IMG/VR virus record: IMGVR_UViG_3300036398_001591
Coordinates: 1-64,000 of that record
Direction: 5' to 3' (one strand)
Source: a virus
DNA: 64,000 bases
Below the pieces are notes generated by a model that worked only from the letters and a program-made list of their open reading frames with translations, searched no databases and was not told where the DNA came from. Shown one piece after another: positions 1 through 64,000 of the stretch. The position numbers were made by a program, and so were the translations under genes. Positions within the stretch are counted from its first letter, which is position 1, and every line of letters starts with the position of its first letter.

Positions 1-986
1 TAAGTGTAGGAGTTGATGTTTGCACCTGCCTTAATCCTTGATGAACAACAAATATTAAGATAATCAATGAAGATAATATCAGGTACAAAAGATTTTTTAA
101 GGTTAAGTTCATTTAACAACGTTCTAAAATGTACAGCAGATGCAGATGCTGTTGGATATTCTTTAATAATTAATTTACCTGTAGTCATCTCTTTGACACG
201 CTTGACCTTTTTATCATACAGGTCTTTAGGAAGTTGCATCAAATCATCAATAGACACATTCAATAAATTTGCATCTATACGTTCTGCAATTTTTTCCTCA
301 GCCATTTCCATGGTGATGTATAGTACATTTTTACCTTGTGACATAGCACCAGCGGCGACATGACACATAAAAAGGGACTTACCGACACCAGTGCCAGCCA
401 AGGCAATATTAAGGGTTTTCTTAGGTAAACCACCCTTCGTGATTTTGTTGAAGTAGTCAAGGTCGAACGGAATTCTTTCTTCTGTTCTGTGGTAGAATTC
501 ATAACGACCATCGGAATCTTCTAAATAATCGTGACCAACCGAGTTATCGAAACTTACTGCAAGTGCATCGGATAGAATTTTAGGAATTGCACCTTTGTCA
601 TTGGTCTTATCTTTGCCATCAAGAATAGAAATAGAATTTAAGACTGCATTATAAATGGCTTTTTCCTGGCAGAACTTTTCAGTTTTGTCGATGAGCCAAT
701 TGTTATCAGTTTTTTGTTCCGTCTTTGAAGATTGTTCAATTTCTTGTAGATAAGTTTCGCACTTCTCCACTTCTTCATTTGTGAGATTACGCCTCTCTTT
801 GATGGCCAATGTAATCGCTTCAACTGATGGTGTACTATTGTAAGCATTTGTAAATGATAAGATTTCATCATAAATTACCTTTTCACTTCTATCTGTGAAA
901 TATTCATCTTTGAGGAAGGGTAAAGCCTTCCTCAAATAGTCTTCATTTTGTATCAGATTCCTCAGAATAGTCTGTTCCAACTTCAT
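1..986 (-). CDS. 41: DnaB-like replicative helicase (T4 gp41 homologue), C-terminus cut by the window edge
   Basis: Replicative hexameric helicase that unwinds DNA at the phage fork. About 328 codons are visible and the frame is open to base 1. The chosen ATG (984-986) is preceded by AAAGGA and overlaps the upstream gene by 44 bases. The N-terminus (MKLEQTILRNLI) resembles the gp41 N-terminal domain. The RecA-like core has Walker A GTGVGKS, then YITMEM, and a Walker B-type strand DIIFIDYLN close to the edge. It follows uvsX and a small gene in the gp40 position, as in T4 (43-uvsX-40-41). Identification is firm; the C-terminus is not visible. Confidence 0.93.
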   Translation of the reverse strand, partial: MKLEQTILRNLIQNEDYLRKALPFLKDEYFTDRSEKVIYDEILSFTNAYNSTPSVEAITLAIKERRNLTNEEVEKCETYLQEIEQSSKTEQKTDNNWLIDKTEKFCQEKAIYNAVLNSISILDGKDKTNDKGAIPKILSDALAVSFDNSVGHDYLEDSDGRYEFYHRTEERIPFDLDYFNKITKGGLPKKTLNIALAGTGVGKSLFMCHVAAGAMSQGKNVLYITMEMAEEKIAERIDANLLNVSIDDLMQLPKDLYDKKVKRVKEMTTGKLIIKEYPTASASAVHFRTLLNELNLKKSFVPDIIFIDYLNICCSSRIKAGANINSYT

Positions 987-1275
987 CAATAATTCCTTTA
1001 TCTATATTCTGTGACATGATACTAACCAGAACATCACCAATGTGATTCTTGAAATTCATGTCCTTTTCGAGTTCTTCCTTTTGCATCGGAGACTCTAATA
1101 CATTATACACGAATTGCAGATAGATGGCACCATCTTTCTCCTCCTCAAACTTCACTTTACCATATTGATAAACGGTATCAATGTATTTTCCAGAGAGTAG
1201 TTTGACACCAACTGTAGTTTCTTCCGATTCAGGAATCACATAGTTAAAATCAACACCTTCTTTATACTGGTTCAT
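943..1275 (-). CDS. Conserved hypothetical protein in the gp40 position
   Basis: A 110-residue acidic protein between uvsX and the gp41 helicase. Its start overlaps the uvsX end by 14 bases and its end overlaps the helicase start, so the three genes are translationally coupled. No signal peptide, membrane segment or catalytic motif is visible. In T4 this slot holds gene 40 (head-vertex assembly), but I see no convincing sequence match, so function is left open. It may serve replication because of the coupling. Confidence 0.75.
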   Translation of the reverse strand: MNQYKEGVDFNYVIPESEETTVGVKLLSGKYIDTVYQYGKVKFEEEKDGAIYLQFVYNVLESPMQKEELEKDMNFKNHIGDVLVSIMSQNIDKGIIDEVGTDYSEESDTK

Positions 1276-2317
1276 CTTCTACCTCAATTTCCTTTTGAAT
1301 GATTTCTCCCGCCGCAACACGGTATTTGTCTTCGATGAATTTCCTAAATGTTGCATCTTTCAAAATTGACATCCAGAAGTCTTTAGTGTCTGTATCTTTA
1401 ATACGATACTTCTTTTCTTCTACTTCGCCGGTGGCCACATCCACTTTGCTATACCACCCATTTGAGGGTTTGATGACATGTCCGGATTCCAGCGCAATAT
1501 CAAGTAAGCCTGACCAACGGCTAATGCCACCGTCAAAAGATACAGAAACAGGGATTTTAGATTTTTCTTTAACATATCTACTCTTTTCTACGTTAATAAT
1601 AAAATTGTAACCAACGATTTCAGTTCCTTCTTTTTCTTGCTGGCGACCAATGATGAAAATATTGTCAGCAGAATAATAAGAACCCGTACCACCACCAACA
1701 ATATCTTTCGGGAACATACCAATTTCTTTGTATGTGTGATTCACCACAACCATCGGAATATCTTTGAGTGACAAGTGTGGAGTTACCATACGGAACAAAG
1801 ACTTAACTTGTTTAGCACGTGACATATCTGCAACGGATTTACCTTCAAGTGCATCATCAACTTCTTTCTTTGAAGCCAAGTTACCGATTGAATCGATAAC
1901 GATAATCAATCTTTCACCACGTTCAAGATTGGTGAGTTGTTGCATGATATCAAACTTTAATTGTTCAATGTCAGTGAGTGGTGTATGAAGAACACGATTA
2001 GTGTCGATACCAAAGCTATCAAAATAACTCTGCGGAGTACCAAATTCAGAATCGTAAAAAAGAAGTGCGGCATCAGGGTATTTGTCCAAGTAAGATTTGG
2101 CCATCAAAAGTGAGAATGCTGTCTTAAAATGTTTTGATGGACCCGCCCACATTGTAAGACCTGGTGTTAAGCCACCATCCAATTTACCAGACAACGCAAC
2201 GTTGATAATTGGTACAGAGGTTGGAATCATATCCTTATCCAAAAAGAATTTGGATTTTGCCAAAATGGCTGAATCTTTAATAGAACTGTTCTTTTTAATT
2301 TTGTCCAAAATGCTCAT
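1262..2317 (-). CDS. uvsX: UvsX RecA-like recombinase
   Basis: Strand-exchange protein for recombination-dependent replication and repair, working with UvsY and UvsW, both also in this window. 351 residues, usual for the family. Walker A-type loop GPSKHFKTAF near residue 60 and the Walker B strand LIIVIDSIGNLASKK are visible, followed by VVVNHTYKEIG and the DNA-binding loop region with GGGTGSYYSADN. An upstream in-frame extension exists, but the ATG at 2317 has AAAGGA at good spacing just after the polymerase stop codon, so I use it. Confidence 0.95.
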   Translation of the reverse strand: MSILDKIKKNSSIKDSAILAKSKFFLDKDMIPTSVPIINVALSGKLDGGLTPGLTMWAGPSKHFKTAFSLLMAKSYLDKYPDAALLFYDSEFGTPQSYFDSFGIDTNRVLHTPLTDIEQLKFDIMQQLTNLERGERLIIVIDSIGNLASKKEVDDALEGKSVADMSRAKQVKSLFRMVTPHLSLKDIPMVVVNHTYKEIGMFPKDIVGGGTGSYYSADNIFIIGRQQEKEGTEIVGYNFIINVEKSRYVKEKSKIPVSVSFDGGISRWSGLLDIALESGHVIKPSNGWYSKVDVATGEVEEKKYRIKDTDTKDFWMSILKDATFRKFIEDKYRVAAGEIIQKEIEVEDEPV

Positions 2318-2327
2318 AATTTTTCCT

Positions 2328-4850
2328 TTAATCGAATAGTGAGTTTGTTCGTTCCGTTGTCCAGTCCATACAATCAAGAATGACTTTAATTGGCTCTAGA
2401 AATGTTTTGTCGAATTGCATGTTGTAATCAATGCAATCTTGAAGACCAAATTCAGGAGGTAATCTTCCTGGAAATGATACTACATTTTCTTTGAATATGT
2501 TTGGTGTTTTTAGATAAGTAAATTTAATCTTTTCACCCTCTTGAATCAACGGATACTTCTTTGATAGACCTTTTTCTTCAAGGTACTTATTATATAGCAG
2601 AGCACCTCTTACGTGGATTGGTGTACCTTTCGAATATATGGTAGTCTTGTTTCCATATTCTTTCAGACCATTGATGCCACGTGGAAATGAAATATCTTCC
2701 ACATTTAACTTCTTGAATTCGGTTCGGAATGTATCAATGAATTTGTGCATGTCAGATTCCGTACCCTTCATCATAATCTGAAGTGCTTCTTTCATCTTCT
2801 CACGCACAGGCGCAGGCGTGGAAGACTTAATCATTTCCAGACCCATGACCTTCATGTCAGGTTCGGTATATTGAACACCTTCATTGTTATACACGTGCAT
2901 GATATAACGTTTCTTGGCAGTCCAGATACCTTTGTCAGCCAATGCTTCACGTTTCATTTGCATCTTTTGGTCATATGCGTGTACATAGTCTGCCAATTCA
3001 CCATATGATTTGTCGATGAATGGTTGAATCTTTTCTTCACAGATTTTATCCATAAAAGAAATGACTTTATTCTTATCAGAAGTGTCTTTAATAAACTTGT
3101 CAACCAATTCACTGAGACGGAGATAAATCGAATCTGTATCAGACGCAATCACATAGTCTTTATTGGTCTTCAACAAAGAGTTCATGTAACCATTGATCTT
3201 CCCTTCAATCCAACGAATAGAAAACTGGCCAGCAGTAGTGACACCCAAAGCCATCCGAAGGTCGTAAAATCTAAAATACTGAGAACCCAAAGCGCCATAA
3301 GCAGAATTGAGAGAGACTTTCTTAGCGAGTTGTAGGTTGTTGTATCTGGCGATACGCTTTTCAATTTCATACTTTTTGGAATCATCTTTTTCGGCCTCAT
3401 AATCTTTCTTGGCTTGAATCATCATCTTCTTAAACTTCTTACGATCCTCATACATTTCTTCCATCATCTTTGGCAAGAAGCCTTGTATATCGGTGCGGAA
3501 GAATTGACCGTTTGGAGTGATTGTTACATTTTCGAGAGTAGATAAATCAACTTCTTTTTTCAGAAGTTTATCAACAGTGACACCCTGTGAAAGAACATCA
3601 CGCATTTCTTGTGTGTAATTTCCGGGTTCAATCAGAGTCTCGGGTGAAATATTATACTGCATCATCAAGTGTGGATACAATGAGTTCAAGTCGAACGATG
3701 CAACCCAATTGTGAAGACCAACTTGTGGATCTTTTACGAAAGCACCTTCAAACGCTTCACTCTTTTCTTTGATAACACGTGGAGGAACCACAATGTTTTG
3801 ATTCATCAAGTGATTATATGTCAGAGCATCCCACATTCGTGTCTGTGCAAACACATCGTCATAGTTGGTTTTTGTGTCATAAGCCAGAGTCAGTGCAAGT
3901 TCTAATAACTTGAGTTTATCTTCAAGTTTCAGAATCAAATCAACGTCTTTGATGTTGTATTCAATAAAGAGTTGGTAGTTCAAACGATAAAGCTGGTGCA
4001 GGTTCTCATATTCTTCATATGAGATTTTACCTTCACCGAGTTCAAATTGTGCGATTGCGTCAAGGCGATAAGATTCTTGTGATTTGCCATTTGGTGAATA
4101 CCATTTATACAGTTCAAGATAATCGAGGTCGCCGACACCAACAAGTTCATAAACCGTCATTTTACGGTTCATAACAAATGCTTGGCGTTCAGAGATGATG
4201 TTCCACGGAGACAACTTCTTAGCCTCATCTTCACCGAGAACCTTACGCATACGATTTACAAGATATGGTACGTCAAAGAACTTGGTGTTCCAGCCAGTGA
4301 GTGCATCAGGACATTTCTCTTGCCAAAGTTTAAGGAAGAACTTGAGTAAGTGATATTCGTCTTTGCACTTCATGTAACGTTCTGTACCCTTGACCTCATA
4401 ATCACCACAGCCGAAAACGAACATATGCCCACCGATAAAACGGAGGGCAATAGCAGTAACAGGTTCATTGGCAAGATAAGGATCAGGGAAGCCGTTCTCT
4501 GAACCGACCTCAATATCGATAATTGCAATAGAAACTTTATCAAAGTCCCAATCAATCATTTCTTTGTGCTGTTCGCCGATGAATGCATATTCAAAACGAT
4601 TCTGACCATAAATTGTTTTACCGGATACACCTTCGAACTGACGTAGATAGTCACGTGCTTCACGCATCGTTCCGAATTTATGTGGTTGGAGATACACACC
4701 ATCTAGTGATGTGTAATTTGTAACCTTGCTTGACTTTTCGTATAGTGTTGGCTGGTATGGAATCTTTAGTTTCGTTCTTTTACCGTCAGTGACACCACGG
4801 TAAAGAATGTTGCTACCAACAGATTGTACGTTTGTGTAAAAAAGAGCCAT
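2328..4850 (-). CDS. 43: Family B DNA polymerase (T4 gp43)
   Basis: Replicative polymerase with proofreading exonuclease, 840 residues. Exo I motif (IIDIEVGSENG) lies near residue 110; the polymerase motifs are A (DLNSLYPHLMMQYN), B (KKVSLNSAYGALGSQY) and C (ASDTDSIYL). The C-terminus is consistent with a clamp-binding tail. The start overlaps the stop of the upstream Sm-like gene; uvsX follows 10 bases after the stop. It is slightly shorter than T4 gp43 but no domain is missing. Confidence 0.97.
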   Translation of the reverse strand: MALFYTNVQSVGSNILYRGVTDGKRTKLKIPYQPTLYEKSSKVTNYTSLDGVYLQPHKFGTMREARDYLRQFEGVSGKTIYGQNRFEYAFIGEQHKEMIDWDFDKVSIAIIDIEVGSENGFPDPYLANEPVTAIALRFIGGHMFVFGCGDYEVKGTERYMKCKDEYHLLKFFLKLWQEKCPDALTGWNTKFFDVPYLVNRMRKVLGEDEAKKLSPWNIISERQAFVMNRKMTVYELVGVGDLDYLELYKWYSPNGKSQESYRLDAIAQFELGEGKISYEEYENLHQLYRLNYQLFIEYNIKDVDLILKLEDKLKLLELALTLAYDTKTNYDDVFAQTRMWDALTYNHLMNQNIVVPPRVIKEKSEAFEGAFVKDPQVGLHNWVASFDLNSLYPHLMMQYNISPETLIEPGNYTQEMRDVLSQGVTVDKLLKKEVDLSTLENVTITPNGQFFRTDIQGFLPKMMEEMYEDRKKFKKMMIQAKKDYEAEKDDSKKYEIEKRIARYNNLQLAKKVSLNSAYGALGSQYFRFYDLRMALGVTTAGQFSIRWIEGKINGYMNSLLKTNKDYVIASDTDSIYLRLSELVDKFIKDTSDKNKVISFMDKICEEKIQPFIDKSYGELADYVHAYDQKMQMKREALADKGIWTAKKRYIMHVYNNEGVQYTEPDMKVMGLEMIKSSTPAPVREKMKEALQIMMKGTESDMHKFIDTFRTEFKKLNVEDISFPRGINGLKEYGNKTTIYSKGTPIHVRGALLYNKYLEEKGLSKKYPLIQEGEKIKFTYLKTPNIFKENVVSFPGRLPPEFGLQDCIDYNMQFDKTFLEPIKVILDCMDWTTERTNSLFD

Positions 4851-5164
4851 TAACCGGTGATGATTTGAGTTGGAGGGGTAATGATACCGGAGCCAAACAT
4901 CTGATTGTAGTTGTCAGAAATGTCCGATGCTGGTGTGTAATTGTATACAACATGTAGTGGTTCCACAAGAATAATTTCACCTTGTTTTTGTTGAGAGAAA
5001 GCTGGGAAAGGAACAAAACCCATCTGAGGTGAAGCTCCGGCAACTTTTGGTGGAACCATACGCAACTGTACTGGATTTTTAAGTTGCAATTGACCTTGCT
5101 GATTTACAGAAACATCAGCGATGACTTCTTCACCCGTTACCAATTTAATACCTTGAATATTCAT
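4850..5164 (-). CDS. Small Sm/Hfq-like beta-barrel protein (paralogue 1)
   Basis: 104 residues. The N-terminal half (IKLVTGEEVIADVSV then LKNPVQLRMVPP) follows the pattern 'K-x-x-(T/S)-G-E-x-I-A ... P' that is repeated in the gene at 37473-37865 (LKSGEDIIAYLEQV then VREPMVVLL). This pattern recalls the first strands of Sm-like barrels in small phage proteins. It overlaps the polymerase start by one base and is probably co-translated with it. The fold assignment is inference; RNA or protein binding is possible but not shown. Confidence 0.7.
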   Translation of the reverse strand: MNIQGIKLVTGEEVIADVSVNQQGQLQLKNPVQLRMVPPKVAGASPQMGFVPFPAFSQQKQGEIILVEPLHVVYNYTPASDISDNYNQMFGSGIITPPTQIITG

Positions 5165-5166
5165 AA

Positions 5167-5736
5167 TTATACCTCTGCGTTGAAAAAGAATGTTTGGAAC
5201 AATCGTCCATTATACACTGAATCACCAAACCCTGGCAACATACTTCTGTGGTAATATTCACCTCGATACATTACCAATCTATTGAAGATGTTGGACACCT
5301 GAACGATTGGTTCCCATCTATCCAAATCTGTTATTTCTTCTGTATTGTTGTTGTAATCAGTTGATGGTATCCCTGGATTGTACATCGAAATTTTAGACTC
5401 TTTATTTCGGTAGATTGCTGTTCCAGAATCTAATGGTGCATCCGGTGTCAGATAAAGTACCGCCGCCCAATTCGTAGGATCATGGTGTATCCACGTGCTA
5501 TCTTTGGCGGTTGTGTACTGGAATGCTGTATTGTATTGTTCTGGCCACCAAGTAATTTTTTTTCTTAGTATGTCCTCAAACAGCTTTTTGGCGTTGGTGT
5601 TGTGTTCTCCACGCATTATATCTGTCCTTACTCCTGGATAATTACCGGAAATGGTATAGGGTAAAGACAAGGCATAGTCTCTAACTTGTTCTGGGTTACC
5701 ATAAAAGTTATCGAAAATCATCAATGAAGGCGTCAT
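5167..5736 (-). CDS. 2OG-Fe(II) oxygenase-like protein (DUF6445-type)
   Basis: 189 residues. STWIHHDPTNWAAVLYLTP supplies a His-x-Asp pair inside a jelly-roll strand, and YRGEYYHRSMLPGFGDS followed by NGRLFQTFFF supplies the distal His and the Arg expected for 2-oxoglutarate binding. These match the prolyl-hydroxylase-like family often carried by T4-like phages. The substrate is unknown. It is the last minus-strand gene before the plus-strand block, whose first start codon is 64 bases away. Confidence 0.75.
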   Translation of the reverse strand: MTPSLMIFDNFYGNPEQVRDYALSLPYTISGNYPGVRTDIMRGEHNTNAKKLFEDILRKKITWWPEQYNTAFQYTTAKDSTWIHHDPTNWAAVLYLTPDAPLDSGTAIYRNKESKISMYNPGIPSTDYNNNTEEITDLDRWEPIVQVSNIFNRLVMYRGEYYHRSMLPGFGDSVYNGRLFQTFFFNAEV

Positions 5737-5771
5737 TCTAAACCTTAAATAGTTATATAGTTGTTCGGATA

Positions 5772-5779
5772 GCTAAATA
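5772..5779 (+). promoter_or_regulatory. Possible late promoter for the plus-strand block
   Basis: GCTAAATA lies 21 bases before the first start codon of the plus block. It resembles the CATAAATA, GATAAATA and CCTAAATA boxes seen upstream of minus-strand structural genes in this window. If real, the curli-like cassette is transcribed late by gp55-RNA polymerase. Weak single-box evidence. Confidence 0.35.
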
Positions 5780-5799
5780 CCAAATAAAAGGGGTACATT

Positions 5800-6078
5800 A
5801 TGGACTTTTTTAAGTTGGTGGCCGATGTTGGTTTTCCAATAGCGGCAGCCATAGCGGCTGGTTATTTTGTTTTTCTTACACTGAAATTCATTTTAGCAGG
5901 TGTCACAGGTTCTGTCAAGTCACTTAGTGGTATAATTACTGCTCTTGATAACCGGGTTAAAACAATGAACCATGATGTTATCAGAATCGACACACTAATG
6001 TCAAACGCACTAGGTGTCAAACCAGATGTTGACCGTATTGCCAGAGCAGACGGTAAAAATGATGCAAGGAGAGACTAA
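5800..6078 (+). CDS. Small membrane protein, holin-like (paralogue 1)
   Basis: 92 residues: a short amphipathic start, one strong membrane segment (VGFPIAAAIAAGYFVFLTLKF, about residues 10-31), then a helical tail that could form a coiled coil (IITALDNRVKTMNHDVIRID) and a charged C-terminus. This is the architecture of small phage holins of the BhlA/one-TM type. It has an AAAAGGGG ribosome site and is the first gene of the plus-strand operon. A clear paralogue is at 6351-6659. A role in lysis or as a membrane anchor is inference. Confidence 0.72.
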   Translation: MDFFKLVADVGFPIAAAIAAGYFVFLTLKFILAGVTGSVKSLSGIITALDNRVKTMNHDVIRIDTLMSNALGVKPDVDRIARADGKNDARRD

Positions 6079-6281
6079 TGTTATTTGTAGATTACGTATT
6101 TGATTTGATGCCTGATGGATCGATTCTTATGGATAAAGAACTTTCAGCCAAAAGTCTCCAAGTTAAAACTGGTGACCGTTTTGACGTTCATGTAAGTTTT
6201 GATGGAAGAATAATTTTTAGGAAAGTTCCAGATGTTAACAGAGAATCAAAAACAGATAATAGAAAATCTGAGACTGTCTGA
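6078..6281 (+). CDS. Hypothetical small protein
   Basis: 67 residues, starting in TAATG overlap with the previous gene and thus translationally coupled. The first 50 residues alternate beta-like strands (LFVDYVFDLMPDGSILM, then RFDVHVSFDGRIIFRKV) and the tail is polar. No known motif recognised. Its position between two holin-like paralogues suggests a shared function, but nothing in the sequence defines it. Confidence 0.6.
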   Translation: MLFVDYVFDLMPDGSILMDKELSAKSLQVKTGDRFDVHVSFDGRIIFRKVPDVNRESKTDNRKSETV

Positions 6282-6350
6282 ATTAGAAAAGGTTGAAAGG
6301 ATGAAATCTTTCACCTATAGAATAAAATTTTATTGGTATAAATTTAAAAA

Positions 6351-6659
6351 ATGGATAACCTTTCGGAGCTAATTAGCAAATATGGATTTCCTATTATCTC
6401 TGCCGCTGGTATGGGGTATTTCATATTCTATGTTTGGACATGGGTAACCAAAGAAATTAAACCTGTGTTAGGTGAGGCAAGTTCGGTTTTAATTGCTTTG
6501 ATTGACCGTGTTAGAATGTTAGACAATGATTTGATTAGACTAAACCAAAAAATTAATATTGTTCTAATGATGAGAGAGGTCAATAAAAAAGATGAAGAAA
6601 TTAATAAAAATGTCACTGATGGCAGTTATCGCCATGATGACGACAACAAGCAAAGCTGA
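6351..6659 (+). CDS. Small membrane protein, holin-like (paralogue 2)
   Basis: 102 residues. ISKYGFPIISAAGMGYFIF aligns with VADVGFPIAAAIAAGYFVF of the first paralogue, followed by the same helical stretch (VLIALIDRVRMLDNDLIRLN versus IITALDNRVKTMNHDVIRID). One predicted membrane helix and a charged tail. The gene end overlaps the CsgF-like start by 68 bases. The duplication could reflect a holin/antiholin pair or two scaffold subunits; this is inference. Confidence 0.72.
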   Translation: MDNLSELISKYGFPIISAAGMGYFIFYVWTWVTKEIKPVLGEASSVLIALIDRVRMLDNDLIRLNQKINIVLMMREVNKKDEEINKNVTDGSYRHDDDNKQS

Positions 6660-7041
6660 ATTGGCATTTTCATTCAAATCGCCGGCATTTTCAGGTATTG
6701 GATATTCGTCACACGTGCAGACTATAGAAAATACGGAACGTGTACGAAAAGATGCAATAGAATCTGCAAAACTCCAAGCAATTAAAGATGCGGCAACTGC
6801 GGCAAACAATACGAACTTGGTGAAGTTTTTAAACAACTTTGAATCACGTGTGTATGCACAATTATCTTCACAGTTGGTGAACAATCTTTTTGGTGAAAAT
6901 CCAAAAGAATCTGGAACTGTTGTTATTTCAGGTAACACAATTAAGTATTCGAAAACAGGTGATGAAATTAATTTAACTGTGACAGGTCAAGATGGTACAG
7001 TCACACAAGTTATCATCCCAGTAGCACAGTTTAAATTCTAA
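6592..7041 (+). CDS. csgF: CsgF-like curli assembly factor
   Basis: 149 residues with a Sec signal peptide (MKKLIKMSLMAVIAMM, cleavage probably after TTTSKA). The mature start AELAFSFKSPAFSGIGY carries the CsgF signature F-x-F-x-x-P-x-F-x-G, which in E. coli inserts into the CsgG channel. The C-terminal part (GTVVISGNTIKYSKTGDE, then VTGQDGTVTQVIIP) matches the CsgF tail. Length is close to E. coli CsgF (138). It directly precedes csgG with a TAATG overlap. It should act at the outer membrane as the nucleator-coupling collar on the CsgG pore. Confidence 0.85.
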   Translation: MKKLIKMSLMAVIAMMTTTSKAELAFSFKSPAFSGIGYSSHVQTIENTERVRKDAIESAKLQAIKDAATAANNTNLVKFLNNFESRVYAQLSSQLVNNLFGENPKESGTVVISGNTIKYSKTGDEINLTVTGQDGTVTQVIIPVAQFKF

Positions 7042-7841
7042 TGCAACGCTTAATATACACTATTCTATTGTCGGCTTTTTTAACAGGCTGCGCCGCTGTT
7101 CCTGTAATGTTTCCAGATCAAGCACTGGAAGCTGAAAAAGTTGCGCCTACAAAATTTAAAATACCTTTTCCTGAACCAGAAAGTGGACAACCAATCGTTG
7201 TTGCCGTTTATCAGTTTATGGATAAAACGGGTCAAAGAAAAGATTCTGCAACTATTGCAAAATTATCATCTGCTGTTACACAGGGTGCAGAATCATTATT
7301 ATTAAAAGCACTAGCAGATGTTGGAGATGGACAGTGGTTTAGAATTGTTGAAAGAGTTGGATTGGACAATCTTTTGAAAGAGCGGCAATTAATACGTTCA
7401 GCAAGAGATGAAATGAAAGACTCTACTAATCTTAGGCCTATACTTTTTGCAGGAATGATTATTGAAGGTGCTATAGTTTCTTATGATACTAATAAGCGTA
7501 CAGGTGGTTTTGGATGGAGGTACTTAGGCATTGGACCGAGTACACAATATCAAGAAGATATGGTTACCGTTTCTCTACGGGCAGTGAACGTACAAACTGG
7601 TGAAGTAATACTTACGGTGAATACACAAAAAACTATTCTGAGTGTTGCAACATCAATCTCTACATTTAAGTTTTTCGATTCAGGAACAAAAGCATTTGAA
7701 AATGAGATTGGAAGCACATCAACTGAGCCAGGAATTTATGCAGTGAAAGCGGCTATCGATTTGGCAGTTGAGGAATTAGTATATCAGGGTGAGCGAAAAG
7801 GATTGTGGAAATTTAAACAATTAAAAACAGAAGAGGAATAA
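7041..7841 (+). CDS. csgG: CsgG-like outer-membrane lipoprotein secretion channel
   Basis: 266 residues, near the 277 of E. coli CsgG. Lipoprotein signal peptide with lipobox LTGC at residues 14-17. PIVVAVYQFMDKTGQRK and WFRIVERVGLDNLLKERQLIR are the conserved N-terminal CsgG strands and helix; LFAGMIIEGAIVSYDTN, then YQEDMVTVSLRAVNVQTGEV, correspond to the membrane-hairpin flanks. In bacteria CsgG forms a nonameric pore exporting amyloid subunits. Here it sits between csgF-like and curlin-repeat genes, so the channel, adaptor and substrate are adjacent. Confidence 0.92.
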   Translation: MQRLIYTILLSAFLTGCAAVPVMFPDQALEAEKVAPTKFKIPFPEPESGQPIVVAVYQFMDKTGQRKDSATIAKLSSAVTQGAESLLLKALADVGDGQWFRIVERVGLDNLLKERQLIRSARDEMKDSTNLRPILFAGMIIEGAIVSYDTNKRTGGFGWRYLGIGPSTQYQEDMVTVSLRAVNVQTGEVILTVNTQKTILSVATSISTFKFFDSGTKAFENEIGSTSTEPGIYAVKAAIDLAVEELVYQGERKGLWKFKQLKTEEE

Positions 7842-7843
7842 AA

Positions 7844-8551
7844 ATGAAAAAGACGATACTCTCTAGTATCATGTCTTTGTTATTCGTTGCCAGCGCATTT
7901 GCGACAAATAGTGGTGGCAACTCAGTGTATATTGACCAAACTAACTCAGATAATACATCAATTAGTATAACACAAACTGGTTCTGGAAACCAAGTTGGTG
8001 ACAGAACCAATCTAATCACACCAGCATTTGTTATCGATGGTAACTCAATGCAATTAACAATTAACCAAGATGGTATGAACAACTCCATTATTGGTAATTT
8101 TATTGGTGGTGATTCTACAGCGGCCATCACACAGACGGGTTCCGGTAACATATTTAAATTGAATCAGGGTAACTTTGGTACCAACGGTGGTACCATGAAT
8201 GTGAACAAGACCGGTGACAACAACACCGTTGAATTCAATATGGGTACTTCACATATAACCAACAACTATCAATATACTTTAGCGATTGCTGGTAATTTGA
8301 ACAATGTGTTGTCTAATATGAACAGTAAATATATCGAAAACAATATTAGTGTTCTTGGTAACTCAAATAATGTAACAACGAATCAGATTGGTGCTCACGG
8401 GTCCCCGTCTTTTGCTGGACATAAAATTACAGCAAATATTATTGGTGATAGTAATGCCGTCTCCATTACACAAAATGGAACCACAACACCAAACATAATT
8501 ACGCTGAATGTTACAGGTTCTAGCACTACTACTACTATTGTTCAGCATTAA
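7844..8551 (+). CDS. Secreted curlin-repeat (CsgA/CsgB-like) amyloid subunit
   Basis: 235 residues with a signal peptide (cleavage about SAFA). The mature chain is Asn/Thr/Gly/Gln-rich and carries several imperfect curlin repeats of the type S-x5-Q-x-G-x-x-N, such as ISITQTGSGNQVGD, QLTINQDGMNNSIIGN, AAITQTGSGNIFKLNQG and AVSITQNGTTTPN. No cysteine in the mature part. This is the expected substrate of the upstream CsgG/CsgF pair. Ribosome site GAGGAA. The last 44 bases overlap the next gene in another frame. Larger than E. coli CsgA (151). Confidence 0.87.
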   Translation: MKKTILSSIMSLLFVASAFATNSGGNSVYIDQTNSDNTSISITQTGSGNQVGDRTNLITPAFVIDGNSMQLTINQDGMNNSIIGNFIGGDSTAAITQTGSGNIFKLNQGNFGTNGGTMNVNKTGDNNTVEFNMGTSHITNNYQYTLAIAGNLNNVLSNMNSKYIENNISVLGNSNNVTTNQIGAHGSPSFAGHKITANIIGDSNAVSITQNGTTTPNIITLNVTGSSTTTTIVQH

Positions 8552-9536
8552 TTGCTATGGTGGTATCGGTAAGGTAACTGAAGAAAAAGGTAATGCTGAG
8601 ATAGTTAGACAGAAATCAAAGTTAGGAGCCAAGATAAATTCTGGCATTGAATCGAATGATATTGTTCAAACTGTCAATGGTGTTGTTGGCATAACCTTTG
8701 AAGATGACACAAAGGTTCGGGTAACAGAACATTCAAAATTGGTTATTGACGATTTTGTTTATGACCCCAAATCTAAAGGTGCCGGAAAATTAGCAATGAA
8801 AGTTGCTCTCGGCACTGTTCGTTATGCCTCCGGTAGTATAGCAAAAGATAACGTTAAGAACGTAGCAATCAATACTCCGACCGCAACAATTGCGGTTCGT
8901 GGAACGGCATTCACTATGACGGTGGATGAAATTGGACAATCATTGATTGTATTATTACCAAACGTTGATGGTTCAGTTGGTGAAATTGAAGTTCGTACAT
9001 CAATGGGTTCAGTTGTATTAAATCAGGCATTTCAGGCCACGGTAACAACAGGTGCTGAAATCAAACCATTGAAACCGACACTACTCAATTTAAGTGAATC
9101 TGCAATCGATAATATGTTGATTGTTAAACCACCAAAAGAAATACTTAAACAGATGATTGAGGAAAACTCAAAAACATTTGATGCTCTTGCATTTAACGAA
9201 CTTGATAGAAATGCACTTGACATTAAAGTGTTTGTTGATGCATTAAAATATGATGAACTAAACATCAATGAACTAGATACAAATTATCTCACAAATGCAT
9301 TAGACACTCTTACAATGAATGCCTTTCAGGTGGGTTATAATGCATTAACACAATTATATGTCTTTGACCGAAATAGTTATTGGCAACTCAATCGTCATAT
9401 ACGTCAAGATTTTACCATGCTGATAAATAAAGATCAGGGCTATGATATCACTCTAATCCAAGACGGTACTACATTGTTTATTAAAAATATGGATAATACA
9501 ACAAACAAAACAATTATCAAACAAGGTTTAAAATGA
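8508..9536 (+). CDS. Secreted FecR-domain protein
   Basis: 342 residues. Signal peptide MLQVLALLLLLFSINCYGG; a FecR domain spans about residues 20-165, with GKVTEEKGNAEIVRQ, IVQTVNGVVGITFEDDTKV and the hallmark AINTPTATIAVRGTAFTM. The remaining 170 residues are Asn/Asp/Leu-rich (e.g. AFNELDRNALDIKVF) with no known fold recognised. The start lies inside the curlin gene and the stop overlaps the cyclase start (ATGA). In proteobacteria, periplasmic FecR-domain proteins are often encoded next to CHASE2 cyclases, as here. Confidence 0.85.
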   Translation: MLQVLALLLLLFSINCYGGIGKVTEEKGNAEIVRQKSKLGAKINSGIESNDIVQTVNGVVGITFEDDTKVRVTEHSKLVIDDFVYDPKSKGAGKLAMKVALGTVRYASGSIAKDNVKNVAINTPTATIAVRGTAFTMTVDEIGQSLIVLLPNVDGSVGEIEVRTSMGSVVLNQAFQATVTTGAEIKPLKPTLLNLSESAIDNMLIVKPPKEILKQMIEENSKTFDALAFNELDRNALDIKVFVDALKYDELNINELDTNYLTNALDTLTMNAFQVGYNALTQLYVFDRNSYWQLNRHIRQDFTMLINKDQGYDITLIQDGTTLFIKNMDNTTNKTIIKQGLK

Positions 9537-11593
9537 AAAAAATATTATTGTCACCGTGGACAGCCATCATTACCTTGTTGTTTTTTGTTTGTATTCGTTT
9601 TTATGATTCACCATTCATTGAGTCCGTTAGACTCAGATATTTTGACACTCTAATAACTTCAAAAGAAACCACTGTGTCCCAACAAGTCCACGTGGTAAAT
9701 ATAGATGACGAAACTATTCGACAAAAAGGACAATTTCCTTTCCCACGTGGAGAATATGCCTCCATTATTGATACTCTGTATAGGCATGGTGCTGGGTTGG
9801 TTGTTTTTAATATCTTCATGCCTGATGGTGATAGGTTTGGTCAAGATTCTAAACTTGCTTTCACACTAAAACAAAATCCTGTAGTATTTCCACATACAGC
9901 AACTAATGAGGATGTTCCAAAATCTATTGCTTTTCGTCCTGGTGTTTCAGTCATAGGTGAAGGTGATCCAGGAATTCATTATAAAAATGTACAACCGAAT
10001 GTGAGGTCCGTAAATGAAAATGCCTCTGGTATTGGTATTGTTAATACTATTCCCGAAATCGATGGTGTGGTCCGCAGAGTTCCAATGGTCGTTAGTGCAG
10101 ACGCAAAACTCTACCCAAGCATCTCCCTCGAAACCCTCAGAGTTGCATCAGGTGACCCCTCTTTCCAGGTTAAGGTTGTCGATGGAGCAATTGAAGCTGT
10201 CCGAATTCCACAGTTTGGAAAAATTCCAACAGATAACCTCGGTAGAATCTGGGTGGATTGGTCTTCAAGACCAACCGAACACTCCCTTGCTAAGTTGCCA
10301 GAGGACTTCAAAGGTGGAATCGTTATTGTCGGTCTTACCGCAAGGGGACTCAACAATCCCGTTGCAACTGGTAGAGGAGAAGTTTATCCGCACTACCTGC
10401 AAGCCTCTGTACTAGACACGGCTATTGCTGGTACAAACATCAATCGTCCAGATTGGGCTGATGGTGCTGAAATCTTAGCAATTGCTGGCGCTGGTATACT
10501 CTTACTCATACTCACACGATGGACTTATGTTGGTCTTGCATCAATACTTGTACTCACACTTGGTGCCATTTTTGGTTCGCAGTATGTGTATGCACAGAAT
10601 GCTTGGCTCTTTGACATTACAGCATTCGTAACTGCAATCATTCTTGTTGGTCTACATGCATATGGTGTTAAGTTTGTCTCCGAGTTTTTGCAGAAAATGC
10701 AAATCAAGAAACAATTTGGAACATATCTTTCACCAGCTTTGGTTGAAAAACTTCAAAAAAATCCAGAACTACTACAACTTGGTGGTGAATCACGTGAACT
10801 ATCGATCATGTTCACTGACGTTCGTGGCTTCACTTCAATCTCTGAACACTATGGTAAAGATGTACAAGGTTTGACCAAAATTATGAACCGATACATGACA
10901 GCAATGACAGCAAAGATACTTGAAAATAATGGAACTTTGGATAAGTACATCGGAGATGCACAGATGGCATTTTGGAATGCACCTTTGGATGAACCAAATC
11001 ATGCAAAGCTGGCGGTCAAAACTGGACTGGAAATGATGGGTAGTCTAGATGCGTTCAATAAAGAAGTTACGGCTGAAGGTGTTCCTCCATTTGGCATGGG
11101 TCTTGGTATCAATACTGATACTGTCGTGGTTGGAAATATGGGGAGCAATATGCGTTTTGATTATACTTGTCTCGGTGATGGCGTCAATCTTGCCGCAAGA
11201 CTAGAAGGTCAGAGTAAACCTTATGGTGTGAAGATTGTTATTGGTGCGAATACCAATAAACAGGTTGAAGATGAATATGCAACACTAGAACTTGATTGCA
11301 TTGCCGTCAAAGGAAAGAAAGAGGGTATACATGTCTACACCGTCCTAGGTAGACACGATTGGTGGATGGAGAATTCAGCGTATGTTGTCAATACTCAACA
11401 ACATGAGAAGATGTTGGAACTCTACAGGATGCAGAAGTTTGATGTAGCTATCAAATTCTGCCAAGACCTAAAAGGTTCATTCCTCGGTGAAATGGACCAC
11501 TACTACGAACTTTGGATTGAACGTTGTGAAGAAATGAAGGCAAAGGACTTGCCTAAAGATTGGGACGGAGTTTACCGTGCAACAAGCAAGTAA
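9533..11593 (+). CDS. CHASE2-domain adenylate/guanylate cyclase (class III)
   Basis: 686 residues. N-terminal membrane anchor (9-20), periplasmic CHASE2 sensor (about 25-300; VVNIDDETIRQKGQFPFPR, then VVFNIFMPDGDRFGQD), three membrane helices (about 305-385), then a class III cyclase domain (about 425-610): metal-binding Asp in SIMFTDVRGFTSISEHYG, DKYIGDAQMAFWNAP with the second Asp, and LGDGVNLAARLEG with the catalytic Asn and Arg. It appears intact and probably active. Last gene of the plus block. In bacteria such proteins turn periplasmic signals into cAMP or cGMP; in a phage it could change host second-messenger levels. Confidence 0.93.
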   Translation: MKKILLSPWTAIITLLFFVCIRFYDSPFIESVRLRYFDTLITSKETTVSQQVHVVNIDDETIRQKGQFPFPRGEYASIIDTLYRHGAGLVVFNIFMPDGDRFGQDSKLAFTLKQNPVVFPHTATNEDVPKSIAFRPGVSVIGEGDPGIHYKNVQPNVRSVNENASGIGIVNTIPEIDGVVRRVPMVVSADAKLYPSISLETLRVASGDPSFQVKVVDGAIEAVRIPQFGKIPTDNLGRIWVDWSSRPTEHSLAKLPEDFKGGIVIVGLTARGLNNPVATGRGEVYPHYLQASVLDTAIAGTNINRPDWADGAEILAIAGAGILLLILTRWTYVGLASILVLTLGAIFGSQYVYAQNAWLFDITAFVTAIILVGLHAYGVKFVSEFLQKMQIKKQFGTYLSPALVEKLQKNPELLQLGGESRELSIMFTDVRGFTSISEHYGKDVQGLTKIMNRYMTAMTAKILENNGTLDKYIGDAQMAFWNAPLDEPNHAKLAVKTGLEMMGSLDAFNKEVTAEGVPPFGMGLGINTDTVVVGNMGSNMRFDYTCLGDGVNLAARLEGQSKPYGVKIVIGANTNKQVEDEYATLELDCIAVKGKKEGIHVYTVLGRHDWWMENSAYVVNTQQHEKMLELYRMQKFDVAIKFCQDLKGSFLGEMDHYYELWIERCEEMKAKDLPKDWDGVYRATSK

Positions 11594-11594
11594 T

Positions 11595-11670
11595 TGGTGC
11601 TCCGACTAGGAATTGAACCTAGACTCAATGAATTATGAGTTCACTGCTTTACCATTAAGCTATCGGAGCA
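11595..11670 (-). tRNA. tRNA-Met(CAT)
   Basis: Full cloverleaf: acceptor TGCTCCG/CGGAGCA, anticodon loop CTCATAA, T-loop TTCAATT, encoded CCA. One of three CAT tRNAs; it could also be a lysidine-modified tRNA-Ile. Confidence 0.9.
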
Positions 11671-11672
11671 TT

Positions 11673-11760
11673 TGGTGCGGGAAGAGGGATTCGAACCCTC
11701 ACGCTTTTTAAATTGCGGCGGGTTTTAAGCCCGCTGTGTCTACCATTCCACCATACCCGC
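11673..11760 (-). tRNA. tRNA-Leu(TAA)
   Basis: 88 nt, class II with a long variable arm (CGC...GCG), anticodon loop CTTAAAA, T-loop TTCGAAT, CCA encoded. The 5' end is two bases from the inverted repeat at 11762. Confidence 0.93.
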
Positions 11761-11761
11761 A

Positions 11762-11860
11762 TGTCCATTTTGAAACACACTATTTGCAAATATCCCCCCG
11801 CCTAGAACAGGTTTTAGGACCCATCCACCATGGTTGGGCAAATGTATTTCAAAATGGACA
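11762..11860 (-). ncRNA. Structured RNA candidate closed by a 14-bp inverted repeat
   Basis: Perfect arms TGTCCATTTTGAAA (11762-11775) and TTTCAAAATGGACA (11847-11860) enclose a second stem ATTTGC/GCAAAT (11782-11787 with 11838-11843) and two short hairpins (CCCA...TGGG and CCTA...TAGG on the minus strand). The whole could fold as a branched, tRNA-sized RNA. No ORF fits. It lies between the Ro60-like gene and tRNA-Leu. Folding is by eye; function unknown. Confidence 0.55.
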
Positions 11861-11873
11861 CCTTTCGGTGTCC
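11856..11873 (-). terminator. GAAA-tetraloop hairpin after the Ro60-like gene
   Basis: GGACACC-GAAA-GGTGTCC, 7 bp, lies 7 bases past the stop codon and is followed by ATTTTG. The U-tract is short, so it may be a processing or stability hairpin and not a strong terminator. Its 3' arm shares bases with the inverted repeat at 11847-11860, so the two folds compete. Confidence 0.6.
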
Positions 11874-11879
11874 ACGCCA

Positions 11880-13319
11880 TTACAGCACTTTGTAACGGTC
11901 ATCCATGATGGTTTTAAGCATCACAGTTTCTGGTGTAAAAGTATCTAGGTCACCAGCAAGGAGTGGCTTAACCACGGCTGGAGAGAAACCAGACACCAGT
12001 GCTGTACCAGACTTGTCAAACTTCACTGGCGAGTTGCCATATGAAGCATTCAAGTTCCAGAACACAACCTTTGGCAAGGTGTATCCTGCGGCTTCGTACT
12101 TTCGTGCGATCATTTGGATAGCAGAATCATCGTGGTTCACACATTGATTGAACTGCATATCTGACAGAATCAATACCATTTCTGGCATTTCATTCTGTGG
12201 AACACCGGCACCTACTGCGGTAGCAAGGATTTTTGCAAATGCCTTGCTCAAGTCAGTGCTCATAGCCCAGTTAGACTTGACCATTCGATCAATCTTTTGG
12301 TTGATGTTACCTTTCAGGTGCAACAACTCTGGGTTAGTTGAGAAGGTCAAGAATGTATCCTTGAACTTACCAGTATTCTTGTCTGCAAGATACAATCCCA
12401 AAGAGACTGCAACTTCCATACATGACAACTTGCTGTTTGAACCGTGTCCACCAGCTGGGCATGACATAGAACCAGAAACGTCTACCAGAGGTAGGATGTT
12501 TCCATCGCCAACGTAGTTTGGTAGTGCTTCCCATTGCTTTTGGATCAAGTCCAATTCAGTCTTGTCAAACTTCACTCCGTAGAAGTTGATACGACCCTTC
12601 AACACATCATATGGATACACAGCGCCAGCGTTGACTTTTACTTCAACGGTGCGATCTTTTGGATCCTTCATCAACTCAGCAACATACTTACCATATTCTG
12701 GTGTGTTACGGTTGAAAGCCTTCTTGTAACGGGAAGCCGCTACGGAAGGAACATGTGAGAAGTTAATGGAATCCCAGTCCTTTGCACACATGTTTGTTTC
12801 AACAACTTTGGTCATTTCAACCAAAGACTTACGGTAGAACTTTGGTGACATTCCGAAGAATGTACGGATTTCTGCCGCAAGTGGACCTTGGCGAGGTGTC
12901 CACTTAGCCGCCAAACCATTCTTTTCACGGAGTGCGTTACCAAGAATAGTGTATGCGGCTTCTTTCAGTGCTTTGGTCTTGAAGACAAACAAATCATCCC
13001 AACGACCCAATTCTGGCACTTTAGCCAACAGAGCCTTAGCGGCTTCTGTATCAGTGTTTTCCAGATACACTAGGATATCACGGAACAACTGGCGTTCACC
13101 AGCACCGCCACGTGCGTCACGTAGCCATGCGGCAACTCGTAGAGCCAATTCACGGTTCTCTGCCAAGGCGGCCGCAAATGCAGGCTTAATATCTTTTCCA
13201 CGGGATGCACCCGCATTGTAAAACAAATCAACCACCGCATTGGCGGTTGACTTGCGAGCCTTCATACCGTTTGTGGTACGGGCTTCTTGGTTCTTAACAG
13301 CTTCGACAAATGTTGACAT
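11880..13319 (-). CDS. Ro60-like RNA-binding protein (TROVE/DUF2828-type helical ring plus vWA)
   Basis: 479 residues. The N-terminal two thirds are helical repeats with VAAWLRDARGGAGERQLFR, LGRWDDLFVF and AAKWTPRQG, the signature layout of DUF2828 proteins, which share domain organisation with Ro60/TROVE. The C-terminal third is a von Willebrand A domain with an intact MIDAS motif (LVDVSGSMS). Ro60 binds Y RNAs and misfolded RNAs. The ATG at 13319 is chosen for its AAGGAG site; the longer frame runs through element E1. Three structured tRNA-like elements lie directly upstream and are probably co-transcribed. Assignment to the Ro superfamily is good; the RNA ligand is inference. Confidence 0.82.
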   Translation of the reverse strand: MSTFVEAVKNQEARTTNGMKARKSTANAVVDLFYNAGASRGKDIKPAFAAALAENRELALRVAAWLRDARGGAGERQLFRDILVYLENTDTEAAKALLAKVPELGRWDDLFVFKTKALKEAAYTILGNALREKNGLAAKWTPRQGPLAAEIRTFFGMSPKFYRKSLVEMTKVVETNMCAKDWDSINFSHVPSVAASRYKKAFNRNTPEYGKYVAELMKDPKDRTVEVKVNAGAVYPYDVLKGRINFYGVKFDKTELDLIQKQWEALPNYVGDGNILPLVDVSGSMSCPAGGHGSNSKLSCMEVAVSLGLYLADKNTGKFKDTFLTFSTNPELLHLKGNINQKIDRMVKSNWAMSTDLSKAFAKILATAVGAGVPQNEMPEMVLILSDMQFNQCVNHDDSAIQMIARKYEAAGYTLPKVVFWNLNASYGNSPVKFDKSGTALVSGFSPAVVKPLLAGDLDTFTPETVMLKTIMDDRYKVL

Positions 13320-13338
13320 AATGAACTCCTTTTCAATC

Positions 13339-13462
13339 AACAGGTTAAACTTTTTGCGGACCATTGTGCTACCATTACACTAGACCCCTAAGGGAGCCGG
13401 AATCGAACCGGTCTTTCGGTTTTTCGTTGCATAAATTGTTTTGCGGAACTTAACCTAAAAAC
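13339..13462 (-). ncRNA. Structured element E1, permuted tRNA-like
   Basis: Ends pair as AGGTTAA/TTAACCT (13342-13348, 13450-13456). On the minus strand the order is: T-arm CCGG-TTCGATT-CCGG (13397-13411), a short closed acceptor-like hairpin (TCCC-TTA-GGGG), then a D-arm-like GTGTAATGGTAGCAC (13366-13380). The 3' half of a tRNA thus precedes its 5' half, and the RNA ends sit where the anticodon arm would be. It ends 20 bases before the Ro60-like start codon, so it is probably in its leader. The topology resembles that described for bacterial YrlA Y RNAs; homology is not shown. Confidence 0.65.
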
Positions 13463-13576
13463 AACAGAGTAGTTTGATTGCCACCGTGGCACATCATCCG
13501 AGTCTCTTTCGAGTTTTGGTGGATAATGCTGGAATCGAACCAGCTAGTTTTTGTTTTGCTGAACCTACTCTAAAAC
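13463..13576 (-). ncRNA. Structured element E2, permuted tRNA-like with acceptor stem and CCA
   Basis: Ends pair as AGAGTAG/CTACTCT (13466-13472, 13565-13571). Minus-strand order: T-arm GCTGG-TTCGATT-CCAGC (13528-13544), ATTATCC (13521-13527), A-CCA (13517-13520), a GAAA-loop hairpin (13500-13516), then GGATGAT (13493-13499), which pairs with ATTATCC to rebuild a 7-bp acceptor stem, then a D-arm-like TGCCACGGTGGCA. This is a circularly permuted tRNA layout opened at the anticodon stem. No anticodon can be read. Confidence 0.68.
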
Positions 13577-13586
13577 TTTCAAAAAT

Positions 13587-13758
13587 AACAGGATAGTTTT
13601 CTACTTTTTGATTACAGAGAGAAAATCGAAACTCTCCTTGCTTAGTATGTTTCAGTGTCAAACCTTCAACGCACTCGGTCAAGACTCCGTGCTCCAGTTT
13701 TCTACCACAGTGACTAAACGATCCAGTATTAGTGGGATGCTGTACCTATCCTAAAAAC
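13587..13758 (-). ncRNA. Structured element E3, promoter-proximal, with degenerate tRNA-like parts
   Basis: Ends pair as AGGATAG/CTATCCT (13590-13596, 13746-13752). Inside, on the minus strand, are hairpins ACTAA...TTAGT, GCACGG...GTGC, GTTT...AAAC and a T-loop-like GAGAG-TTTCGATTTT-CTCTC. Same flanks as the other copies (GTTTTTAG, then GTACAGC). It is the first element after the sigma70 promoter at 13780-13808. The longest copy; no clean tRNA can be drawn. Confidence 0.55.
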
Positions 13759-13779
13759 TTATATAATCTCCATATAAAG

Positions 13780-13808
13780 ATTATATCACGTTAAGTGTAA
13801 CTTGGCAA
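13780..13808 (-). promoter_or_regulatory. Sigma70-type promoter for elements E3-E2-E1 and the Ro60-like gene
   Basis: Minus strand TTGCCA - 17 bases - TATAAT. The predicted start is about 13773, roughly 15 bases before E3. A partial element-like sequence (GTTTTTAGGCAA...TTGCC) overlaps its -35 box. Confidence 0.8.
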
Positions 13809-13840
13809 GGCTTTTTTTGCATTGTTGCCTAAAAACAACA

Positions 13841-13918
13841 TGGTGCCTCAGGGGGGAGTCGAGCCCCCAAAATCCAGTGTTTGAGACTGGCACGTATACC
13901 AATTCCGTCACCGAGGCA
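13841..13918 (-). tRNA. tRNA-Leu(CAA)
   Basis: Anticodon stem-loop CCAGT-CTCAAAC-ACTGG, Leu-type D-arm, CCA encoded. The variable loop is short, which is atypical for class II Leu tRNAs; Leu(TAG) at 19408 shows the same feature. Confidence 0.88.
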
Positions 13919-13924
13919 TTTATA

Positions 13925-14692
13925 TCATTTTTTAATTGTCCGTTCCATCTTTTCCATATTAGCACAAGTGTATTTTTGGTAACTCGACAACATATGTTTA
14001 GGCATCGGAAAGTATTTGAACTGAGTTGTAGTATGTGCCAATTCATCAGCCACGGCAAGAAAACTTTTAGGTTTTCCAGTACCCACATTCCATATGCCTG
14101 ATTCCGATACATCTAGGAATTTTATGTGGGTATCAACAACTTGTTCAACGGGAACAAAATCTCTTAGATAATTTTCCGAACCCTCAAATAAATTTATTGT
14201 ATTATATTGTTTTATTTGTTGTGAAAATTTATGATAGGGACTAGCCTGTTCACCTTTATGATCTTCACCTTTTCCATACACATTGAAGTACCTAAATCCT
14301 TGTACTTTAATGTTCCATACTTTACTTTGTGTATATCTTTCAAACATATACTTCGACCATGCATATGGAGTTCTTGGATCAACAGGAGATTCTTCATTGA
14401 ATTCATTATTGAGTCCATACACAGATGCGGAAGACGAATACTGAAAATCTATATCGTATGTGTTGCAGGCTTCCAATAACCATGTTGAAAAATCATAATT
14501 CTGTCGCATGATTTTTTCCACATTACGTTCTTCGGTGGAGGAAATCGCACCAATGTGCATTACTACATCATAATTGAATCCTGGAAATTTTTCACCCCAT
14601 TCAAATCCATCAACCTGAAAACCCAATATTTTCAGTTTAGAATAAAGATTCGAACCAATAAAGCCACGATGGCCAGTTACAAGTATTTTCAT
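13925..14692 (-). CDS. NAD-dependent sugar epimerase, HldD-like (ADP-heptose 6-epimerase)
   Basis: 255 residues, extended SDR fold. Rossmann motif VTGHRGFIGSNL at the start, catalytic Ser/Tyr/Lys in YSSSASVYG and PYAWSKYMFE, then FRYFNVYGKGE. It sits downstream of a cupin gene, a PfkB-type sugar kinase and an adenylyltransferase, which are the remaining enzymes needed for ADP-heptose. That context supports an HldD role over UDP-glucose epimerase, although the fold alone cannot decide. Shorter than E. coli HldD (310) at the C-terminus. Product could feed the GT9-like gene at 59802. Confidence 0.78.
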   Translation of the reverse strand: MKILVTGHRGFIGSNLYSKLKILGFQVDGFEWGEKFPGFNYDVVMHIGAISSTEERNVEKIMRQNYDFSTWLLEACNTYDIDFQYSSSASVYGLNNEFNEESPVDPRTPYAWSKYMFERYTQSKVWNIKVQGFRYFNVYGKGEDHKGEQASPYHKFSQQIKQYNTINLFEGSENYLRDFVPVEQVVDTHIKFLDVSESGIWNVGTGKPKSFLAVADELAHTTTQFKYFPMPKHMLSSYQKYTCANMEKMERTIKK

Positions 14693-15045
14693 TTTTGTGA
14701 ATCACCGGGTAATACACGATAATTATCTTCAACACTATCTGGCGTACTAACCTCAATGATAGTGCCACCTTTAATACAAATTAATTGATGTGGTTCGAGA
14801 GGTTCATTTCTCCATACATTACCAGATCGTAATACAGTTTTCCTAATGCTGGCATCTTGTGTCATAATATAATTTACTTCAAATTCTCCACTTAGCACAT
14901 ACCAAGTTTCATCTTTTTGAGCATGGAAGTGCATACTGAATTTTGCACCTTCATTAAAGTGAAGTAACTTACCACAATACTTATCATTTGATGCCCAAAT
15001 TTCTTCTGAGCCCCAACCTTTTTCGACTTTACCTTGCAAACGCAT
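14689..15045 (-). CDS. Cupin-fold sugar isomerase-like protein
   Basis: 118 residues. Single cupin barrel with metal-site pattern FSMHFHAQKDETWYVLSGEF (H-x-H-x5-E) and a second motif, PHQLICIKGGTIIEVS. It resembles the C-terminal domain of type II mannose-6-phosphate isomerases and WbuC-like cupins. The ATGA-type overlaps with the kinase and epimerase genes make it part of the heptose cassette. Substrate not defined. Confidence 0.75.
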   Translation of the reverse strand: MRLQGKVEKGWGSEEIWASNDKYCGKLLHFNEGAKFSMHFHAQKDETWYVLSGEFEVNYIMTQDASIRKTVLRSGNVWRNEPLEPHQLICIKGGTIIEVSTPDSVEDNYRVLPGDSQK

Positions 15046-15784
15046 TTATTTCTCCAAGTGTAGGAGCATAGACTCCCGTATGTTGTACAGTAATCGATGC
15101 AGACTTAATTGCAAATTTGATACTGTTATCTATATTATTTGTTTGGAGGTAATCGTAAACGAAAGATGCGAGAAAAGTATCACCGGCACCACAAACGTCA
15201 ACAACATCAATAAGTGGTACATCATATTTTCTACCGTCCCACGTGACACCATTGGCACCCATAGTGACAATTAAATTTATTGGTAAACTTTTTGCATTAG
15301 CATATTCAATAGAATTTATTTTAACAATAGCACCATTGAAACGTGACAAATCAGTTTTTTTTGTATCAACGAAAACAGGAATTCCTGTGTCGATCATTTC
15401 TTCAATCAATTCATATGAAACGGTACCTTTGTTGTAGTCACTGATTACGATTGCATCATAAGATGGTGGAATTGCAGTTTCAAATGTGATAGGTTCAGAC
15501 ACCATATCATCATCGATTCTCAATAGGTGTTGACCACTTTTCTTATCAATGATGCGAATTTTCTTTGAGGTAAGATTGTGCAAATATTGCACATTGCATC
15601 CGAGATTAATCAGATTGCGATAAACGTTGCCTGCCATACCGGGAAGACATTTTTCTTCCAGTATTTTGAAAATTGGCACAGGTGCTTCTGGACTCAAACG
15701 ATCCACTAACCCATATTGATATACATCTAAACAATCATCACCGATTAATAATATGTTGAATTTTTTTGGTTGTTGACCACTCAT
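15029..15784 (-). CDS. PfkB-family sugar kinase, HldE kinase-domain-like
   Basis: 251 residues. The N-terminal strand KKFNILLIGDDCLDVYQYG matches the RfaE/HldE start, and DVCGAGDTFLASFVYDYL is the PfkB signature with the catalytic Asp of GAGD. In E. coli HldE the kinase and adenylyltransferase are fused; here they are separate overlapping genes. A start at 15784 is chosen to fit the family; an upstream ATG (15796) is possible and neither has a clear ribosome site. Expected to phosphorylate heptose 7-phosphate at C1. Confidence 0.82.
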   Translation of the reverse strand: MSGQQPKKFNILLIGDDCLDVYQYGLVDRLSPEAPVPIFKILEEKCLPGMAGNVYRNLINLGCNVQYLHNLTSKKIRIIDKKSGQHLLRIDDDMVSEPITFETAIPPSYDAIVISDYNKGTVSYELIEEMIDTGIPVFVDTKKTDLSRFNGAIVKINSIEYANAKSLPINLIVTMGANGVTWDGRKYDVPLIDVVDVCGAGDTFLASFVYDYLQTNNIDNSIKFAIKSASITVQHTGVYAPTLGEINAFAR

Positions 15785-16127
15785 TTCGATACTCATAAAA
15801 AATAACAGGAATAAGATCACTGCCAATTATAGGCTTACTTTCGTAATCCGAACCTTTGACCATTATATCACATCCACAAATTAAATCAATCAATTCTTGG
15901 TCATTTTTGAAAATGTATACCTCATTTACCGATTTTAAATTACTTAACAGTAGGAGTCTTTCATTTTCATTATTGATTGGTCTAGATTCACCTTTTAATT
16001 GTTTGACTCTACTATCACTATCAATACCAACAACCAAAATGTCACCGAGACTTTTGGCATAGTTTAATAGTCCAATATGACCAACATGTAAAATGTCGAA
16101 TGTTCCATTAACAAATATTTTTTTCAT
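15738..16127 (-). CDS. Nucleotidyltransferase, HldE adenylyltransferase-domain-like
   Basis: 129 residues. KKIFVNGTFDILHVGHIGLL holds the H-x-G-H motif, and the chain continues with VVGIDSDSRVKQLKGESRPI as in RfaE2 enzymes. It overlaps the kinase gene by 47 bases. The ATG at 16127 follows tRNA-Phe by 12 bases; the longer frame would run into that tRNA. It should transfer AMP to heptose 1-phosphate. Confidence 0.85.
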   Translation of the reverse strand: MKKIFVNGTFDILHVGHIGLLNYAKSLGDILVVGIDSDSRVKQLKGESRPINNENERLLLLSNLKSVNEVYIFKNDQELIDLICGCDIMVKGSDYESKPIIGSDLIPVIFYEYRNEWSTTKKIQHIINR

Positions 16128-16139
16128 ACAAATATATAT

Positions 16140-16216
16140 TGGTGCCAACTAGAGGAATCGAACCTCTTTCCACGGTTCTTCAGACCGCCGCTATGACCAC
16201 ATCAGCTAAGTTGGCA
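16140..16216 (-). tRNA. tRNA-Phe(GAA)
   Basis: Anticodon loop CTGAAGA, acceptor TGCCAAC/GTTGGCA, T-loop TTCGATT, CCA encoded. Confidence 0.93.
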
Positions 16217-16217
16217 T

Positions 16218-16254
16218 ATGACACACTACTTATCACATTATACGCCGAGTGTCA
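16218..16254. repeat. Inverted repeat ATGACAC...GTGTCAT next to tRNA-Phe
   Basis: A 7-bp inverted repeat whose minus strand also contains TATAAT without a good -35 box. It could be a hairpin spacer or an operator around a weak promoter for tRNA-Phe. Confidence 0.4.
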
Positions 16255-16262
16255 TGGCGATT

Positions 16263-16955
16263 TTATATTTCAAAAAGAGAATTACTTTGTTTATAACTAT
16301 GTGAATATAAAAATTTATTCTTCATACCATCACAATTTAAACGAAATTCTAATCTACGTTTTGGCTTGTAAATTTCTGTTTTACCTACTCTCTTATCAAT
16401 CATAGGTATTTGTACTCCGCGCCCAACCATCAACATTTGTTCAATAAATTCTTTTTCGGATAAATCACTCTGAACTACACTCAATAATGTGTAATAAATT
16501 TCTTGTTTATTTTTATCCCGAATAATAGAAAGCAATTGTAAGTTTTTTGTATTTTTGACCTTTTCATCCAAAGGATCAACAAACATTTTCTTCAATGCAT
16601 TGTAATCACAAGAGTTAAATAGTTCATTAAAATGGTCGTTTTCTTCTTTATTGTTTTGCAAATAACTGGCTTCAGTTGTTAGACCACGTAAATTATTTGA
16701 ACTTACACATTTAACATCTATATCATGTGTTCGTGTACAAACATCAACAACATTATGTCCAGCACCTACCCATCGACCACCTTCTATTGAAAGTGAAACT
16801 ACCTGTTCCATTACGGTTTTTGAAATGTCAACAGGTATATTATATTCATAGAAAGGTTTATAAAAACTTTTCATAATTTCAACAAAGTTATTATTGAAAT
16901 TTTTTCCTAATATACTATCGTATTCAAAATGTGGTGTTGGAATAATCTTATACAT
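16263..16955 (-). CDS. Hypothetical protein, possible PD-(D/E)xK nuclease
   Basis: 230 residues, no relative recognised. Residues around 65-85 (GAGHNVVDVCTRTHDIDVKC) contain a D-x-D-V-K pattern on a beta strand that could be the D-x-K metal site of a restriction-type nuclease; an upstream acidic residue (SIEGGRW) could complete it. The C-terminus is basic (KPKRRLEFR). Placed between tRNA-Val and tRNA-Phe. Function is a guess from one motif. Confidence 0.55.
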   Translation of the reverse strand: MYKIIPTPHFEYDSILGKNFNNNFVEIMKSFYKPFYEYNIPVDISKTVMEQVVSLSIEGGRWVGAGHNVVDVCTRTHDIDVKCVSSNNLRGLTTEASYLQNNKEENDHFNELFNSCDYNALKKMFVDPLDEKVKNTKNLQLLSIIRDKNKQEIYYTLLSVVQSDLSEKEFIEQMLMVGRGVQIPMIDKRVGKTEIYKPKRRLEFRLNCDGMKNKFLYSHSYKQSNSLFEI

Positions 16956-16960
16956 AAACT

Positions 16961-17035
16961 TGGTACCTTGTGACGGGATCGAACCGCCGACCTTCTCCTT
17001 GTAAGGGAGGCACTCTACCGCTGAGTTAACAAGGC
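16961..17035 (-). tRNA. tRNA-Val(TAC)
   Basis: Anticodon stem-loop CCTCC-CTTACAA-GGAGA, T-loop TTCGATC, acceptor GCCTTGT/ACAAGGT, CCA encoded. It abuts the stop codon of the GroES-like gene. Confidence 0.93.
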
Positions 17036-17275
17036 TTATTCAAATACTGCAATCACATCATCAATGTGAATGCGATAGGTTTCTTTTTCAATTTTATATG
17101 CTTTGTTCCAATTAATCAATAGTTCTTCACCAATTGAAATAGAATCATCACCTGTTGCAACAACAATTGCACGGTCTGGTTCAATCGAACTCTGTAGAAT
17201 AATACCACCAGAGGAAAGTTTCTCTGGTGTTTTTCGTTCAATAATAACATTTTTATTCAATGGAACATACGTCAT
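17036..17275 (-). CDS. GroES-like co-chaperonin (gp31 role)
   Basis: 79 residues, slightly shorter than GroES (97). PLNKNVIIERKTPEKLSSGG followed by IILQSS forms the GroES core start and mobile-loop region; the end IHIDDVIAVFE matches the GroES C-terminal strand. T4 gp31 replaces GroES for folding gp23; this protein probably does the same with host GroEL for the capsid protein at 40424. It ends directly at tRNA-Val. Confidence 0.85.
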   Translation of the reverse strand: MTYVPLNKNVIIERKTPEKLSSGGIILQSSIEPDRAIVVATGDDSISIGEELLINWNKAYKIEKETYRIHIDDVIAVFE

Positions 17276-17294
17276 AAAATATCCTTAATAAAAT

Positions 17295-17369
17295 TGGGCA
17301 GAAGTAAGGGAATCGAACCCTTGATATCGGAATCACAACCCGAGGTTTTACCACTAAACTAACAACTGC
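17295..17369 (-). tRNA. tRNA-His(GTG)
   Basis: Anticodon loop TTGTGAT. Has the His-specific extra G(-1) opposite discriminator C73, CCA encoded. Two T-T mismatches in the acceptor stem. Confidence 0.88.
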
Positions 17370-17377
17370 ATAAAAAC

Positions 17378-17451
17378 TGGAGCGGGTAGAGAGAATCGAA
17401 CTCTCACATTAACCTTGGCAAGGTCATAAGCTACCATTACATCATACCCGC
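17378..17451 (-). tRNA. tRNA-Gly(GCC)
   Basis: Anticodon loop TTGCCAA, acceptor GCGGGTA/TACCCGC, U73 typical of Gly, CCA encoded. Confidence 0.93.
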
Positions 17452-17457
17452 ATCACA

Positions 17458-17943
17458 TTAAGCAACCATTTCTTGTTCTGCAAGAATCCGCTTTAGACGG
17501 TCTGCACAAAAAGAAGCGGCTGGTGCATCTGGTTTAACCATTGGTGTCATGTTACATGTACCTTTGATATAACCAATTGCTTGTTGAACAACACAAGAAG
17601 AACCATGTTCATCAGACTTGTTAAGGTCCAGGTGAACTTCAACATGCCGATCTTCCAACACATCTTGCAATTCTTGAAACAGTTCGGATACTTTGTAAAC
17701 TTCTGTCATCAAACGCATTGCAGGTTTGGATTTTTTGTGGTCATAATCCAATTCACGATCAACAAATCCGAAGATTTTACAACCGTGGCGACCATCGATA
17801 TGAACCACGACAGCCAAAGCGTAATCTGCATACCAAACGCCGTTAACACGCATACGTTCGGAATCCGCACCAAGGTAAACACGTGTGTCTGAACCTTGAG
17901 CCATAATAAAATCTTTTACTTTTTGGATATCAAAATTTTTCAT
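17458..17943 (-). CDS. YkuK/DUF458-family RNase H-like protein
   Basis: 161 residues. TRVYLGADSERMR and ALAVVVHIDGRHGCKIFGF form the first two strands of the RNase H-like fold of the DUF458 (YkuK) family; HVEVHLDLNKSDEHGSS gives the second acidic strand and KPDAPAASFCADR the C-terminal helix. The conserved Asp residues suggest metal binding, possibly a nuclease acting on RNA. Lies between tRNA-Gly and tRNA-Trp, in keeping with a tRNA-related job, which is inference. Confidence 0.8.
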   Translation of the reverse strand: MKNFDIQKVKDFIMAQGSDTRVYLGADSERMRVNGVWYADYALAVVVHIDGRHGCKIFGFVDRELDYDHKKSKPAMRLMTEVYKVSELFQELQDVLEDRHVEVHLDLNKSDEHGSSCVVQQAIGYIKGTCNMTPMVKPDAPAASFCADRLKRILAEQEMVA

Positions 17944-17957
17944 ATCATTTCCTTTAA

Positions 17958-18031
17958 TGGCATCCCGCGAGAGATTCGAACTCCCACCAAGGGTTTTGGA
18001 GACCCGTATGCTGCCGTTACACTAGCGAGAT
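17958..18031 (-). tRNA. tRNA-Trp(CCA)
   Basis: Anticodon loop CTCCAAA, acceptor ATCTCGC/GCGGGAT, G73, CCA encoded. The 5' end overlaps the stop of the next gene by 10 bases. Confidence 0.93.
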
Positions 18032-18243
18032 ATATTTTTTATTGCTTGAGTTTCATCATTATATCTTGTTGTTTTATCCACTTCTGAATTTTTCAACTTG
18101 ACACTTTCAAATGCTTCATCCTCAATTTTTTGATCTTCTTCTTCTTTCAAATCACGACAAAAGATTGCATCCCAACGTTTTGAGTATTCGTCATTTGCAA
18201 TGCTGAATGGTCGTGGGCTTGAACCTTTTCCACCATCACTCAT
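18022..18243 (-). CDS. Small conserved T4-like phage protein
   Basis: 73 residues beginning MSDGGKGSSPRPFSIAN and containing SKRWDAIFC, a start pattern I recognise from small proteins of many T4-like and other phages. The rest is acidic and helical. No function known. The stop codon falls inside tRNA-Trp, so mRNA and tRNA processing compete. Confidence 0.72.
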   Translation of the reverse strand: MSDGGKGSSPRPFSIANDEYSKRWDAIFCRDLKEEEDQKIEDEAFESVKLKNSEVDKTTRYNDETQAIKNISR

Positions 18244-18263
18244 ATCTAACTCCTATAAAAAAA

Positions 18264-18338
18264 TGGCCGGTCCTGAGAGAATCAAACTCCCACTTCAAGG
18301 TTCGTAGCCTTGTGTAATATTCATTTTACTAAGGACCG
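18264..18338 (-). tRNA. tRNA-Arg(ACG)
   Basis: Anticodon loop CTACGAA, acceptor CGGTCCT/AGGACCG, T-loop TTTGATT, CCA encoded. A34 implies use of host TadA to make inosine. Confidence 0.92.
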
Positions 18339-18341
18339 AAT

Positions 18342-18416
18342 TGGTGGTGCTAGAAGGTACCGAGCCTTCCTCATCGGCTTATGAAACCGTTACGCATCCG
18401 TCTACGTCATAGCACC
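18342..18416 (-). tRNA. tRNA-Met(CAT), or Ile2
   Basis: Anticodon loop TTCATAA, acceptor GGTGCTA/TAGCACC, T-loop CTCGGTA, CCA encoded. The CAT anticodon alone cannot separate elongator Met from lysidine-type Ile. Confidence 0.85.
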
Positions 18417-18422
18417 GAAATA

Positions 18423-18497
18423 TGGTGGAAGTACGGGGAATCGAACCCCGAACTGTAACTTGCAAGGCTACTGCGTTCCCAATTACGCCATACCCCC
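18423..18497 (-). tRNA. tRNA-Ala(TGC)
   Basis: Anticodon stem-loop GTAGC-CTTGCAA-GTTAC, acceptor GGGGGTA/TACTTCC, T-loop TTCGATT, CCA encoded. The acceptor has two G-U pairs, including the G3-U70 position used by AlaRS. Confidence 0.93.
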
Positions 18498-18503
18498 ATA
18501 TAC

Positions 18504-18571
18504 AACAGAGTAGTTTTTTGCGGTTTCAATTACAAGTTGAATGCTTTTATTTGCTGAACCTACTCTAAAAC
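18504..18571 (-). ncRNA. Structured element E4 (short form)
   Basis: Ends pair as AGAGTAG/CTACTCT (18507-18513, 18560-18566) with the same flanks as E1-E3 (GTTTT at the 5' side, GTTCAGCAAA after the stem). The inside is a single hairpin, TTCAA-CTTGTAA-TTGAA, with no T-arm. It fills a tRNA-sized slot between tRNA-Asn and tRNA-Ala. Confidence 0.6.
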
Positions 18572-18647
18572 TGGCTCCGGTCTCAGGATTCGAACCTGAC
18601 TTCAAGGATTAACAGTCCTCCGCCCACACCTAGTTTGCTTCACCGGA
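18572..18647 (-). tRNA. tRNA-Asn(GTT)
   Basis: Anticodon loop CTGTTAA, acceptor TCCGGTG/GACCGGA, G73, CCA encoded. Bracketed by elements E5 and E4. Confidence 0.92.
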
Positions 18648-18655
18648 ATAAAAAT

Positions 18656-18726
18656 AACAGGATGATTTTTGTCGCTAGACAACCAAAAAGTTTAGCTAAT
18701 TTTATTTGCTGTACTCATCCTAAAAA
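18656..18726 (-). ncRNA. Structured element E5 (short form)
   Basis: Ends pair as AGGATGA/TCATCCT (18659-18665, 18715-18721), again with GTTTTTAG and GTACAGCAAA flanks. The inside has an imperfect GCTA-AAC/GTT-TAGC hairpin. The arm sequence differs from the other copies but pairing is kept, which is covariation. Confidence 0.6.
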
Positions 18727-18727
18727 C

Positions 18728-18801
18728 TGGTCTCGATGGCAAGAATCGAACTTGCGCTACATGGTCCCAAACCACGGGTGATGCCATTTCACTACACCGA
18801 G
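18728..18801 (-). tRNA. tRNA-Pro(TGG)
   Basis: Anticodon loop TTTGGGA, acceptor CTCGGTG/CATCGAG, CCA encoded. Confidence 0.92.
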
Positions 18802-18806
18802 AAAAC

Positions 18807-18872
18807 TGGAGCAGTCACTACGATTCCCACGTAGATAATGGGTGGACCCCATCACGGTTAATATCCGACTGC
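18807..18872 (-). tRNA. Degenerate tRNA-Gly(TCC)-like RNA lacking a D-arm
   Basis: 66 nt. A 7-bp acceptor stem GCAGTCG/TGACTGC, U73 and CCA are intact and the T-stem CTACG/CGTAG is perfect, but the T-loop is TGGGAAT and not TTCGAAT, the D-arm is reduced to about ten bases, and the anticodon loop GGTCCAC has G33 in place of U33. A normal Gly(TCC) is next door. It may be a decaying copy or a non-decoding tRNA mimic. Confidence 0.6.
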
Positions 18873-18879
18873 ATAAAAC

Positions 18880-18953
18880 TGGAGCGGAGTGAGAGAATCG
18901 AACTCTCAACAACAGATTGGAAATCTGTAGTTTTACCATTAAACTAACCCCGC
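18880..18953 (-). tRNA. tRNA-Gly(TCC)
   Basis: Anticodon loop TTTCCAA, acceptor GCGGGGT/ACTCCGC, U73, T-loop TTCGATT, CCA encoded. Confidence 0.93.
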
Positions 18954-18961
18954 AAAAAACT

Positions 18962-19035
18962 TGGTGCCCCATGACAGAATCGAACTGCCGTAACCTGATT
19001 ACAAAACAGGTGTAATACCATTATACTAATAGGGC
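18962..19035 (-). tRNA. tRNA-Thr(TGT)
   Basis: Anticodon loop TTTGTAA closed by CCTG/CAGG, acceptor GCCCTAT/ATGGGGC, CCA encoded. Confidence 0.9.
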
Positions 19036-19040
19036 GAAAC

Positions 19041-19114
19041 TGGTAGCGGGTGACAGATTCGAACTGCCGATGCACCTGGCTTATGAGACCGGTGTGGTGG
19101 CCACCCTACCCGCA
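19041..19114 (-). tRNA. tRNA-Met(CAT), initiator-like
   Basis: Anticodon loop CTCATAA. Bases 1 and 72 are T-T and do not pair, the property that marks initiator tRNAs for formylation; the other six acceptor pairs are intact. A sigma70 promoter sits so close that transcription should begin at the tRNA 5' end. Confidence 0.8.
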
Positions 19115-19120
19115 AATCTT

Positions 19121-19149
19121 ATTATAACATACTCTATATATGTTGGCAA
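19121..19149 (-). promoter_or_regulatory. Sigma70-type promoter for the initiator-like tRNA and genes below it
   Basis: TTGCCA - 17 bases - TATAAT on the minus strand. With a start 6-7 bases past the -10 box, the RNA would begin at base 1 of the tRNA at 19114, leaving no 5' leader. Confidence 0.8.
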
Positions 19150-19150
19150 C

Positions 19151-19238
19151 TGGTGGAGCCTGAAGGAATCGAACCATCCGCCAACCACCCTTCAATTAAA
19201 GGCAACGGATTTACAGTCCGCTGAAGGGAACAGGCTCC
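19151..19238 (-). tRNA. tRNA-Tyr(GTA)
   Basis: 88 nt class II tRNA. Anticodon loop CTGTAAA, acceptor GGAGCCT/AGGCTCC, long variable arm, CCA encoded. Confidence 0.92.
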
Positions 19239-19244
19239 TAAAAC

Positions 19245-19319
19245 TGGTACCGATGGACAATTTCGAAATGTCGGCCTTTCGCTTATCAAGCGAATGCTCT
19301 TCCTCTGAGCTACATCGGT
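19245..19319 (-). tRNA. tRNA-Ile(GAT)
   Basis: Anticodon stem-loop TTCGC-TTGATAA-GCGAA, acceptor ACCGATG/CATCGGT, T-loop TTCGAAA, CCA encoded. Confidence 0.92.
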
Positions 19320-19325
19320 AAAAAC

Positions 19326-19400
19326 TGGCGGTCCTAAGGGGTAACGATCCCCTTCTTTTGGCGTGACAAGCCAACGTGCGTCCATGAACACTTTAGAACC
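19326..19400 (-). tRNA. tRNA-Asp(GTC)
   Basis: Anticodon stem-loop TTGGC-TTGTCAC-GCCAA, acceptor GGTTCTA/TAGGACC, G73, unusual T-loop ATCGTTA, CCA encoded. Confidence 0.9.
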
Positions 19401-19407
19401 TAAAACA

Positions 19408-19483
19408 TGGTGCCCTAGGAGAGACTCGAACTCTCAGAACCTGGTTTCTAAGACCAGTACGTATACCATTCCGTCACCAGGGC
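19408..19483 (-). tRNA. tRNA-Leu(TAG)
   Basis: Anticodon stem-loop CTGGT-CTTAGAA-ACCAG, acceptor GCCCTGG/CTAGGGC, CCA encoded. Short variable loop, as in Leu(CAA). Confidence 0.9.
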
Positions 19484-19493
19484 AAAAATCCTT

Positions 19494-19568
19494 TGGTGTG
19501 GGTGGAGAATTTCGAAATCTCGACTCTCTGGTTAAAAGCCAGATACTCTGCCTCTGAGTTACACCCAC
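19494..19568 (-). tRNA. tRNA-Lys(TTT)
   Basis: Anticodon stem-loop TCTGG-CTTTTAA-CCAGA, acceptor GTGGGTG/CACCCAC, CCA encoded. Confidence 0.93.
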
Positions 19569-19572
19569 ATAT

Positions 19573-19627
19573 TACCATATTAAAACATACTGCGTATTTT
19601 CAGCCAGTAGTGTGCTTTAATATGGTA
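19573..19627 (-). repeat. Spacer hairpin that includes the CCA end of tRNA-Glu
   Basis: TACCATATTAAA (19573-19584) pairs perfectly with TTTAATATGGTA (19616-19627), and an inner CATACTG/CAGTA-TG stem extends it. The arm contains the encoded CCA of tRNA-Glu (19623-19625), so the fold would sequester that end until processing. Confidence 0.7.
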
Positions 19628-19697
19628 CTCCGTACCAGAATCGAACTGGTCTTATCGGGTTGAAAACCCGGTGTCCTAACCGATAGACGAACGGAGT
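19623..19697 (-). tRNA. tRNA-Glu(TTC)
   Basis: Anticodon loop TTTTCAA, acceptor ACTCCGT/ACGGAGT, T-loop TTCGATT, CCA encoded. First gene after the promoter at 19755-19782. Confidence 0.92.
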
Positions 19698-19710
19698 AAA
19701 AATTACACTT

Positions 19711-19725
19711 AACTTTTTAAAGAAC
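19711..19725 (-). promoter_or_regulatory. boxA-like antitermination site in the tRNA-Glu leader
   Basis: Minus strand GTTCTTTAAAAAGTT, matching the rrn boxA consensus (GYTCTTTAANA) bound by NusB-S10. An identical 15-mer is in the tRNA-Gln leader (20690-20704). It lies between promoter and first tRNA, as in rRNA operons. Confidence 0.7.
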
Positions 19726-19754
19726 ATTTGATTGATTTCTCAATTCATGGATGA

Positions 19755-19782
19755 ATTATAGCACAACCAGAATCTTTGTCAA
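19755..19782 (-). promoter_or_regulatory. Sigma70-type promoter for the tRNA-Glu sub-operon
   Basis: TTGACA - 16 bases - TATAAT, a consensus promoter. The upstream sequence (TTACAACAACATG) and the AAAGATT after the -35 box are shared with the promoter at 20712-20739, indicating duplication. Confidence 0.88.
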
Positions 19783-19814
19783 CCATGTTGTTGTAATTTA
19801 ACAACAACTAAATT

Positions 19815-19890
19815 TGGAGTCGGTGACAGGATTCGAACCTGCATGTAACGGATTTGCAATCCGCTCCCTAGCCTTTCGGGTCACACCGAC
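19815..19890 (-). tRNA. tRNA-Cys(GCA)
   Basis: Anticodon stem-loop GCGGA-TTGCAAA-TCCGT, acceptor GTCGGTG/CACCGAC, U73 expected for Cys, CCA encoded. Confidence 0.93.
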
Positions 19891-19891
19891 A

Positions 19892-20080
19892 TTAATCTTT
19901 TTTGCGAGATATCCATCCATTGTACAACGGATCTTTCACCTCATCAACACCGAACTTACCAACAACTTCAAAGTCTGTACCTTTGATAGTCACAAACTCA
20001 TTCATATGTTTAGCAAGATTCATTGCTTCGGCGAGTGTAAGAACCTTAAATGATTCTTCTTTTCCTATCACTTTAAACAT
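19892..20080 (-). CDS. Hypothetical small protein
   Basis: 62 residues (MFKVIGKEESFKVLTLAE...). The ATG at 20080 has AAAGG at good spacing; a GTG two codons earlier is possible. Alternating beta and helix, with KGTDFEVVGKFG. No family recognised. Sits between tRNA-Ile(TAT) and tRNA-Cys, 1 base before the latter. Confidence 0.65.
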   Translation of the reverse strand: MFKVIGKEESFKVLTLAEAMNLAKHMNEFVTIKGTDFEVVGKFGVDEVKDPLYNGWISRKKD

Positions 20081-20094
20081 ACTCACCTTTCATT

Positions 20095-20185
20095 TGGTAC
20101 CTCGACTGAGAATCGAACTCAGATGAACCAATTATCTGTTGCTTACGGGATATAAATCCGCCGTTTTACCATTAAACTACCGAGG
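20095..20185 (-). tRNA. tRNA with TAT anticodon (Ile?), long variable region
   Basis: 91 nt. Acceptor GCCTCGG/TCGAGGT, T-arm CTGAG-TTCGATT-CTCAG and CCA are sound. The best anticodon arm is GCGGA-TTTATAT-CCCGT, giving TAT (Ile, AUA codons) but with an A-C mismatch next to the loop. The variable region is about 22 bases, a class II feature not usual for Ile. Identity is uncertain. Confidence 0.65.
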
Positions 20186-20187
20186 CA

Positions 20188-20277
20188 TGGTGGAGAGTCT
20201 GGGAGTCGAACCCAGTGACCTTATCTCTAAAGCCTGCGGTTTAGCAAACCGGTGCATTACCATCCTGCCCACTCTCC
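20188..20277 (-). tRNA. tRNA-Ser(GCT)
   Basis: 90 nt class II tRNA. Anticodon loop TTGCTAA, acceptor GGAGAGT/ACTCTCC, CCA encoded. Its 5' half is also the 3' end of the coding sequence 20241-20417. Confidence 0.92.
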
Positions 20278-20417
20278 AATTCTTCAATCCTATTTGCCGC
20301 TTCTTCAAGCAAATCGGCAATTCTATCTGGTGCATTTTCTTGCACAGACTTCCTTGTAGGAATTTGCCTACGAATTTCGGCACGTTTTCTCAAACGAAAA
20401 ACTAAATCTTCATTCAT
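20241..20417 (-). CDS. Small helical phage protein overlapping tRNA-Ser
   Basis: 58 residues: MNEDLVFRLRKRAEIRRQ, then DRIADLLEEAANRIEELE, a leucine-rich helix pattern common in small proteins of diverse phages. AGGAG lies 6 bases before the ATG. The last 37 bases, including the stop, are the 5' half of tRNA-Ser(GCT). Function unknown; a short coiled coil is likely. Confidence 0.72.
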   Translation of the reverse strand: MNEDLVFRLRKRAEIRRQIPTRKSVQENAPDRIADLLEEAANRIEELESGQDGNAPVC

Positions 20418-20432
20418 AAGAACTCCTAAAAT

Positions 20433-20524
20433 TGGTGGAAACGGTGAGATTCGAACTCACGGACCCATTTCTGAATCGACAGTTTTCAAGACTGTAGCAA
20501 TAAACCGGACTCTGCCACGTTTCC
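20433..20524 (-). tRNA. tRNA-Ser(TGA)
   Basis: 92 nt class II tRNA. Anticodon stem-loop ACAGT-CTTGAAA-ACTGT, acceptor GGAAACG/CGTTTCC, CCA encoded. Confidence 0.93.
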
Positions 20525-20530
20525 AATTAA

Positions 20531-20605
20531 CCATATAAAAACACATTGTTACACCCAATAGGATAATAATCCTCATACGAGAATCACCAATGTGTTTCTA
20601 TATGG
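20531..20605 (-). repeat. 18-bp spacer hairpin that includes the CCA end of tRNA-Gln
   Basis: Arms 20531-20548 and 20588-20605 pair over 18 bp in the minus-strand RNA (one G-U pair). The tip has a second hairpin, AGGAT-AATA-ATCCT. The outermost three bases are the encoded CCA of tRNA-Gln. Same design as 19573-19627. Confidence 0.75.
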
Positions 20606-20676
20606 CACCCGAAATAAGAATCGAACTTATACTAACAGAGTCAAAGTCTGCTGTGCTACCACTACACCATTCGGGA
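20603..20676 (-). tRNA. tRNA-Gln(TTG)
   Basis: Anticodon loop CTTTGAC, acceptor TCCCGAA/TTCGGGT with an unpaired first position (weak 1-72 pair is usual for Gln), G73, CCA encoded. First tRNA after the promoter at 20712-20739. Confidence 0.92.
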
Positions 20677-20689
20677 TCAAATTACACTT

Positions 20690-20704
20690 AACTTTTTAAA
20701 GAAC
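20690..20704 (-). promoter_or_regulatory. boxA-like antitermination site in the tRNA-Gln leader
   Basis: Minus strand GTTCTTTAAAAAGTT, identical to 19711-19725 and followed in both leaders by AAGTGTAATTT before the first tRNA. Confidence 0.7.
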
Positions 20705-20711
20705 TGTGTGT

Positions 20712-20739
20712 ATTGTACATGATTCTTAATCTTTGTCAA
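20712..20739 (-). promoter_or_regulatory. Sigma70-type promoter for the tRNA-Gln sub-operon
   Basis: TTGACA - 16 bases - TACAAT on the minus strand; TTACAACAACATG upstream and AAAGATT in the spacer are shared with 19755-19782. Confidence 0.85.
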
Positions 20740-20770
20740 TACATGTTGTTGTAAGATTACAACACTTCCA

Positions 20771-20805
20771 AACAAAAAACCCTCAGAACTTTCGTTGTGA
20801 GGGTT
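20771..20805 (-). terminator. Intrinsic terminator of the small RNA unit
   Basis: AACCCTCA...TGAGGGTT, 8 bp, followed on the minus strand by TTTTTTGTTTGG. It separates the 20806-20948 transcript from the tRNA promoter below. Confidence 0.85.
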
Positions 20806-20831
20806 GTGAAACTTTAGTTTACTTTTATGTA

Positions 20832-20948
20832 TTACTTAATTCCACTAACCCTTCCGTGCGCCCATGACTGATTATCGCTACCAATAAACGGTGTGCGATA
20901 CTCGGCTGTCAAGCAAGATTTCGAGGGGGTTGAAGTTATTTTAATCAT
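20832..20948 (-). CDS. Possible 38-residue leaderless peptide (alternative to the RNA)
   Basis: MIKITSTPSKSCLTAEYRTP and onward to a TAA at 20832. The ATG is 7 bases after the -10 box, so translation would be leaderless. Composition is unlike a membrane or regulatory peptide, and the same bases form strong stems. I prefer the ncRNA reading. Confidence 0.25.
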   Translation of the reverse strand: MIKITSTPSKSCLTAEYRTPFIGSDNQSWAHGRVSGIK

Positions 20949-20954
20949 AGTGTT

Positions 20955-20983
20955 ATTATATAGGCTTTTTTTATTATTGGCAA
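20955..20983 (-). promoter_or_regulatory. Sigma70-type promoter of the small RNA unit
   Basis: TTGCCA - 17 bases - TATAAT on the minus strand in an A/T-rich stretch directly after the stop codon of the 21003-21731 gene. Confidence 0.82.
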
Positions 20984-21002
20984 CCATTTTTTTAAAAAAA
21001 TT

Positions 21003-21731
21003 TTAAATATTTTCCCACTTACCATGTTCGATTGGAACCCAATGTGCAGGATCACGGACAATTTCAAATGAAGTTGGTGGCCATGTGATACCATGGCTTG
21101 CAAGATGTGTTTGCATCAGGTATTCGGGATTGTATTTGATACCTCGATTGTACATCTGATCGAAATGATCTACTGCATCCGCATAGATAGACATTGCGAT
21201 TGGTAATCCAATGGCAAATTGGTCATTGAAGTTTGGTTCATAACCATAACGCTGATTGTTAGGTGTATATATTGTACCTGGTGATTCCAATAAACATCTG
21301 TGAGCCAACTGCAAATCAATCGGCTCAGATAAACCAAAATCTGTACGTGAACGAATCACCAAATCATAATCATCAAGTTCTCTACGCCATTTATCACAAT
21401 ATTGGAGACACTTGTATTGTTGCCAAACATTTGTTGGTGTGCTGTTATATGCTTCGTATTCTCTTGGTGCATCTTCGATTGCTGAAGGATCAAGCACCTC
21501 AATGAATTTGATTTTATACCAAGGCGGTAGATGTGCTTGTAGTTTATCTCTGACTTGGCCGGCAGATTTCAAATCACACCAATTCTTGGAGATTTTTGGA
21601 TCCCAACCAAATGGCCTTCGCCAAAGTACAATGTACAAATCGATTGCGGATTTAGTTAGATTTTGGAGTTGTGAATCAAAGTCGACCGAAAATCGTGGAT
21701 TACCGGTTAGAAGAAGTGCTGTTTTCGTCAT
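21003..21731 (-). CDS. Putative glycosyltransferase
   Basis: 242 residues. TKTALLLTGNPRFSVDFDSQ at the N-terminus and YDLVIRSRTDFGLSEPIDL in the middle are the pattern of glycosyltransferase-like proteins acting on surface sugars (a Rossmann start followed by an R-x-D element). No membrane segment. Overlaps the SprT-like gene start region by 32 bases. Acceptor and donor unknown. Confidence 0.6.
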   Translation of the reverse strand: MTKTALLLTGNPRFSVDFDSQLQNLTKSAIDLYIVLWRRPFGWDPKISKNWCDLKSAGQVRDKLQAHLPPWYKIKFIEVLDPSAIEDAPREYEAYNSTPTNVWQQYKCLQYCDKWRRELDDYDLVIRSRTDFGLSEPIDLQLAHRCLLESPGTIYTPNNQRYGYEPNFNDQFAIGLPIAMSIYADAVDHFDQMYNRGIKYNPEYLMQTHLASHGITWPPTSFEIVRDPAHWVPIEHGKWENI

Positions 21732-22239
21732 TCAAATATTTCCATTTTATATCGATTTTTTCTATAGGACCATCAGGATTACTGATACCCTCAAACACAT
21801 TCCATAGTTCTTCTTTGACTGCAAACTTAGTCCACAGTCCAGTTTCTAGACTGTATGCTTCTAATTCCCATGGATGTTGATAGTAATCTATAGCATCAGC
21901 ATCGATTGAAATTCCTTTCCATTTGGAAAGAGTTTCATTTGTTTCACCGTGGGCAAACTGTTTGATGTGTACCATCTCATGTGCAAGTGTTCTTAGTATT
22001 TCTGCGGCACCGAGCCATGGATGTATTTCAATTAAAAATTCTCTTGCCTTGTTTGAAGCATTATATTCTTCTATTGATGCGAGAGCCCAAACAGTTAATT
22101 TTGGATTGAACTTGACCGTCAGATAAATGTTATCTCTTAGTCTTTTGGAGTGTATTAGATTTTGAGCGTAAAACTCTACTGCCCTTTCTACAAAGGGTTT
22201 GAAATCTTTATCCGGACAGTTAATTATTCTGACCTTCAT
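21700..22239 (-). CDS. SprT-like zinc metallopeptidase domain protein
   Basis: 179 residues. HEMVHIKQFAHG supplies the H-E-x-x-H zinc site about two thirds along, and DYYQHPWELEAYSLE could give the third ligand. The layout resembles SprT/gluzincin proteins found in T4-like phages, possibly acting on DNA-protein complexes. Terminal overlap with the glycosyltransferase implies one operon. Confidence 0.78.
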   Translation of the reverse strand: MKVRIINCPDKDFKPFVERAVEFYAQNLIHSKRLRDNIYLTVKFNPKLTVWALASIEEYNASNKAREFLIEIHPWLGAAEILRTLAHEMVHIKQFAHGETNETLSKWKGISIDADAIDYYQHPWELEAYSLETGLWTKFAVKEELWNVFEGISNPDGPIEKIDIKWKYLNDENSTSSNR

Positions 22240-22294
22240 TTTTGTCTCCAGTTGCTATCAATATTTAGGTACTGGAAAATTTCATAATGTGAAA

Positions 22295-22771
22295 TTAAAC
22301 TTGAGTTATTTCTACTCCTGCTTTCTCCAAGAATCGAAGGCCCGCATCAGAACGATAACTATTACGATAATACACAGAATTGATACCACTTTGATAAACA
22401 AGTTTGGCGCAATCAAGGCAAGGGGCATGAGTAACAAAGAGAGAAGCACCGTTGCCAGACTCAGTGCTTTTTGCGAGTTTTGCGATGGCGTTGGTTTCTG
22501 CATGAAGTACCTCCGGTTTTGTTACAAGTTTATAACGAAGCCATGGAAGATTTTCAGTTTTTGGTAACTGTTGTTCAGACCAGTCTCCATCATCACAATA
22601 AATTTTATCTTCACAAACATTATCCCAACCAGAGGGCATTCCATTGTAACCAATAGAAATGATGCGGTCATCTTTTACGATAATCGCACCAACATGAAGT
22701 CTCACGGCAGACGAAAGACTCGCAAAAGTCTCTGCGGTTTTCATATACGCATCAATAAATTTTTGTTTCAC
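22295..22771 (-). CDS. cd: Deoxycytidylate (dCMP) deaminase
   Basis: 158 residues. The zinc site is HAETNAI and APCLDCAKLV. VGAIIVKDDRIISIGYNGMP is the conserved substrate-side strand and loop. Converts dCMP to dUMP for phage thymidylate synthesis. An extra His/Cys-rich insert (CEDKIYCDDGDW) is also found in T4 Cd. Overlaps the SGNH hydrolase gene by 4 bases. Confidence 0.93.
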   Translation of the reverse strand: MKQKFIDAYMKTAETFASLSSAVRLHVGAIIVKDDRIISIGYNGMPSGWDNVCEDKIYCDDGDWSEQQLPKTENLPWLRYKLVTKPEVLHAETNAIAKLAKSTESGNGASLFVTHAPCLDCAKLVYQSGINSVYYRNSYRSDAGLRFLEKAGVEITQV

Positions 22772-23181
22772 TTAGTTTGTTCCGCTAATATCTTATAACC
22801 TTTACCCGTTGGATGAATACCATCGGCACTCATGTTACCAACAGGCCTTAAAAGTACAACATCACCATATTCTTTTGCAATTTTTGTCATTGCTTCATGC
22901 GGAATAGGTTTGCGGTCTTTTCCCGGATCAATCCAAAAGACACGTTTGCCTTTAATTGCTTCACGCATCTTTCTCAGTTCTTGTTCCGTTTTCACACCTT
23001 TGTGGTCATTTGCACCAAGGCTGATAATGATTGTTTCATAAGGTTTTGTGGTAGACTGGCTCAAGTAATCTTTATTCCACTGCCAACTATTCCAACCACC
23101 TTTAGAATAAGAAACACATTCTTTACGAACCATTGAAACACCAACGGCGATAGAATCACCTATAATCATGCAATCAATCAT
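22768..23181 (-). CDS. SGNH/GDSL-type hydrolase
   Basis: 137 residues, a compact version. Block I GDSIAVGVS (catalytic Ser), block III SLGANDHKG and block V DGIHPTGKGYK with catalytic Asp and His are all present. No signal peptide, so cytosolic or virion-associated. May act as an esterase on a surface polysaccharide; substrate unknown. Confidence 0.85.
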   Translation of the reverse strand: MIDCMIIGDSIAVGVSMVRKECVSYSKGGWNSWQWNKDYLSQSTTKPYETIIISLGANDHKGVKTEQELRKMREAIKGKRVFWIDPGKDRKPIPHEAMTKIAKEYGDVVLLRPVGNMSADGIHPTGKGYKILAEQTK

Positions 23182-23312
23182 AGCGTTTCGTATTCGTCTT
23201 TACCAACACCACATTCTGGACACAAAAAGTCATCAGGTAAAGTATCCCATGCGCCTTCTAGTTCCTCATCGTGGACATGTCCACATACTACACATACATG
23301 ATCCGGACTCAT
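23178..23312 (-). CDS. Stand-alone rubredoxin-like domain
   Basis: 44 residues. CVVCGHVHDEE and CPECGVGKDEYE provide two C-x-x-C knuckles; CGVGKD-Y is the rubrerythrin-type rubredoxin ending. The ATG overlaps the rubrerythrin stop (ATGA) and the stop overlaps the hydrolase start, so all three are coupled. It should carry one Fe(Cys)4 centre and pass electrons to the rubrerythrin encoded just upstream. Confidence 0.85.
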   Translation of the reverse strand: MSPDHVCVVCGHVHDEELEGAWDTLPDDFLCPECGVGKDEYETL

Positions 23313-23758
23313 AGTGCCTCCAATACTTGTTTATACGCATTTGCGTGGCGTTCTTCAACTTTCTTCAATGCAGTGAAACGCTTTTCAGCTTTTTCTAAAA
23401 TTGCTTTGAATGCTTGTGCATGTTCGTTAGATTCACGACCCTGTTCGTTGAATTCTTTTACAGCTTCAATGTTTTGTTCAGCTTTAGCAATTCGTTCAAA
23501 CTGTGGATACATTTCCGTAAACTCATAGGTCTCACCTTCGATAGCAAGTTCTAAGCATTCTTTAGTAGTTGGTTTACCAACCAACAATTCTAAATGACCC
23601 CATGCGTGTTTAATTTCTTGGTCGGCGGTGTGTTCAAAGTGTTTAGCAACTTCCTCAAAACCTTCTTCACGTGCCAACTTTGCAAAATAGCGATACTTGA
23701 TATGTGCCATAGACTCACCAGCCAATGCACTCTCAAGATTTTTTAAAGTAATAGACAT
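23309..23758 (-). CDS. Rubrerythrin (ferritin-like di-iron domain only)
   Basis: 149 residues. Four-helix ferritin-like protein with E-x-x-H-type ligands: GESMAHIKYRYFAKLA, HFEHTADQEIKHAWGHLE, then AIEGETYEFTEMYPQF and EQGRESNEHAQAFKAIL. The C-terminal rubredoxin domain of classical rubrerythrins is missing here and is encoded as the separate next gene. Expected role: peroxide reduction. Start at 23758 chosen; the longer frame enters tRNA-Arg. Confidence 0.9.
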   Translation of the reverse strand: MSITLKNLESALAGESMAHIKYRYFAKLAREEGFEEVAKHFEHTADQEIKHAWGHLELLVGKPTTKECLELAIEGETYEFTEMYPQFERIAKAEQNIEAVKEFNEQGRESNEHAQAFKAILEKAEKRFTALKKVEERHANAYKQVLEAL

Positions 23759-23772
23759 TTTTTTCCTTATTT

Positions 23773-23847
23773 TGGTCCGGCGTACAGGAATCGAACCCAT
23801 ATTCGGGGCTTAGAAGACCCCTGTATTATCCATTATACGAACGCCGG
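23773..23847 (-). tRNA. tRNA-Arg(TCT)
   Basis: Anticodon loop CTTCTAA, acceptor CCGGCGT/ACGCCGG, T-loop TTCGATT, CCA encoded. Lies apart from the main cluster, before rubrerythrin. Confidence 0.92.
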
Positions 23848-23852
23848 GAGTT

Positions 23853-24137
23853 TTATTTAGTATAATCAATCGTATGAATGAGTTTATCCACGTCCATCCA
23901 ATGAGAACAGAGTTCAGACTTATCATCTTTCAAACGATTAATCATTTCGGTGACACCTTCACGGGTAGTCTCACGCCCCTCGATGATTTGCTCACCGAGA
24001 AACTTTTGAGTTACTTCATCGAATTCACGACTGTGTTCAGTCATCACTAATTCGTCATATGCATGTTCAAGGCTTTCGGCCTCAATTACATACTTATTAC
24101 GAAAAGTGCTTAGTACATCTATTTCAAATAATGGCAT
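23853..24137 (-). CDS. Hypothetical protein
   Basis: 94 residues (MPLFEIDVLSTFRNKYVIEA...). The start at 24137 has GAGG at good spacing. The N-terminal half (strand, then ESLEHAYDELV helix) resembles small phage proteins that begin with a 'F-E-I-x-x-x-x-T-x-R-x-x-Y-x-I-E-A' strand. Acidic C-terminus. Function unknown. Confidence 0.7.
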   Translation of the reverse strand: MPLFEIDVLSTFRNKYVIEAESLEHAYDELVMTEHSREFDEVTQKFLGEQIIEGRETTREGVTEMINRLKDDKSELCSHWMDVDKLIHTIDYTK

Positions 24138-24138
24138 A

Positions 24139-25041
24139 TTAAACCTCAATAAATTGGAGTTGGAAATTATCAGCTTGTGCTTCGTAGTTGACATAACCAC
24201 GTGGATTAGCAACAATACGTGTCGAGCCAATCATATAATCAAAATTATGGTGAGTGTGACCATGGGTCCACAGTTTGATTTGTGGATGATCCAAAATGAA
24301 TTCAGACAAGTCTGAACTGTAAGCACCGTTTACCATAACATCATTTTCATATTGCGGCTTTGTAGATAACTTGGATGGAGCATGATGGCCAACAACAATC
24401 CAATTTTTGTCGGAATGTGAACCGATTGCTTCTCCCAATGCAACCAAAGTAGCCTTATGTTCTCTCACAGATTTTTCTGGAGAAAATTTTCCTGTGCGAG
24501 TATGAAACTCTTGACTGACAATGTTATCGTAGTCTGTACTTCCATCTTCTTTGGTACCATATACTGGAGATTTAAAATGAACTAACTCATTACTATCTTC
24601 AATGATGCGATAATCATTCATGTAACCTTTAATACCATACAAGGTATTTGGATCTTCTTTGTTCATGTCTGTCCATAATGAAGCACCAAAGATCATCATA
24701 CCATTGATATCAACGAATTCTTTTTCTAGAATATGAAGATTGACCAGATAACCAAGGTTAGTACGGAGATTTGTAAGAGACTTAGCAAAATCACCGTGAT
24801 AATGTTCATGGTTTCCGAGAATGTAAATGACATGAGGAAATCTTGCAGAGCATTCTTGGAAGAATGTATGAATTTTATTAGACTTATCATTCTCACCTCG
24901 GAGGTTATAAGAATCACGGGCAAAGACTTCCTTGGCAATACAAATGTCACCAGAAAGAATCAACACCTCGGCGTTTTCGGTGTTCTCTAAGGAGATCGTA
25001 CCGAATTCCAGGTGAACATCAGAACATAGAGCAACTTTCAT
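24139..25041 (-). CDS. Calcineurin-like metallophosphoesterase
   Basis: 300 residues. Metal-site motifs in order: CSDVHLEFG, LILSGDICIA, ILGNHEHYHGDF, VVGHHAPS and THGHTHHNFDY. All ligands present, so likely active on phosphodiester or phosphomonoester bonds. Distinct from the gp47 nuclease of the same superfamily at 35385. Substrate unknown. Confidence 0.85.
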   Translation of the reverse strand: MKVALCSDVHLEFGTISLENTENAEVLILSGDICIAKEVFARDSYNLRGENDKSNKIHTFFQECSARFPHVIYILGNHEHYHGDFAKSLTNLRTNLGYLVNLHILEKEFVDINGMMIFGASLWTDMNKEDPNTLYGIKGYMNDYRIIEDSNELVHFKSPVYGTKEDGSTDYDNIVSQEFHTRTGKFSPEKSVREHKATLVALGEAIGSHSDKNWIVVGHHAPSKLSTKPQYENDVMVNGAYSSDLSEFILDHPQIKLWTHGHTHHNFDYMIGSTRIVANPRGYVNYEAQADNFQLQFIEV

Positions 25042-25042
25042 T

Positions 25043-25198
25043 TTAATCTTTCTTCGTCTTAATACTTAACATACAACCAAGCGCCAACAAAAACCACCAA
25101 GGCGACCAATCATAAAATTGAACCAAACAAGCGGTACCAGAAAGTACAGCCAAATTATAACACAAAACCATTGCAATGTCAAGCGAATTTTTATTCAT
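25043..25198 (-). CDS. Small two-helix membrane protein
   Basis: 51 residues. Hydrophobic segments AMVLCYNLAVLSGTACLV and SPWWFLLALGCMLSI, then a KTKKD tail. The ATG overlaps the upstream stop (TAATG) and the stop is 2 bases before the phosphoesterase start. A consensus sigma70 promoter lies within its 5' half. Could be an inner-membrane modulator; no family recognised. Confidence 0.68.
   Translation of the reverse strand: MNKNSLDIAMVLCYNLAVLSGTACLVQFYDWSPWWFLLALGCMLSIKTKKD
25154..25182 (-). promoter_or_regulatory. Sigma70-type promoter inside the small membrane gene
   Basis: TTGACA - 17 bases - TATAAT on the minus strand, both boxes consensus. It would start an RNA for the metallophosphoesterase gene. 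It is inside a coding sequence, so chance is possible, but a perfect match with 17-base spacing argues for function. Confidence 0.6.
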
Positions 25199-25392
25199 TA
25201 TGCTTTGACCTTTTCCAAGGAATCTTTCCGCATATAGTGAATAGTTTGTGTGTTTGATTGTGAGGGTGGTTGTTTTACAACCGGCAAGAATTCAACACCA
25301 TCTATTTCTTTAGATGGCCAATGAGAATATGTATAATATACTTCTGTTTGAGAAATTCTATTACGCATTTTAATTGGGTTATACATTTTCAT
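25198..25392 (-). CDS. Small conserved phage protein
   Basis: 64 residues (MKMYNPIKMRNRISQTEVYY, then GVEFLPVVKQ). The D/E-F-x-P-V-V-K stretch is a pattern I associate with short proteins of T4-like marine and freshwater phages. Start overlaps the preceding small gene's stop (ATGA). No function known. Confidence 0.65.
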   Translation of the reverse strand: MKMYNPIKMRNRISQTEVYYTYSHWPSKEIDGVEFLPVVKQPPSQSNTQTIHYMRKDSLEKVKA

Positions 25393-25514
25393 AATCTAAT
25401 CAGCATAATCAAAAAACAAACGGCAAGGATTCCAAAAGTAAATGTCCGACCCAATAGTGCGCCTAGGAATGCACCTAAAACAAAAAGACTATATGAGGAT
25501 AAGAAGATTTCCAT
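25389..25514 (-). CDS. Small membrane protein
   Basis: 41 residues, almost entirely hydrophobic (SYSLFVLGAFLGALLGRTF, then FGILAVCFLIMLIRL). Its stop overlaps the next start codon, which supports it as a real gene. No strong ribosome site. Confidence 0.5.
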   Translation of the reverse strand: MEIFLSSYSLFVLGAFLGALLGRTFTFGILAVCFLIMLIRL

Positions 25515-25556
25515 GTTAGAATCCAAGTTACTTACAAGGATTCTAACAAACTCACG

Positions 25557-26027
25557 TTACTTTGTCAAGACTTCTGTTGTATTTTTGCTACAACCAATCT
25601 CAATTTTACGTGGTTTCTTTTCTTCTGGAATGATGTTTACCAGATTGATGACCAATAAACCGTCAACGATATCAGCATCCTTAACAACAACGGTGTCGGA
25701 TAGTACAAACTTATGGGAAAAATCTCTTGTACCGATACCACGGTGTAGATACTTATCAGAGGTTCTTGTGGTCTTGATTGCTCCATTCACATAAAGTTTT
25801 CCACCTTCCGAAGTGATTTCGATTTCATCACGCTTGAAGCCAGAAACGGCAATTTCAATCGTGTAATGCTCATCATCTTCTTTAAGAATGTTGTACGGTG
25901 GATAGCTTTGAACCTTAGCACCTTGACCGAGAAGATTGTCGAATTCCTCGAAAGTGCTTAGTAGTCGGTCGAAACCAACGGTAGAAGGAAGCAAAGATTT
26001 GCCGTATGGCAATGATAGATGTGTCAT
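25557..26027 (-). CDS. Hsp20/IbpA-like small heat shock protein
   Basis: 156 residues. Alpha-crystallin domain from about residue 45 (PPYNILKEDDEHYTIEIAVS, then GTRDFSHKFVLSDTVVVKDA and DGLLVINLVNIIPEE), flanked by short tails. The N-terminal GFDRLLSTFEEFDNLL matches IbpA/HspQ-type starts of phage and bacterial sHsps. Likely protects late proteins from aggregation, beside the GroES-like gene at 17036. Its 150-base leader is highly structured. Confidence 0.92.
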   Translation of the reverse strand: MTHLSLPYGKSLLPSTVGFDRLLSTFEEFDNLLGQGAKVQSYPPYNILKEDDEHYTIEIAVSGFKRDEIEITSEGGKLYVNGAIKTTRTSDKYLHRGIGTRDFSHKFVLSDTVVVKDADIVDGLLVINLVNIIPEEKKPRKIEIGCSKNTTEVLTK

Positions 26028-26054
26028 AGTTTTCTCCTAAAAGCGAGTTAATTA

Positions 26055-26178
26055 AAATTACTACCCCGAAGGCATAGTAGTCCTGCTTACTTAATACAGG
26101 GTCAACTAACGGGTGACAGTGCAATTGCCCGGACGCCTTTTACCGTAGCATCAAACAGCCCTAAGGTGGGCTCTTTTT
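26055..26178. other. Structured intergenic element ending in a plus-strand terminator
   Basis: Three hairpins in a row (26060-26081 ACTAC/GTAGT; 26082-26100 CCTG/CAGG; 26101-26117 GTCA/TGAC) precede AGCCC-TAAGGT-GGGCT with a T-run on the plus strand (26157-26178). Read on plus it looks like a small antisense-oriented RNA; read on minus it is the leader of the hsp20 gene with a UUCG tetraloop. I cannot decide which. Confidence 0.45.
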
Positions 26179-26590
26179 ATTTATCCAAGGATTGTGGTTT
26201 TTTGCTACCAATGTTATACTTTGGTACAAGTTGCCAATCGTTCTTCTCTTTGTGAGACAGAATCTTAATCTGAGATAAAGAGACTGTTGGCTCCACAGTC
26301 TGGTCTTTTTTGACAATCTTAATGAGTTCCCAATCTTCTAATAGGTTGGCTACCGTATTTCTCCGAGCAATATCGTTCTCGGTCAAATCCGTTGGTTTAC
26401 CATCCAAAGAAAAAAGTTCTTTAAAATGCACGATGTAATACTTACCTTGCTTATGTAGAATGTGGCAAGATTGGTAAAGTATTTTTTCTTTTTTGGATGC
26501 AACACCAATGCGTGTAAGAGTTTCACGTACTTTTAAAAAGTCGTCTTTTTCACCTAGTGTCACCTCCACCATATCTTCTATTTTAATCAT
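26177..26590 (-). CDS. regA: RegA translational repressor
   Basis: 137 residues. KVRETLTRIGVASKKEKILY, then QSCHILHKQGKYYIVHFKEL and LLEDWELIKIV follow T4 RegA closely. In T4, RegA binds start regions of early mRNAs and represses their translation. Gene order 45-44-62-regA is conserved. Slightly longer than T4 RegA (122). Confidence 0.95.
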   Translation of the reverse strand: MIKIEDMVEVTLGEKDDFLKVRETLTRIGVASKKEKILYQSCHILHKQGKYYIVHFKELFSLDGKPTDLTENDIARRNTVANLLEDWELIKIVKKDQTVEPTVSLSQIKILSHKEKNDWQLVPKYNIGSKKPQSLDK

Positions 26591-26973
26591 TATTTCTTCA
26601 CTCCGCCTTTATCTAGTTTTTCTTTTATCAAAGCGATTTGTTCATCCGATAGAATACGTAATGCTTCTTTGGCCTTTTCGTTGGAATAACCAAAGTATTC
26701 TTTAACACACTCTAAATCCTTAACCGCTGCCTGTTTTTGCCAGGCGTGAAACTTGCGTTTCATAGGTCTAATTGTATTTAGAAGATATTGGAATTGTAAA
26801 GTTTCTGGTAGATGATGATTCATATTCAACTCATTTACATATAAAATGCAATCGAGTTGATATGAGAGTGAACGATTAATAAGAAAGGGTTTATATGATT
26901 TGAAATCTAATTCTTCATCAGAAAACTTATTTCTTTTGTTTAGAATTACTTCAACAAAATCAAATGGACTCAT
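26590..26973 (-). CDS. 62: Clamp-loader small subunit (gp62)
   Basis: 127 residues between gp44 and RegA, the gp62 slot. SPFDFVEVILNKR at the start and the helical middle (ETLQFQYLLNTIRPMKRKFH) fit the family, which is poorly conserved and here shorter than T4 gp62 (187). Acts with gp44 to load gp45. Start overlaps no gene; stop overlaps the RegA start by 1 base. Confidence 0.88.
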   Translation of the reverse strand: MSPFDFVEVILNKRNKFSDEELDFKSYKPFLINRSLSYQLDCILYVNELNMNHHLPETLQFQYLLNTIRPMKRKFHAWQKQAAVKDLECVKEYFGYSNEKAKEALRILSDEQIALIKEKLDKGGVKK

Positions 26974-26980
26974 ATCATTC

Positions 26981-27919
26981 TCACTTAAAAGAACAATCAG
27001 CCATCAATTCTGTTAAGAATGCCATCAGATTAATCTCTTGGTCTGCAACAAATGCAGACTGATACTGATATTTTGCAAGATGTAAAACTGCTTGAGGAAT
27101 ACTATCTGGTGTCATAACATCATAGAGAGACTCATAAATCTTCCTGAAAATGGAAGCAGAATCAGAATCAATGTTATTGATAACCCACTTTCGAGCCAGA
27201 CCAAAGTCTTTCTCTTTTACAGCTTTAATCAAATCTGAAATTTGTAGGTCGGACACAGACGCAAGAATGCCCTTGTCAATCGTACCTCCAACAGAATAAC
27301 GCTGTAGTTCATTGAGAACACGGCGGTTATCTGGAAAGTGTTTTGTAATGACTGAGGCAACAACTTGCTTATCATATACAATGTTCTCTTGTTCAAGAAT
27401 CCATTCCACACGTTTGAAGAACTGTGCGGCCATCTTTGCTTTTTGACCATTCTGAATCTTAAATTCAACCACAGAACAACGAGAGTGCAGTGGATCAATG
27501 ATACGATTCTTGAAGTTACAAGTAAAGATGAAAGAACAGTTAATTGCGAATTCTTCCATAGCACCACGAAGTGCAGGCTGTGTGGAATTGGGATTTAGGT
27601 AATCTGCTTCATCGATAATGATGACCTTGCGGCCACCAGAAAGACTCATTGATGAGGCATAATTTTTGATTTTGTTACGGAATGTGTCAATGCCGCTTTC
27701 GTCCGACCCGTTGATGACGATGTAATCACACCCGACTTCTTCACATAGTGCTTTTGCGATTGTAGTTTTGCCAACCCCTGCGGATCCAGCAAGTAACAAA
27801 TTTGGGATTTCTTTTCTGTTGACATATTCCTGAAACGTAGATTTAATAGAATCCGGAAGAATACAGTCCTCGATTTTATGAGGACGATACTTTTCCACCC
27901 ATAACATTTGTTCGCTCAT
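26981..27919 (-). CDS. 44: Clamp-loader large subunit (gp44), AAA+ ATPase
   Basis: 312 residues. Walker A AGSAGVGKTTIAKAL, Walker B VIIIDEADYL, sensor 1 FIFTCNFKNRI and the SRC-type arginine finger HSRCSVVEF are in order. WVEKYRPHKIEDCILP at the start is the clamp-loader signature. Loads the gp45 clamp at primer ends. Confidence 0.96.
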   Translation of the reverse strand: MSEQMLWVEKYRPHKIEDCILPDSIKSTFQEYVNRKEIPNLLLAGSAGVGKTTIAKALCEEVGCDYIVINGSDESGIDTFRNKIKNYASSMSLSGGRKVIIIDEADYLNPNSTQPALRGAMEEFAINCSFIFTCNFKNRIIDPLHSRCSVVEFKIQNGQKAKMAAQFFKRVEWILEQENIVYDKQVVASVITKHFPDNRRVLNELQRYSVGGTIDKGILASVSDLQISDLIKAVKEKDFGLARKWVINNIDSDSASIFRKIYESLYDVMTPDSIPQAVLHLAKYQYQSAFVADQEINLMAFLTELMADCSFK

Positions 27920-27942
27920 TCAAATTCTCCATAATATAATAA

Positions 27943-28203
27943 TTAAAAGGGAGAGCCATCATGCCACTCCCAACCTAAACATAGTTTCATCATTGTTCTA
28001 TGAAACCAGTTTGGTTTTTTCTCCAAAGAAACACTGAGACCACCGTTTCCGCCGATTCGATAAGAGCCTTCATATTTTGGCACTATGGTGAAACTGTATG
28101 GATCATTCACGTGAATGTTTGTGTATGTCCAAGAATTTGCGAATGTCCAAGAATTTTCAAGTGTAGATTCGGATATTTCTATGGTCGAGTTTGCTTCAAT
28201 CAT
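27943..28203 (-). CDS. Hypothetical protein
   Basis: 86 residues (MIEANSTIEISES...). Beta-rich (SYRIGGNGGLSVSLE) with an aromatic C-terminus (GWEWHDGSPF). No domain recognised. Sits between the clamp-loader gene and a DsbA-like gene whose end overlaps its start by 4 bases. Confidence 0.65.
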   Translation of the reverse strand: MIEANSTIEISESTLENSWTFANSWTYTNIHVNDPYSFTIVPKYEGSYRIGGNGGLSVSLEKKPNWFHRTMMKLCLGWEWHDGSPF

Positions 28204-28475
28204 TTTGTTTCAGTCATTCCAATATAAAGTGCTTCAAACTCATTATCTTCAGTAACTTCTTCTTGGAAAGATTGTTTGTGATGCGTCTTTGCCATACGGC
28301 GAAGAACCTTTTTTGGAATTTTAAAGTTATCATAGAGTGCATCGATAACGTCTTTGATAGCTTCTTTGTGTGAATCAATTACCGACATTTCATTTGAAAT
28401 TTCAGAAAGAGCATCACGAATAGATTTTAGTTGGTTCTCATCAAAAGAACCATAGAGGGTAGTCACCGCAGTCAT
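28200..28475 (-). CDS. DsbA-like dsDNA-binding protein of late transcription
   Basis: 91 residues, all helical. The segment AIKDVIDALYDNFKIPKKVL, then HHKQSFQEEVTEDNEFEALY aligns by pattern with T4 DsbA (helix, G-x-x-x-K-x-F/L-x-R-L, then x-x-E-x-x-E-x-x-E-L-Y). DsbA binds DNA near late promoters. Adjacent to the gp45 clamp, which also activates late transcription. Assignment rests on short similarity. Confidence 0.6.
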   Translation of the reverse strand: MTAVTTLYGSFDENQLKSIRDALSEISNEMSVIDSHKEAIKDVIDALYDNFKIPKKVLRRMAKTHHKQSFQEEVTEDNEFEALYIGMTETK

Positions 28476-28477
28476 AA

Positions 28478-29161
28478 TTATTCTCCGTACTTAGAACCAG
28501 TTTCAGTAGTCACCCAATATTCAACAGGAACAGTTGTGTTCTTGAAATGACCGATACCTTTAGAAGCAATAGTAACTTCATATGCACCATGAACAAAACG
28601 CAGGTTTTCAGTAGCAAAGACCATACGATACTTTGTGCCGTTACCTGCCACATTTAGTGTTGTTGAGTTGACATGTGATGCATCATCTTTTGCATCAAAA
28701 GTTTCGATTGTGCAGGTTTCACCATTAGAAACAAAAGCAATGTTAGGAGAACCAAGTGCTGATGCAACTTTAGAAATCCATTCTAGGTCTTGTGCATCAA
28801 GTGAGAATTTAATCTCTGCATTTTCCATAGAGATAGTCTTATCAGGCGGAACAAGAATAGTTTCTTTAGCCGCTTTGCGGTACTTGGTGCTAGAACGACC
28901 ACCAAGGCCTTTGATGACAATGTTCTTTTCTTCAACTTCAATTTCAGGTTGTGCATCACGTGCTAGTGTGAGAGTGCCCAAGAAATTGTTGAGGTCGTGA
29001 ATGCCAAATTCCGATTCGAACGTGTCGGTCAATTCTGCTCTCGCAAGAATGTTTTTTTGTTTAGAGATGGTTTCAATAACATTACCCGGCTTAACATAGA
29101 TACCCTCATTAATCGTGGCAAAGTTTTTAAAAATACTCATTGTATTTGTGGAAAGTTTCAT
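28478..29161 (-). CDS. 45: Sliding clamp (gp45)
   Basis: 227 residues, equal to T4 gp45 (228). MKLSTNTMSIFKNFATINEG is close to the T4 N-terminus, and LNNFLGTLTLARD, then LVPPDKTI match conserved strands. Processivity factor for gp43 and activator of late transcription with gp55. Confidence 0.95.
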   Translation of the reverse strand: MKLSTNTMSIFKNFATINEGIYVKPGNVIETISKQKNILARAELTDTFESEFGIHDLNNFLGTLTLARDAQPEIEVEEKNIVIKGLGGRSSTKYRKAAKETILVPPDKTISMENAEIKFSLDAQDLEWISKVASALGSPNIAFVSNGETCTIETFDAKDDASHVNSTTLNVAGNGTKYRMVFATENLRFVHGAYEVTIASKGIGHFKNTTVPVEYWVTTETGSKYGE

Positions 29162-29172
29162 AACAATACTCC

Positions 29173-29823
29173 TTAAGTAGGTTCACGAATTATATCAGTT
29201 CCGAAGGAACTAATCAAGCAATTCTTCAATTTTTTCTTTAAGTCTTCCAGACTTCCATCGTTGTCGATGGTGTGGTCAATATCACCACCAACCCATCTCC
29301 ATTCCGATTCATGTACACCAGATTGGTTAATCATAAATGCTTCAGCTTTGTGGTCATCACGATTTGCTTTTGCCGCAATTTCATACCAATGTGGTGTGAT
29401 GCCACGTTTAATTTCAATTAATGTGCCACCGTGTTTGTTGATAAAAGAAATTTCATTCTGAAATCTAACATCAGTGATAACAAAATTTTGTTCGGGTGCG
29501 TTGTCAATGTAGTTTTTCAACTTAATCACCCAAAAATCTTTATGAAATACATCACGACCAACTTCTGTACCCATTAATTGTAAAGCATAACGGGGGGTGA
29601 ATTCTTTTCCGAATTCGTATGACCAGAAATCGTCCGGCTTTTCTCGCCATTCACGGGAATGTTGTGTATCACCTTCCAATAAATGACGAGGCCAACCAAA
29701 CATTTCTGCTGTAACATCCTTAACTCCTTTTGCAAAGGATACAGGTGTGAAACCCATATCTTTAAGGATGTCACCTGCCGTACCTTTACCTGAACCAATA
29801 AATCCAAGTAAACCTACGATCAT
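29173..29823 (-). CDS. 1: Deoxynucleoside monophosphate kinase (gp1)
   Basis: 216 residues. P-loop GFIGSGKGTAGDIL, then FAKGVKDVTAEMFGWPRHLL, LMGTEVGRDVFHKDFW and FVITDVRFQNE, as in T4 gp1. Makes dNDPs for phage DNA synthesis. Short overlap with the upstream glycosyltransferase-like gene. Confidence 0.93.
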   Translation of the reverse strand: MIVGLLGFIGSGKGTAGDILKDMGFTPVSFAKGVKDVTAEMFGWPRHLLEGDTQHSREWREKPDDFWSYEFGKEFTPRYALQLMGTEVGRDVFHKDFWVIKLKNYIDNAPEQNFVITDVRFQNEISFINKHGGTLIEIKRGITPHWYEIAAKANRDDHKAEAFMINQSGVHESEWRWVGGDIDHTIDNDGSLEDLKKKLKNCLISSFGTDIIREPT

Positions 29824-30620
29824 TACATTTCTCCGACAAAGTTCGCAACGGCAGGCATGTCACCTTGAAAATGGTAAGTACCAATGTGTTGTGTACGCAT
29901 CCATGGGCATAGCCAGATTTGACCACCCATATTACGCCACCATTGGCAGAACATGTAATCTTCGGAGAGATAACGCTCCGACTTTGGATCAATCACGGTA
30001 TCAAAGTATGCATGAATGTAGCGTGAACCATCAAAGTGTGCTTGACCAACGTGGTCTGGCTTGTACTTGAGATGTGGATATTGTTCTGCAAATTTAGGGA
30101 ACACTTCACGCTTAATCATCATAAAACCGGTACCGATTTCCATGACTTCAAGTGGTTCAGACACAGAGAATTGTGCGGTACCCTTAACTGGGTTGAAAAC
30201 ATAATCACCAGTAACTTTTTCGAGGACATGTGGTTCAATGTCGGGATGCATTTGAACTGCCTTCTTGACGTTACCCCATTTGATAGCCTTCTTAGGATAA
30301 GGACCACCAATAACATCTTTATCTAGTGCCAACAATGCAATCACATCTTGTGGATTGAAGTTGATATCAGAATCGATAAACAACATATGTGTACAATCAG
30401 AACGATTTAGGAATTCATCCACCAAATAGTTCCTTGCACGTGTAATCAAAGACTCATTGAACAAGAATGAGAACTTGACTTCGATACCATATTGAATACA
30501 CATACCTTGTAGATCAAGACATGCCTTCATATAGAGTCCATGGTTTTGCCCACCATACATCGGTGTGGCTACAAACAACTTATGTTTTCTAAGTTCGTCT
30601 GTTTTAATTTGAATTTCCAT
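29823..30620 (-). CDS. Glycosyltransferase-like protein (GT-A, D-x-D type)
   Basis: 265 residues. FVATPMYGGQ at the N-terminus, THMLFIDSDINFNPQDV with the D-S-D metal motif, DVIGGPYPKKA, and later HAYFDTVIDPKSERYLSEDY and WLCPWMRTQHIG. A common gene in T4-like phages of aquatic bacteria. Likely transfers a sugar in the cytosol; target (DNA base, protein or LPS) unknown. Confidence 0.75.
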   Translation of the reverse strand: MEIQIKTDELRKHKLFVATPMYGGQNHGLYMKACLDLQGMCIQYGIEVKFSFLFNESLITRARNYLVDEFLNRSDCTHMLFIDSDINFNPQDVIALLALDKDVIGGPYPKKAIKWGNVKKAVQMHPDIEPHVLEKVTGDYVFNPVKGTAQFSVSEPLEVMEIGTGFMMIKREVFPKFAEQYPHLKYKPDHVGQAHFDGSRYIHAYFDTVIDPKSERYLSEDYMFCQWWRNMGGQIWLCPWMRTQHIGTYHFQGDMPAVANFVGEM

Positions 30621-30630
30621 TTGTGCTCCA

Positions 30631-30672
30631 AAAATAAAAAAAAGGAGAGACCATTAAAAAATGGTACTCTCC
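30631..30672 (-). terminator. Intrinsic terminator after the winged-helix-like gene
   Basis: GGAGAG...CTCTCC with inner ACCATT/AATGGT (30644-30672), followed on the minus strand by a run of 8 T. Confidence 0.88.
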
Positions 30673-30687
30673 AGTATCAAACCAAAA

Positions 30688-30960
30688 TTAAGCGGTTTGT
30701 GGACGAACGCCCATAGCACGGCATTGTGCTTTGAAAGACTTGGAAGGAGTTCCAAGACGATAGATAGCAACCTTAGAGCCATCAGCACGTGACTTAATGT
30801 TGGTGTAGATAGCATAGCCTTCGTTACGCAATTCAGCAATACGTGCGGCAACGTTAGTGATGCCAAAGCGTGAGCGAGCCTGTGCTACGCTGAATGTATT
30901 GTAACCTTCCTTCTTGGTCAAGGTTTGCAACATTTTTTCCTTAGCGGATACTTTTTTCAT
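30688..30960 (-). CDS. Small winged-helix/HTH DNA-binding-like protein
   Basis: 90 residues. EGYNTFSVAQARSRFGITNV, then ARIAELRNEGYAIYTN reads as a helix-turn-helix with a beta wing. ATG at 30960 has GGAG at good spacing. It has its own sigma70 promoter (31010-31038) and terminator, so it is a single-gene early unit. May be a regulator of host or phage transcription. Confidence 0.75.
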   Translation of the reverse strand: MKKVSAKEKMLQTLTKKEGYNTFSVAQARSRFGITNVAARIAELRNEGYAIYTNIKSRADGSKVAIYRLGTPSKSFKAQCRAMGVRPQTA

Positions 30961-31009
30961 AATAAACTCCATTTTAAAGTTAAGAACACTGCTCATACGA
31001 GCAAATCAC

Positions 31010-31038
31010 AGTATACAATTATGTAGGATAAAAGTCAA
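31010..31038 (-). promoter_or_regulatory. Sigma70-type promoter for the winged-helix-like gene
   Basis: TTGACT - 17 bases - TATACT on the minus strand, 50 bases before the start codon. Confidence 0.8.
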
Positions 31039-31058
31039 GTGTTTTAGTGGCACACTTG
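31036..31058 (-). terminator. Hairpin after the DUF4338-like gene
   Basis: CAAGTGT/ACACTTG, 7 bp, then ACTTTTATCC on the minus strand. The -35 box of the next promoter lies in its downstream arm. Confidence 0.6.
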
Positions 31059-31063
31059 AGAAT

Positions 31064-32419
31064 TTACCGTCCTACTTGCGGCAAATATTTGGATTTGGTT
31101 TCTTCCCAAGTCATGTAAACCAGGTCGTCATAGAAAAGAGTTTCATATGAAACATTGTTCTTCTTTTGCAGTTGGCGAATACGACCTTTGGCATATTTGT
31201 TCTTCCAGAGTTCCGAAAGGGCTTCTTCGGAAGTGTCGAACGACTTAATGAGTTGGTCTTCCGTGATTTCTCCACGGAGAAACTCATTGGTATTATTGTA
31301 GAGTGGTGAGAAGTAGATACCACGTTGGTGCGCTGTACGTGTCAACTCTTTTGGAATACCAAGTTTCGGGTACAAGAAGTGTAGTGAACGATTCTTGTGG
31401 TCACGTTTGAAAGGAAGACCCTTATCATTCTTGGCTTCCCACCACTCAAAGTATTTCTCTGTGTGGTTTTCTTTCAGCCAATTCCAAAGCATGTTTAGCG
31501 TAGACTTACGGGGTTCGAAAGCAACCGAACCAGATGAGAAACCCATTTTATTCCAGTGTTCAAGGCCATCGTACTGAGAAAGACCACCAGACTTAGTATT
31601 TCCATATAGAGAAGTGGTTGTAACACCGGCAAGAACATCACCGTACTTTTCTTTCCACAAACGTTGAACTGTGTCAGAGAGGCAAAGCAATGCAAGAAGT
31701 TTACCGCCCATGTAATTGAAACCGAGAGGCTGAAGTGGAACAATAGATGAACCGATTGCAGTATGATTAATCATACCACCTTGAGTTTTCTTTTCACGTT
31801 CCCAACCAATAGCGGTATCACGTGGTGTCAAATCTAGGAAATCGGAAGAAATACAAACGACACCAAGGTACTTACCAGTCACATCATCTTTGACAATGAA
31901 GTTGAGATTGCGACCAATGTTTGAGTTGTTCTTCATCGTGGAGATAAAGGTACGTGTCGTGTTCCATAATATAGGAAGGTCTTTGGTGCGCTTTTTGTCG
32001 CTTTTTATGGTCGTACCGTCAATTCCTGTCGTGATTTTGTGTCCGGAGTCATCAGTGAATTCCATAACAGGACGCAAGTTCATAAAGTCATCAGGTGATT
32101 CTGGTATCCAGATGTTGCTCTTAGCAATGTCGATGTACTTACCCTGTTCTTCGTCAACAAGAACCTTCTCATCACCCCAAAAAGTGTTGTTTGTTTTTGT
32201 GGGAAACTTTTCTTGGATTTCACACCACTTCTGAAACAAAGTATATTCTTTAACGTCCATGTTGGACGCATAGGTCAAATCTTCTGTGAGAACTTTTTTC
32301 AGTTCTTCGGTATCAACATGTTCAAATGAACTTTTTGGATTCTTTTCGGACCATTCTTCCCACTGTTTCTGCACATGTGTGGGCCACTTTTCGTTCTCAA
32401 TATCAGAATCGTTTGACAT
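31064..32419 (-). CDS. DUF4338-like protein (DruA-related), tentative
   Basis: 451 residues. The central part (LNFIVKDDVTGKYLGVVCIS, then DTAIGWEREKK, HTAIGSSIVPLQPLGFNYMG, GGKLLALLCLS and GVTTTSLYG) has the order of DUF4338/DruA proteins: a GNAT-like 'x-G-x-x-x-x-S' strand, I-G-W, a local-variant 'x-P-x-x-x-x-N' and an acid-rich end. DruA belongs to the Druantia defence system in bacteria, but single phage copies are known without defence partners. No catalytic claim is made. Confidence 0.55.
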   Translation of the reverse strand: MSNDSDIENEKWPTHVQKQWEEWSEKNPKSSFEHVDTEELKKVLTEDLTYASNMDVKEYTLFQKWCEIQEKFPTKTNNTFWGDEKVLVDEEQGKYIDIAKSNIWIPESPDDFMNLRPVMEFTDDSGHKITTGIDGTTIKSDKKRTKDLPILWNTTRTFISTMKNNSNIGRNLNFIVKDDVTGKYLGVVCISSDFLDLTPRDTAIGWEREKKTQGGMINHTAIGSSIVPLQPLGFNYMGGKLLALLCLSDTVQRLWKEKYGDVLAGVTTTSLYGNTKSGGLSQYDGLEHWNKMGFSSGSVAFEPRKSTLNMLWNWLKENHTEKYFEWWEAKNDKGLPFKRDHKNRSLHFLYPKLGIPKELTRTAHQRGIYFSPLYNNTNEFLRGEITEDQLIKSFDTSEEALSELWKNKYAKGRIRQLQKKNNVSYETLFYDDLVYMTWEETKSKYLPQVGR

Positions 32420-33041
32420 TAAATTTTTCTTTCACCTTGTTAATCATCATTTTTTGCATCTTGCGTCTTTGCTCGGCAAGTTTAGAACGCTTCTTCATTG
32501 CCATTTGCATAGCCAAGGGCTTCACATGCATAGTGTACACTATTCCGTTCATGTGGTCAAGTTCATGTTGGAAGCAACGTGCAGTTATTCCGGCAAACTT
32601 TGCTGTTTTGGTAGCACCGGTGAAATCTTGGTATTCAACTTCAATTACGGATGGACGTTCAATGTTTAGGAATAAATCCATATAAGAAAGGCACCCTTCT
32701 TCCATTCTGGTTGTTTCTTCTGAAACAGAAATGATTTTTGGATTAAAGAATGCAACGTATTCATCACCTGAACCCATAACAAACACACGATAGTTGTACC
32801 CACATTGGTTTGCGGAAAGACCCAAACCATTGTATTTCTTACAAGTTTCAACAAGTGAACTGGCAAATTCGGCCGGATTAACTGGTGGATTAGCAAAGTC
32901 AAACTCCGGTAGTTTGGATTTTAATTCGGGATGAGTTTCAGGTACGAGAGGAAAAATTTCAATCTTTTTGGAGATTGTAGGTAAATCTTTTTTCCAAGAA
33001 TCGGTATCAATTACTAAAACATCTTTTTTTACATCATTCAT
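32403..33041 (-). CDS. Peptide deformylase
   Basis: 212 residues. Motif 1 GLGLSANQCGY, motif 2 EEGCLSYMD (metal Cys) and motif 3 CFQHELDHMNGIVY (H-E-x-x-H). All zinc/iron ligands present. N-terminal extension of about 70 residues and a basic C-terminal tail (KKRSKLAEQRRKMQKMM) are unusual. Removes formyl groups from nascent proteins, as in other phages carrying def. Confidence 0.93.
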   Translation of the reverse strand: MNDVKKDVLVIDTDSWKKDLPTISKKIEIFPLVPETHPELKSKLPEFDFANPPVNPAEFASSLVETCKKYNGLGLSANQCGYNYRVFVMGSGDEYVAFFNPKIISVSEETTRMEEGCLSYMDLFLNIERPSVIEVEYQDFTGATKTAKFAGITARCFQHELDHMNGIVYTMHVKPLAMQMAMKKRSKLAEQRRKMQKMMINKVKEKFNVKRF

Positions 33042-34753
33042 TTCACCACCTGTGAGAAATTATTTGTCTTTTGAAATTTAATTACGGACCGAAACTTATC
33101 AAAAAGCTGGTCACCTTTATGTGAGATTACAAATACATTCGTGCTATTATCTAGGCTGTTGAGAAGTTTAAGGAATTCTTCTGTTCCTACTCCATCGAGA
33201 GAAGAATCGAACACTTCGTCTAGAACCAACAAATTGGTATTTACTGAGTTCTTCATCTTGGCAATTTGGCGCCACGTAAACAAAAGTGCAAGGTCGATAC
33301 GCATCTTTTCCCCTTCTGAGAAAGATGCATATGAAAATTCATCACGGTGCCTGGACTTAATTGTTTCTTCGAATGATTCATTCAGGTTGAAGTTAACAAA
33401 GAAGTCCATCGAAGTTAGGTACTTGTTAATCAATTTGTTCATAACTGGCAAATATTGTTTAATTATTTTTGTTTTGATGCCAGTATCTCTAAGTAGTGTT
33501 GCGGCAAACTCATGGTACTGTTTGTCAACCGAAAGTTGTTCGGCTGAGATATGATAACCTTGTAATTCTTCATTCAATAGTTTTAATTTACCATCATCGT
33601 TTTCAGTAAAAACAGTACGTGTTCGGAGTTCTTCAATTTCTTTTAGCAGTTTGACATTGTAAGAATTGATGCTTGTTACCTGTGTGTTTAGCTTAACCAC
33701 CTCAGAATTGTGTTCGTTGATATGTTTCTGTATCTTTTCTATTTCTTTCAAACGATTGCAAACATTATTGAGTTCTTCATCCAGTTTAGTTGTTGCAGTT
33801 TGTATTTCTGTAATCTTAGACTGTTTTTCCGTCACATGTTTATCTTTGGTTTCTGAAACAATCGCCTGCTGACAGGTTGGGCAGTTATCGTTATTCTCAT
33901 AGAAAGAAATTTCTTTGTTTAACTTTTTGACGTTATCTTCAAACTTGGATTGTAAAGTTATAAGTTTTGTATTTCTTGTAGATACGGCAATTTTGTCTGA
34001 TATTTTAGAAGTCAGTTGCTGTATGTGTTTTTGTATTAACAAAATGTTTTTTGAAACGTTATTTAAGTGTGTATCATTGTCCGTAATCTCTTGGGTTTTC
34101 TTATTGATTTCAACGAGATGGTTTTTCTTATTGTCTTCAATGTTCTGTTTTTGTAAAGAAATTTTGGCATCAACAAGTTTGATATTATAATCAACCGTTT
34201 TCTGTTCATCCTTAATTGTTGAAATCTTATTCTTTACGATTGCATTCATAGAGGAGAAAATCTGAATGTCGAGCAAGTCCTCAATAATTGCTCTACGGTC
34301 AGCAGGCGATAACTGCATGAATGGAACAAAAGAAGCGGAACCAAGTATCACTACTTGCGTAAACGATTTATAATTAAGTTTAAGAATGAACTTTTCGAGG
34401 TGTTCTTGGTAGTCTTTTGCCTTTGCATCTTGATTAACAAGTACAGCGTCACAATAAATTTCAAACGCATTTGGTTTAATACTCCGTACAACTTTGTATT
34501 GTTTCTTACCAATCTTAAACTCAATTTCAACCACACAATCGGAGTTGTTAATTGTGTTCATCAACTGTGGTTTGTTAATCTTACGGAAAGGTTTACCAAA
34601 AAGACCGAAGGTGAGGGCATCCAAAATGGTTGACTTGCCTGCACCGTTGTGTCCAACAATTAAGGTGTTTGTAGACCGTGTTAGGTCGATTTCTGTAAAT
34701 GAGTTACCCGTAGAAAGAAAATTCTTCCAGCGAACTTTTTGAAAAATAATCAT
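33038..34753 (-). CDS. 46: Recombination endonuclease subunit gp46 (Rad50/SbcC-like)
   Basis: 571 residues. Walker A VGHNGAGKSTILDAL at the N-terminus, coiled coil with a zinc hook NCPTCQQAI near the middle, then the signature YASFSEGEKMRIDLAL and Walker B LLVLDEVFDSSLDG. Pairs with gp47 (35385). Processes ends for recombination-dependent replication and host DNA breakdown. Confidence 0.96.
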   Translation of the reverse strand: MIIFQKVRWKNFLSTGNSFTEIDLTRSTNTLIVGHNGAGKSTILDALTFGLFGKPFRKINKPQLMNTINNSDCVVEIEFKIGKKQYKVVRSIKPNAFEIYCDAVLVNQDAKAKDYQEHLEKFILKLNYKSFTQVVILGSASFVPFMQLSPADRRAIIEDLLDIQIFSSMNAIVKNKISTIKDEQKTVDYNIKLVDAKISLQKQNIEDNKKNHLVEINKKTQEITDNDTHLNNVSKNILLIQKHIQQLTSKISDKIAVSTRNTKLITLQSKFEDNVKKLNKEISFYENNDNCPTCQQAIVSETKDKHVTEKQSKITEIQTATTKLDEELNNVCNRLKEIEKIQKHINEHNSEVVKLNTQVTSINSYNVKLLKEIEELRTRTVFTENDDGKLKLLNEELQGYHISAEQLSVDKQYHEFAATLLRDTGIKTKIIKQYLPVMNKLINKYLTSMDFFVNFNLNESFEETIKSRHRDEFSYASFSEGEKMRIDLALLFTWRQIAKMKNSVNTNLLVLDEVFDSSLDGVGTEEFLKLLNSLDNSTNVFVISHKGDQLFDKFRSVIKFQKTNNFSQVVK

Positions 34754-35388
34754 TATTTAAATTTTGGACCTACAGCCCACACTGTTATAGATTGTCTATT
34801 GCCCGAAATAATTGGTGCCACTTTATGTAGTAGAAATGAAGGGAACAACAAAACTGATCCTTTCTTAAGGTTTGTTTCCCAAGGAAATTGTTCAGAGAAG
34901 TGATTGATTTGGAAATTACCTCCCTCAAAATCAACTCCCGGCTCATTTAAAAGTAAAACAACTGTCAACTTACGGAGGTTTTCCATGAGATTGTGATCTA
35001 CTCTTTTTCCACCAAGTGGTAAATCCATATGAAATTCGTGTTTATCACCAACATCATACTTTGCAAATTGCAAATAGTTAAATCCATACAAATCAAAATT
35101 GAAACTTTTGTCATTGTAATGTGCAATGATGTTATTAAACTTTTCCCACATCCAAACGGTTTGTTCATCCGGTTGAGTCATCAATACAACATTCGCTTTA
35201 CGTTGTTCAGGTATATTTGATGTGTCTGAGTATTCACGACCTCGATGTGTGATATGATTAACTTCAAAATATTGTGAAATAAAATCACATTCACTATGTG
35301 TGAAAAATTGATTGTCAACAATGAATCGTGGAATAAAAAACATTTTTTCCACCAACTCAGTATTAACCATCATTGTTGGTGCGCTCAT
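34753..35388 (-). CDS. 2OG-Fe(II) oxygenase (prolyl-4-hydroxylase-like)
   Basis: 211 residues. H-x-D at HEFHMDLPLG, distal His and Arg in FLLHKVAPIISGNRQSITVW. Inserted between gp46 and gp47, a position where T4-like phages often carry extra genes. Both ends overlap neighbours. Substrate unknown; protein hydroxylation is the usual guess. Confidence 0.85.
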   Translation of the reverse strand: MSAPTMMVNTELVEKMFFIPRFIVDNQFFTHSECDFISQYFEVNHITHRGREYSDTSNIPEQRKANVVLMTQPDEQTVWMWEKFNNIIAHYNDKSFNFDLYGFNYLQFAKYDVGDKHEFHMDLPLGGKRVDHNLMENLRKLTVVLLLNEPGVDFEGGNFQINHFSEQFPWETNLKKGSVLLFPSFLLHKVAPIISGNRQSITVWAVGPKFK

Positions 35389-36449
35389 TCTGATTCCTCA
35401 TTCAATGCTTCAACATACAAACCTCTCAAAAGATTTTTGATTCTATCTTTTTCCAAATCAGTTGTCAAGTTATCAACGTACTTATTTAAGATGGTTGTGG
35501 TATCTTCTGCTTGATTCACATCATCATTTTGAATATCTTCCTGTTCGGTAAAATCTTCTGCAATCGTAATGTCGATGGGTCCAACTTGATAAAGCCTATT
35601 AATTAACGTGTCAAATAGGTATGGATTGATTTTATTCACAACCACAACTTTGACGTAGCTAGTCTTTAATTGTGTTAAATCCATGGAGGTGATGGTTTTA
35701 ATGTCATCCACTTTATCATCATAGATAAGTTTTTTGAACATCTTATTCGGATTTTGGATAAATTCCAATTTATGAGTCTTCAAATCAAACAAGTGAAAAC
35801 CTCTTGGATCATCGTAGTCCTGCCAGGTCAACTCATATGGATTACCAAGATAATGTATGTTTCCACGGCTAGATTTGTGGTGATAGTGACCAGAGAATAC
35901 CATATCGAACTTATCAAACATCTTTGGTTCTAGACCCTCATGTGAAGGCGCACCACGATACATTTGAAAGCCCTCAATCTCAAAGTGACCCATACAGACC
36001 GTTGCTTCTGTAAGTTTCAATGTGGACATAGAATGCTCATAGTTTTCGGCACAAATCCACGGCATCATGCAAATTGAGGTGTCATCAATTCGTATTGTAG
36101 CTGGATTCTTTATGATATTGATGTTATCGTATTCTTCCAAAACTAACTTCGGTGAGTTAACATCGTTTGTATTCTTGTAGTATGTGTCGTGGTTACCCAC
36201 CAACATATGAACACGAATGCCACGGTCCTGAAGTTTATCAAAGAACATCTTCTTTGCACGTTGAAGCGAATAGAAGTTTACATACTTACGCCTGTCAAAC
36301 GTGTCACCAAGAATAAGCAAAGTATTAATTCCGGCAGCATCAACAGCAGGAAAAAATGTTTCATCATAAAATTTTTCATAAAAATCCAAAAAGTGTAGTG
36401 AATCATTTCTTGCACCAAAGTGTTGGTCAGTTATTATTGCGACTCTCAA
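35385..36449 (-). CDS. 47: Recombination endonuclease subunit gp47 (Mre11/SbcD-like)
   Basis: 354 residues. Phosphoesterase motifs ITDQHFGARN, LILGDTFDRRKY, LVGNHDTYYKN, VCMGHFEIEG and FSGHYHHKSS in order. Nuclease partner of gp46. Confidence 0.95.
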   Translation of the reverse strand: MRVAIITDQHFGARNDSLHFLDFYEKFYDETFFPAVDAAGINTLLILGDTFDRRKYVNFYSLQRAKKMFFDKLQDRGIRVHMLVGNHDTYYKNTNDVNSPKLVLEEYDNINIIKNPATIRIDDTSICMMPWICAENYEHSMSTLKLTEATVCMGHFEIEGFQMYRGAPSHEGLEPKMFDKFDMVFSGHYHHKSSRGNIHYLGNPYELTWQDYDDPRGFHLFDLKTHKLEFIQNPNKMFKKLIYDDKVDDIKTITSMDLTQLKTSYVKVVVVNKINPYLFDTLINRLYQVGPIDITIAEDFTEQEDIQNDDVNQAEDTTTILNKYVDNLTTDLEKDRIKNLLRGLYVEALNEESE

Positions 36450-36831
36450 TTCGTTTCCTCAATTCGGTACTACTATACGTATGTGGACGGGTATTATAAT
36501 AATACTCTTTGTCCAGATGTTTACCAGTAAAGGCTTTAGTCCTATACTCCTCGCCAAGTATTCTAACATCATAGTTCACTGTTGTCAATAGGTTCAACAG
36601 GTCTTCTTCAGTAGAATACGGTATAATTTCATCAACATACTTGCAACCTTTGAGTTGTACATACCGTTCGTAAACTGTTTGTACCGGTTTATTTTTTTCT
36701 GGTCTGTCTATTGTTGGATCGGTTTGAAGACCAACAATCAGGTAATCACAGTGTTGCTTTGCTTCTTCGAGCATAAGAACATGGCCAGCATGAAACAAAT
36801 CAAAACATGAACAAGTGAATCCGATTTTCAT
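36427..36831 (-). CDS. Cytidylyltransferase-like (glycerol-3-phosphate type)
   Basis: 134 residues. TCSCFDLFHAGHVLMLEEAK has the H-x-G-H site; YVQLKGCKYVDEIIPYSTE and later YSSTELRKRI give the conserved 'R-T-x-G-I-S-T-T' counterpart. Resembles TagD and ethanolamine-phosphate cytidylyltransferases. Could supply an activated alcohol for surface or capsid chemistry. Overlaps gp47 by 23 bases. Confidence 0.82.
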   Translation of the reverse strand: MKIGFTCSCFDLFHAGHVLMLEEAKQHCDYLIVGLQTDPTIDRPEKNKPVQTVYERYVQLKGCKYVDEIIPYSTEEDLLNLLTTVNYDVRILGEEYRTKAFTGKHLDKEYYYNTRPHTYSSTELRKRIESRNNN

Positions 36832-36832
36832 A

Positions 36833-37396
36833 TCATTCCTCCAAAAACTTCTCTATACCCTTATTCTTTTTTATTTCCTTTTTCTTTTTCTTTGTTTCTT
36901 CAAAAGTTTCAATGAAGTCGGAAATGTTATCGTATAGTTCAAAAGGTTTGGCTGGAGTGTCATCGTAACCCATCAGTTCAGATTCATTGAAGATACCAAA
37001 CTGTTCTGTGGCTTTGTACTTCACATACAATTGCTTTTTTTCTTTTTGTATTCTACGAAGGAATGCATAGTAGATAATTTGTGTGAAGTATGCAAATGGA
37101 TTGCTTGATTTGGAAACGTCAAAGTTTTCAAAGTACATGAGGCAGTTTTCAATGCCATCACCGACCATCTCATCTCTATATGTATAGTTAATAAAGTTTG
37201 GTTTGTGTGACAGTCCTTCAGCAATCTTCATAAAGCATTCACCAATGTAATTGGGAATTTTCGGTTTCGGTGCTCCAGTCTTTTTTGCCTCAGCTACAGC
37301 CGCTTGGTATTCCAAAAGTGCTTGGCAAAAATCTGCGTTGTTGATGTAATGCCTTTTTGGTTTTGCAACCGGCATTGGTATTGTTTCTTGTTCCAT
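36833..37396 (-). CDS. 55: Late sigma factor gp55
   Basis: 187 residues. NPFAYFTQIIYYAFLRRIQK with KEKKQLYVK is the sigma region 2-like core of T4 gp55, which directs RNA polymerase to TATAAATA late promoters seen in this window. The ATG at 37396 with AAAGG upstream is preferred over the longer frame. Confidence 0.93.
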   Translation of the reverse strand: MEQETIPMPVAKPKRHYINNADFCQALLEYQAAVAEAKKTGAPKPKIPNYIGECFMKIAEGLSHKPNFINYTYRDEMVGDGIENCLMYFENFDVSKSSNPFAYFTQIIYYAFLRRIQKEKKQLYVKYKATEQFGIFNESELMGYDDTPAKPFELYDNISDFIETFEETKKKKKEIKKNKGIEKFLEE

Positions 37397-37472
37397 GATA
37401 TATTTACCTTTAAATTGCTTGACTTCCACTTGACAAAGGTCTACACTCCAGTATGTAGCCTCTGCATGTTAA

Positions 37473-37865
37473 TTAATGTACTACGGATATATCTGGACCA
37501 ACCAGTTCTAACATCGTAGTCATCAAATCTTGACTCATTCCTTCTTCGTCCGAATCGGACACTTCTCTCCCCGCAGACTTGGCTCTGTGAATAGTATCCA
37601 CAGCATCTTCAAAATATTCTGAGAATTCAGATGTGGGTTCCAAAATAGTAACAATCTCATTCTCTGTAATGAATGCTTCATTGTGTTGTATAAGTGGTGC
37701 AGGCAACCAATGATCCATCATAATGATCTGTTTACCAGATTTCATATCACTCTTAAGGAGAACTACCATAGGTTCTCTGACAATGAAATTCAATTTATCC
37801 ACTTGTTCGAGATATGCTATAATATCTTCACCCGATTTAAGACGTAGTATTTTTATTGCTTCCAT
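37473..37865 (-). CDS. Small Sm/Hfq-like beta-barrel protein (paralogue 2)
   Basis: 130 residues. ILRLKSGEDIIAYLEQVDKL, then VREPMVVLLKSDMKSGKQII parallels the protein at 4850-5164, with the same spacing to a Pro-initiated strand. The C-terminus is acidic. Overlaps the UvsW end by 29 bases. Function unknown; RNA binding is a possibility. Confidence 0.7.
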   Translation of the reverse strand: MEAIKILRLKSGEDIIAYLEQVDKLNFIVREPMVVLLKSDMKSGKQIIMMDHWLPAPLIQHNEAFITENEIVTILEPTSEFSEYFEDAVDTIHRAKSAGREVSDSDEEGMSQDLMTTMLELVGPDISVVH

Positions 37866-39384
37866 TTTTTAATCCTATCTTATAGAGTTTGTAGATAAAT
37901 TTCTCCTCATTATATATCTTAGTTCGTTCTACAAAATGTTTGAGTGTGAAATTCATATAACCCTTATAACGTAGGTCATCCGCTATATCGTAAAGAATTG
38001 CTTCAACCTTGTTGTCACCGATTCGTAAACCCCGTCCAATAGATTGGAGATTTCGAACTCTCGATTTGGATGGAGATGCGAATATAATATTATGGAGATT
38101 CCTAATATTAATTCCAGTGCTAAAGGTACCATAACTAGCCACAATAATAGCGTCATTTTCTTCCTCGGTGATACGCCTAACTTCTTCTCTTGTTTCTGTG
38201 TCGGTTTTACCGTAAACAAAGAAGACCTTCCTATTGCCGATATTCTCGGTTTTAGTTATCATATCATACAATATTTTACCATGTTTGTCAACATATTGGT
38301 AAAGAATTAGAGTATTTCCATTCAAAGATACCGCAAGATTTTTAATGAATTTGTTTCTATTCTCATTTAGAATTAAATATTCTATTTCTTCCTGATAAGT
38401 TTTACCTTTCATCAACTTACAAATTTCATCATCATGTTTCAACACCAAACATTTGATTGAAAAATCCGCAATCTGTTTGTTGTCCATTAGTTCTTTGGTT
38501 GTTGTTACCTTTTCAACAGGTCCAAAAAGACCTTCAAGTACGAGTTTGTGTGTCTTAGTTCCGTCAAGTGTACCAGTAAGACCAATACGATATTTTGCAT
38601 TGATACAGTTGGACATTATGGAAACAAGAGACTGTGCTTTGAATAGGTGTGCTTCGTCACCAATGATAAAATCAAACTGGTGAAAGTATTCTTCAGGTTG
38701 TGTATACAAAGATTGCCATGTAGATATTGTGAGAGGCAAGTCCGTGTTCTTGTCTTTACCTTGGTAGATTCTGTGTATGTTTTCTGAAACATCGAAACCA
38801 TTTGCTGTTGAATAATCCGCAAAATCGGAATACAACTGTTCAACAAGTGAGGTGGTCGGAACAATAATAAGTCCCTTTTTACATTTGTATGTTAGCAGTT
38901 GACGTATTGCAAGGTATATTATTAGGGATTTGCCCGATGATGTTGGTGAGAGTAGAAGACACCGTTTGTTTCGCATAGCATGTACGTATGCATTTTTTTG
39001 GTAATCTCTAACTTCTATATCATTATTTCTTGACTGTAACTTCAAGTCTGTGATAAACTTGTCAGCATGATACACAGAATAATCATCAGTCAAATCGGGT
39101 CTTGGATCACCATACTCCAATGTATACTCACGTTCTTCACAGAAGTTTTCTATGTAAGGAAGAAGACCGTGATAAACCTGAAACGTTCTAAGGTCAAAGA
39201 GCCTTATTTTTCCATCCCAAATTTTATTACGAAACGCTGGAGTAAATTGATGACCAGGTACGTAGAAGGTAAAAAACTCCGACAATTCTTGTGCTGTCGA
39301 ACGTTCACAATTTACCTTAACATACGCCTCATTTCTTTTCGTTACGATTAGTTTAGTTTCCACCGATGAATCTTTCCCATGCAA
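37837..39384 (-). CDS. uvsW: UvsW DNA/RNA helicase
   Basis: 515 residues. SF2 motifs: I SPTSSGKSLIIYLA, II GDEAHLFKA, III GLTGTLDGT, V TGINIRNLHN, VI QSIGRGLRIGD. N-terminal domain (FYVPGHQFTPAFRNKIWDGK) matches T4 UvsW. Unwinds recombination intermediates and R-loops. The start is uncertain: ATG at 39384 or GTG at 39363; both overlap uvsY. Confidence 0.95.
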   Translation of the reverse strand: MHGKDSSVETKLIVTKRNEAYVKVNCERSTAQELSEFFTFYVPGHQFTPAFRNKIWDGKIRLFDLRTFQVYHGLLPYIENFCEEREYTLEYGDPRPDLTDDYSVYHADKFITDLKLQSRNNDIEVRDYQKNAYVHAMRNKRCLLLSPTSSGKSLIIYLAIRQLLTYKCKKGLIIVPTTSLVEQLYSDFADYSTANGFDVSENIHRIYQGKDKNTDLPLTISTWQSLYTQPEEYFHQFDFIIGDEAHLFKAQSLVSIMSNCINAKYRIGLTGTLDGTKTHKLVLEGLFGPVEKVTTTKELMDNKQIADFSIKCLVLKHDDEICKLMKGKTYQEEIEYLILNENRNKFIKNLAVSLNGNTLILYQYVDKHGKILYDMITKTENIGNRKVFFVYGKTDTETREEVRRITEEENDAIIVASYGTFSTGINIRNLHNIIFASPSKSRVRNLQSIGRGLRIGDNKVEAILYDIADDLRYKGYMNFTLKHFVERTKIYNEEKFIYKLYKIGLKNGSNKNTTS

Positions 39385-39793
39385 TATAATCTTTTAGCTG
39401 GAAAGTTCTGCTTCTAAGTTCTTGTAGAATAGATTCACACACGGCAATTGCTTCATCGTGATACATTTTCTTTTCTAACAAACGAATAAGTTCTGCGTCA
39501 GATTCAATGTACTTCTCAATTCCCTGTTTCGTCTTTACATTTAACAGAAAAGGTTCCCAACCATATTCTTCTAGTTCTTCCTGTGAAAGAGAACCGTTAT
39601 AGTATTCTTCTTTGACTTTACGCATACGTGAATAATCAAAGTTTACACGCTTCATAGCAAGTCTGTGGTTCACAAGAATCTTTAGATACTTATTATGTAG
39701 TGTGGGTATTTTTAATAGTTCTTTTCCTGGTTCCGTAGAATCAATCACAGAATCTTTTTCCCACTCTTTTAAAATTTCTTCAAGTTTGCTCAT
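39353..39793 (-). CDS. uvsY: UvsY recombination mediator
   Basis: 146 residues. KLEEILKEWEKDSVIDSTEP and the helical rest (RLAMKRVNFDYSRMRKVKEE) fit T4 UvsY, which loads UvsX on gp32-coated DNA. The gene pair uvsW-uvsY is conserved. Preceded by a sigma70 promoter at 39817-39845. Confidence 0.9.
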   Translation of the reverse strand: MSKLEEILKEWEKDSVIDSTEPGKELLKIPTLHNKYLKILVNHRLAMKRVNFDYSRMRKVKEEYYNGSLSQEELEEYGWEPFLLNVKTKQGIEKYIESDAELIRLLEKKMYHDEAIAVCESILQELRSRTFQLKDYIAWERFIGGN

Positions 39794-39816
39794 CATAATC
39801 TCCATTGCAAAATTAC

Positions 39817-39845
39817 ATTATATCACGATATTTTTTCCAAGTCAA
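39817..39845 (-). promoter_or_regulatory. Sigma70-type promoter for uvsY-uvsW
   Basis: TTGACT - 17 bases - TATAAT on the minus strand, overlapping the stop codon of the upstream gene. Confidence 0.8.
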
Positions 39846-40320
39846 ACCAATCGTACCTAAAAGTTGCTGTTGCATACATGTGGTCTTCTGCCGACAAAGT
39901 GGTATCGAATTCTAAATCACTAAGAGAAAGTGGAAAAATATCATTCAGTTTGATTCTAAATTTTGGATTGTTTAGATTAGACATTACGGTAAATATAGCC
40001 TGCTTAGTACTTTCTTTTCTTCTTGCATAGCTATTATCAACGGAAGATAAATCACTCATCCATTTGTAGATGTTTGTCCATGCAGACAGGTCTTCGTTTA
40101 CCATAAAAGTGATATCAAACGTATTGTATTCTAGCTTTGTACCAGAGTGAAACAAATCTATGTTTGGTGTTTGTTGTACAGCCATACCCAAAGAAACACC
40201 AGGTATGTTGGCTTTTTGGCAAAAATACATGGTCTGTGATATTTCTGGAAATGTCACCACATATTTTGTGGGTTGTAATAAATTTGTTGTACTTGGTGTA
40301 GTTATGATAGCTCCACTCAT
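39823..40320 (-). CDS. gp19-like tail tube/baseplate structural protein
   Basis: 165 residues. YVVTFPEISQTMYFCQKANI, then DITFMVNEDLSAWTNIYKWM and RYDWFDLEK follow the tube-protein pattern also seen in gp19 at 47308 (T4-type tail-tube fold). Possibly a paralogue used in the baseplate (gp54-like) or hub. A CCTAAATA box (40343-40350) may be its late promoter. Confidence 0.68.
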   Translation of the reverse strand: MSGAIITTPSTTNLLQPTKYVVTFPEISQTMYFCQKANIPGVSLGMAVQQTPNIDLFHSGTKLEYNTFDITFMVNEDLSAWTNIYKWMSDLSSVDNSYARRKESTKQAIFTVMSNLNNPKFRIKLNDIFPLSLSDLEFDTTLSAEDHMYATATFRYDWFDLEKIS

Positions 40321-40352
40321 ATTATCTCCTTAATGATCTTAGTATTTAGGAA

Positions 40353-40383
40353 CCAAAAAAAGAGGAGCATTTCTGCTCCTCTT
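40353..40383 (-). terminator. Intrinsic terminator after the major capsid gene
   Basis: AAGAGGAGC-AGAAAT-GCTCCTCTT, 9 bp, followed by 7 T on the minus strand. A second hairpin with a T-run on the plus strand (40390-40411) makes the site close to bidirectional. Confidence 0.92.
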
Positions 40384-40423
40384 TGAAACGCCAATCTGCG
40401 TTGGCTTTTTTCCGTAACCGTAA

Positions 40424-41776
40424 TTACATTAAGTTTGCAACACGGAAAATACGGTAGTACGTATTACGCTTAGAGTACAACTGACCTAAATCAGCGTCTG
40501 TACCGGCAGCAAACGGATTTGCAACCATGCCGTAACGAGTCTTGAAACCAATCTTTGGTTGGAATGTGTACTGGTCAACTGCACGAACCATTTGTAGCGG
40601 AACGTATGGGCAGTAGAATAGACCAGCGTCATAAGGAGAAGAACCCTTATAACCGATTGTTACCAATTCTTGGTTAGATGTGTAACCGCCGAAGTATGGG
40701 TCGATATAAACCTTGATACGGCCGTGTAGCAAACCAGCGAATGTGTTACCAGTGTCATCAACTTGCAAGTCTGTAGACAATGCAGGAGTGTACTGTAGAA
40801 CACCAGCCATAGCCATAGCGGAAGCAACGTCAGATGATACGATCATCACGTTGCCCTTACCTCTACGAGTTTCTTTGGCAATAACGTTAGCGTCACGTTC
40901 AACTTGGAAAATCAAACCTTTGAAACGTTCAACAGACCAACGACCGTTAGAGTCTGTGTCAAGGTCGAAAGTACCAGCAGTTGTTGTACCAAACTGAGCA
41001 CCGTTTTTAGCAACAGTGTAGATTGTACGGATAACTTCACGGTTGATTTCAGCTAGAATTTCTGTGGACAGAATGTTAGACAATTCTGTTTCAGCGTCAA
41101 GACCGTGGATAGCCTTCAAGTCTTGAGCAAGTTCTAGTGAGTATTCAGCCTTCAATGCACGGCTTTGAGCGGTAACAGTAACCTTCTCGATAGAGAAAGC
41201 CATTTGACCGAACTGTGTGTTCGCTTCTGAACCCAAGTATTCAGCAGTAGCCGTAGGCATGCCGATACCAGTTGTGAATGTGTTAGCTGTAGTGAAACCG
41301 TTACCAACTGGGTTAGTTAGTGTATCACCAGTAGTGTTGTTTGCGAAACCGAAACGGTTAGTGTCGGAGCCAATACCAGAGAACTTGGTGTTGGCTTCGT
41401 TGAAGAAGGCTTCTACACCAGACGCTTTGTTATTTTCGCCGTACTTGGCACGCATTGCAAAGATCAAGCCTGTTGGGCCTGTCATTGGCTGAACGCCAGC
41501 AACATCATAAGCGATCAAGTTAGGTAGCGCACGGCGTACCAAAGAGATCAAGATTGGATCAAAGTTTTGAATACCAGAACCAGTAGCCATTGATGGGCCG
41601 GTGGAAGTAGTTTCGTTAATCATGCCCATTTGAGCACGATCAGACGCCATAGCTTGAGATTGGTTCTCAAGAACCATAGCTGTAACAGCTTTCTTGTATG
41701 GATCCTTAATAGCTTCTAGTTCTGGGTGATCCAGAACAGGTTGCCATTTTTGTTTTAGTTCTTCAGATAGTAACAT
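40424..41776 (-). CDS. 23: Major capsid protein precursor (gp23)
   Basis: 450 residues. SEELKQKWQPVLDHPELEAI at the start is the cleaved gp23 propeptide region; IQNFDPILISLVRRALPNLI and GPTGLIFAMRAKYG are HK97-fold gp23 motifs. Expected cut by gp21 near the end of the propeptide. Most abundant virion protein; strong terminator behind it and an AATAAATA late promoter ahead. Confidence 0.97.
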   Translation of the reverse strand: MLLSEELKQKWQPVLDHPELEAIKDPYKKAVTAMVLENQSQAMASDRAQMGMINETTSTGPSMATGSGIQNFDPILISLVRRALPNLIAYDVAGVQPMTGPTGLIFAMRAKYGENNKASGVEAFFNEANTKFSGIGSDTNRFGFANNTTGDTLTNPVGNGFTTANTFTTGIGMPTATAEYLGSEANTQFGQMAFSIEKVTVTAQSRALKAEYSLELAQDLKAIHGLDAETELSNILSTEILAEINREVIRTIYTVAKNGAQFGTTTAGTFDLDTDSNGRWSVERFKGLIFQVERDANVIAKETRRGKGNVMIVSSDVASAMAMAGVLQYTPALSTDLQVDDTGNTFAGLLHGRIKVYIDPYFGGYTSNQELVTIGYKGSSPYDAGLFYCPYVPLQMVRAVDQYTFQPKIGFKTRYGMVANPFAAGTDADLGQLYSKRNTYYRIFRVANLM

Positions 41777-41810
41777 TTAAGTAACTCCTATTTTAAAATT
41801 AAATGTGGTA

Positions 41811-41818
41811 TATTTATT
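41811..41818 (-). promoter_or_regulatory. Late promoter of gp23
   Basis: AATAAATA on the minus strand, 35 bases before the gp23 start; one mismatch to TATAAATA. Confidence 0.65.
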
Positions 41819-43019
41819 TGGCCACAGATTTTGAGATTGAATTAACAACGGCGTTGATTAAAGGATCAGCAGATGCGTTTGATGGCTTATCTTCTGGTAC
41901 TTCTACGCCTTCTTCTAGGGCAGATTTTTCACCAGCCTTAACAGTAGAAGGAGCATATGCTTCTTTCAATGTGCTAAGTTTTTCTGTGAAATCTTCCTCA
42001 GTCGTGAACTCAACACTCTCTGCGAGTGACTTAAGTTTTTCTACCTGAGTCTGCGTTAGGCCTTCGCAAACTGCTTGCACAGCCTGTACTTTCTTATGTT
42101 CATTGATTTCTTTTTTGAATTCAATAGAACGAGAAATTTCTTCGTTCAATTTGGCTTCTAGTTCTTCAACTTTGTCGGCCATTTCTTGAACAACATCCAC
42201 TTTTTCTTCTGGAATGTCAATGTAGTGTTCAGCGAATAGATTCTTTAGACCACCAATGAAGTCTTCTACGATTTCAGCACGTAGACCAGATTCGATTGCT
42301 AGTTCATTTTCTTTCATCCATTCTTCTACCATGTAATTTAGGTAGTCATCGATTTTAGCGGCAAAGTCTTCTTTGAGTTCTTCGACTGCTTGTTCGAATT
42401 GTTCGTGAAGTTGTGACTCTACTTCTTCCGCAATTTCTTCTACACGTGACATAACGGCAGCTTCAAAAATTGTGGTAGCTTTAGAAACAAATTCTTCTGA
42501 TAGGTCTTCACCTTGAAGCAATGCATCAATGTCTTCTTTTAGACCTTTTTTAGCCATCATTTTTTTCATCATGGCTTTGTCTTTCTTTTCATCTTCGTGG
42601 CCTTCTTTGTCTTCTGCTTCAGAAACGACTTCGCCGTCTTCTTCTACTTCTTCATTCTTTTGGCCACCATAAGATTGGAATGTAGCGTCTTTGTTTTTGT
42701 CCATCATTTGTTTACCAGGCTTGCCTTCAGGTGCTTCAACAGAACCTTGTTCAGCAGGTTGGCCTGACAACTTCTTAGCTGGTTCAGAACCTACTGGAGG
42801 TGTAGCACCTGGAGGTGTGGCTGTTGCAACACCTTTAGTAGCATCTGGACCAGAGTCAGTTGTTTTGGTAACTTCTGTACCAATTTCACCAACGTCTTTT
42901 TGGCCTGCAACTACAGATGTAGGCAGTTTAGAAGGACCTTCTGTCCCTTTTTTTGCTGAAGAAATGCTTTTGTTTAGAATGTCAGCGGCAGCTTCAGATA
43001 GATTGAACTTTTTAACCAT
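41814..43019 (-). CDS. 22: Prohead core scaffold protein (gp22-like)
   Basis: 401 residues, very acidic and helical. N-terminal part is low complexity (Pro/Gly/Ser/Lys, KGTEGPSKLPTSV); residues 130-350 are a long coiled coil (VEEIAEEVESQLHEQFEQAV). In the gp22 slot between gp21 and gp23. Longer than T4 gp22 (269) because of the disordered N-terminal region. Degraded by gp21 during maturation. Confidence 0.88.
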   Translation of the reverse strand: MVKKFNLSEAAADILNKSISSAKKGTEGPSKLPTSVVAGQKDVGEIGTEVTKTTDSGPDATKGVATATPPGATPPVGSEPAKKLSGQPAEQGSVEAPEGKPGKQMMDKNKDATFQSYGGQKNEEVEEDGEVVSEAEDKEGHEDEKKDKAMMKKMMAKKGLKEDIDALLQGEDLSEEFVSKATTIFEAAVMSRVEEIAEEVESQLHEQFEQAVEELKEDFAAKIDDYLNYMVEEWMKENELAIESGLRAEIVEDFIGGLKNLFAEHYIDIPEEKVDVVQEMADKVEELEAKLNEEISRSIEFKKEINEHKKVQAVQAVCEGLTQTQVEKLKSLAESVEFTTEEDFTEKLSTLKEAYAPSTVKAGEKSALEEGVEVPEDKPSNASADPLINAVVNSISKSVAK

Positions 43020-43048
43020 TTAAAACTCTCCTTGGTTTTGTATGTGGA

Positions 43049-43056
43049 TATTTATA
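43049..43056 (-). promoter_or_regulatory. Late promoter of gp22
   Basis: Exact TATAAATA on the minus strand, 30 bases before the start codon. Confidence 0.8.
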
Positions 43057-43059
43057 ATA

Positions 43060-43704
43060 TTACAATTTTTTAAGAAAGGATTCGAAAATTTGTAAACTTA
43101 CTTGTTCGATTTCTTTACGTGAAGCCTTACGAACTTGTTGTATTGCTTCTTGAAGATGAACTTCGGTCCACTTACCATCTACTAACATCCATTCTTTGCC
43201 CTCCATAATTCCCTGTACAAATGCACCAGGTGCAGAAGGATCGGCTACAATATCTGCCGCTGTGGCAAGATAGAAATCGGGCTGCACAACGTTCACACCG
43301 TTGACCATTTTTAGAGAACCCATACCACGGGAAGACACACCTAATTGTGCGCCACCTTCGATAAGGCTTCTTGCAATGTTACCCATAGGTGTATCAAGTA
43401 TCTTTGCTTTACCAACCCACTGGTTACCATCTTCACGGAGACCAGTAATCATGTGAGACACACGATCTAAATTGATTGTTGGAGAATCAGGATGACCTAA
43501 TTCACCAAAAGCACGATTCTTATTGATATAATCTTCGGTGTATCTGTGAACTTCTTTACGTAGTGTATTGAATTCGTAGATACGACCGTTTTTGTTTTTC
43601 TTTTCGGCAACAAGGAATGGTCCTTCAATATGAAGAACTTTTTTACCATCAGCTTCTTCCGTAAGATAGCTGACTGTTTCGGTAATTTCTTTAATAAGTT
43701 TCAT
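43060..43704 (-). CDS. 21: Prohead core protease (gp21)
   Basis: 214 residues. The catalytic His in FGELGHPDSPTINL, then Ser in LGVSSRGMGSL, are typical of the gp21/U9-like serine protease family. Cleaves gp23, scaffold and core proteins. Start overlaps the gp68 end by 4 bases. Confidence 0.95.
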   Translation of the reverse strand: MKLIKEITETVSYLTEEADGKKVLHIEGPFLVAEKKNKNGRIYEFNTLRKEVHRYTEDYINKNRAFGELGHPDSPTINLDRVSHMITGLREDGNQWVGKAKILDTPMGNIARSLIEGGAQLGVSSRGMGSLKMVNGVNVVQPDFYLATAADIVADPSAPGAFVQGIMEGKEWMLVDGKWTEVHLQEAIQQVRKASRKEIEQVSLQIFESFLKKL

Positions 43705-44111
43705 CTTACACCCATTGCCTTTCGTTTTCTTAACGATATTTTTCTTTTTCGTAAGATTTGATTTTTCTTACTTCTAAGTTTAATTTTTGCCCTACGTGCC
43801 CCCATCTTACGATGACGCCGTTCCTGTGCAGACATTCTTACGACTTTGCCTCCACGTATTGTATATCCCGGTACAGTTGAAAATTTCTTTGCCCTCTGTA
43901 CTTTGCCAGCACGTATACGTACACGTACTAACTTTGTTCTGCCCATTTTTAAGATGTTTGCTTCATCCAAGCCTAATTTCTCGGCTTCTTCTACAACTAT
44001 TCGTTGTTTAATTATTTCTAATTTTTGTTCGAATAGTTCTTTAATTCTTTCGTCTATTAACTTTCTGGCTTCATTTAAGTTACCAGAAAGAAAACTATCA
44101 ACAAGTGACAT
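43701..44111 (-). CDS. 68: Prohead core protein (gp68-like)
   Basis: 136 residues, strongly basic C-terminal half (RRHRKMGARRAKIKLRSKK). NEARKLIDERIKELFEQK, then DEANILKMGRTKLVRVRIRA and STVPGYTIRGGKVVRMS follow T4 gp68 and its relatives. Located between gp21 and structural genes in the T4 order 20-67-68-21. Confidence 0.82.
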   Translation of the reverse strand: MSLVDSFLSGNLNEARKLIDERIKELFEQKLEIIKQRIVVEEAEKLGLDEANILKMGRTKLVRVRIRAGKVQRAKKFSTVPGYTIRGGKVVRMSAQERRHRKMGARRAKIKLRSKKNQILRKRKISLRKRKAMGVR

Positions 44112-44644
44112 TATGGTCTCAAACCGTAATTGCCGAAGTTGAATGCCGCAGGATCATTGAACTGACCACGCTGATAATGTGCATTGTCTTTACGTAGTTC
44201 CAAAATAATTGTATAACTATCTCCGTTACCCATGCCTCTTGTTATGATACCAATGTTACCATTTGAGCCTGCCGCACCTGCTGTTGGATTTGGAATTGTA
44301 ATCCAATTACCAGCACCATCATACTCACCATTGGCATTCAAATAGAATATAGTATTTGATGCTGTTGCAGACCAAAACAATTCTACGTCTGTATTAGCAT
44401 TACCTGGTGTATCATACCACATTCTATTTACAGCTAACCCGTAATATGGAAGTGTTGTGTTTGCAGAACCGCCTTGTGAGTTAGCTACAAGGAAACCGTT
44501 TGTTGCTAAAGCACCAGATAGTGTGTTAGCTGTAATTCTTGATGTGTTAGATTCTTGACCGCTACCATCAAATCTAGCTGTCAGTTTAATCACAGCATGT
44601 TGTGTGTCATCTTTTAGTACGTTAATTCCATATACGTTTGGCAT
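44111..44644 (-). CDS. Hypothetical virion structural protein
   Basis: 177 residues, beta-rich, Asn/Gly/Thr-rich (AVIKLTARFDGSGQESNTSR, then NGNIGIITRGMGNGDSYTII). No cysteine. Inserted between gp68 and the next gene, in a position occupied by extra structural genes in T4-like phages of aquatic bacteria. Could be a head decoration protein. Confidence 0.7.
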   Translation of the reverse strand: MPNVYGINVLKDDTQHAVIKLTARFDGSGQESNTSRITANTLSGALATNGFLVANSQGGSANTTLPYYGLAVNRMWYDTPGNANTDVELFWSATASNTIFYLNANGEYDGAGNWITIPNPTAGAAGSNGNIGIITRGMGNGDSYTIILELRKDNAHYQRGQFNDPAAFNFGNYGLRP

Positions 44645-44646
44645 TT

Positions 44647-45354
44647 TTAATCCTTAGAAAACTTTGCGATAGTTTGAAAATGTTTTGCGGAGGCTTCCAA
44701 CATATCCAACATCTTTGCTTTATTGGCCTCATTAATTTTTTTGTGTAACTCTATCATTTGTTTTGCCATTTGAGGAGTTACCTCTGATGTAGAACCGTCT
44801 ATATGCTCTACAACAATGGATTTTTTACTTTCATTTACCTGTTTAACCTTATCAAAAACAGTTTCTTCATTAGCCGACCATTGCATATCTTCATATGGAA
44901 CAGTAACATACTTGTTAATTTTATCCACGTAATAGAGTGCAACCCGTTGACCATTTGGAAATTGGCGCACAGATTTTCTACGCATAATTAAAACGGCAGG
45001 TGGATCCAATTCACGTGATAAGGAATTTTTACCTTCCATAACTGGAGTAGAAGTTGCCACTAAAGCGGAATTGTTTTTTAACTTAGAGAGAACCGGATCG
45101 TGTGCATTTATTTCATGGCCAGCCGCATGTAATCGTTGAACATCATTAAGTTTCTCCATAATTGGAGCAAGATATTCTGGATGATGTGCATGAAACATAA
45201 TATGTGCCGCATAATCACCAAGGTCAACAGTACCACGTTTCTGAATATCTAAATGATGGTGCAATTCTGTCGGCGACAGTACACCATCTCCATTTTCATC
45301 TGGAGAACCGTCTTCTTTAATTTCTCTCTGAAGAAAATCTTTTAGACTTTTCAT
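44647..45354 (-). CDS. Hypothetical protein with an EF-hand-like loop
   Basis: 235 residues. SPDENGDGVLSPTELHHHLD at residues 17-36 has the D-x-N-x-D-G-x-L-x-x-x-E calcium loop. The rest contains VALYYVDKINKYVTVPYED and a helical C-terminus. Between gp67-like and structural genes. The loop is a single motif, so calcium binding is inference. Confidence 0.65.
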   Translation of the reverse strand: MKSLKDFLQREIKEDGSPDENGDGVLSPTELHHHLDIQKRGTVDLGDYAAHIMFHAHHPEYLAPIMEKLNDVQRLHAAGHEINAHDPVLSKLKNNSALVATSTPVMEGKNSLSRELDPPAVLIMRRKSVRQFPNGQRVALYYVDKINKYVTVPYEDMQWSANEETVFDKVKQVNESKKSIVVEHIDGSTSEVTPQMAKQMIELHKKINEANKAKMLDMLEASAKHFQTIAKFSKD

Positions 45355-45542
45355 TCTTCCGTTTCAGTTTCAGGTTGATGTTGTGCAATTAAATTTTGTG
45401 CAATAACTTGTTTTCTTTGCTCAATAGCGGCAAAGATTTTATCATTGATTTCATTGTATAGTGCATCACGCATCTGTGTTGCGTTATCTGTAAATGCATT
45501 GTCAACTACTGCTCTAAGATTATCATTCATATTATTCTCCAT
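45351..45542 (-). CDS. 67: Prohead core protein (gp67-like)
   Basis: 63 residues, acidic, helical (NLRAVVDNAFTDNATQMRDA, tail ETETEE). It is directly downstream of the portal gene, the gp67 slot. Sequence similarity is weak because the family is small and variable. A late promoter lies just upstream. Confidence 0.7.
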   Translation of the reverse strand: MENNMNDNLRAVVDNAFTDNATQMRDALYNEINDKIFAAIEQRKQVIAQNLIAQHQPETETEE

Positions 45543-45553
45543 TAAACATCAAA

Positions 45554-45561
45554 TATTTATA
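45554..45561 (-). promoter_or_regulatory. Late promoter of gp67-like gene
   Basis: Exact TATAAATA on the minus strand, 12 bases before the start codon, overlapping the portal stop codon. Confidence 0.6.
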
Positions 45562-47248
45562 ACACTCTCTGAAGCATACGCATCGCAGGTGTATACTCAT
45601 TATTTAAGCTAAGGTCTCCCCTAGGTGTCTGTGCGTTATCTTGTGGTGATGGATTTGGAGCAGGTACTGGTGCACCACCTCCGCCGCCACCTGCACCGCC
45701 GGCGCCATCTGGATTCATCAACTCTTGTTGGCCTTGCTGTGCAATTTGCATTGGATCCATAATTAGACCGGCTGCTTTTTCTTTATCAATTTGTTTCTGC
45801 ATCTCTTTAATATCATCGTCAGATAGACGTAGAACATTACGTTGAATCCATTCCATAGAATAGTATCGACCAACATATGGATCAACTGAACCAAGAAGTG
45901 ATAGACGTTCACGCACCAATTCTGCTTCTTTAAGTTCGGCAAAATTATTGTCTTTTATGAAATCATAATAAATATTTTCTTTGAACTCATCGAATTCTTC
46001 TGCCGTACAAATACCTTTAAGTACACACTGAACTCTTAGTGCTTGGTCGAAAATTTCGGAAAACTTTTGACGTTGACGATCTACAAATTTTGAAAATTTA
46101 ACTTCGTCACGTGATATTTCACCAACACGACCTAGTGAGAATCCAGATTGGTTTGGATCTAAACGTGAAACTGGAACGTTCAATGATTTGTATAGCTTCT
46201 TTTCGAAATACTTTACGTCTTCCAATTCACCAAGGTTTTGACCACCTGGTAATGTTGTGATTTCGGTACCTTTACCGCCTTCACGGCGAGGTAGCCAGAA
46301 ATCTTCCATCATAGAAAGATGTTTACGGTCATCACGTACTTCACCGGTCTGTGCATCATACACTAACTTGTTTTTGTACTTGACCATGATATCACGGAGA
46401 TATTGTTCTGCTTTTAATTTAGGTAAATTACCTACGTCAATGTAGAAAATTCTACGTTCAGGCGCACGTGAGATACGGTAGATAACCGTTGCATCTTCAA
46501 TCATGCGGAGTTGGTTAAGTGGTTTAATTGCCTTGTGCAAGTATGATAGAACAACTGCACGGCGAGAATCCATTAAACCAGAATTAACGTTAATGATTGC
46601 GTCTTTAGCAATACGAACACCAACTGGACCGTAACTGGAAGAAGAACCTGATGTTACTTTATCGTTATAGATGTAGTATTCGTTGACCGTTTGTACTACG
46701 TCAACTGATGTTCCCGTGTCTTTATCTTTTTTAATTTCACGCACTTTGCGAATCTTACGTGGATCAATATAACGCAGTGCTTTGATACCTTGTGTTGGGT
46801 TTTCTTCGTCTAAAATAACATGATAAAATATTCGTCCATCAACATAGAATCTACGGAAAGTATCTGTAGCCATGTTTTGGTAATTTAACAATCGTAGAAC
46901 AATACTGAATTCTTCTTCAATTGCTTTTTTAATTTTTTCAGGTTGTTTCAAATCATCCATAATAATACGAATTGATTTTCCATCATCGTTTTGAACGATT
47001 GCTTCGTTGATAATATCATCGATAGCCGATTCAATTTCTGGTTGCATTGCCATTTCACGATAGCGGGAAATCAACTCAACTTCATTTTTCGCAGTACCAT
47101 CTAAGTCAACATATGTGCCATAATAAGCGGCAGAAGAAATCGTTAAAGCACCGTCTTCATTAGAAGGCGGCGCAAAGGTTTTCTCCGACTGTTGCTCAAC
47201 ATCAGTCTTTTGCCTGGAGATTTGAAAACCGAAAAGATTTAGTGCCAT
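45557..47248 (-). CDS. 20: Portal protein (gp20)
   Basis: 563 residues. YREMAMQPEIESAIDDIINE, YIDPRKIRKVREIKK, then FWLPRREGGKGTEITTLPGG and LGRVGEISRDEVKF are conserved gp20 stretches. The C-terminus has a Gly/Pro-rich tail (GAGGGGGGAPVPAPNPS). Forms the dodecameric DNA gate. Confidence 0.97.
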   Translation of the reverse strand: MALNLFGFQISRQKTDVEQQSEKTFAPPSNEDGALTISSAAYYGTYVDLDGTAKNEVELISRYREMAMQPEIESAIDDIINEAIVQNDDGKSIRIIMDDLKQPEKIKKAIEEEFSIVLRLLNYQNMATDTFRRFYVDGRIFYHVILDEENPTQGIKALRYIDPRKIRKVREIKKDKDTGTSVDVVQTVNEYYIYNDKVTSGSSSSYGPVGVRIAKDAIINVNSGLMDSRRAVVLSYLHKAIKPLNQLRMIEDATVIYRISRAPERRIFYIDVGNLPKLKAEQYLRDIMVKYKNKLVYDAQTGEVRDDRKHLSMMEDFWLPRREGGKGTEITTLPGGQNLGELEDVKYFEKKLYKSLNVPVSRLDPNQSGFSLGRVGEISRDEVKFSKFVDRQRQKFSEIFDQALRVQCVLKGICTAEEFDEFKENIYYDFIKDNNFAELKEAELVRERLSLLGSVDPYVGRYYSMEWIQRNVLRLSDDDIKEMQKQIDKEKAAGLIMDPMQIAQQGQQELMNPDGAGGAGGGGGGAPVPAPNPSPQDNAQTPRGDLSLNNEYTPAMRMLQRVL

Positions 47249-47279
47249 ATTAGTTTAGTTCCAATTCAAATAAACATGA

Positions 47280-47299
47280 GGGGGGAAATTAATCCCCCC
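47280..47299 (-). terminator. G/C hairpin after the tail tube gene
   Basis: GGGGGG-ATTAATTT-CCCCCC, 9 bases past the stop, followed by a weak T-rich tract (TCATGTTTATTTG). Confidence 0.6.
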
Positions 47300-47307
47300 A
47301 TATATAA

Positions 47308-47850
47308 TTAAGATGTAGTGTCTGATTCCCACCACTGATATGCTAGGGTTGCTGAAAATTCTTCGATAGTATCGTTAGAACCCCAATCCAAATCAATAGG
47401 CGATAAATCAACAGGGAAAGCACCAACAAATTTGTAAGTCTTCAAAATATTACCAGACTTATCATATTGGTCTACTTTAGCATCAACAGAATATCCAGAA
47501 GGTGAGCCTGCTGCCGCATTACGTAAATTTCCACCATGTGAATTAATACCATTCATCCACGATTCGAAAGCCTTACGGACTTTGAAGTTTTCATCATTGA
47601 TAATTGTGATTGTCCAGTCAGCAAAGTTTCGGTTTCCAACAAACTTTAACTCACGACCAAAGTAATAAAGTGGAACAGTACCAACAGTTGAACCTGGCAA
47701 TTGTGCAGTCTTGCAAAGGAATGTTAGTGCTTGTCCAGAATTTACTGGGTCGTTAGCAAAAGTTGGGAAAGTCATTGTGACTTGGAACAGATTAGGACGA
47801 GCACCATCTCCGATGAGATTTGCACGAAACTCTGTTACGTTAAAAGCCAT
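47308..47850 (-). CDS. 19: Tail tube protein (gp19)
   Basis: 180 residues. RPNLFQVTMTFPTFAND, then FLCKTAQLPGSTVGTVPLYY and FRKVRKAFESWMNGI-type segment (ENFKVRKAFESWMNGINSHG) are gp19 hallmarks. Directly after gp18 in T4 order. AATAAATA at 47871-47878 may be its late promoter. Confidence 0.95.
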   Translation of the reverse strand: MAFNVTEFRANLIGDGARPNLFQVTMTFPTFANDPVNSGQALTFLCKTAQLPGSTVGTVPLYYFGRELKFVGNRNFADWTITIINDENFKVRKAFESWMNGINSHGGNLRNAAAGSPSGYSVDAKVDQYDKSGNILKTYKFVGAFPVDLSPIDLDWGSNDTIEEFSATLAYQWWESDTTS

Positions 47851-47870
47851 TGTTTTCTCCTATTTCTTAT

Positions 47871-47878
47871 TATTTATT
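47871..47878 (-). promoter_or_regulatory. Possible late promoter of gp19
   Basis: AATAAATA on the minus strand, 21 bases before the start codon. Confidence 0.5.
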
Positions 47879-49610
47879 ACACAGCACCAACGATTTCATT
47901 GAAACTTACACCAGTGCGTACAGCAACAAAGTTCAACTGAATGTAGTTGACAGAACGTGCTGGTTTGATGTAAATATCTCCAATAAATCTATTGGCATCG
48001 ATAACCTCAGGAGTATTATTTGTTGTATCGCAAACAACACGATAGTCATAGATACCACGGCGACCTTTAACGTCACGTAGGAATGGTTCAACCAGAGCAA
48101 TAAATTGAGCACGTGTAAATTCATCGTTCAATTCGAACAATGCATATTTGGATGCAGTTGCAATAGCTTTTTCTAGAACAATAAACAATCTGCGAACGTT
48201 AATACGGCTGAATGCCGAAGGTTGTGTTACCAAAGTCTTATCGCCATATAACATGGTTCCTTGACCAGGGAAAGATACAACTGGATTTACACCAACTGAA
48301 TAAATGGTATCACGTTGTGCTTCTGTTGGATTCCATGCCAACTTAACAACGTTCTTAATTGCACCACGATTTACACCTGCTGGAGAGAACCAAGGGTCAC
48401 GTGTTTGATCTGTACGTACACATAGACCAGCAATATCACCGTTCAATGGAATCCAACGATATACGTTGTTGTACTTGTCAAATTGATATTTCCAACCAGA
48501 ATCTGCAACGGCATATGTAGATGCACGGGATAGTGTTGAAACCCAAGAAGTAATAGCAGTATCGGGCGTTGCACCACCAACAATACCAGCTTGTGGAGGA
48601 GACAAGAATGCTACACAATCTTTACGTGCGGCAGCAATTGAATCAATTGCATATTGTTGCACTGTGGTAAAAGAAGAAGCACCTCCAGCGTCACCCGTAA
48701 CAATTAAAGAAATGTCAACAACATCCGGATTTGTAAACTCATTATAAGCTGTTGTATAGTCGGCGGCTGTTACCGCTAAGTCTGAACCATTCACCAAAGA
48801 AACGGTTGAGCCAACGTTAGCTGTTGCCATAAAACAACCACCAAATTGTGTATTAGCAGTTTGACCCCATGTACCAGATGTGTTTGCTTGGTCAACTGGA
48901 CCTAATGCATAGATATATTTTGATTGTTCACGCAAAACTGTTCTGTAGTATGAAGTTGAACCGTCATCATTCGTAGCATCAGATGCTTTTGAAAGATATG
49001 GGAAAACTTCTAAAACAGTACCTTTTGCACCTTGGCTAAACAAACCATCTTCATCTACAACAACCAAGTGAATTTGATCGTTTGTACCACCAGAAGTAGA
49101 AACATAAGTTGATGTACTTGGTGCCGCAGGAAAATATGATTTATATGTCCAAGAAGTAAATGATGAACCGCCGGCCGCGGCGTTAGAAGTGTTTGAATCC
49201 CAAACAGAAACTCTCAATGAGTTCCCTAGGGCACCAGGATAACGAGCAACAAAAGATTGTCCCAATGTATCTGAAAGGTATGCAGAATCATATACGTCAT
49301 TATTTTTAATTGTAAAAACAGTGGCGTTTGCACCAGCATTTGTTGATGAATTGTTTGCCGCACGTACAACTTGAAGATTATTTCCATAAGCTAAGAAGTT
49401 AGCCGCTGAAAAGAATGAAGTCGCAGTATTGCCGTTTGGTTGCCCAAACCTGTTAACTAAATCTGTTTCGTGTGATACGAGTGTTCTTTTTTCCACTGGT
49501 CCCCATTGAAATGGTCCAGCGAATGCACCGGCTGTAGTAGATACCGCTGGAACAACTGTTGTTAAGTCGACCTCGGATACATTTACGCCTGGAGAAATTT
49601 GAAACGCCAT
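47877..49610 (-). CDS. 18: Tail sheath protein (gp18)
   Basis: 577 residues. ISPGVNVSEVDLTTVVPAVS, then STTAGAFAGPFQWGPVEKRT are the typical N-terminus; GVNRGAIKNVVKLAWNPTEA and INVRRLFIVLEKAIATASKY are C-terminal gp18 motifs. Shorter than T4 gp18 (659), as in many T4-like marine phages. Contractile sheath. Confidence 0.97.
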   Translation of the reverse strand: MAFQISPGVNVSEVDLTTVVPAVSTTAGAFAGPFQWGPVEKRTLVSHETDLVNRFGQPNGNTATSFFSAANFLAYGNNLQVVRAANNSSTNAGANATVFTIKNNDVYDSAYLSDTLGQSFVARYPGALGNSLRVSVWDSNTSNAAAGGSSFTSWTYKSYFPAAPSTSTYVSTSGGTNDQIHLVVVDEDGLFSQGAKGTVLEVFPYLSKASDATNDDGSTSYYRTVLREQSKYIYALGPVDQANTSGTWGQTANTQFGGCFMATANVGSTVSLVNGSDLAVTAADYTTAYNEFTNPDVVDISLIVTGDAGGASSFTTVQQYAIDSIAAARKDCVAFLSPPQAGIVGGATPDTAITSWVSTLSRASTYAVADSGWKYQFDKYNNVYRWIPLNGDIAGLCVRTDQTRDPWFSPAGVNRGAIKNVVKLAWNPTEAQRDTIYSVGVNPVVSFPGQGTMLYGDKTLVTQPSAFSRINVRRLFIVLEKAIATASKYALFELNDEFTRAQFIALVEPFLRDVKGRRGIYDYRVVCDTTNNTPEVIDANRFIGDIYIKPARSVNYIQLNFVAVRTGVSFNEIVGAV

Positions 49611-49660
49611 TTTACTCTCCTTGTTTTTATAATGTTATTTGGCAGTAATAACCTATAATA

Positions 49661-49668
49661 TATTTATG
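49661..49668 (-). promoter_or_regulatory. Late promoter of gp18
   Basis: CATAAATA on the minus strand, 51 bases before the start codon. Confidence 0.6.
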
Positions 49669-49685
49669 AATTGATGGTTTTATAG

Positions 49686-51353
49686 TTAGCTCATAAAGAA
49701 GCTAGAAAGACCTTTATCTTCTTCTTTTGTCATCCAAACGTCACCACCCTCTACAATGTAATTCTTATCAGTACCATCATCAAAAATACCAAAAGATGGC
49801 ATTTCTTCGTCTGATTGATTCAACATTTCTAACTGCATTTGTTTTCTTAAATCATGATTAACAATCTCTTTGAAATACTGTTGAGTTGTCATCCATGCAA
49901 ACATAACCAGTGTCATCACAATATCGTCATTTGCACCTTCTTCTGCCTTAAAACTATTGAGAGATGACACAAAAGTTGTTAGCTGAGAGATGGTATCAAA
50001 ATCGTTAATAATTAATTTATCATTTTCTATCAAAGTCTTAAGGTTGGAACAACCAATCCTCTTGACTTGTGGTGACATTTTTAGTCCAAGCTGAATGCCA
50101 CGACCAAAACCTGTACCCATTGCTTGTGCTTTTTTGTTACCGGTTTCAATCTTCACTACGTTTTCATATTCAAGGTCCTGATGCAAAGTATCAGCAATCT
50201 GTGGTGTGTTATTTATCTCTATTAAAACGTATGCATCGTTGAACAGTTTAGCTGTATTGTAGATGACAGTTGGAAATAAAACAGGAGAAATCGATGAAGA
50301 ATTGTACTTGGCAACCTGTTTATATGGTATTGAAGACACATCAAATACTGTGAAACTGGAAGCATCCAGATTTCTACCTTCGGCTGGGTCAACCGTAATT
50401 GCATAGATGTGGTCAGCCGAACGTTCATCATCACCTTTAACTGGATATTCATAAATGTCCAGCATTTCATGTTTGGCAATTGGTTCTTTATAAACCAACT
50501 GTGCAAGTTTAGAACCAGAAATAAGCGTATTGGTAGAACCCAAGAACTCACATTCAAACTCCTGACGGAACTGTTCTTCAGAAGTGTTCTTAATTGTTTC
50601 TTCTTTCCACTTTTCATCACGACCTGGAACCATAGACCAGTGAATCTCAAAAGTCTTGTATCCGTTCTTCTTACCAATGGCATCCATCCAGAGTTTGTAG
50701 AATAGATTCATGCCGTTAGGTGTAGAAACGATAATAATTTTGGTGGTCTTACCAGATGAGATAACTGGGTAAACAGAGTTAAAGAATTCGTTGGCAATGT
50801 TGGCTGGAACGAACGCAAATTCGTCCAAGAATACTACGTTGAAAGAACCTCCACGAACAGCAGAACTTGATGTAGATGCCGCAATAATTTTAGAACCATT
50901 TTCTAGTTCAACGTTACCTTTATTCCATGTCACAACACCTTGTTGTAGCCATATAGGTAAGTTTTCATAAGCAAGTTGGTACTTAGCAAGAATATCACGT
51001 GCTAGTGACCCTTTGTTGGCTAGAACTGCTATGTTTTGTGAGTCTGAAAATAGTGTGAGCCAAAGGAGATAAGCAACTGATGTGGTAGTTTTACCGACTT
51101 GACGAGGACATTTCGTGATTGAAAACCGATTCTCATGGTATGTTTGAATCATTTCCTTTTGGAAATCCCACATACGAAACGGCATAAGACCTTCATCAAC
51201 GTTTACAATCTTAATGTATTTCATTGCAAAATACACCGGGTCTTTAGCACATATTATATACTCATCAACTTCTTCTTGTGTATAAGCGTGTTCAACCCCT
51301 GCTTTTTTCAGTAAAGGATTATCACGATAAGAATCTTTATTATTAATCGGCAT
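49686..51353 (-). CDS. 17: Terminase large subunit (gp17)
   Basis: 555 residues. ATPase Walker A CPRQVGKTTTSVAYLLW, Walker B NVVFLDEFAFV, then motif III IIIVSTPNGMN; nuclease acidic sites in IYAITVDPAEGRNLDASSFT and TFVSSLNSFKAEEGANDDIV. Headful-packaging type. Overlaps gp16 by 11 bases. Confidence 0.97.
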   Translation of the reverse strand: MPINNKDSYRDNPLLKKAGVEHAYTQEEVDEYIICAKDPVYFAMKYIKIVNVDEGLMPFRMWDFQKEMIQTYHENRFSITKCPRQVGKTTTSVAYLLWLTLFSDSQNIAVLANKGSLARDILAKYQLAYENLPIWLQQGVVTWNKGNVELENGSKIIAASTSSSAVRGGSFNVVFLDEFAFVPANIANEFFNSVYPVISSGKTTKIIIVSTPNGMNLFYKLWMDAIGKKNGYKTFEIHWSMVPGRDEKWKEETIKNTSEEQFRQEFECEFLGSTNTLISGSKLAQLVYKEPIAKHEMLDIYEYPVKGDDERSADHIYAITVDPAEGRNLDASSFTVFDVSSIPYKQVAKYNSSSISPVLFPTVIYNTAKLFNDAYVLIEINNTPQIADTLHQDLEYENVVKIETGNKKAQAMGTGFGRGIQLGLKMSPQVKRIGCSNLKTLIENDKLIINDFDTISQLTTFVSSLNSFKAEEGANDDIVMTLVMFAWMTTQQYFKEIVNHDLRKQMQLEMLNQSDEEMPSFGIFDDGTDKNYIVEGGDVWMTKEEDKGLSSFFMS

Positions 51354-51765
51354 TCTTTGCTTTTAATAATTTTGAAAGTTCTGAAGTTGATCCTACAAAA
51401 ATAGCCTTGTCAACATTTACACCAGAATCATTCTTCTTGATGTTCTTTAGTTCCCTAATGGTCTTTTGCATAACCATTAATTTTTCGTTTGCTTCTGCTG
51501 TATTCTTAATGAGAGTGGCAACTACTTCAAACGCACGTGGATGTTCTGTTTCAGATGCGATTGCAAGAAGGTGGTCAATTGCTTGATTGCCTTTTACTAC
51601 CAATTCTTTGAGTGTCTGCCTCGATTCTTGATAATCATCATCAAGATCACCATCCAGATTTTTGGTAACCAGCGATTCAATTTTAGCTGGCAAATGTTCC
51701 GTTTTTTCGATAACAGTTGGTGTCACATCAAATATTTCTGTCATACTCTTTTCAAATTTTGACAT
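51343..51765 (-). CDS. 16: Terminase small subunit (gp16)
   Basis: 140 residues, helical. DDDYQESRQTLKELVVKGNQ, then LLAIASETEHPRAFEVVATL and IRELKNIKKND follow gp16 of T4-like phages. Recognises DNA for packaging and stimulates gp17. Confidence 0.92.
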   Translation of the reverse strand: MSKFEKSMTEIFDVTPTVIEKTEHLPAKIESLVTKNLDGDLDDDYQESRQTLKELVVKGNQAIDHLLAIASETEHPRAFEVVATLIKNTAEANEKLMVMQKTIRELKNIKKNDSGVNVDKAIFVGSTSELSKLLKAKNAD

Positions 51766-51766
51766 G

Positions 51767-52387
51767 TTATGCTATGGCGGATTTGAATAACATAAACCCT
51801 AATAATGGTTGTTCCGGTGGCGAAGGATCATTTGAGTTGTTACGAACAGTAATAATTGCAGACCCATTTTGTGGTGTTGCCGTAATGTCATATAACGACA
51901 TTGTTCCGTTACTAATGTGTGCAATATAAAGCAAATCGTTCGCTGTTATATAAGAATTATTGAATATGAATGTGTCTGAATATTCGGCAGGAACAATAAC
52001 ATTAAAAAGAAGAATTCTTCCGGTTACAGCATTTAAAGTTACAGGTGTAGTTCTTGAAGTTAATTGAGTTACATAACCACCAGAACCTTGTCTATAACCA
52101 ATACCTGTATTTGCAAGTGTTACGTTAGATGTAGTAATATTGCCCGTGACAGTTAGTGACCCATCTAGAGTTCCCGTTGTATTTGCGAGTGCATTATTTG
52201 CTTTATTAAAAGCGGCATTTGAAGTATTGTATGCTGAATTTGCATGTATACTAATATAATTTCTAAGCGTATCAACTTTAACGGAGTTTGTAACCGAAGA
52301 CGCTGTGTTTGAAATTGGAATTAAAAGGTTTCCAGGCACACTGGAAATATCATTTAAATTTGTTAACTCTGAAATCTTTTTTGACAT
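51767..52387 (-). CDS. Fibre-like virion protein
   Basis: 206 residues. N-terminal KKISELTNLNDISS is a motif of phage fibre/attachment proteins. Middle is an Asn/Ala/Ser/Thr coiled stretch (ANSAYNTSNAAFNKANNALA) and a TLDGSLTVTGNITTSNVTLA repeat of trimeric fibres. Inserted between gp16 and gp15. Likely a whisker or small fibre. Confidence 0.75.
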   Translation of the reverse strand: MSKKISELTNLNDISSVPGNLLIPISNTASSVTNSVKVDTLRNYISIHANSAYNTSNAAFNKANNALANTTGTLDGSLTVTGNITTSNVTLANTGIGYRQGSGGYVTQLTSRTTPVTLNAVTGRILLFNVIVPAEYSDTFIFNNSYITANDLLYIAHISNGTMSLYDITATPQNGSAIITVRNNSNDPSPPEQPLLGFMLFKSAIA

Positions 52388-52391
52388 TTTT

Positions 52392-53468
52392 TTATTCCTT
52401 TAGAATGACTATATCTTGTCCGTCTTCTGTTTTTATATCTTCGCCGAGTTCCGTTGTAATTGGATCGGTCAAAATCATATTTGGATATTCGGTGGTCGAT
52501 ACTGAATATGTATAATTATTAGGCAATACAACATCAATTGGATTCGGTTCAACTTTAATGGTTACCAAATTGGTTGGTGTTACTACGAATGAAGATGGTG
52601 TCCAAGTTGCATTTGTTACCAAGCCTTTGATTGGTGTGTTTGTTACAAAGTGACCATTTAATTCTTTTAATTCCAATTTTTTGGTGTCTTGATACCAAGA
52701 AGAAACTTTTGCTGTCGCTGTCGCCATATCATAAGAATAACCCTGATAAACTGTTTCACCAGCCTGATAAATTCCTAAACCTCCTATATTCATAACCGCA
52801 GTCGTGCTGTTATTTAACATAGAAGTGTCATCATATATATTAGTTATTGCGGTTTTGATAATTTTTGGTTGTGACACTGGACCATACAAATATCCCTTAA
52901 CTGTAAAGTCTAATGTCCATATGATACTTCGAACTTTTGAATTGTAATCACCTTCGTAATCATTTTCATGTGAAACACTTTTTAAAATTATAGGCAATTG
53001 CTTAACAATACCCATTTCAGGTATTAAATTAACATTGACAGTATAATCCGGTGTAAAATAAGGAAGAATTTTCTCCATCAACTGAGCACCATCTTCGATG
53101 TTTCGCACATAAGCCACTAAAGAAAAATCAAAATCAAATGGGACAGGATTGTAAACTGCCAAACTTGTGCCGGTGTCTCCGCTGTGGGAGGTATTTTTCA
53201 TGTTCGTGTTTAGTTTACGTGCGGCATCATATGACATGTTTGTCATTTCAAACGACATGATGGGCAAAGTTATTTGAACTTTTTTGTCTAAGTCTGGATC
53301 ACCTTCCAAACGAGAAACATATTTTTCTTTTCCACCATAAACAATTGGAACCAGAAAATGTTCTTGCTCAACGCCGTTCGAATCATAACGTGCCAATTTA
53401 ATTTCGTTGAAAAGATTGCCAAATGCAATAACAACTTTTCTGATTATTCTGTGGTATGCGTAACTCAT
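52392..53468 (-). CDS. 15: Tail sheath stabiliser (gp15)
   Basis: 358 residues. RIIRKVVIAFGNLFNEIKLA and VEQEHFLVPIVYGGKEKYVS, then ITLPIMSFEMTNMSYDAARK match gp15 of T4-like phages; the C-terminal 90 residues (TPTNLVTIKVEPNPIDVV) are extra and phage specific. Forms the ring capping tube and sheath. Confidence 0.92.
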   Translation of the reverse strand: MSYAYHRIIRKVVIAFGNLFNEIKLARYDSNGVEQEHFLVPIVYGGKEKYVSRLEGDPDLDKKVQITLPIMSFEMTNMSYDAARKLNTNMKNTSHSGDTGTSLAVYNPVPFDFDFSLVAYVRNIEDGAQLMEKILPYFTPDYTVNVNLIPEMGIVKQLPIILKSVSHENDYEGDYNSKVRSIIWTLDFTVKGYLYGPVSQPKIIKTAITNIYDDTSMLNNSTTAVMNIGGLGIYQAGETVYQGYSYDMATATAKVSSWYQDTKKLELKELNGHFVTNTPIKGLVTNATWTPSSFVVTPTNLVTIKVEPNPIDVVLPNNYTYSVSTTEYPNMILTDPITTELGEDIKTEDGQDIVILKE

Positions 53469-54337
53469 GTTGGTGCACCAAAAGGATTAGATTCTGATAA
53501 GTCCACAACATCATCAGCTTCTGTCTGTATGGAGAAGTTATCATACATTTCACGTTCTTGTGGGTCAGTCAAGTCATTAACTGCATTTGAAATAACAAAA
53601 CGTGCATTACTTGTGTTACCGGTTAACAACTGATTGTTTGCAAATGTGCCCAAAAGGTCAGTGACTTTGAGTGTGCCTGTTGGACGGTCCCAATATACAA
53701 CTGTACCGGATACACCGGATGTGTTTGCCGTAACCACTTCACCTAATGTAAAGTTATTTGATACTGTGTTCGCTGTTACCATTAATGTAACATTGTATGC
53801 GTCTTCAAACACTGTATTATCAACATTGGGAATGCCAACATCAATTGTTTCTTGTGAGTATTTGAATTTCTCAAGTTCGAGTTTATAAAAATATGGATAC
53901 TTGTTACCTAACACATAGAATGCTTCAGAGTAATTAACATATTTGATTTCATACATCTCACCAGTTTGTGATAAGAATGGTATATAAATCAAATCACCTT
54001 CTCTGGGTCTTTGATATGTTTGAGGAACCCAACGGGCAAAAGATCGTTTTGAAACAATCACAGACATATTGTTTCTAATTTCCAAACCAAACTTGGAAAA
54101 GAATTCTCTTTCACCCTCATAACCATCCACATTTGTGATGTATAATTCTAATGGATAAGATGCATTAAACTTTTTCAGTGGATCTTCACCGTAAATTAAA
54201 TCTCTTGCTGTCTCATTAGTATTTGGAATGTAATAGCAATCCACACCATTAATCTTAATGGTTTCAATCATCAAGTCTTCGATTAACCTTTGTTCGGGCG
54301 AAGAATTGTAGTTGTTAAAATAGAGATTAGTTGCCAT
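53465..54337 (-). CDS. 14: Neck protein (gp14)
   Basis: 290 residues. PEQRLIEDLMIETIKINGVD, then YIPFLSQTGEMYEIKYVN and FYKLELEKFKYSQE follow gp14. Residues 190-250 hold a Thr/Val/Asn-rich insertion (FTLGEVVTANTSGVSGTVVY) similar to domains seen in virion structural proteins. Part of the head-tail connector with gp13. Confidence 0.92.
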   Translation of the reverse strand: MATNLYFNNYNSSPEQRLIEDLMIETIKINGVDCYYIPNTNETARDLIYGEDPLKKFNASYPLELYITNVDGYEGEREFFSKFGLEIRNNMSVIVSKRSFARWVPQTYQRPREGDLIYIPFLSQTGEMYEIKYVNYSEAFYVLGNKYPYFYKLELEKFKYSQETIDVGIPNVDNTVFEDAYNVTLMVTANTVSNNFTLGEVVTANTSGVSGTVVYWDRPTGTLKVTDLLGTFANNQLLTGNTSNARFVISNAVNDLTDPQEREMYDNFSIQTEADDVVDLSESNPFGAPT

Positions 54338-55113
54338 TAGTTCAAATAGAACTCGACTGGTAGTTCGTATTTAGATTGCATTTCGAGTTCCAAATTCTTG
54401 ATTTCTTCTTCCGACTCCTCATAAATTTTATCACCGTTCAGTACAACGCCTCCAGGAAGTTGAACACCGGCAAACTTTTTAAGATTGTTGCCCCAGTTAC
54501 GCTTAATAAGTGCTGTTGCATATTCTTTTAGCCAACGATCATTCCACACAGATGCGTATTGAGAAGAATCAATCATTGCATATGATTCGGCAATCACCAC
54601 ATCTCCGGCTTTGACGGCTGAACCCCAACCCCAATCACAAAAGAGTTTATTCATGTGTCGTTGAAAACGAATAGGCACTTCACCCGTAAACAATATCTCA
54701 AGTGAACGAAGATGTTGCATCGTAAGTGTGTAATTCACGTAGGATGCAGAAGTGAAGTCGTATAATTCATTCAGACGAAGTTGATAACGGAGGTCAAACA
54801 TATTGTTTGTGTTAATCGAATCTGAAATTGGAAATACACGTGTAACACCAACAATGTTTACTGCATTGTTACCTGTATCTCTTGTGACACTTGGTGACAT
54901 ATTGATATATTTGTTTGCTATGTCTGTGGCATCAAGACGTTTGATATAATATACCTTTTGAAGTGCATCAAAATGATAGTCTTGCCAGTATTGAAATGCA
55001 TCATCAATTCGATCTTCTACCTGGTCATCATCAACGTTAATTTCAATAGTTGGAAATCCAAGTCTACGTAGGCAATATTCTTTGAATGTTTGTCTATTTG
55101 TTACGGCCGGCAT
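54337..55113 (-). CDS. 13: Neck protein (gp13)
   Basis: 258 residues. TFKEYCLRRLGFPTIEINVD, then DDAFQYWQDYHFDALQKVYY and NRWLKEYATALIKRNWGNNL, KKFAGVQLPGGVVLNGD are conserved gp13 segments. Abuts gp14 by one base. Confidence 0.95.
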   Translation of the reverse strand: MPAVTNRQTFKEYCLRRLGFPTIEINVDDDQVEDRIDDAFQYWQDYHFDALQKVYYIKRLDATDIANKYINMSPSVTRDTGNNAVNIVGVTRVFPISDSINTNNMFDLRYQLRLNELYDFTSASYVNYTLTMQHLRSLEILFTGEVPIRFQRHMNKLFCDWGWGSAVKAGDVVIAESYAMIDSSQYASVWNDRWLKEYATALIKRNWGNNLKKFAGVQLPGGVVLNGDKIYEESEEEIKNLELEMQSKYELPVEFYLN

Positions 55114-55141
55114 ATTTCTCTCGAAAAAAGTGTTACTGGTA

Positions 55142-55149
55142 TATTTATG
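55142..55149 (-). promoter_or_regulatory. Late promoter of gp13
   Basis: CATAAATA on the minus strand, 29 bases before the start codon. Confidence 0.65.
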
Positions 55150-55169
55150 CCTCCATAAATTAACTTAGT

Positions 55170-55385
55170 TCATTCAATCACAGCAGTGTTATTGATAATT
55201 TTCATGTTTCCTACACAGCAAATATTGCGTTTTTCCACGCCATTTTCATAAGTAACCTCATCAAAAACAGGCACCTTTATGTTCAAGTTTCTGACGAGTA
55301 TCTCATTTCCATTTTCAAAGACTCTCCAATATAGTTCAGAACTACCGTGTTTGGTATTGAATCTTATATGGTAACGGTTTTTCAC
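55170..55385 (-). CDS. Small conserved hypothetical protein
   Basis: 71 residues, beta-rich (RYHIRFNTKHGSSELYWRVF, then ILVRNLNIKVPVFDEVTYE). A similar small protein accompanies surface-modification genes in T4-like phages of aquatic bacteria. Overlaps the kinase gene by 4 bases. Function unknown. Confidence 0.7.
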   Translation of the reverse strand: MKNRYHIRFNTKHGSSELYWRVFENGNEILVRNLNIKVPVFDEVTYENGVEKRNICCVGNMKIINNTAVIE

Positions 55386-56173
55386 TTCAACCCCATTCCC
55401 TTACGAATTTTGGTTGCTGAGATTGAATGTGTTGCGTCATCAAAAACTTCTTGCTCAATCTTATAACCAACATCTCGGCCGTAGGTTATATTAACGATGT
55501 TTGGAACGATTTGAATCTCATATTGACCTTGATATAACATATCTAGGTCACGTTTGATGAAACCCTTTACCTGTTCAATAGCAAATGGATTGCTTCCTTG
55601 CCACCCTTGACAGTCGCGTATTTGAATAACAACTTGACCCGTTTTAGCAATAGAACGTTCAAACAATTTACGGTGTCCTTCATGCCATGGTTGCCAACGA
55701 CCTAGCATTTGTACTGTCTCTTTTTGCCAATCAAAAACTGGTCTACGCCGATTGTCATATATATGTGCGGCAATGAACTCACCCCATTTTTCACCGTGCT
55801 GTTCTGTGATTCTAAAATCATATACTTCAGGAGGAATGAAGGCTTTGTTAGTGTCTTCAAAACGACCTTTGTCAATGGTGTCAACCCAAACAGTCCAATC
55901 TGCTTTAAAGTTGTTACGCATCTCAACTAAAGGTGCAACAAAGTCACATATAACATAATCATACTCTGTCATTGAATCTGCAAGTTCTCGCATACGATGA
56001 CTTTGACGGATCCGACCTTCGTGGCTAAAGTCCCAATCATTGTATTTTTTACGAACATCGTCAGCGTTGAGCCAACCCACTTTTTTCTTTTCGTTTTGTA
56101 AATGTTCTAGTATGTGTTGTGCTAGATAAGTTTTGCCTGCACCAGGTAAACCCATAATTAAAATCTTTTTCAT
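55382..56173 (-). CDS. APS-kinase-like domain fused to a nucleotidyltransferase
   Basis: 263 residues in two domains. N-terminal P-loop kinase (ILIMGLPGAGKTYLAQHILE, then WLNADDVRKKYNDWDFS and VICDFVAP) is like CysC. C-terminal domain (LGRWQPWHEGHRKLFERS, then SISATKIRKGMG) is an H-x-G-H nucleotidyltransferase. The combination suggests making an activated sulfate or other activated group; a sulfotransferase is encoded at 58963. Overlaps its small neighbour. Confidence 0.8.
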   Translation of the reverse strand: MKKILIMGLPGAGKTYLAQHILEHLQNEKKKVGWLNADDVRKKYNDWDFSHEGRIRQSHRMRELADSMTEYDYVICDFVAPLVEMRNNFKADWTVWVDTIDKGRFEDTNKAFIPPEVYDFRITEQHGEKWGEFIAAHIYDNRRRPVFDWQKETVQMLGRWQPWHEGHRKLFERSIAKTGQVVIQIRDCQGWQGSNPFAIEQVKGFIKRDLDMLYQGQYEIQIVPNIVNITYGRDVGYKIEQEVFDDATHSISATKIRKGMGLK

Positions 56174-56185
56174 ATCATTTCCTTA

Positions 56186-56992
56186 TTAAATTAACTCAAT
56201 CGAATCCCATCTTTTTACCCAATCTATGTAGGGTTCCTTTTCTCTATTTCCTTGCATGTGTAGTCCGACACTTTCAAACGGTATAAGTCCTAAAACCTTT
56301 TCGTCAACTAGAATTTTATTTAAAGAAATATTTTCCAGATCGCCTTTGTTGTGTAGACCGTTCACCTGATCTATACTCATAAAGTATTCAATCCAATGCC
56401 AGTTTTTTTGCAACTGTTTTCTGTGTGTCATAAAGGTGCAAGATATATCATAGTTTTGCATCCAATATTGTTTTTTGCCTGGGTATATTAACCTAGGTGT
56501 TGACCTCAACTTATATTGTTCTTTCCAATGTGCCGGCGTATTAAAACAATAAATTAATGGTAAATGGTTTGTTTCTGCGTAAAAATCCAAAAAGACTTCG
56601 ATCATTTGATATATGCCATCTTCAACGTACAAATAATCATCTTGAACCAAATATACTAAATCACCCTCAGTTTCTTTCAACCATTCAAAACAATATTCTA
56701 TTGATTCAATCATAGAACCACTATTCAGTTTTTTTAATTCAATGTTGACATTTTCACTGTTAAATTTTTTAATAGCTCTTTCAATTAAATCGAGTGTTTC
56801 TTCTGTTGAGCCATTATCCACAACATGTATGTTATGTTGTATACCTAAATTTTCACTTGCCGCATTTTTTATTGAATTAAAAAAAGAACTTACACATTTG
56901 TGAAAAAGTTCCTTTTTATTGTTTGTGGAATACCTATCTAAACAAGAGTTGGATGACCTATCATACGTCTGTAAAGCATAATTTATTATCAT
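56186..56992 (-). CDS. Family 2 glycosyltransferase
   Basis: 268 residues. IHVVDNGSTEETLDLIERAI, then GDLVYLVQDDYLYVEDGIYQ carries the D-D/D-x-D metal motif. GT-A fold; C-terminal region has HMQGNREKEPYIDW. No membrane segment. Part of the surface island; donor unknown. Confidence 0.82.
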   Translation of the reverse strand: MIINYALQTYDRSSNSCLDRYSTNNKKELFHKCVSSFFNSIKNAASENLGIQHNIHVVDNGSTEETLDLIERAIKKFNSENVNIELKKLNSGSMIESIEYCFEWLKETEGDLVYLVQDDYLYVEDGIYQMIEVFLDFYAETNHLPLIYCFNTPAHWKEQYKLRSTPRLIYPGKKQYWMQNYDISCTFMTHRKQLQKNWHWIEYFMSIDQVNGLHNKGDLENISLNKILVDEKVLGLIPFESVGLHMQGNREKEPYIDWVKRWDSIELI

Positions 56993-57001
56993 AATATTTT
57001 T

Positions 57002-57739
57002 TTATTGTGGTTTACATAATAAATTATTTCCAATTGTTTCATACCCATAATCAAAAGCATCTAAAAATTTTTTAAGATCTTCAATAATAGATTTTCTATT
57101 ATCGGAATGTTCTATGAAAATTACTGGAAAATTTTTCTTTATTGTTTTTGAAGCACCAATTAAAACATCCAAATCCATACCCTCAACATCTATTTTCAAT
57201 AGATGTATTTTTGGTATGTTATAGTATTCTACAAACCAATCTAGTGTGTTGATTTGAACAACAATCTTATTGTCGGTTCTCTGTGTAATAACATCTTCAA
57301 CTAAACTAAATGTTCCAAAATCATTCTTTTCGAAATAATTTGGTTCTTCAAACTCGACCTTAGTGTTTTCTTTACCAAGGCCTATATTATATGTATATAC
57401 GTTGTAGAGGTTATTGATGGCGGCATTACCAGATAACATCTGAAACACTTGTCTCTGGGGCTCAAAAGAGTATACTTTTCCTTTCGGAAATGCTTTCGCC
57501 ATCCAAGTTGTAAATGTTCCTATATTAGCACCAATATCAAATATCACTGGCTCAGAAAATTCTTTTATTGATTGATAGCAATTATATGCTTCTATAGTTG
57601 AGGTATTTCCGTGGTCTAACAACCATTGCCCATGTCCCACTTGTTCTTGATTACAATCAAAACGATTCACAATCATTAAACCGTGGTCGCAACTCAATAA
57701 AACATTACGGTGAACCTTATCACCTATATTAAAGACCAT
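57002..57739 (-). CDS. FkbM-family methyltransferase
   Basis: 245 residues. SAM-binding VIFDIGANIGTFTTWMAKAF, VYSFEPQRQVFQML, then IHLLKIDVEGMDLDVLIGA and FIEHSDNR, all in FkbM order. Probably O-methylates a sugar made by neighbouring glycosyltransferases, as a cap or disguise. Confidence 0.9.
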   Translation of the reverse strand: MVFNIGDKVHRNVLLSCDHGLMIVNRFDCNQEQVGHGQWLLDHGNTSTIEAYNCYQSIKEFSEPVIFDIGANIGTFTTWMAKAFPKGKVYSFEPQRQVFQMLSGNAAINNLYNVYTYNIGLGKENTKVEFEEPNYFEKNDFGTFSLVEDVITQRTDNKIVVQINTLDWFVEYYNIPKIHLLKIDVEGMDLDVLIGASKTIKKNFPVIFIEHSDNRKSIIEDLKKFLDAFDYGYETIGNNLLCKPQ

Positions 57740-57740
57740 T

Positions 57741-58421
57741 TTATTCTTTCAATTTTACAAATGCAGTTTGAAAAGAATCTGGTAAATGTATAAGTTCTAT
57801 TTTGTGCCAGTGTGACTGTATAAACATTTCAATACCCATTCTGGGTGAAAGTTGTACTGGAGCACTACCGTGTTCATCAACAAGTTTCCAACCTATTGAA
57901 TCATCACAGAGCATAACTCCACCGACAGGCAATAATCTCCAAGACAAAATCATATCTTCCAACACGGCGGCAGATGTATGGTCACCATCGACAAAAATAA
58001 ATTCTGCTTTTTCTTTGGCAACAATCAATTCTGCCAACGCTTCGTAACTATATTTGTTGATGTATGTAACATTACCCACACATTTACTTAAATTATATTC
58101 AAAAGTTCTTTTGATTGTTTCAAAATCAAAAGCATGATTATCATTTAGTGTTGTGTGTGGGTCGATAGCGTATATTTTAAACTTGTCATTATGAATTTTA
58201 CCAAATTCTGAGGCCCAAAAGGTGGTTATACCCTCAAAACAACCAATTTCTATCATTTTATTTGGAACACCATATTTTTCAAATAGAAATTTAATATTGG
58301 TTTGTGTTCTTTCTCTACCCATATCAACTGTAGAAATGTACATATCAACTATTCCTCTTAGCCCAATCTTCAAATCTTCCTGGTTTATGCACTCTGATAA
58401 AGATGTTAATGCTCTCTGCAA
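57741..58421 (-). CDS. Class I SAM methyltransferase (Methyltransf_24-like)
   Basis: 226 residues. MIEIGCFEGITTFWASEFGK, YAIDPHTTL, then EFIFVDGDHTSAAVLEDMIL and GGVMLCDDSIGWKL define the fold. Overlaps the next methyltransferase by 77 bases. Likely a sugar or polyketide-type O-methyltransferase. Confidence 0.88.
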   Translation of the reverse strand: MQRALTSLSECINQEDLKIGLRGIVDMYISTVDMGRERTQTNIKFLFEKYGVPNKMIEIGCFEGITTFWASEFGKIHNDKFKIYAIDPHTTLNDNHAFDFETIKRTFEYNLSKCVGNVTYINKYSYEALAELIVAKEKAEFIFVDGDHTSAAVLEDMILSWRLLPVGGVMLCDDSIGWKLVDEHGSAPVQLSPRMGIEMFIQSHWHKIELIHLPDSFQTAFVKLKE

Positions 58422-58953
58422 CGTTTGCCATTGTATTTAAATTAATATCCATTTGTCTCGGTGCAAGCATACCATCTTGTTGTTGTTGCAACCAATAACT
58501 AACCATATTGTATGTCGTATCGTAAACTTCAAGATCAACGCCGTGATATAAACCGAATGTGCTGTCACTTAATTTTTTTGCAATAGATTCAAAGTTTACT
58601 TTTTGGTCAAACATTTTGAATGTTTTTGCAGACAATGGCCTGACATGAGTGTAATCATCCCAATATAAATCACATCGGTGGTGTGGTACATTTATAAACC
58701 ATTCTGCACCATCTTTGCTAACTCTATACATTTCTTTGATGATGTTAGTAAAAACTTTTGGATCTTGACCAAGATGTTCTAGAACATTATCAGCAGTAAT
58801 CTTATCAAAGAAGTTATCTTCATATGGCCAAGGTGTAACTTCAAAATCCAAAACTTCATCTGGATTACATTTTGATTCTACGTCTACGTTCCAATGGTCG
58901 TTTAATTTTTTAAATCCACAACCCATATTTAATTTTGTGTGTTCAGGTGTCAT
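58345..58953 (-). CDS. Class I SAM methyltransferase (type 11-like)
   Basis: 202 residues. LNMGCGFKKLNDHWNVDVES, then PWPYEDNFFDKITADNVLEH and FINVPHHRCDLYWDD. The glycine motif is short and the C-terminus ends in basic residues. Third methyltransferase in a row, coupled to its neighbour. Confidence 0.85.
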   Translation of the reverse strand: MTPEHTKLNMGCGFKKLNDHWNVDVESKCNPDEVLDFEVTPWPYEDNFFDKITADNVLEHLGQDPKVFTNIIKEMYRVSKDGAEWFINVPHHRCDLYWDDYTHVRPLSAKTFKMFDQKVNFESIAKKLSDSTFGLYHGVDLEVYDTTYNMVSYWLQQQQDGMLAPRQMDINLNTMANVAESINIFIRVHKPGRFEDWAKRNS

Positions 58954-58962
58954 AATATTTCC

Positions 58963-59769
58963 TTAAATCCAGGCATCCCAAAAAATCTCACGGTTGTACT
59001 GGTCATACAAATCCAATCCAAGATATTCGACACAGTTAACTGTTGTTTTTTCAAGTGAGGACTTCACAGTATGCAAGTTAGGCAAACCTATTGCAAGATC
59101 ATTGTACTTTTCGATTTGCTCTATTTTGGTGTAGTCGTGTTTGAATTCTGGTAATTCAAAAAAGTCATAGATTCTTTTTGTTTGACTTTTTGGACTATTA
59201 CAGAAACGATTATAGTCAATGAACAGGAATCTATCAAGGTATCCCATAGTAATAGCATCTTTAAGATTTCTATGACTTAAACCCATTGCACCATCTGGTC
59301 CGGCATAGTAGTATGCTCTTGATGCAATGTTAGAACCTTCTCGCAAATGTGCATCGACATTAGTAAAAAATAATGGATTATCTTTACGCATTCTTTCGAA
59401 TGAAGTTAAAATCTCTGCTGGATTCCTAACACAAATTACCATCTTTACTTGTTTTTGTAAGACAGCTTCCAGTTGACCAATCAGTGGAACCCAACCTCTA
59501 TCTTTATCAAATACAATCGGCTTGTCGATGTGTGAATAGTACCCATCAAGAACGCCGTTTAAGACACCAAGTTTTGCTTGATCGTTTCGGTATTCTTTAT
59601 TAGCTTCGATACTACTCCAACTAGCATTGATTGATCCAAAAATGGATGCTAAAGAACTTACAGATTCTCCGTGAATCTTTGGGTTTTGTTTAAGTATATT
59701 TGTTATAAGGGTTGATCCTGATCTAGGTAACCCAGAAATAAAATATAAATTGTCTTTTTTCATTTTCAC
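58963..59769 (-). CDS. Sulfotransferase
   Basis: 268 residues. FISGLPRSGSTLITNILKQN is the 5'-phosphosulfate binding loop and VICVRNPAEILTSFERMRKD the 3'-phosphate loop, both typical. C-terminal RIYDFFELPEF fits. Would use PAPS; the APS-kinase-like gene at 55382 could help supply it. Target probably a sugar or protein at the cell surface. Confidence 0.9.
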   Translation of the reverse strand: MKMKKDNLYFISGLPRSGSTLITNILKQNPKIHGESVSSLASIFGSINASWSSIEANKEYRNDQAKLGVLNGVLDGYYSHIDKPIVFDKDRGWVPLIGQLEAVLQKQVKMVICVRNPAEILTSFERMRKDNPLFFTNVDAHLREGSNIASRAYYYAGPDGAMGLSHRNLKDAITMGYLDRFLFIDYNRFCNSPKSQTKRIYDFFELPEFKHDYTKIEQIEKYNDLAIGLPNLHTVKSSLEKTTVNCVEYLGLDLYDQYNREIFWDAWI

Positions 59770-59801
59770 TCCAATAAAAAATTATGTATGAATTATATAT
59801 G

Positions 59802-60857
59802 TTACTCTTTAATTGCTTCTTCTGTTGGTTTAGGAAAAAGTTTTGTTAATTCGGCAGAAACTTCTTCAAAAGTGTCTTCCCATTTTCCAAATTTTTGCTG
59901 CCTAAAAACCCTTGTCGTATCTTCATACCATGGACTATGTTCACCGCCATGGGCCCAAACGTGATATGGTAAAAGTGGAACAATAACCCAAGTTGGTTTA
60001 CCCATAGCAGAAGCAATGTGTGCGATGCTTGTACATGAAGTAATAACCAAATCCAAATTCTGAATACAAGCTACAGTATCTTCCCAAGATATAATCAAGT
60101 GTTGCAGATCGGAAACCTCATCAGGTAATTCTCTCAAGTCGGTGTCTCTCTGTAAACTATAGAACTGTATATGTTCATTATTTTTATATAGGTTGATTAA
60201 TTTTTCTGCTGGGAATACGCGAAACTGTTGGTGTTCAAAAAGTGGGCTGCCACTCCAACGAATACCAATTTTTATTTGCTTTTTGGTATTTAAAATTGAT
60301 TTCCAAATGTCAATACTTTCATTTTTAGGAAAAATGTATGGCTGACTAGGCAACGTTTCAAACGTATGACCAAATAACCAACTACAGCTAAATCCAGGAA
60401 TCCAATAGTCGTGAAAAGTGGAACTTACTTCATCGAGTGTTATGCACTTTTGAGTGCCGGGAACTCTATTGAATATGGGATGTAGTGATTTTTCACAACA
60501 AAGAATTGCTATACCACCTCTTTTCCAAACTTCAGTGGCAAATCTGGCATAGATGATTTGATCTCCAAAACCACACTCCATATTAAGTATGACTGTTTTT
60601 CCGGTTAAATCATCTTGGCCATTCCAAATAGGTTTACTTGTGTTGAGTTTGCCTGAACCGTATACTTTAAGTCCTCTGCCATATTCAAGGCATTGAAAGC
60701 CTTCTTGCAATTTACCTTGATTAATTAAAAACCAACCTCGGTTAAATTTTGCTCTCGGATCTGTAGGATCATTTGCTTCCATTTGCTCTGCAAGTTTCCA
60801 GCCTTCTGCAAACCTGCCACGTATCATCAAATTCAGTTGTTGATCTATCAAATGCAT
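59802..60857 (-). CDS. TPR-like plus GT9-like glycosyltransferase (heptosyltransferase fold)
   Basis: 351 residues. First 65 residues are one or two TPR helices (FNRGWFLINQGKLQEGFQCL). The remainder has GT-B features: MECGFGDQIIYARFATEVWK, IKIGIRWSGSPLFEHQQFRV, LDLVITSCTSIAHIASAMGK, then PTWVIVPLLPYHVWAH. The second block resembles ADP-heptose:LPS heptosyltransferases, which fits the ADP-heptose cassette at 13925-16127. Donor is inference. Confidence 0.8.
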   Translation of the reverse strand: MHLIDQQLNLMIRGRFAEGWKLAEQMEANDPTDPRAKFNRGWFLINQGKLQEGFQCLEYGRGLKVYGSGKLNTSKPIWNGQDDLTGKTVILNMECGFGDQIIYARFATEVWKRGGIAILCCEKSLHPIFNRVPGTQKCITLDEVSSTFHDYWIPGFSCSWLFGHTFETLPSQPYIFPKNESIDIWKSILNTKKQIKIGIRWSGSPLFEHQQFRVFPAEKLINLYKNNEHIQFYSLQRDTDLRELPDEVSDLQHLIISWEDTVACIQNLDLVITSCTSIAHIASAMGKPTWVIVPLLPYHVWAHGGEHSPWYEDTTRVFRQQKFGKWEDTFEEVSAELTKLFPKPTEEAIKE

Positions 60858-60885
60858 TATAAAACTCCATTACTATTAAGTAAAA

Positions 60886-60893
60886 TATTTATC
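60886..60893 (-). promoter_or_regulatory. Possible late promoter of the GT9-like gene
   Basis: GATAAATA on the minus strand, 29 bases before the start codon, overlapping the RCC1 stop codon. Confidence 0.5.
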
Positions 60894-63800
60894 CTTTTAA
60901 AACTGCTGTTGTGTGAGTTCCACCAGCCGATACTGCGGTCCATGAACTGGAACCAATTTGCACCGGAGAAGATCTGGAGGTAGTTGTTCCATCACCCAAT
61001 CGACCTTGATAGTTTTGGCCCCAAGTGAATAACGTACCACCAGACCTAATTGCGGCAGTGTGAGCATTACCGGCCGCCACCACAGTCCATGAACTGGAAC
61101 CAATTTGAACTGGAGAAGATTTGTTGACTGTTGTTCCATCACCTAATCGACCATAATTTCCACTACCCCATGTGAACAAACGTCCATCTGATCTAATTGC
61201 GGCAGTATGGGAGTCGCCAATTGATACTGCGGTCCATGAACTGGAACCAATTTGAACTGGAGAAGATTTGACGACTGTTGTTCCATCACCTAATTGACCT
61301 AAAGTGTTTCTACCCCAAATGAATAATAATCCATCAGATCTGATTGCGGCAACGTGTCTACCTATGAAGCCACTATTCACTGCGGTCCATGAACTGGAAC
61401 CAATTTGCACTGGAGAAGATTTGGCGACTGTTGTTCCATCACCTAATTGACCATAAGTTCCATTACCCCATGTGAACAAATATCCATCAGATCTAATTGC
61501 GGCTGTGCTATTTTGTCCAGCCGATACTGCGGTCCATGAACTGGAACCAATTTGAACTGGAGAAGATCTGTCGCTTGTTGTTCCATCGCCTAATCGACCA
61601 CTATTTCCAGCACCCCATGCAAATAATAATCCATCAGATCTGATTGCGACAGCGTGAGTTGCACCAGCCGCCAGCGCAGTCCATGAACTGGAACCAATTT
61701 GAACTGGAGAAGATCTGTCGATCGTTGTTCCATCGCCTAATCGACCATAAAAGTTTCTACCCCAAGTGAATAATCTTCCATCAGATCTAATTGCAATGCT
61801 GTGTTGCTCGCCATTACCTACTGCCGTCCATGAACTAGATCCTGATTGTCGTGGAGAAAATTCCGATGATGGTATAATGATATTGCCACCAACTAACGTT
61901 AATGTGTTGACGGCTGTAAAAGTGGTTATACCAATACCTGCTTGTCCCGCCGAGTTGGTCCCGATTGCATATAAACGATTATTCGCCGCAATCACATTTG
62001 TGTGTGAACTAGACGATACCGCAGTCCATGAACTGGAACCAATTTGAACTGGAGATGAAGAACCTGCCAAACCGCCGCTACCCCATCCAAATAATTTACC
62101 ATCAGAATTAATTGCGGCAACGTTCGATTCACCAGTCGATACCGCAGTCCATGAACTGGAACCAATTTGAACTGGAGAAGATCTAGCGGATGCTCGTGTT
62201 CCGTCACCTAATTGTCCTGTGACATTACTGAAACCAAAATTGCTACCCCATGTGAACAAGTATCCATCAGATCTGATTGCTGTCATAAATTGGTCGCCAG
62301 CCGAGACCGCAGTCCATGAACTGGAACCAATTTGAATCGGTGAGGACCTGTCAAACAAAATACCTTGGCCACCCACTACGATGGGTGATGCCTCAGTAAA
62401 ACTGACAGGAGAAGTTCTTGAATTGCCTAGAGTACCATATGGGTTTGTACCCCAAATGAATAATATTCCATCAGATCTGATTGCCGAAGTGTGAGTAAAA
62501 GAACTTGCGGGCACCGCAGTCCAAGAACTGGAACCAATTTGTACCGGAGAAGATCTGGAGGTAGTTGTTCCGTCACCTAATTGAGAGTTAATGTTTCTAC
62601 CCCAAGAAAATAACTTACCATCGGATCTAATCGCCAAACTGACTTGGCCATTACTGGTCGATACCGCAGTCCATGAACTGGAACCAATTTGCACTGGAGA
62701 AGATCTGTTGAGTGTCGATGAATTACCTAATTGACCTTGTTGACCAAGACCCCAACTGAATAATATTCCATCAGATCTAATTGCAAGATTGGTGTAGCCG
62801 ATTTGATTTGATACCGCAGTCCATGAACTGGAACCAATTTGAACTGGAGAAGATTTGGCGACTGTTGTTCCATCACCTAATTGACCTTGGGCTCCGGCAC
62901 CCCAAGTGAATAATAATCCATCAGATCTGATTGCGACATTGAATGCCGCACCAGCCTGCACCGCAGTCCATGAACTGGAACCAATTTGCACTGGAGAAGA
63001 TTTGGCGACTGTTGTTCCATCGCCTAATGTGCCGGTAGTTCCTATACCCCATGTGAATAATAATCCATCAGATCTGATTGCGGCAGTGTGAGCTTGACCG
63101 GCCGCTACCGCAGTCCATGAACTGGAACCAATTTGAACTGGAGAAGATTTGTTGACTGTTGTTCCATCACCTAATCTACCATTTGTTCCAGCACCCCAAG
63201 CAAACAAACGTCCATCTGATCTAATTGCGGCAGTGTGTGAATTACTAGCCGATACTGCGGTCCATGAACTGGAACCAATTTGCACCGGAGAAGATCTGGA
63301 GGTAGTTGTTCCATCACCCAATCGACCTTGATAGTTTCTACCCCAAGTGAATAATAATCCATCAGATCTGATTGCGGCAGTGTGAGTTGCACCAGTCGAT
63401 ACCGCAGTCCAACTAAATATAGTTGATGCGGGTCCTTCAGCTTCAGTGGTAAGTTGGCCAAAAAAATTGCTACCCCATGCAAATAATAATCCATCAGACC
63501 TAATTGCGGCAGTATTCAAAAAGCCGCCAATATCCACCGCAGTCCATGAACTGGAACCAATTTGTACTGGAGAAGATTTGGAGACTGTTGTTCCATCACC
63601 TAATTGACCTGAAGTGTTTCTACCCCAAAGAAATAATAATCCATCAGACCTAATTGCGGCCGTATTGACGCCGCCAGCCGATACTGCGGTCCATGAACTG
63701 GAACCAATTTGTACTGGAGAAGATTTGCCAATAGTTGTGTTATCGCCTAATTGACCATAGTTGTTTCTACCCCAAAGAAATAATCTTCCATCAGATCTAA

Positions 63801-64000
63801 TTGCAGCCGAAAGATAAGTACCTGCCGATACTGCGGTCCATGAACTGGAACCAATTTGTACTGGAGAGGCTATAAATGGAAGTGTGCTACCCTCACCTAA
63901 TTGGCCTAGGTTGTTTCTACCCCAAGTGAATAATAATCCATCAGATCTAATTGCGACAGTGTGTGAATTTCCACCCGCAACCTTTGTCCAATTATAAACA
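60889..64000 (-). CDS. RCC1-repeat adhesin-like protein, N-terminus beyond the window
   Basis: At least 1036 residues, open to base 64000. Made almost entirely of about 50-residue RCC1/BNR-like repeats: a W-T-A-V-x-x-G core strand, H-T-A-A-I-R-S-D-G, L-F-x-W-G, then G-x-L-G-D-G-T-T and S-P-V-Q-I-G-S-S-S. Around twenty copies are visible, two shorter and divergent near 61800-62100 and 62340-62480. Expected to fold into beta propellers. Its last position in the late module suggests a tail or surface adhesin. The internal GTG at 63537 is not the start: the repeat frame continues above it. Confidence 0.85.
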   Translation of the reverse strand, partial: VYNWTKVAGGNSHTVAIRSDGLLFTWGRNNLGQLGEGSTLPFIASPVQIGSSSWTAVSAGTYLSAAIRSDGRLFLWGRNNYGQLGDNTTIGKSSPVQIGSSSWTAVSAGGVNTAAIRSDGLLFLWGRNTSGQLGDGTTVSKSSPVQIGSSSWTAVDIGGFLNTAAIRSDGLLFAWGSNFFGQLTTEAEGPASTIFSWTAVSTGATHTAAIRSDGLLFTWGRNYQGRLGDGTTTSRSSPVQIGSSSWTAVSASNSHTAAIRSDGRLFAWGAGTNGRLGDGTTVNKSSPVQIGSSSWTAVAAGQAHTAAIRSDGLLFTWGIGTTGTLGDGTTVAKSSPVQIGSSSWTAVQAGAAFNVAIRSDGLLFTWGAGAQGQLGDGTTVAKSSPVQIGSSSWTAVSNQIGYTNLAIRSDGILFSWGLGQQGQLGNSSTLNRSSPVQIGSSSWTAVSTSNGQVSLAIRSDGKLFSWGRNINSQLGDGTTTSRSSPVQIGSSSWTAVPASSFTHTSAIRSDGILFIWGTNPYGTLGNSRTSPVSFTEASPIVVGGQGILFDRSSPIQIGSSSWTAVSAGDQFMTAIRSDGYLFTWGSNFGFSNVTGQLGDGTRASARSSPVQIGSSSWTAVSTGESNVAAINSDGKLFGWGSGGLAGSSSPVQIGSSSWTAVSSSSHTNVIAANNRLYAIGTNSAGQAGIGITTFTAVNTLTLVGGNIIIPSSEFSPRQSGSSSWTAVGNGEQHSIAIRSDGRLFTWGRNFYGRLGDGTTIDRSSPVQIGSSSWTALAAGATHAVAIRSDGLLFAWGAGNSGRLGDGTTSDRSSPVQIGSSSWTAVSAGQNSTAAIRSDGYLFTWGNGTYGQLGDGTTVAKSSPVQIGSSSWTAVNSGFIGRHVAAIRSDGLLFIWGRNTLGQLGDGTTVVKSSPVQIGSSSWTAVSIGDSHTAAIRSDGRLFTWGSGNYGRLGDGTTVNKSSPVQIGSSSWTVVAAGNAHTAAIRSGGTLFTWGQNYQGRLGDGTTTSRSSPVQIGSSSWTAVSAGGTHTTAVLKG
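60900..64000 (-). repeat. Tandem near-identical repeats (about 150-165 bp) encoding RCC1 units
   Basis: The block tccatgaactggaaccaatt recurs about 20 times with few changes, followed by a variable 100-base section. High DNA identity across copies suggests recent expansion or homogenisation. Confidence 0.9.

Follow-up and report, generated by a model that had tools for sequence, protein, structure and literature searches.

In Escherichia coli, CsgE is the gate of CsgG. The csgBAC and csgDEFG genes of this bacterium include CsgG, CsgF and curlin-repeat genes that are homologous to genes in the phage DNA analysed here, whose operon additionally contains FecR and a cyclase. Related phage modules have been described. 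CsgF and CsgG were found in pelagimyophages, with sibling capture as the proposed role (Zaragoza-Solas et al. 2020, PMC7029224), and a pore was described in phage Melnitz and proposed to function in lysis (Buchholz et al. 2022, PMC9004378). A longer module, in the order 'HK'-CsgF-CsgG-CsgA/B-FecR-AC, was described in SAR11 phages (Wittmers et al. 2022, PMC9599517).

We analysed a stretch of 64,000 nucleotides (the window; positions 1 to 64,000 of IMG/VR record IMGVR_UViG_3300036398_001591), which belongs to a viral record of 82,555 bases. The window contains a further member of the published phage curli module, as the same gene set appears in PMC7029224, PMC9004378 and PMC9599517, and this member comes from a different phage lineage. 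The original prediction, a phage-borne curli export and cyclase unit, had the right reading, but the unit is not new, having been published in those three reports. Our additions to these accounts are that FecR and the cyclase are present in a small number of bacterial curli operons, that a pair of small transmembrane proteins (TM1 and TM2), if these are the published 'HK', gave no kinase match, and that the cyclase falls in a clade separate from that of HTVC008M and Melnitz. We directly observed which genes are present, their homology and order, the catalytic residues of the cyclase and the conservation of the genes as a unit. On this basis we believe that the phage probably encodes a complete secretion module of type VIII (curli), which would export fibres and make cAMP that acts through a host receptor.

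A curli module in a T4-like phage

The curli block (5800-11593) consists of eight co-oriented ORFs, as determined from the ORF listing and profile searches (Table 1). Seven genes had been predicted; all those named were recovered in their places, and the predicted overlaps of gene ends were confirmed. A single base is shared at 6078 and at 7041, an ATGA overlap lies at 9533-9536, and there are longer overlaps between TM2 and CsgF (68 bases) and between the curlin-like gene and FecR (44 bases). The CsgF, CsgG, FecR, CHASE2 and Guanylate_cyc matches all exceeded the Pfam gathering scores. The block has the set that defines the pelagiphage curli module, with genes for CsgF, CsgG, a curlin-repeat protein, FecR and adenylate cyclase co-oriented and in this order.

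Table 1. Genes of the curli block, with positions in the window and the main profile matches (E-values).
Gene product	Position	Strand	Properties
TM1	5800..6078	+	92 aa, single TM; phrog_18771 2e-35
AbrB/MazE-N-like small protein	6078..6281	+	67 aa; MazE_antitoxin E 0.033, below cut-off
TM2, TM1 paralogue	6351..6659	+	102 aa; phrog_18771 1e-31; TM1/TM2 alignment
CsgF homologue with signal peptide	6592..7041	+	PF10614 6.4e-16, above cut-off
CsgG homologue, outer-membrane lipoprotein channel	7041..7841	+	PF03783 6.4e-54; lipobox LTGC17
Secreted curlin-like (CsgA/B-type) repeat protein	7844..8551	+	NCBIfam CsgA 6e-5; PF07012 0.013
Secreted FecR-domain protein, predicted C-terminal beta domain	8508..9536	+	PF04773 1.8e-7
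CHASE2-transmembrane-class III adenylate cyclase, conserved C-terminal tail	9533..11593	+	PF05226 2.3e-39; PF00211 5.5e-18

The carrier is an aquatic, T4-like phage. The record encodes a T4-type DNA polymerase, UvsX, portal, sheath, terminase and major head protein, and 27 tRNAs were counted in the phage. We found no late promoter of the T4 type (TATAAATA) in front of the operon, and a search of the window with Rfam at the gathering threshold, which would include a riboswitch like that of the Melnitz tmRNA, returned tRNAs only.

The curli block is located in phage DNA. It is on the opposite strand from the neighbouring phage genes, as might be the case for an assembly chimera or bacterial contamination, and a chimeric join at about 5740 or 11600 had been feared. 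In an assembly-level comparison, however, two other contigs were continuous: one is 100% identical to the window over 1-15838, and a divergent one (86.7% identical) is unbroken across window positions 3285-9537. In addition, the T4-like genes are on the same record as the curli block, and the cultured phages HTVC008M and Melnitz carry the same module. We consider a chimera or contamination vanishingly improbable.

The modules of HTVC008M (KC465899) and Melnitz (MZ577097), whose known hosts are SAR11 and OM43, are syntenic with that of the window almost gene for gene. Identities to the window's proteins were 38-42% for the cyclase and 43-47% for CsgG, and both phages have a second curlin gene. 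The module of Wittmers et al. (PMC9599517) has one or two small upstream genes and the same order, and those operons lack CsgE, CsgC and CsgD; it differs from the window in having a second CsgA/B after FecR and in lacking the AbrB-like ORF.

The genes of the module are almost inseparable, and FecR and the cyclase are kept no less constantly than the pore. We surveyed related phage contigs for the same gene order. CsgF, curlin, FecR and cyclase were kept in 20 of the 20 viral loci that were found with CsgG and had enough flanking sequence (TM1 in 18 and TM2 in 19). Among loci found with the cyclase and having room on both sides, a set that shares some contigs with the first, CsgG, CsgF, curlin and FecR were present in 34/35, and TM1 and TM2 in 35/35. 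Two parts of the module are variable: a second curlin gene lies between FecR and the cyclase in 20 of 64 loci (it is absent from the window), and the AbrB-like ORF is optional, being encoded at 22 of the 64 well-flanked loci. The cyclase search gave at least 596 confirmed viral stretches, and of nine related records that we tested, up to 344 kb in size, six had the same major-head-protein family, indicating that the phage curli module extends beyond the SAR11/OM43 phage clade. The tape-measure family PF20155 was uninformative in related records. In the annotated phage collection, relatives of TM1, FecR and the full-length cyclase were found only in HTVC008M (two records in that collection) and four Melnitz isolates; CsgG was additionally found in a Salmonella phage record of 1.5 kb that carries no annotation.

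TM1 and TM2 did not resemble histidine kinases. They are 92 and 102 amino acids long and had no histidine kinase match in Pfam, PHROGs or NCBIfam; the 'HK' label of Wittmers et al. (PMC9599517) for the small upstream genes is unsupported here if those genes are TM1 and TM2. TM1 has a conserved, cytoplasmic-looking helix (LDNRVKTMNHDVIRID) and a DARRD C-terminus. The label "holin-like" reflects a GFPI-type N-terminus and matches that were all below threshold (the phrog_4898 holin family, E 0.037-0.045; YvrJ, 0.11). The AbrB-like ORF, judging from its sequence, is possibly a DNA-binding regulator. In other loci TM1 and TM2, and the AbrB-like ORF, are sometimes downstream of the cyclase on the opposite strand, indicating that linkage is kept without a strict operon structure.

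The TM pair bears on the proposal that the CsgG/CsgF pore is a gated lysis or depolarisation device that times release, with the pair holin-like and the curlin incidental. This was proposed in print for Melnitz (PMC9004378), and two small proteins with one TM segment each, which match holin and YvrJ families very weakly, would suit it. However, in a search of 50,697 annotated phage records, TM1 was restricted to six that carry curli genes, and the TM pair was found only alongside the curli module; the three bacterial sister genomes described below, in which no lysis role is expected, lack the pair. Furthermore, a bare pore needs none of the curlin, FecR and cyclase genes found in every well-flanked CsgG locus. 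We consider a lysis device unlikely.

Pore, curlin-like protein and FecR-domain protein

CsgG and CsgF were identified well above the Pfam cut-offs, in agreement with the original prediction. CsgG scored 182.9 bits against PF03783 (cut-off 20.8) and aligned over residues 1-259, the full channel, with the solved CsgG (phmmer, 6e-46; 3x2r_D, residues 1-255). The predicted N-terminal LTGC lipobox was correct, and all of 20 homologues share its Cys17. CsgF scored 59.1 bits against PF10614 (cut-off 25.8); a phmmer search of PDB sequences gave no match to the solved CsgF. During infection, CsgG would serve as an outer-membrane channel and CsgF as its collar. As had been noted, CsgE was missing: none was found in the 82.5-kb record, which is possibly incomplete.

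The protein encoded after CsgG is presumed, from its sequence and structural model, to be the fibre subunit, and would exit the cell through the pore and assemble into curli-type amyloid fibres. Its assignment as a curlin-repeat protein held in part. It matched NCBIfam CsgA (E 6e-5, far under the equivalog cut-off), and the profile of its viral family also detected curlin ORFs adjoining bacterial csgG. The match to PF07012 was below the cut-off (15.8 bits versus 20.7; E 0.013). With neither cut-off reached, we call the protein curlin-like and not CsgA. The N-terminus resembles a signal peptide, and the motif Q-x-G-x-x-N occurs three times (0.24 expected; 15 of 10,000 shuffles reached three), with invariant Q, G and N columns across the family. 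The predicted structure is rich in beta strands (pLDDT 85, pTM 0.81) and matched no fold in the PDB.

Counting against our reading of the module are that CsgE was not found in a possibly incomplete record, that no clumping was reported for Melnitz-infected cells (PMC9004378), and that the curlin model had no PDB match.

The FecR-domain protein would be in the periplasm or at the cell surface. The predicted FecR domain was confirmed, above the gathering score (PF04773, 1.8e-7). It was the only domain found with Pfam and follows a signal peptide-like segment, features that led us to reject an anti-sigma factor of the FecR type; none of the eight operon proteins resembled a FecI partner. The structural model (pLDDT 75) matched the periplasmic signalling domain of the PupR/FecR type (6ovk, E 4.7e-5); a weaker match was to a domain for cell-surface anchoring (5ix9, E 0.014).

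The FecR protein has also been considered the iron link in a module that imports nutrients or cofactors such as iron carriers through an open CsgG, as suggested in PMC7029224 and PMC9599517. The name FecR and the missing CsgE gate fit this idea. However, because the FecR domain alone was found in a secreted protein, the iron role is inherited from the name only, and import requires neither curlin nor CsgF. We regard import as very unlikely. Both import and lysis are made less likely by the constant retention of the fibre, FecR and cyclase genes.

The C-terminus of the FecR protein might resemble a curlin. The last strand ends in hydrophobic-x-hydrophobic-x-Q in 70 of 75 FecR proteins and 52 of 76 curlins, compared to none of 75 CsgG proteins and none of 83 cyclases, but 20 of 72 CsgF proteins. 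The best curlin-profile domain fell at the FecR C-terminus in 28/75 sequences (reversed, 0/75; shuffled, 1/75). With scores of 11 bits or less and an hhalign E-value of 0.015 against curlin, we did not accept the C-terminus as a true curlin repeat, and treat the similarity as a suggestive lead.

The CHASE2 cyclase and its proposed effect on the host cell

The call of a CHASE2 class III cyclase was borne out (PF05226, 2.3e-39; PF00211, 5.5e-18). Class III adenylate cyclases have two metal-binding aspartates, a lysine and a threonine or aspartate for adenine, an asparagine and an arginine, residues whose roles in metal and substrate binding are well known. All are present in the window's cyclase (D429, D475, K471, T545, N552 and R556). 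Among 83 viral cyclases, D429, K471 and R556 were found in all, D475 in 82 (with one gap) and N552 in 70, and the T545 position was T, D or S. HTVC008M has S at this position and Melnitz has D; Melnitz also has S in place of N552. By alignment to the adenylate cyclases CyaC and CyaB, whose substrate-specifying residues at K471 and T545 it shares, the cyclase has an ATP-type pattern. The original prediction of cAMP or cGMP is consequently narrowed to cAMP as the expected product.

We propose that the CHASE2 cyclase, in the inner membrane, would read a periplasmic cue, possibly FecR or the state of secretion, and that the cAMP made would act on a host receptor. No cNMP-binding protein or domain was found in the window's record or in 10 related records (possibly incomplete), which implies a cAMP receptor of the host.

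The purpose of the module that we think most likely is an altered surface of the infected cell rather than lysis. A fibre coat or aggregation might exclude competing phages or retain neighbouring hosts. A role in opening the outer membrane for lysis is favoured least, since the pore is always accompanied by the genes for curlin, FecR and cyclase. The purposes offered in the original prediction (coating, aggregation, lysis and a block to super-infection) had nearly all been proposed earlier, and sequence cannot decide among them.

Bacterial relatives

The arrangement csgF-csgG-curlin-FecR-CHASE2 cyclase is also found in a few alphaproteobacteria. We scanned genome contigs with a CsgG alignment and obtained 80 loci, three of which had this operon: two in Caulobacteraceae MAGs (L122 and L123) and one on a 706-kb contig of Hyphomonas sp. 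TMED17 (L125). Ordinary chromosomal genes surround the module in L122 and L125. These three operons resemble that of the window, and their CsgG is in the same clade; their genomes differ from the phage in lacking TM1 and TM2. At 20 ordinary Caulobacterales curli operons, csgF-csgG was present with curlins nearby in 19, and there was no FecR or cyclase of the phage-module type. The three operons provide a phage-free comparator for the link of FecR and the cyclase to curli, and call for some qualification of the view that bacterial curli operons lack these two genes.

FecR and CHASE2 cyclases had been said to pair often in proteobacteria. This did not hold for 11 of the closest alphaproteobacterial cyclase loci outside curli operons, none of which had such a FecR within about 1 kb of the cyclase (short flanks, searched with the viral FecR profile only).

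In the CsgG tree, the phages and the three bacteria form one clade (support 100/99) that excludes 25 other bacterial CsgGs. Within it, the three bacterial sequences nest with two phage rows, indicating that transfer could have occurred in either direction. In the cyclase tree, HTVC008M and Melnitz are in one phage clade and the window's phage is in another, without these cultured representatives; the tree gives no firm order for the two clades and the three bacterial sequences. It is conceivable, but rather unlikely, that FecR and the cyclase constitute a sensor of curli secretion in which FecR, with its weakly curlin-like beta tail, would plug or read CsgG in place of CsgE and switch the cyclase, converting export to cAMP, and that phages took this unit from alphaproteobacteria or gave it to them, and added TM1 and TM2.

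Four more of the loci (L121, L124, L126 and L127) were not counted as bacterial because phage-type TM genes are present in the same MAGs; they are probably phage contigs in MAG bins.

Phage-type modules in MAG bins

Curli modules of the phage type were present in MAGs labelled Pirellulales, Flavobacteriales, Pelagibacter, and Sphingobacteriales (loci L121, L124, L126, and L127), and the genomes of these loci likewise contained genes for the small single-TM proteins TM1 and TM2. We believe that these loci are probably phage contigs inside MAG bins. Such modules are a pitfall, as they are easily mistaken for bacterial curli.

TM genes and cyclase tails in related loci

TM2 and TM1 were downstream from the cyclase gene, on the opposite strand and convergent with it, in L007-L009, L050, L055-L059, L079, L088, and L091, often accompanied there by the AbrB-like ORF.

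Some loci encoded proteins of ~100-128 amino acids without a catalytic domain, whose homology was limited to the C-terminal tail of the CHASE2 cyclase (profile 563-676). Such stand-alone tail proteins may be regulators. In several loci, a tail-only ORF directly preceded CsgF.

Features of the window and related loci
Feature	Location	Strand	Match
tRNA genes (n=27)	window 11595-23847	-	
TROVE/Ro60-like RNA-binding protein	window 11880-13364	-	phrog_850
Nucleotide-sugar epimerase, cupin-like, sugar-kinase-like, nucleotidyltransferase-like ORFs	window 13925-16148	-	phrog_540 (epimerase)
RCC1-like repeat protein, 882 aa	window 60889-63537	-	phrog_4219 (6e-93)
Tail-only ORF	L079:2809-3108		CHASE2 cyclase C-terminal tail
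Tail-only ORF	L063:2053-2439		CHASE2 cyclase C-terminal tail
Tail-only ORF	L076:15968-16333		CHASE2 cyclase C-terminal tail
Tail-only ORF	L118:12123-12476		CHASE2 cyclase C-terminal tail
Tail-only ORF	L093:571-945		CHASE2 cyclase C-terminal tail

Other genes of the window

The tRNA genes served nearly every amino acid, with three each for Leu and Met (cat), and their run contained the TROVE/Ro60-like gene. DNA with 87-90% identity to the latter was also close to the curli module in L007-L009. The sugar gene cluster resembled an ADP-heptose/LPS precursor pathway, suggesting that the envelope of a Gram-negative host is modified. The RCC1-like protein is possibly a tail or adhesion protein.

Follow-up and report, generated by a model that had tools for sequence, protein, structure and literature searches.

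In the bacterial Y RNA YrlA, Rsr is described as binding to the basal stem, while PNPase is bound and tethered by a tRNA-like domain (PMC8394870). The structure of the Salmonella Typhimurium molecule is PDB 6CU1, as cited in the same paper, and the YrlA features used here for comparison were taken from PMC8394870 and PMC7790460. In CKA15, a P100-like Listeria phage, three very abundant transcripts lie within 2 kb upstream of an Rsr-like gene, and the authors propose that they are Y RNAs (PMC12282133). In mycobacteriophage annotation, gp53 of LeBron, a homologue of the protein P0001 studied here, is a "Ro-like RNA binding protein". The system described below offers a comparison that bears on the reason for the tRNA likeness of bacterial Y RNAs. 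The 3' half of a tRNA also lies ahead of the 5' half in the permuted tRNA genes of algae and archaea, which carry an anticodon and mature into working tRNAs.

The window analysed here is the whole 64-kb stretch shown above, which is part of an IMG/VR contig of 82.6 kb with T4-type replication and head genes. ARAGORN finds 27 tRNAs and misses one ordinary tRNA-Tyr (around 19165-19245, minus strand, anticodon loop CUGUAAA), perhaps because of a weak T-stem. On the opposite strand, positions 7844-11593 (plus) are occupied by host-type genes, unusual for a T4-type phage; their products are a repeat protein that matches nothing in Pfam, a protein with a FecR domain, and one with CHASE2 and adenylate/guanylate cyclase domains. 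Three RNA elements (E1, E2 and E3) form a tandem array on the minus strand. The array immediately precedes the gene for P0001, a protein of 479 amino acids, which starts 22 nt downstream of E3. The array, the gene and two further elements (E4 and E5) are as follows.
13780-13808, minus strand: sigma-70-like promoter, TTGCCA, 17 nt, TATAAT, with TG before the -10 (11/12 matches, consensus only)
13589-13753, minus strand: E1, Y-RNA-like, stem UAGGAUAG/CUAUCCUG with GUACAGCA; same class in many relatives
13465-13572, minus strand: E2, whole element, permuted tRNA-like Y RNA (fold, relatives, covariance model)
13342-13456, minus strand: E3, Y RNA with a permuted tRNA-like core; the D-arm is canonical, and the acceptor of this phage's copy is short
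11883-13319, minus strand: P0001 gene, DUF2828 and DUF7788, phrog_850 "RNA-binding protein", MIDAS sequence DVSGSM (Pfam, PHROG, predicted fold)
18658-18722, minus strand: E4, minimal element UAGGAUGA-GUACAGCA...UCAUCCUG, between tRNA-Pro and tRNA-Asn
18506-18567, minus strand: E5, minimal element with a non-tRNA core, between tRNA-Asn and tRNA-Ala

In each element of the array the ends are paired, the 5' strand is followed by the motif NNC(A/C)GCA, and the flanks are rich in U. The terminal stem and NNCAGCA motif of the E2 type (the handle) also close the non-tRNA cores of E1, E4 and E5, the 8-bp stem and the motif of E5 being identical to those of E2. The core of E1 is not a strict permuted tRNA, yet it bears a T-loop-like hairpin. 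In dozens of relatives, the E1-type core is kept as a GAGUUUCGAUUUCUC hairpin with a T-loop-like sequence, followed by AUCAAAAAGUAG and then by the terminal stem. Because the handle is common to all core types, we infer that the Ro-like protein binds through the basal stem, and the motif (GUUCAGCA in E2) is proposed as its binding site. E1 to E3 are co-directional and lie directly upstream of the gene, with one promoter-like site ahead of them (one found, 1.2 expected in shuffles), an arrangement that would also suit a cis-acting, tRNA-shaped leader of the Ro-like mRNA instead of a free RNA. Such a leader is highly improbable, since E4 and E5, which are 62-65-nt RNAs with the same handle, are located in spacers of the tRNA cluster 5 kb from the array, and since in LeBron and in phage 6ec handle elements are found downstream of the Ro-like gene (three in LeBron, the middle one being a permuted tRNA mimic).

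Read from 5' to 3', E2 contains a T-arm, the 3' acceptor strand, a capped loop, the 5' acceptor strand and a D-arm, and its two ends are paired. In the same direction, its parts are the following.
13565-13572, minus strand: 5' strand of the terminal stem, UAGAGUAG, pairing with 13465-13472 (100% paired in 19 relatives)
13557-13564, minus strand: handle motif GUUCAGCA, common to all core types, putative binding site of a Ro-like protein
13528-13544, minus strand: T-arm, GCUGG-UUCGAUU-CCAGC (fold and 19 relatives)
13521-13527, minus strand: 3' acceptor strand, AUUAUCC (three acceptor pairs change on both sides)
13517-13520, minus strand: ACCA after the 3' acceptor strand (in many, not all relatives)
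13504-13513, minus strand: cap hairpin, CUC-GAAA-GAG, GNRA (one compensatory pair; missing in about one third of relatives)
13493-13499, minus strand: 5' acceptor strand, GGAUGAU (alignment of the 19 relatives)
13479-13491, minus strand: D-arm-like hairpin, UGCC-ACGGU-GGCA, with GG in the loop (relatives)
13465-13472, minus strand: 3' strand of the terminal stem, CUACUCUG (pairing in 19 relatives)

An earlier note on this DNA had read E2 as a tRNA permuted at the anticodon arm, and every element that it named on the minus strand was recovered; they also appear in the minimum-energy fold, which includes the terminal stem, the T-arm, the 7-bp acceptor with its GNRA cap hairpin, and the D-arm-like hairpin. 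The bounds given there need correction, the RNA extending over 13465-13572 and not 13463-13576. The stability of the fold has a z-score of -2.94, with 2 of 200 shuffles equally stable. The D loop is short (5 nt) and keeps its GG in every relative. E2 has no anticodon arm: the terminal stem and handle occupy that place, and the pairing of the RNA ends where the anticodon stem would be, as had been suggested, is seen in all 19 relatives. A protein-coding reading of the 62-aa ORF at 13494-13682 was rejected because the relatives of E2 (90, 92, 94, 96 and 102-108 nt) differ in length by numbers that are not multiples of three. The search of the array against Rfam gave chance-level matches only, with nothing over the cut-off.

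A strict signature, which demands a perfect T-arm, a 7/7 acceptor and GG in the D-arm, has a single match in the window, at E2. It is also present in 10 of 300 dinucleotide-shuffled windows, which makes E2 only mildly unlikely from the sequence alone and would be compatible with two unrelated tRNA remnants pairing by chance. The likelihood of this is practically negligible, considering that compensatory changes are found in the acceptor, the T-arm, the terminal stem and the cap hairpin, and that, of 1481 distinct tRNA genes, the one with the most similar 3' half still has mismatches at 4 of 24 positions. A recent copy of a tRNA gene was rejected on the same distance.

It is the comparison with relatives that settles that E2 is real. 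The 19 relatives of E2 were picked by their terminal sequences, without use of the acceptor. Among them, 99.2% of the proposed pair cells hold and 39 cells are changed on both sides, compared with 12.2 in shuffles (none of 500 reaches 39) and with 0 or 1 when the partners are slid; the covariation is 0.224, against 0.085 for shuffled and at most 0.057 for slid partners. Two pairs of the terminal stem show compensatory change, and RNAalifold, unprompted, returns the same helices except for the cap hairpin. The acceptor strands covary, and E2 is conserved in its relatives. In a larger set of 46 distinct permuted RNAs, compensatory changes are seen in 7/7 acceptor, 3/5 T, 4/4 D and 6/7 terminal pairs. 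Since this set was filtered for pairing, which biases pair percentages upwards, only the diversity of its pairs was used; the unfiltered strict-rule list includes some false matches in tRNA clusters, and the counts are those of the filtered set. All T loops in the 46 RNAs begin with UUCGA and all D loops keep GG. ARAGORN calls all 46 as tRNAs after rotation at the acceptor cap and insertion of one dummy anticodon arm, compared with 0/46 in genomic order, in agreement with a permuted topology; the program is tolerant, as 26 of the 46 rotated RNAs are still called with their acceptor strands swapped. In addition, a covariance model (R1) was trained on 17 permuted RNAs of other phages, E2 being excluded. 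Its top match in the window is E2 (30.1 bits, E 2e-7), and E3 comes fourth (24.6 bits, E 9.5e-6), the matches ranked between them being reads across neighbouring ordinary tRNAs. As R1 scores ordinary tRNAs across a gap, its matches in tRNA clusters were not counted.

The earlier note had allowed for either a two-piece tRNA or a tRNA mimic. If E2 were a genuine permuted tRNA gene, its acceptor loop would be opened by RNase P and by processing at the 3' side, which would leave a CCA-ended tRNA or tRNA-like RNA, either two-piece or circularised. This would fit the ACCA found right after the 3' acceptor strand in E2, in many of its relatives and in RNAs linked to a TROVE gene (locus L181, see below), as well as the 7-bp acceptor with its RNase P-like geometry and the existence, in other phages, of RNAs that bear the handle and yet have a CCA and an acceptor end left free. 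However, the ACCA is replaced by ACCC, GCCA, ACCU, ACUA or UUCU in other E2 relatives, other permuted RNAs often have their acceptor closed with UUCG or with a loop of only 2 nt, and some sister RNAs of the E3 type have no acceptor (L063, L124, L154, L156 and L158). Together with the missing anticodon and with a terminal stem that is common to non-tRNA elements and identical on E5, these variations make a permuted tRNA gene quite improbable; of the two readings, the mimic is strongly favoured and the two-piece tRNA was not retained. The acceptor end seems to be built to stay shut, the elbow being the part that is kept; E2 itself may nonetheless be processed.

The predicted structure of P0001 (mean pLDDT 72) was compared with known folds. 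With Foldseek, the only matches below 1e-3 are the TROVE protein 9kop, Rsr from D. radiodurans and human Ro60. The model aligns with 9kop at Z 16.8 (rmsd 5.3, 373 aligned residues), followed by the Ro autoantigen 1yvr (15.4), the Ro60 of Thermus phage phiLo (15.0) and Rsr (12.6), and Ro60/TROVE entries outrank the rows with a vWA domain only. The predicted fold of P0001 thus matches TROVE/Ro60 over its length, with a HEAT-like ring and a vWA/MIDAS domain. The kinship with Ro60 rests on this predicted fold, because the TROVE profile PF05731 matches neither P0001 (Pfam) nor proteins in five phage records with homologues, and PDB sequence searches with P0001 or its alignment retrieve no Ro60. Homologues of P0001 are present in 667 phage records; gp165 of P100 is a homologue, and the Ro-like system is mostly annotated in phages as "hypothetical protein" or DUF2828.

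A scan for P0001 relatives gave 80 viral loci, and in almost every one of them the gene is preceded by one to four such RNAs. None of the 79 upstream regions examined lacks a candidate handle element, and for 20 loci 49 handle elements were counted against 6 in shuffles. The handle adjoins homologues in phages of Synechococcus, Listeria, Aeromonas, Campylobacter, Stenotrophomonas, Mycobacterium and Staphylococcus; for several T4-like and Felix O1-like homologues no handle was found within 330 bases upstream of the gene. The P100 locus bears handle elements at the place matching the abundant CKA15 transcripts. In further loci (L160, L161, L163, L164, L169 and L171-L176), DUF2828 homologues with handle elements occur in Roseiflexaceae, Endomicrobium and Bacilli contigs, and matches of the permuted-tRNA model adjoin distant homologues in Akkermansia. 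A larger class of handle RNAs, which measure roughly 210-250 nt and contain AGGACCACCGCAAGGUG and GACUCUGGAAAGACAG segments, lies upstream of the Ro-like gene in L005, L010, L012, L073 and others, and a further class carries GUAGAAUAUAGGAUAGUGCC (L023 and L027); these larger classes have no Rfam match in the loci tested.

The handle was also found inside out, with the 3' strand first and then a short loop, the 5' strand and the motif, in tRNAs whose acceptor ends are normal; these come from Citrobacter phage Ci1, Synechococcus phage BUCT-ZZ01, Aeromonas phage LAh_6 and Endomicrobium. In 22 distinct viral tRNA-Tyr-like genes with the handle, the CCA is encoded and both the acceptor and the handle stems covary; the invariance of their anticodon arm results from the selection, since they were fetched by this arm. 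The handle sits between the D-arm and the T-arm in L094-L133, L083:4391-4625, L082:4211-4324, L092:3-119 and L164 upstream of 716. Some of these tRNAs keep their anticodon arm (tRNA-Tyr GUA), and in Endomicrobium the handle replaces it. One of the two handle-bearing tRNAs of Ci1 is annotated as a pseudo tRNA. The window has no handle-bearing tRNA-Tyr, the tRNA-Tyr near 19173 being an ordinary one. We read these cases as one portable handle that takes up the anticodon side of a tRNA in either of two topologies. The broader idea, that a Ro-like ring uses a portable handle on many cores (permuted mimics, minimal hairpins, larger RNAs), even in real tRNAs such as tRNA-Tyr, as a changeable RNA cargo, is put forward tentatively, its chances being slightly short of even.

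Very probably, E2 is a YrlA-type Y RNA encoded by a phage, a tRNA mimic in which a handle and a tRNA-shaped module serve a Ro60-fold protein. The paired ends and the GUUCAGCA internal loop form the handle, which would be bound by P0001, encoded just downstream. The remainder would be a tRNA-shaped effector module, in which the T-arm stacks on the 7-bp acceptor, the D-loop can contact the T-loop, a loop closes the acceptor end, and the handle takes the place of the anticodon arm. The array most likely yields several handle RNAs with different cores, which could let the phage change the cargo. By analogy with YrlA and PNPase, the Ro-like ring may use the tRNA-shaped RNA to tether a partner recognising tRNA elbows or acceptors; alternatively, the tRNA-shaped core could gate the channel of the ring. 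Either would take place in phage or host RNA turnover. The scan of window proteins showed neither a PNPase nor an RNA ligase, so that the partner would have to come from the host or be encoded elsewhere. A tRNA shape without anticodon, together with fast-changing acceptor sequences and swapped cores, could also be expected from a decoy working independently of an RNA-decay machine, which would capture or inhibit tRNA-directed enzymes of the host (nucleases and enzymes of modification or defence), and YrlA has been proposed as a competitive inhibitor of an anticodon nuclease (PMC7790460). This is unlikely: E2 lacks the anticodon arm, which is the part cut by anticodon nucleases, YrlA itself is not cleaved (PMC7790460), and a decoy role would not account for the handle being shared by cores that are not tRNA-like. 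A natural comparison is provided by the fact that, with the handle and the protein family constant, close relatives exchange cores that are tRNA-like, acceptor-less or not tRNA-like at all; as cores are swapped on one handle, and as the handle occurs in full tRNAs of either topology, the role of the tRNA shape is directly testable by core swapping.

In three gammaproteobacterial loci (L178, L179 and L181), permuted RNAs adjoin genes with a genuine TROVE match. Their order is T-arm, 3' acceptor strand, cap (AUUCAAU, GAAA or ACCAAU), 5' acceptor strand, UA and D-arm, and they score up to 54 bits with the phage-trained covariance model. RNAs of the same topology as E2 are thus found beside genuine TROVE genes, and E2 itself beside a gene with a predicted Ro60 fold, which bears out the likeness to YrlA noticed from the sequence. 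Compared by eye, the motif region reads AACAGUUACUUC in the TROVE-linked L178, AACAGCAAUUACUUC in LeBron and UUCAGCAAAACAAAAACUA in E2; presumably, the handle motif differs from the Ro60-binding motif of bacterial YrlA. E2 shares the halves order of the algal and archaeal permuted tRNA genes, but it lacks an anticodon and its CCA is not conserved. Like E2, permuted tmRNA (RF04321) consists of a 3' tRNA part, a loop and a 5' tRNA part; E2, however, is far shorter and has no tag reading frame, and the array matches RF04321 at chance level (10.1 bits, cut-off 47). With YrlA, E2 has in common a basal stem made from both ends, D-, T- and acceptor arms, and an adjacent Ro60-fold gene (predicted for E2). 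By its structure E2 is a YrlA-type Y RNA, and it works like one if, as we infer, the protein binds it. The E2 system differs from YrlA in its NNCAGCA handle, in a DUF2828/DUF7788 protein missed by the TROVE profile, in the presence of several RNAs per phage with exchanged cores, and in the very short D loop of E2. The phage Ro-like systems of mycobacteriophages and of Listeria phage CKA15 (PMC12282133) have a homologous protein and adjacent handle elements of the same kind; the Listeria elements seen are not tRNA-like, whereas E2-type cores are known here from uncultured phages and LeBron. Phage Y RNAs were already known, while the swappable cores and the fusions of the handle into tRNAs appear to be new.
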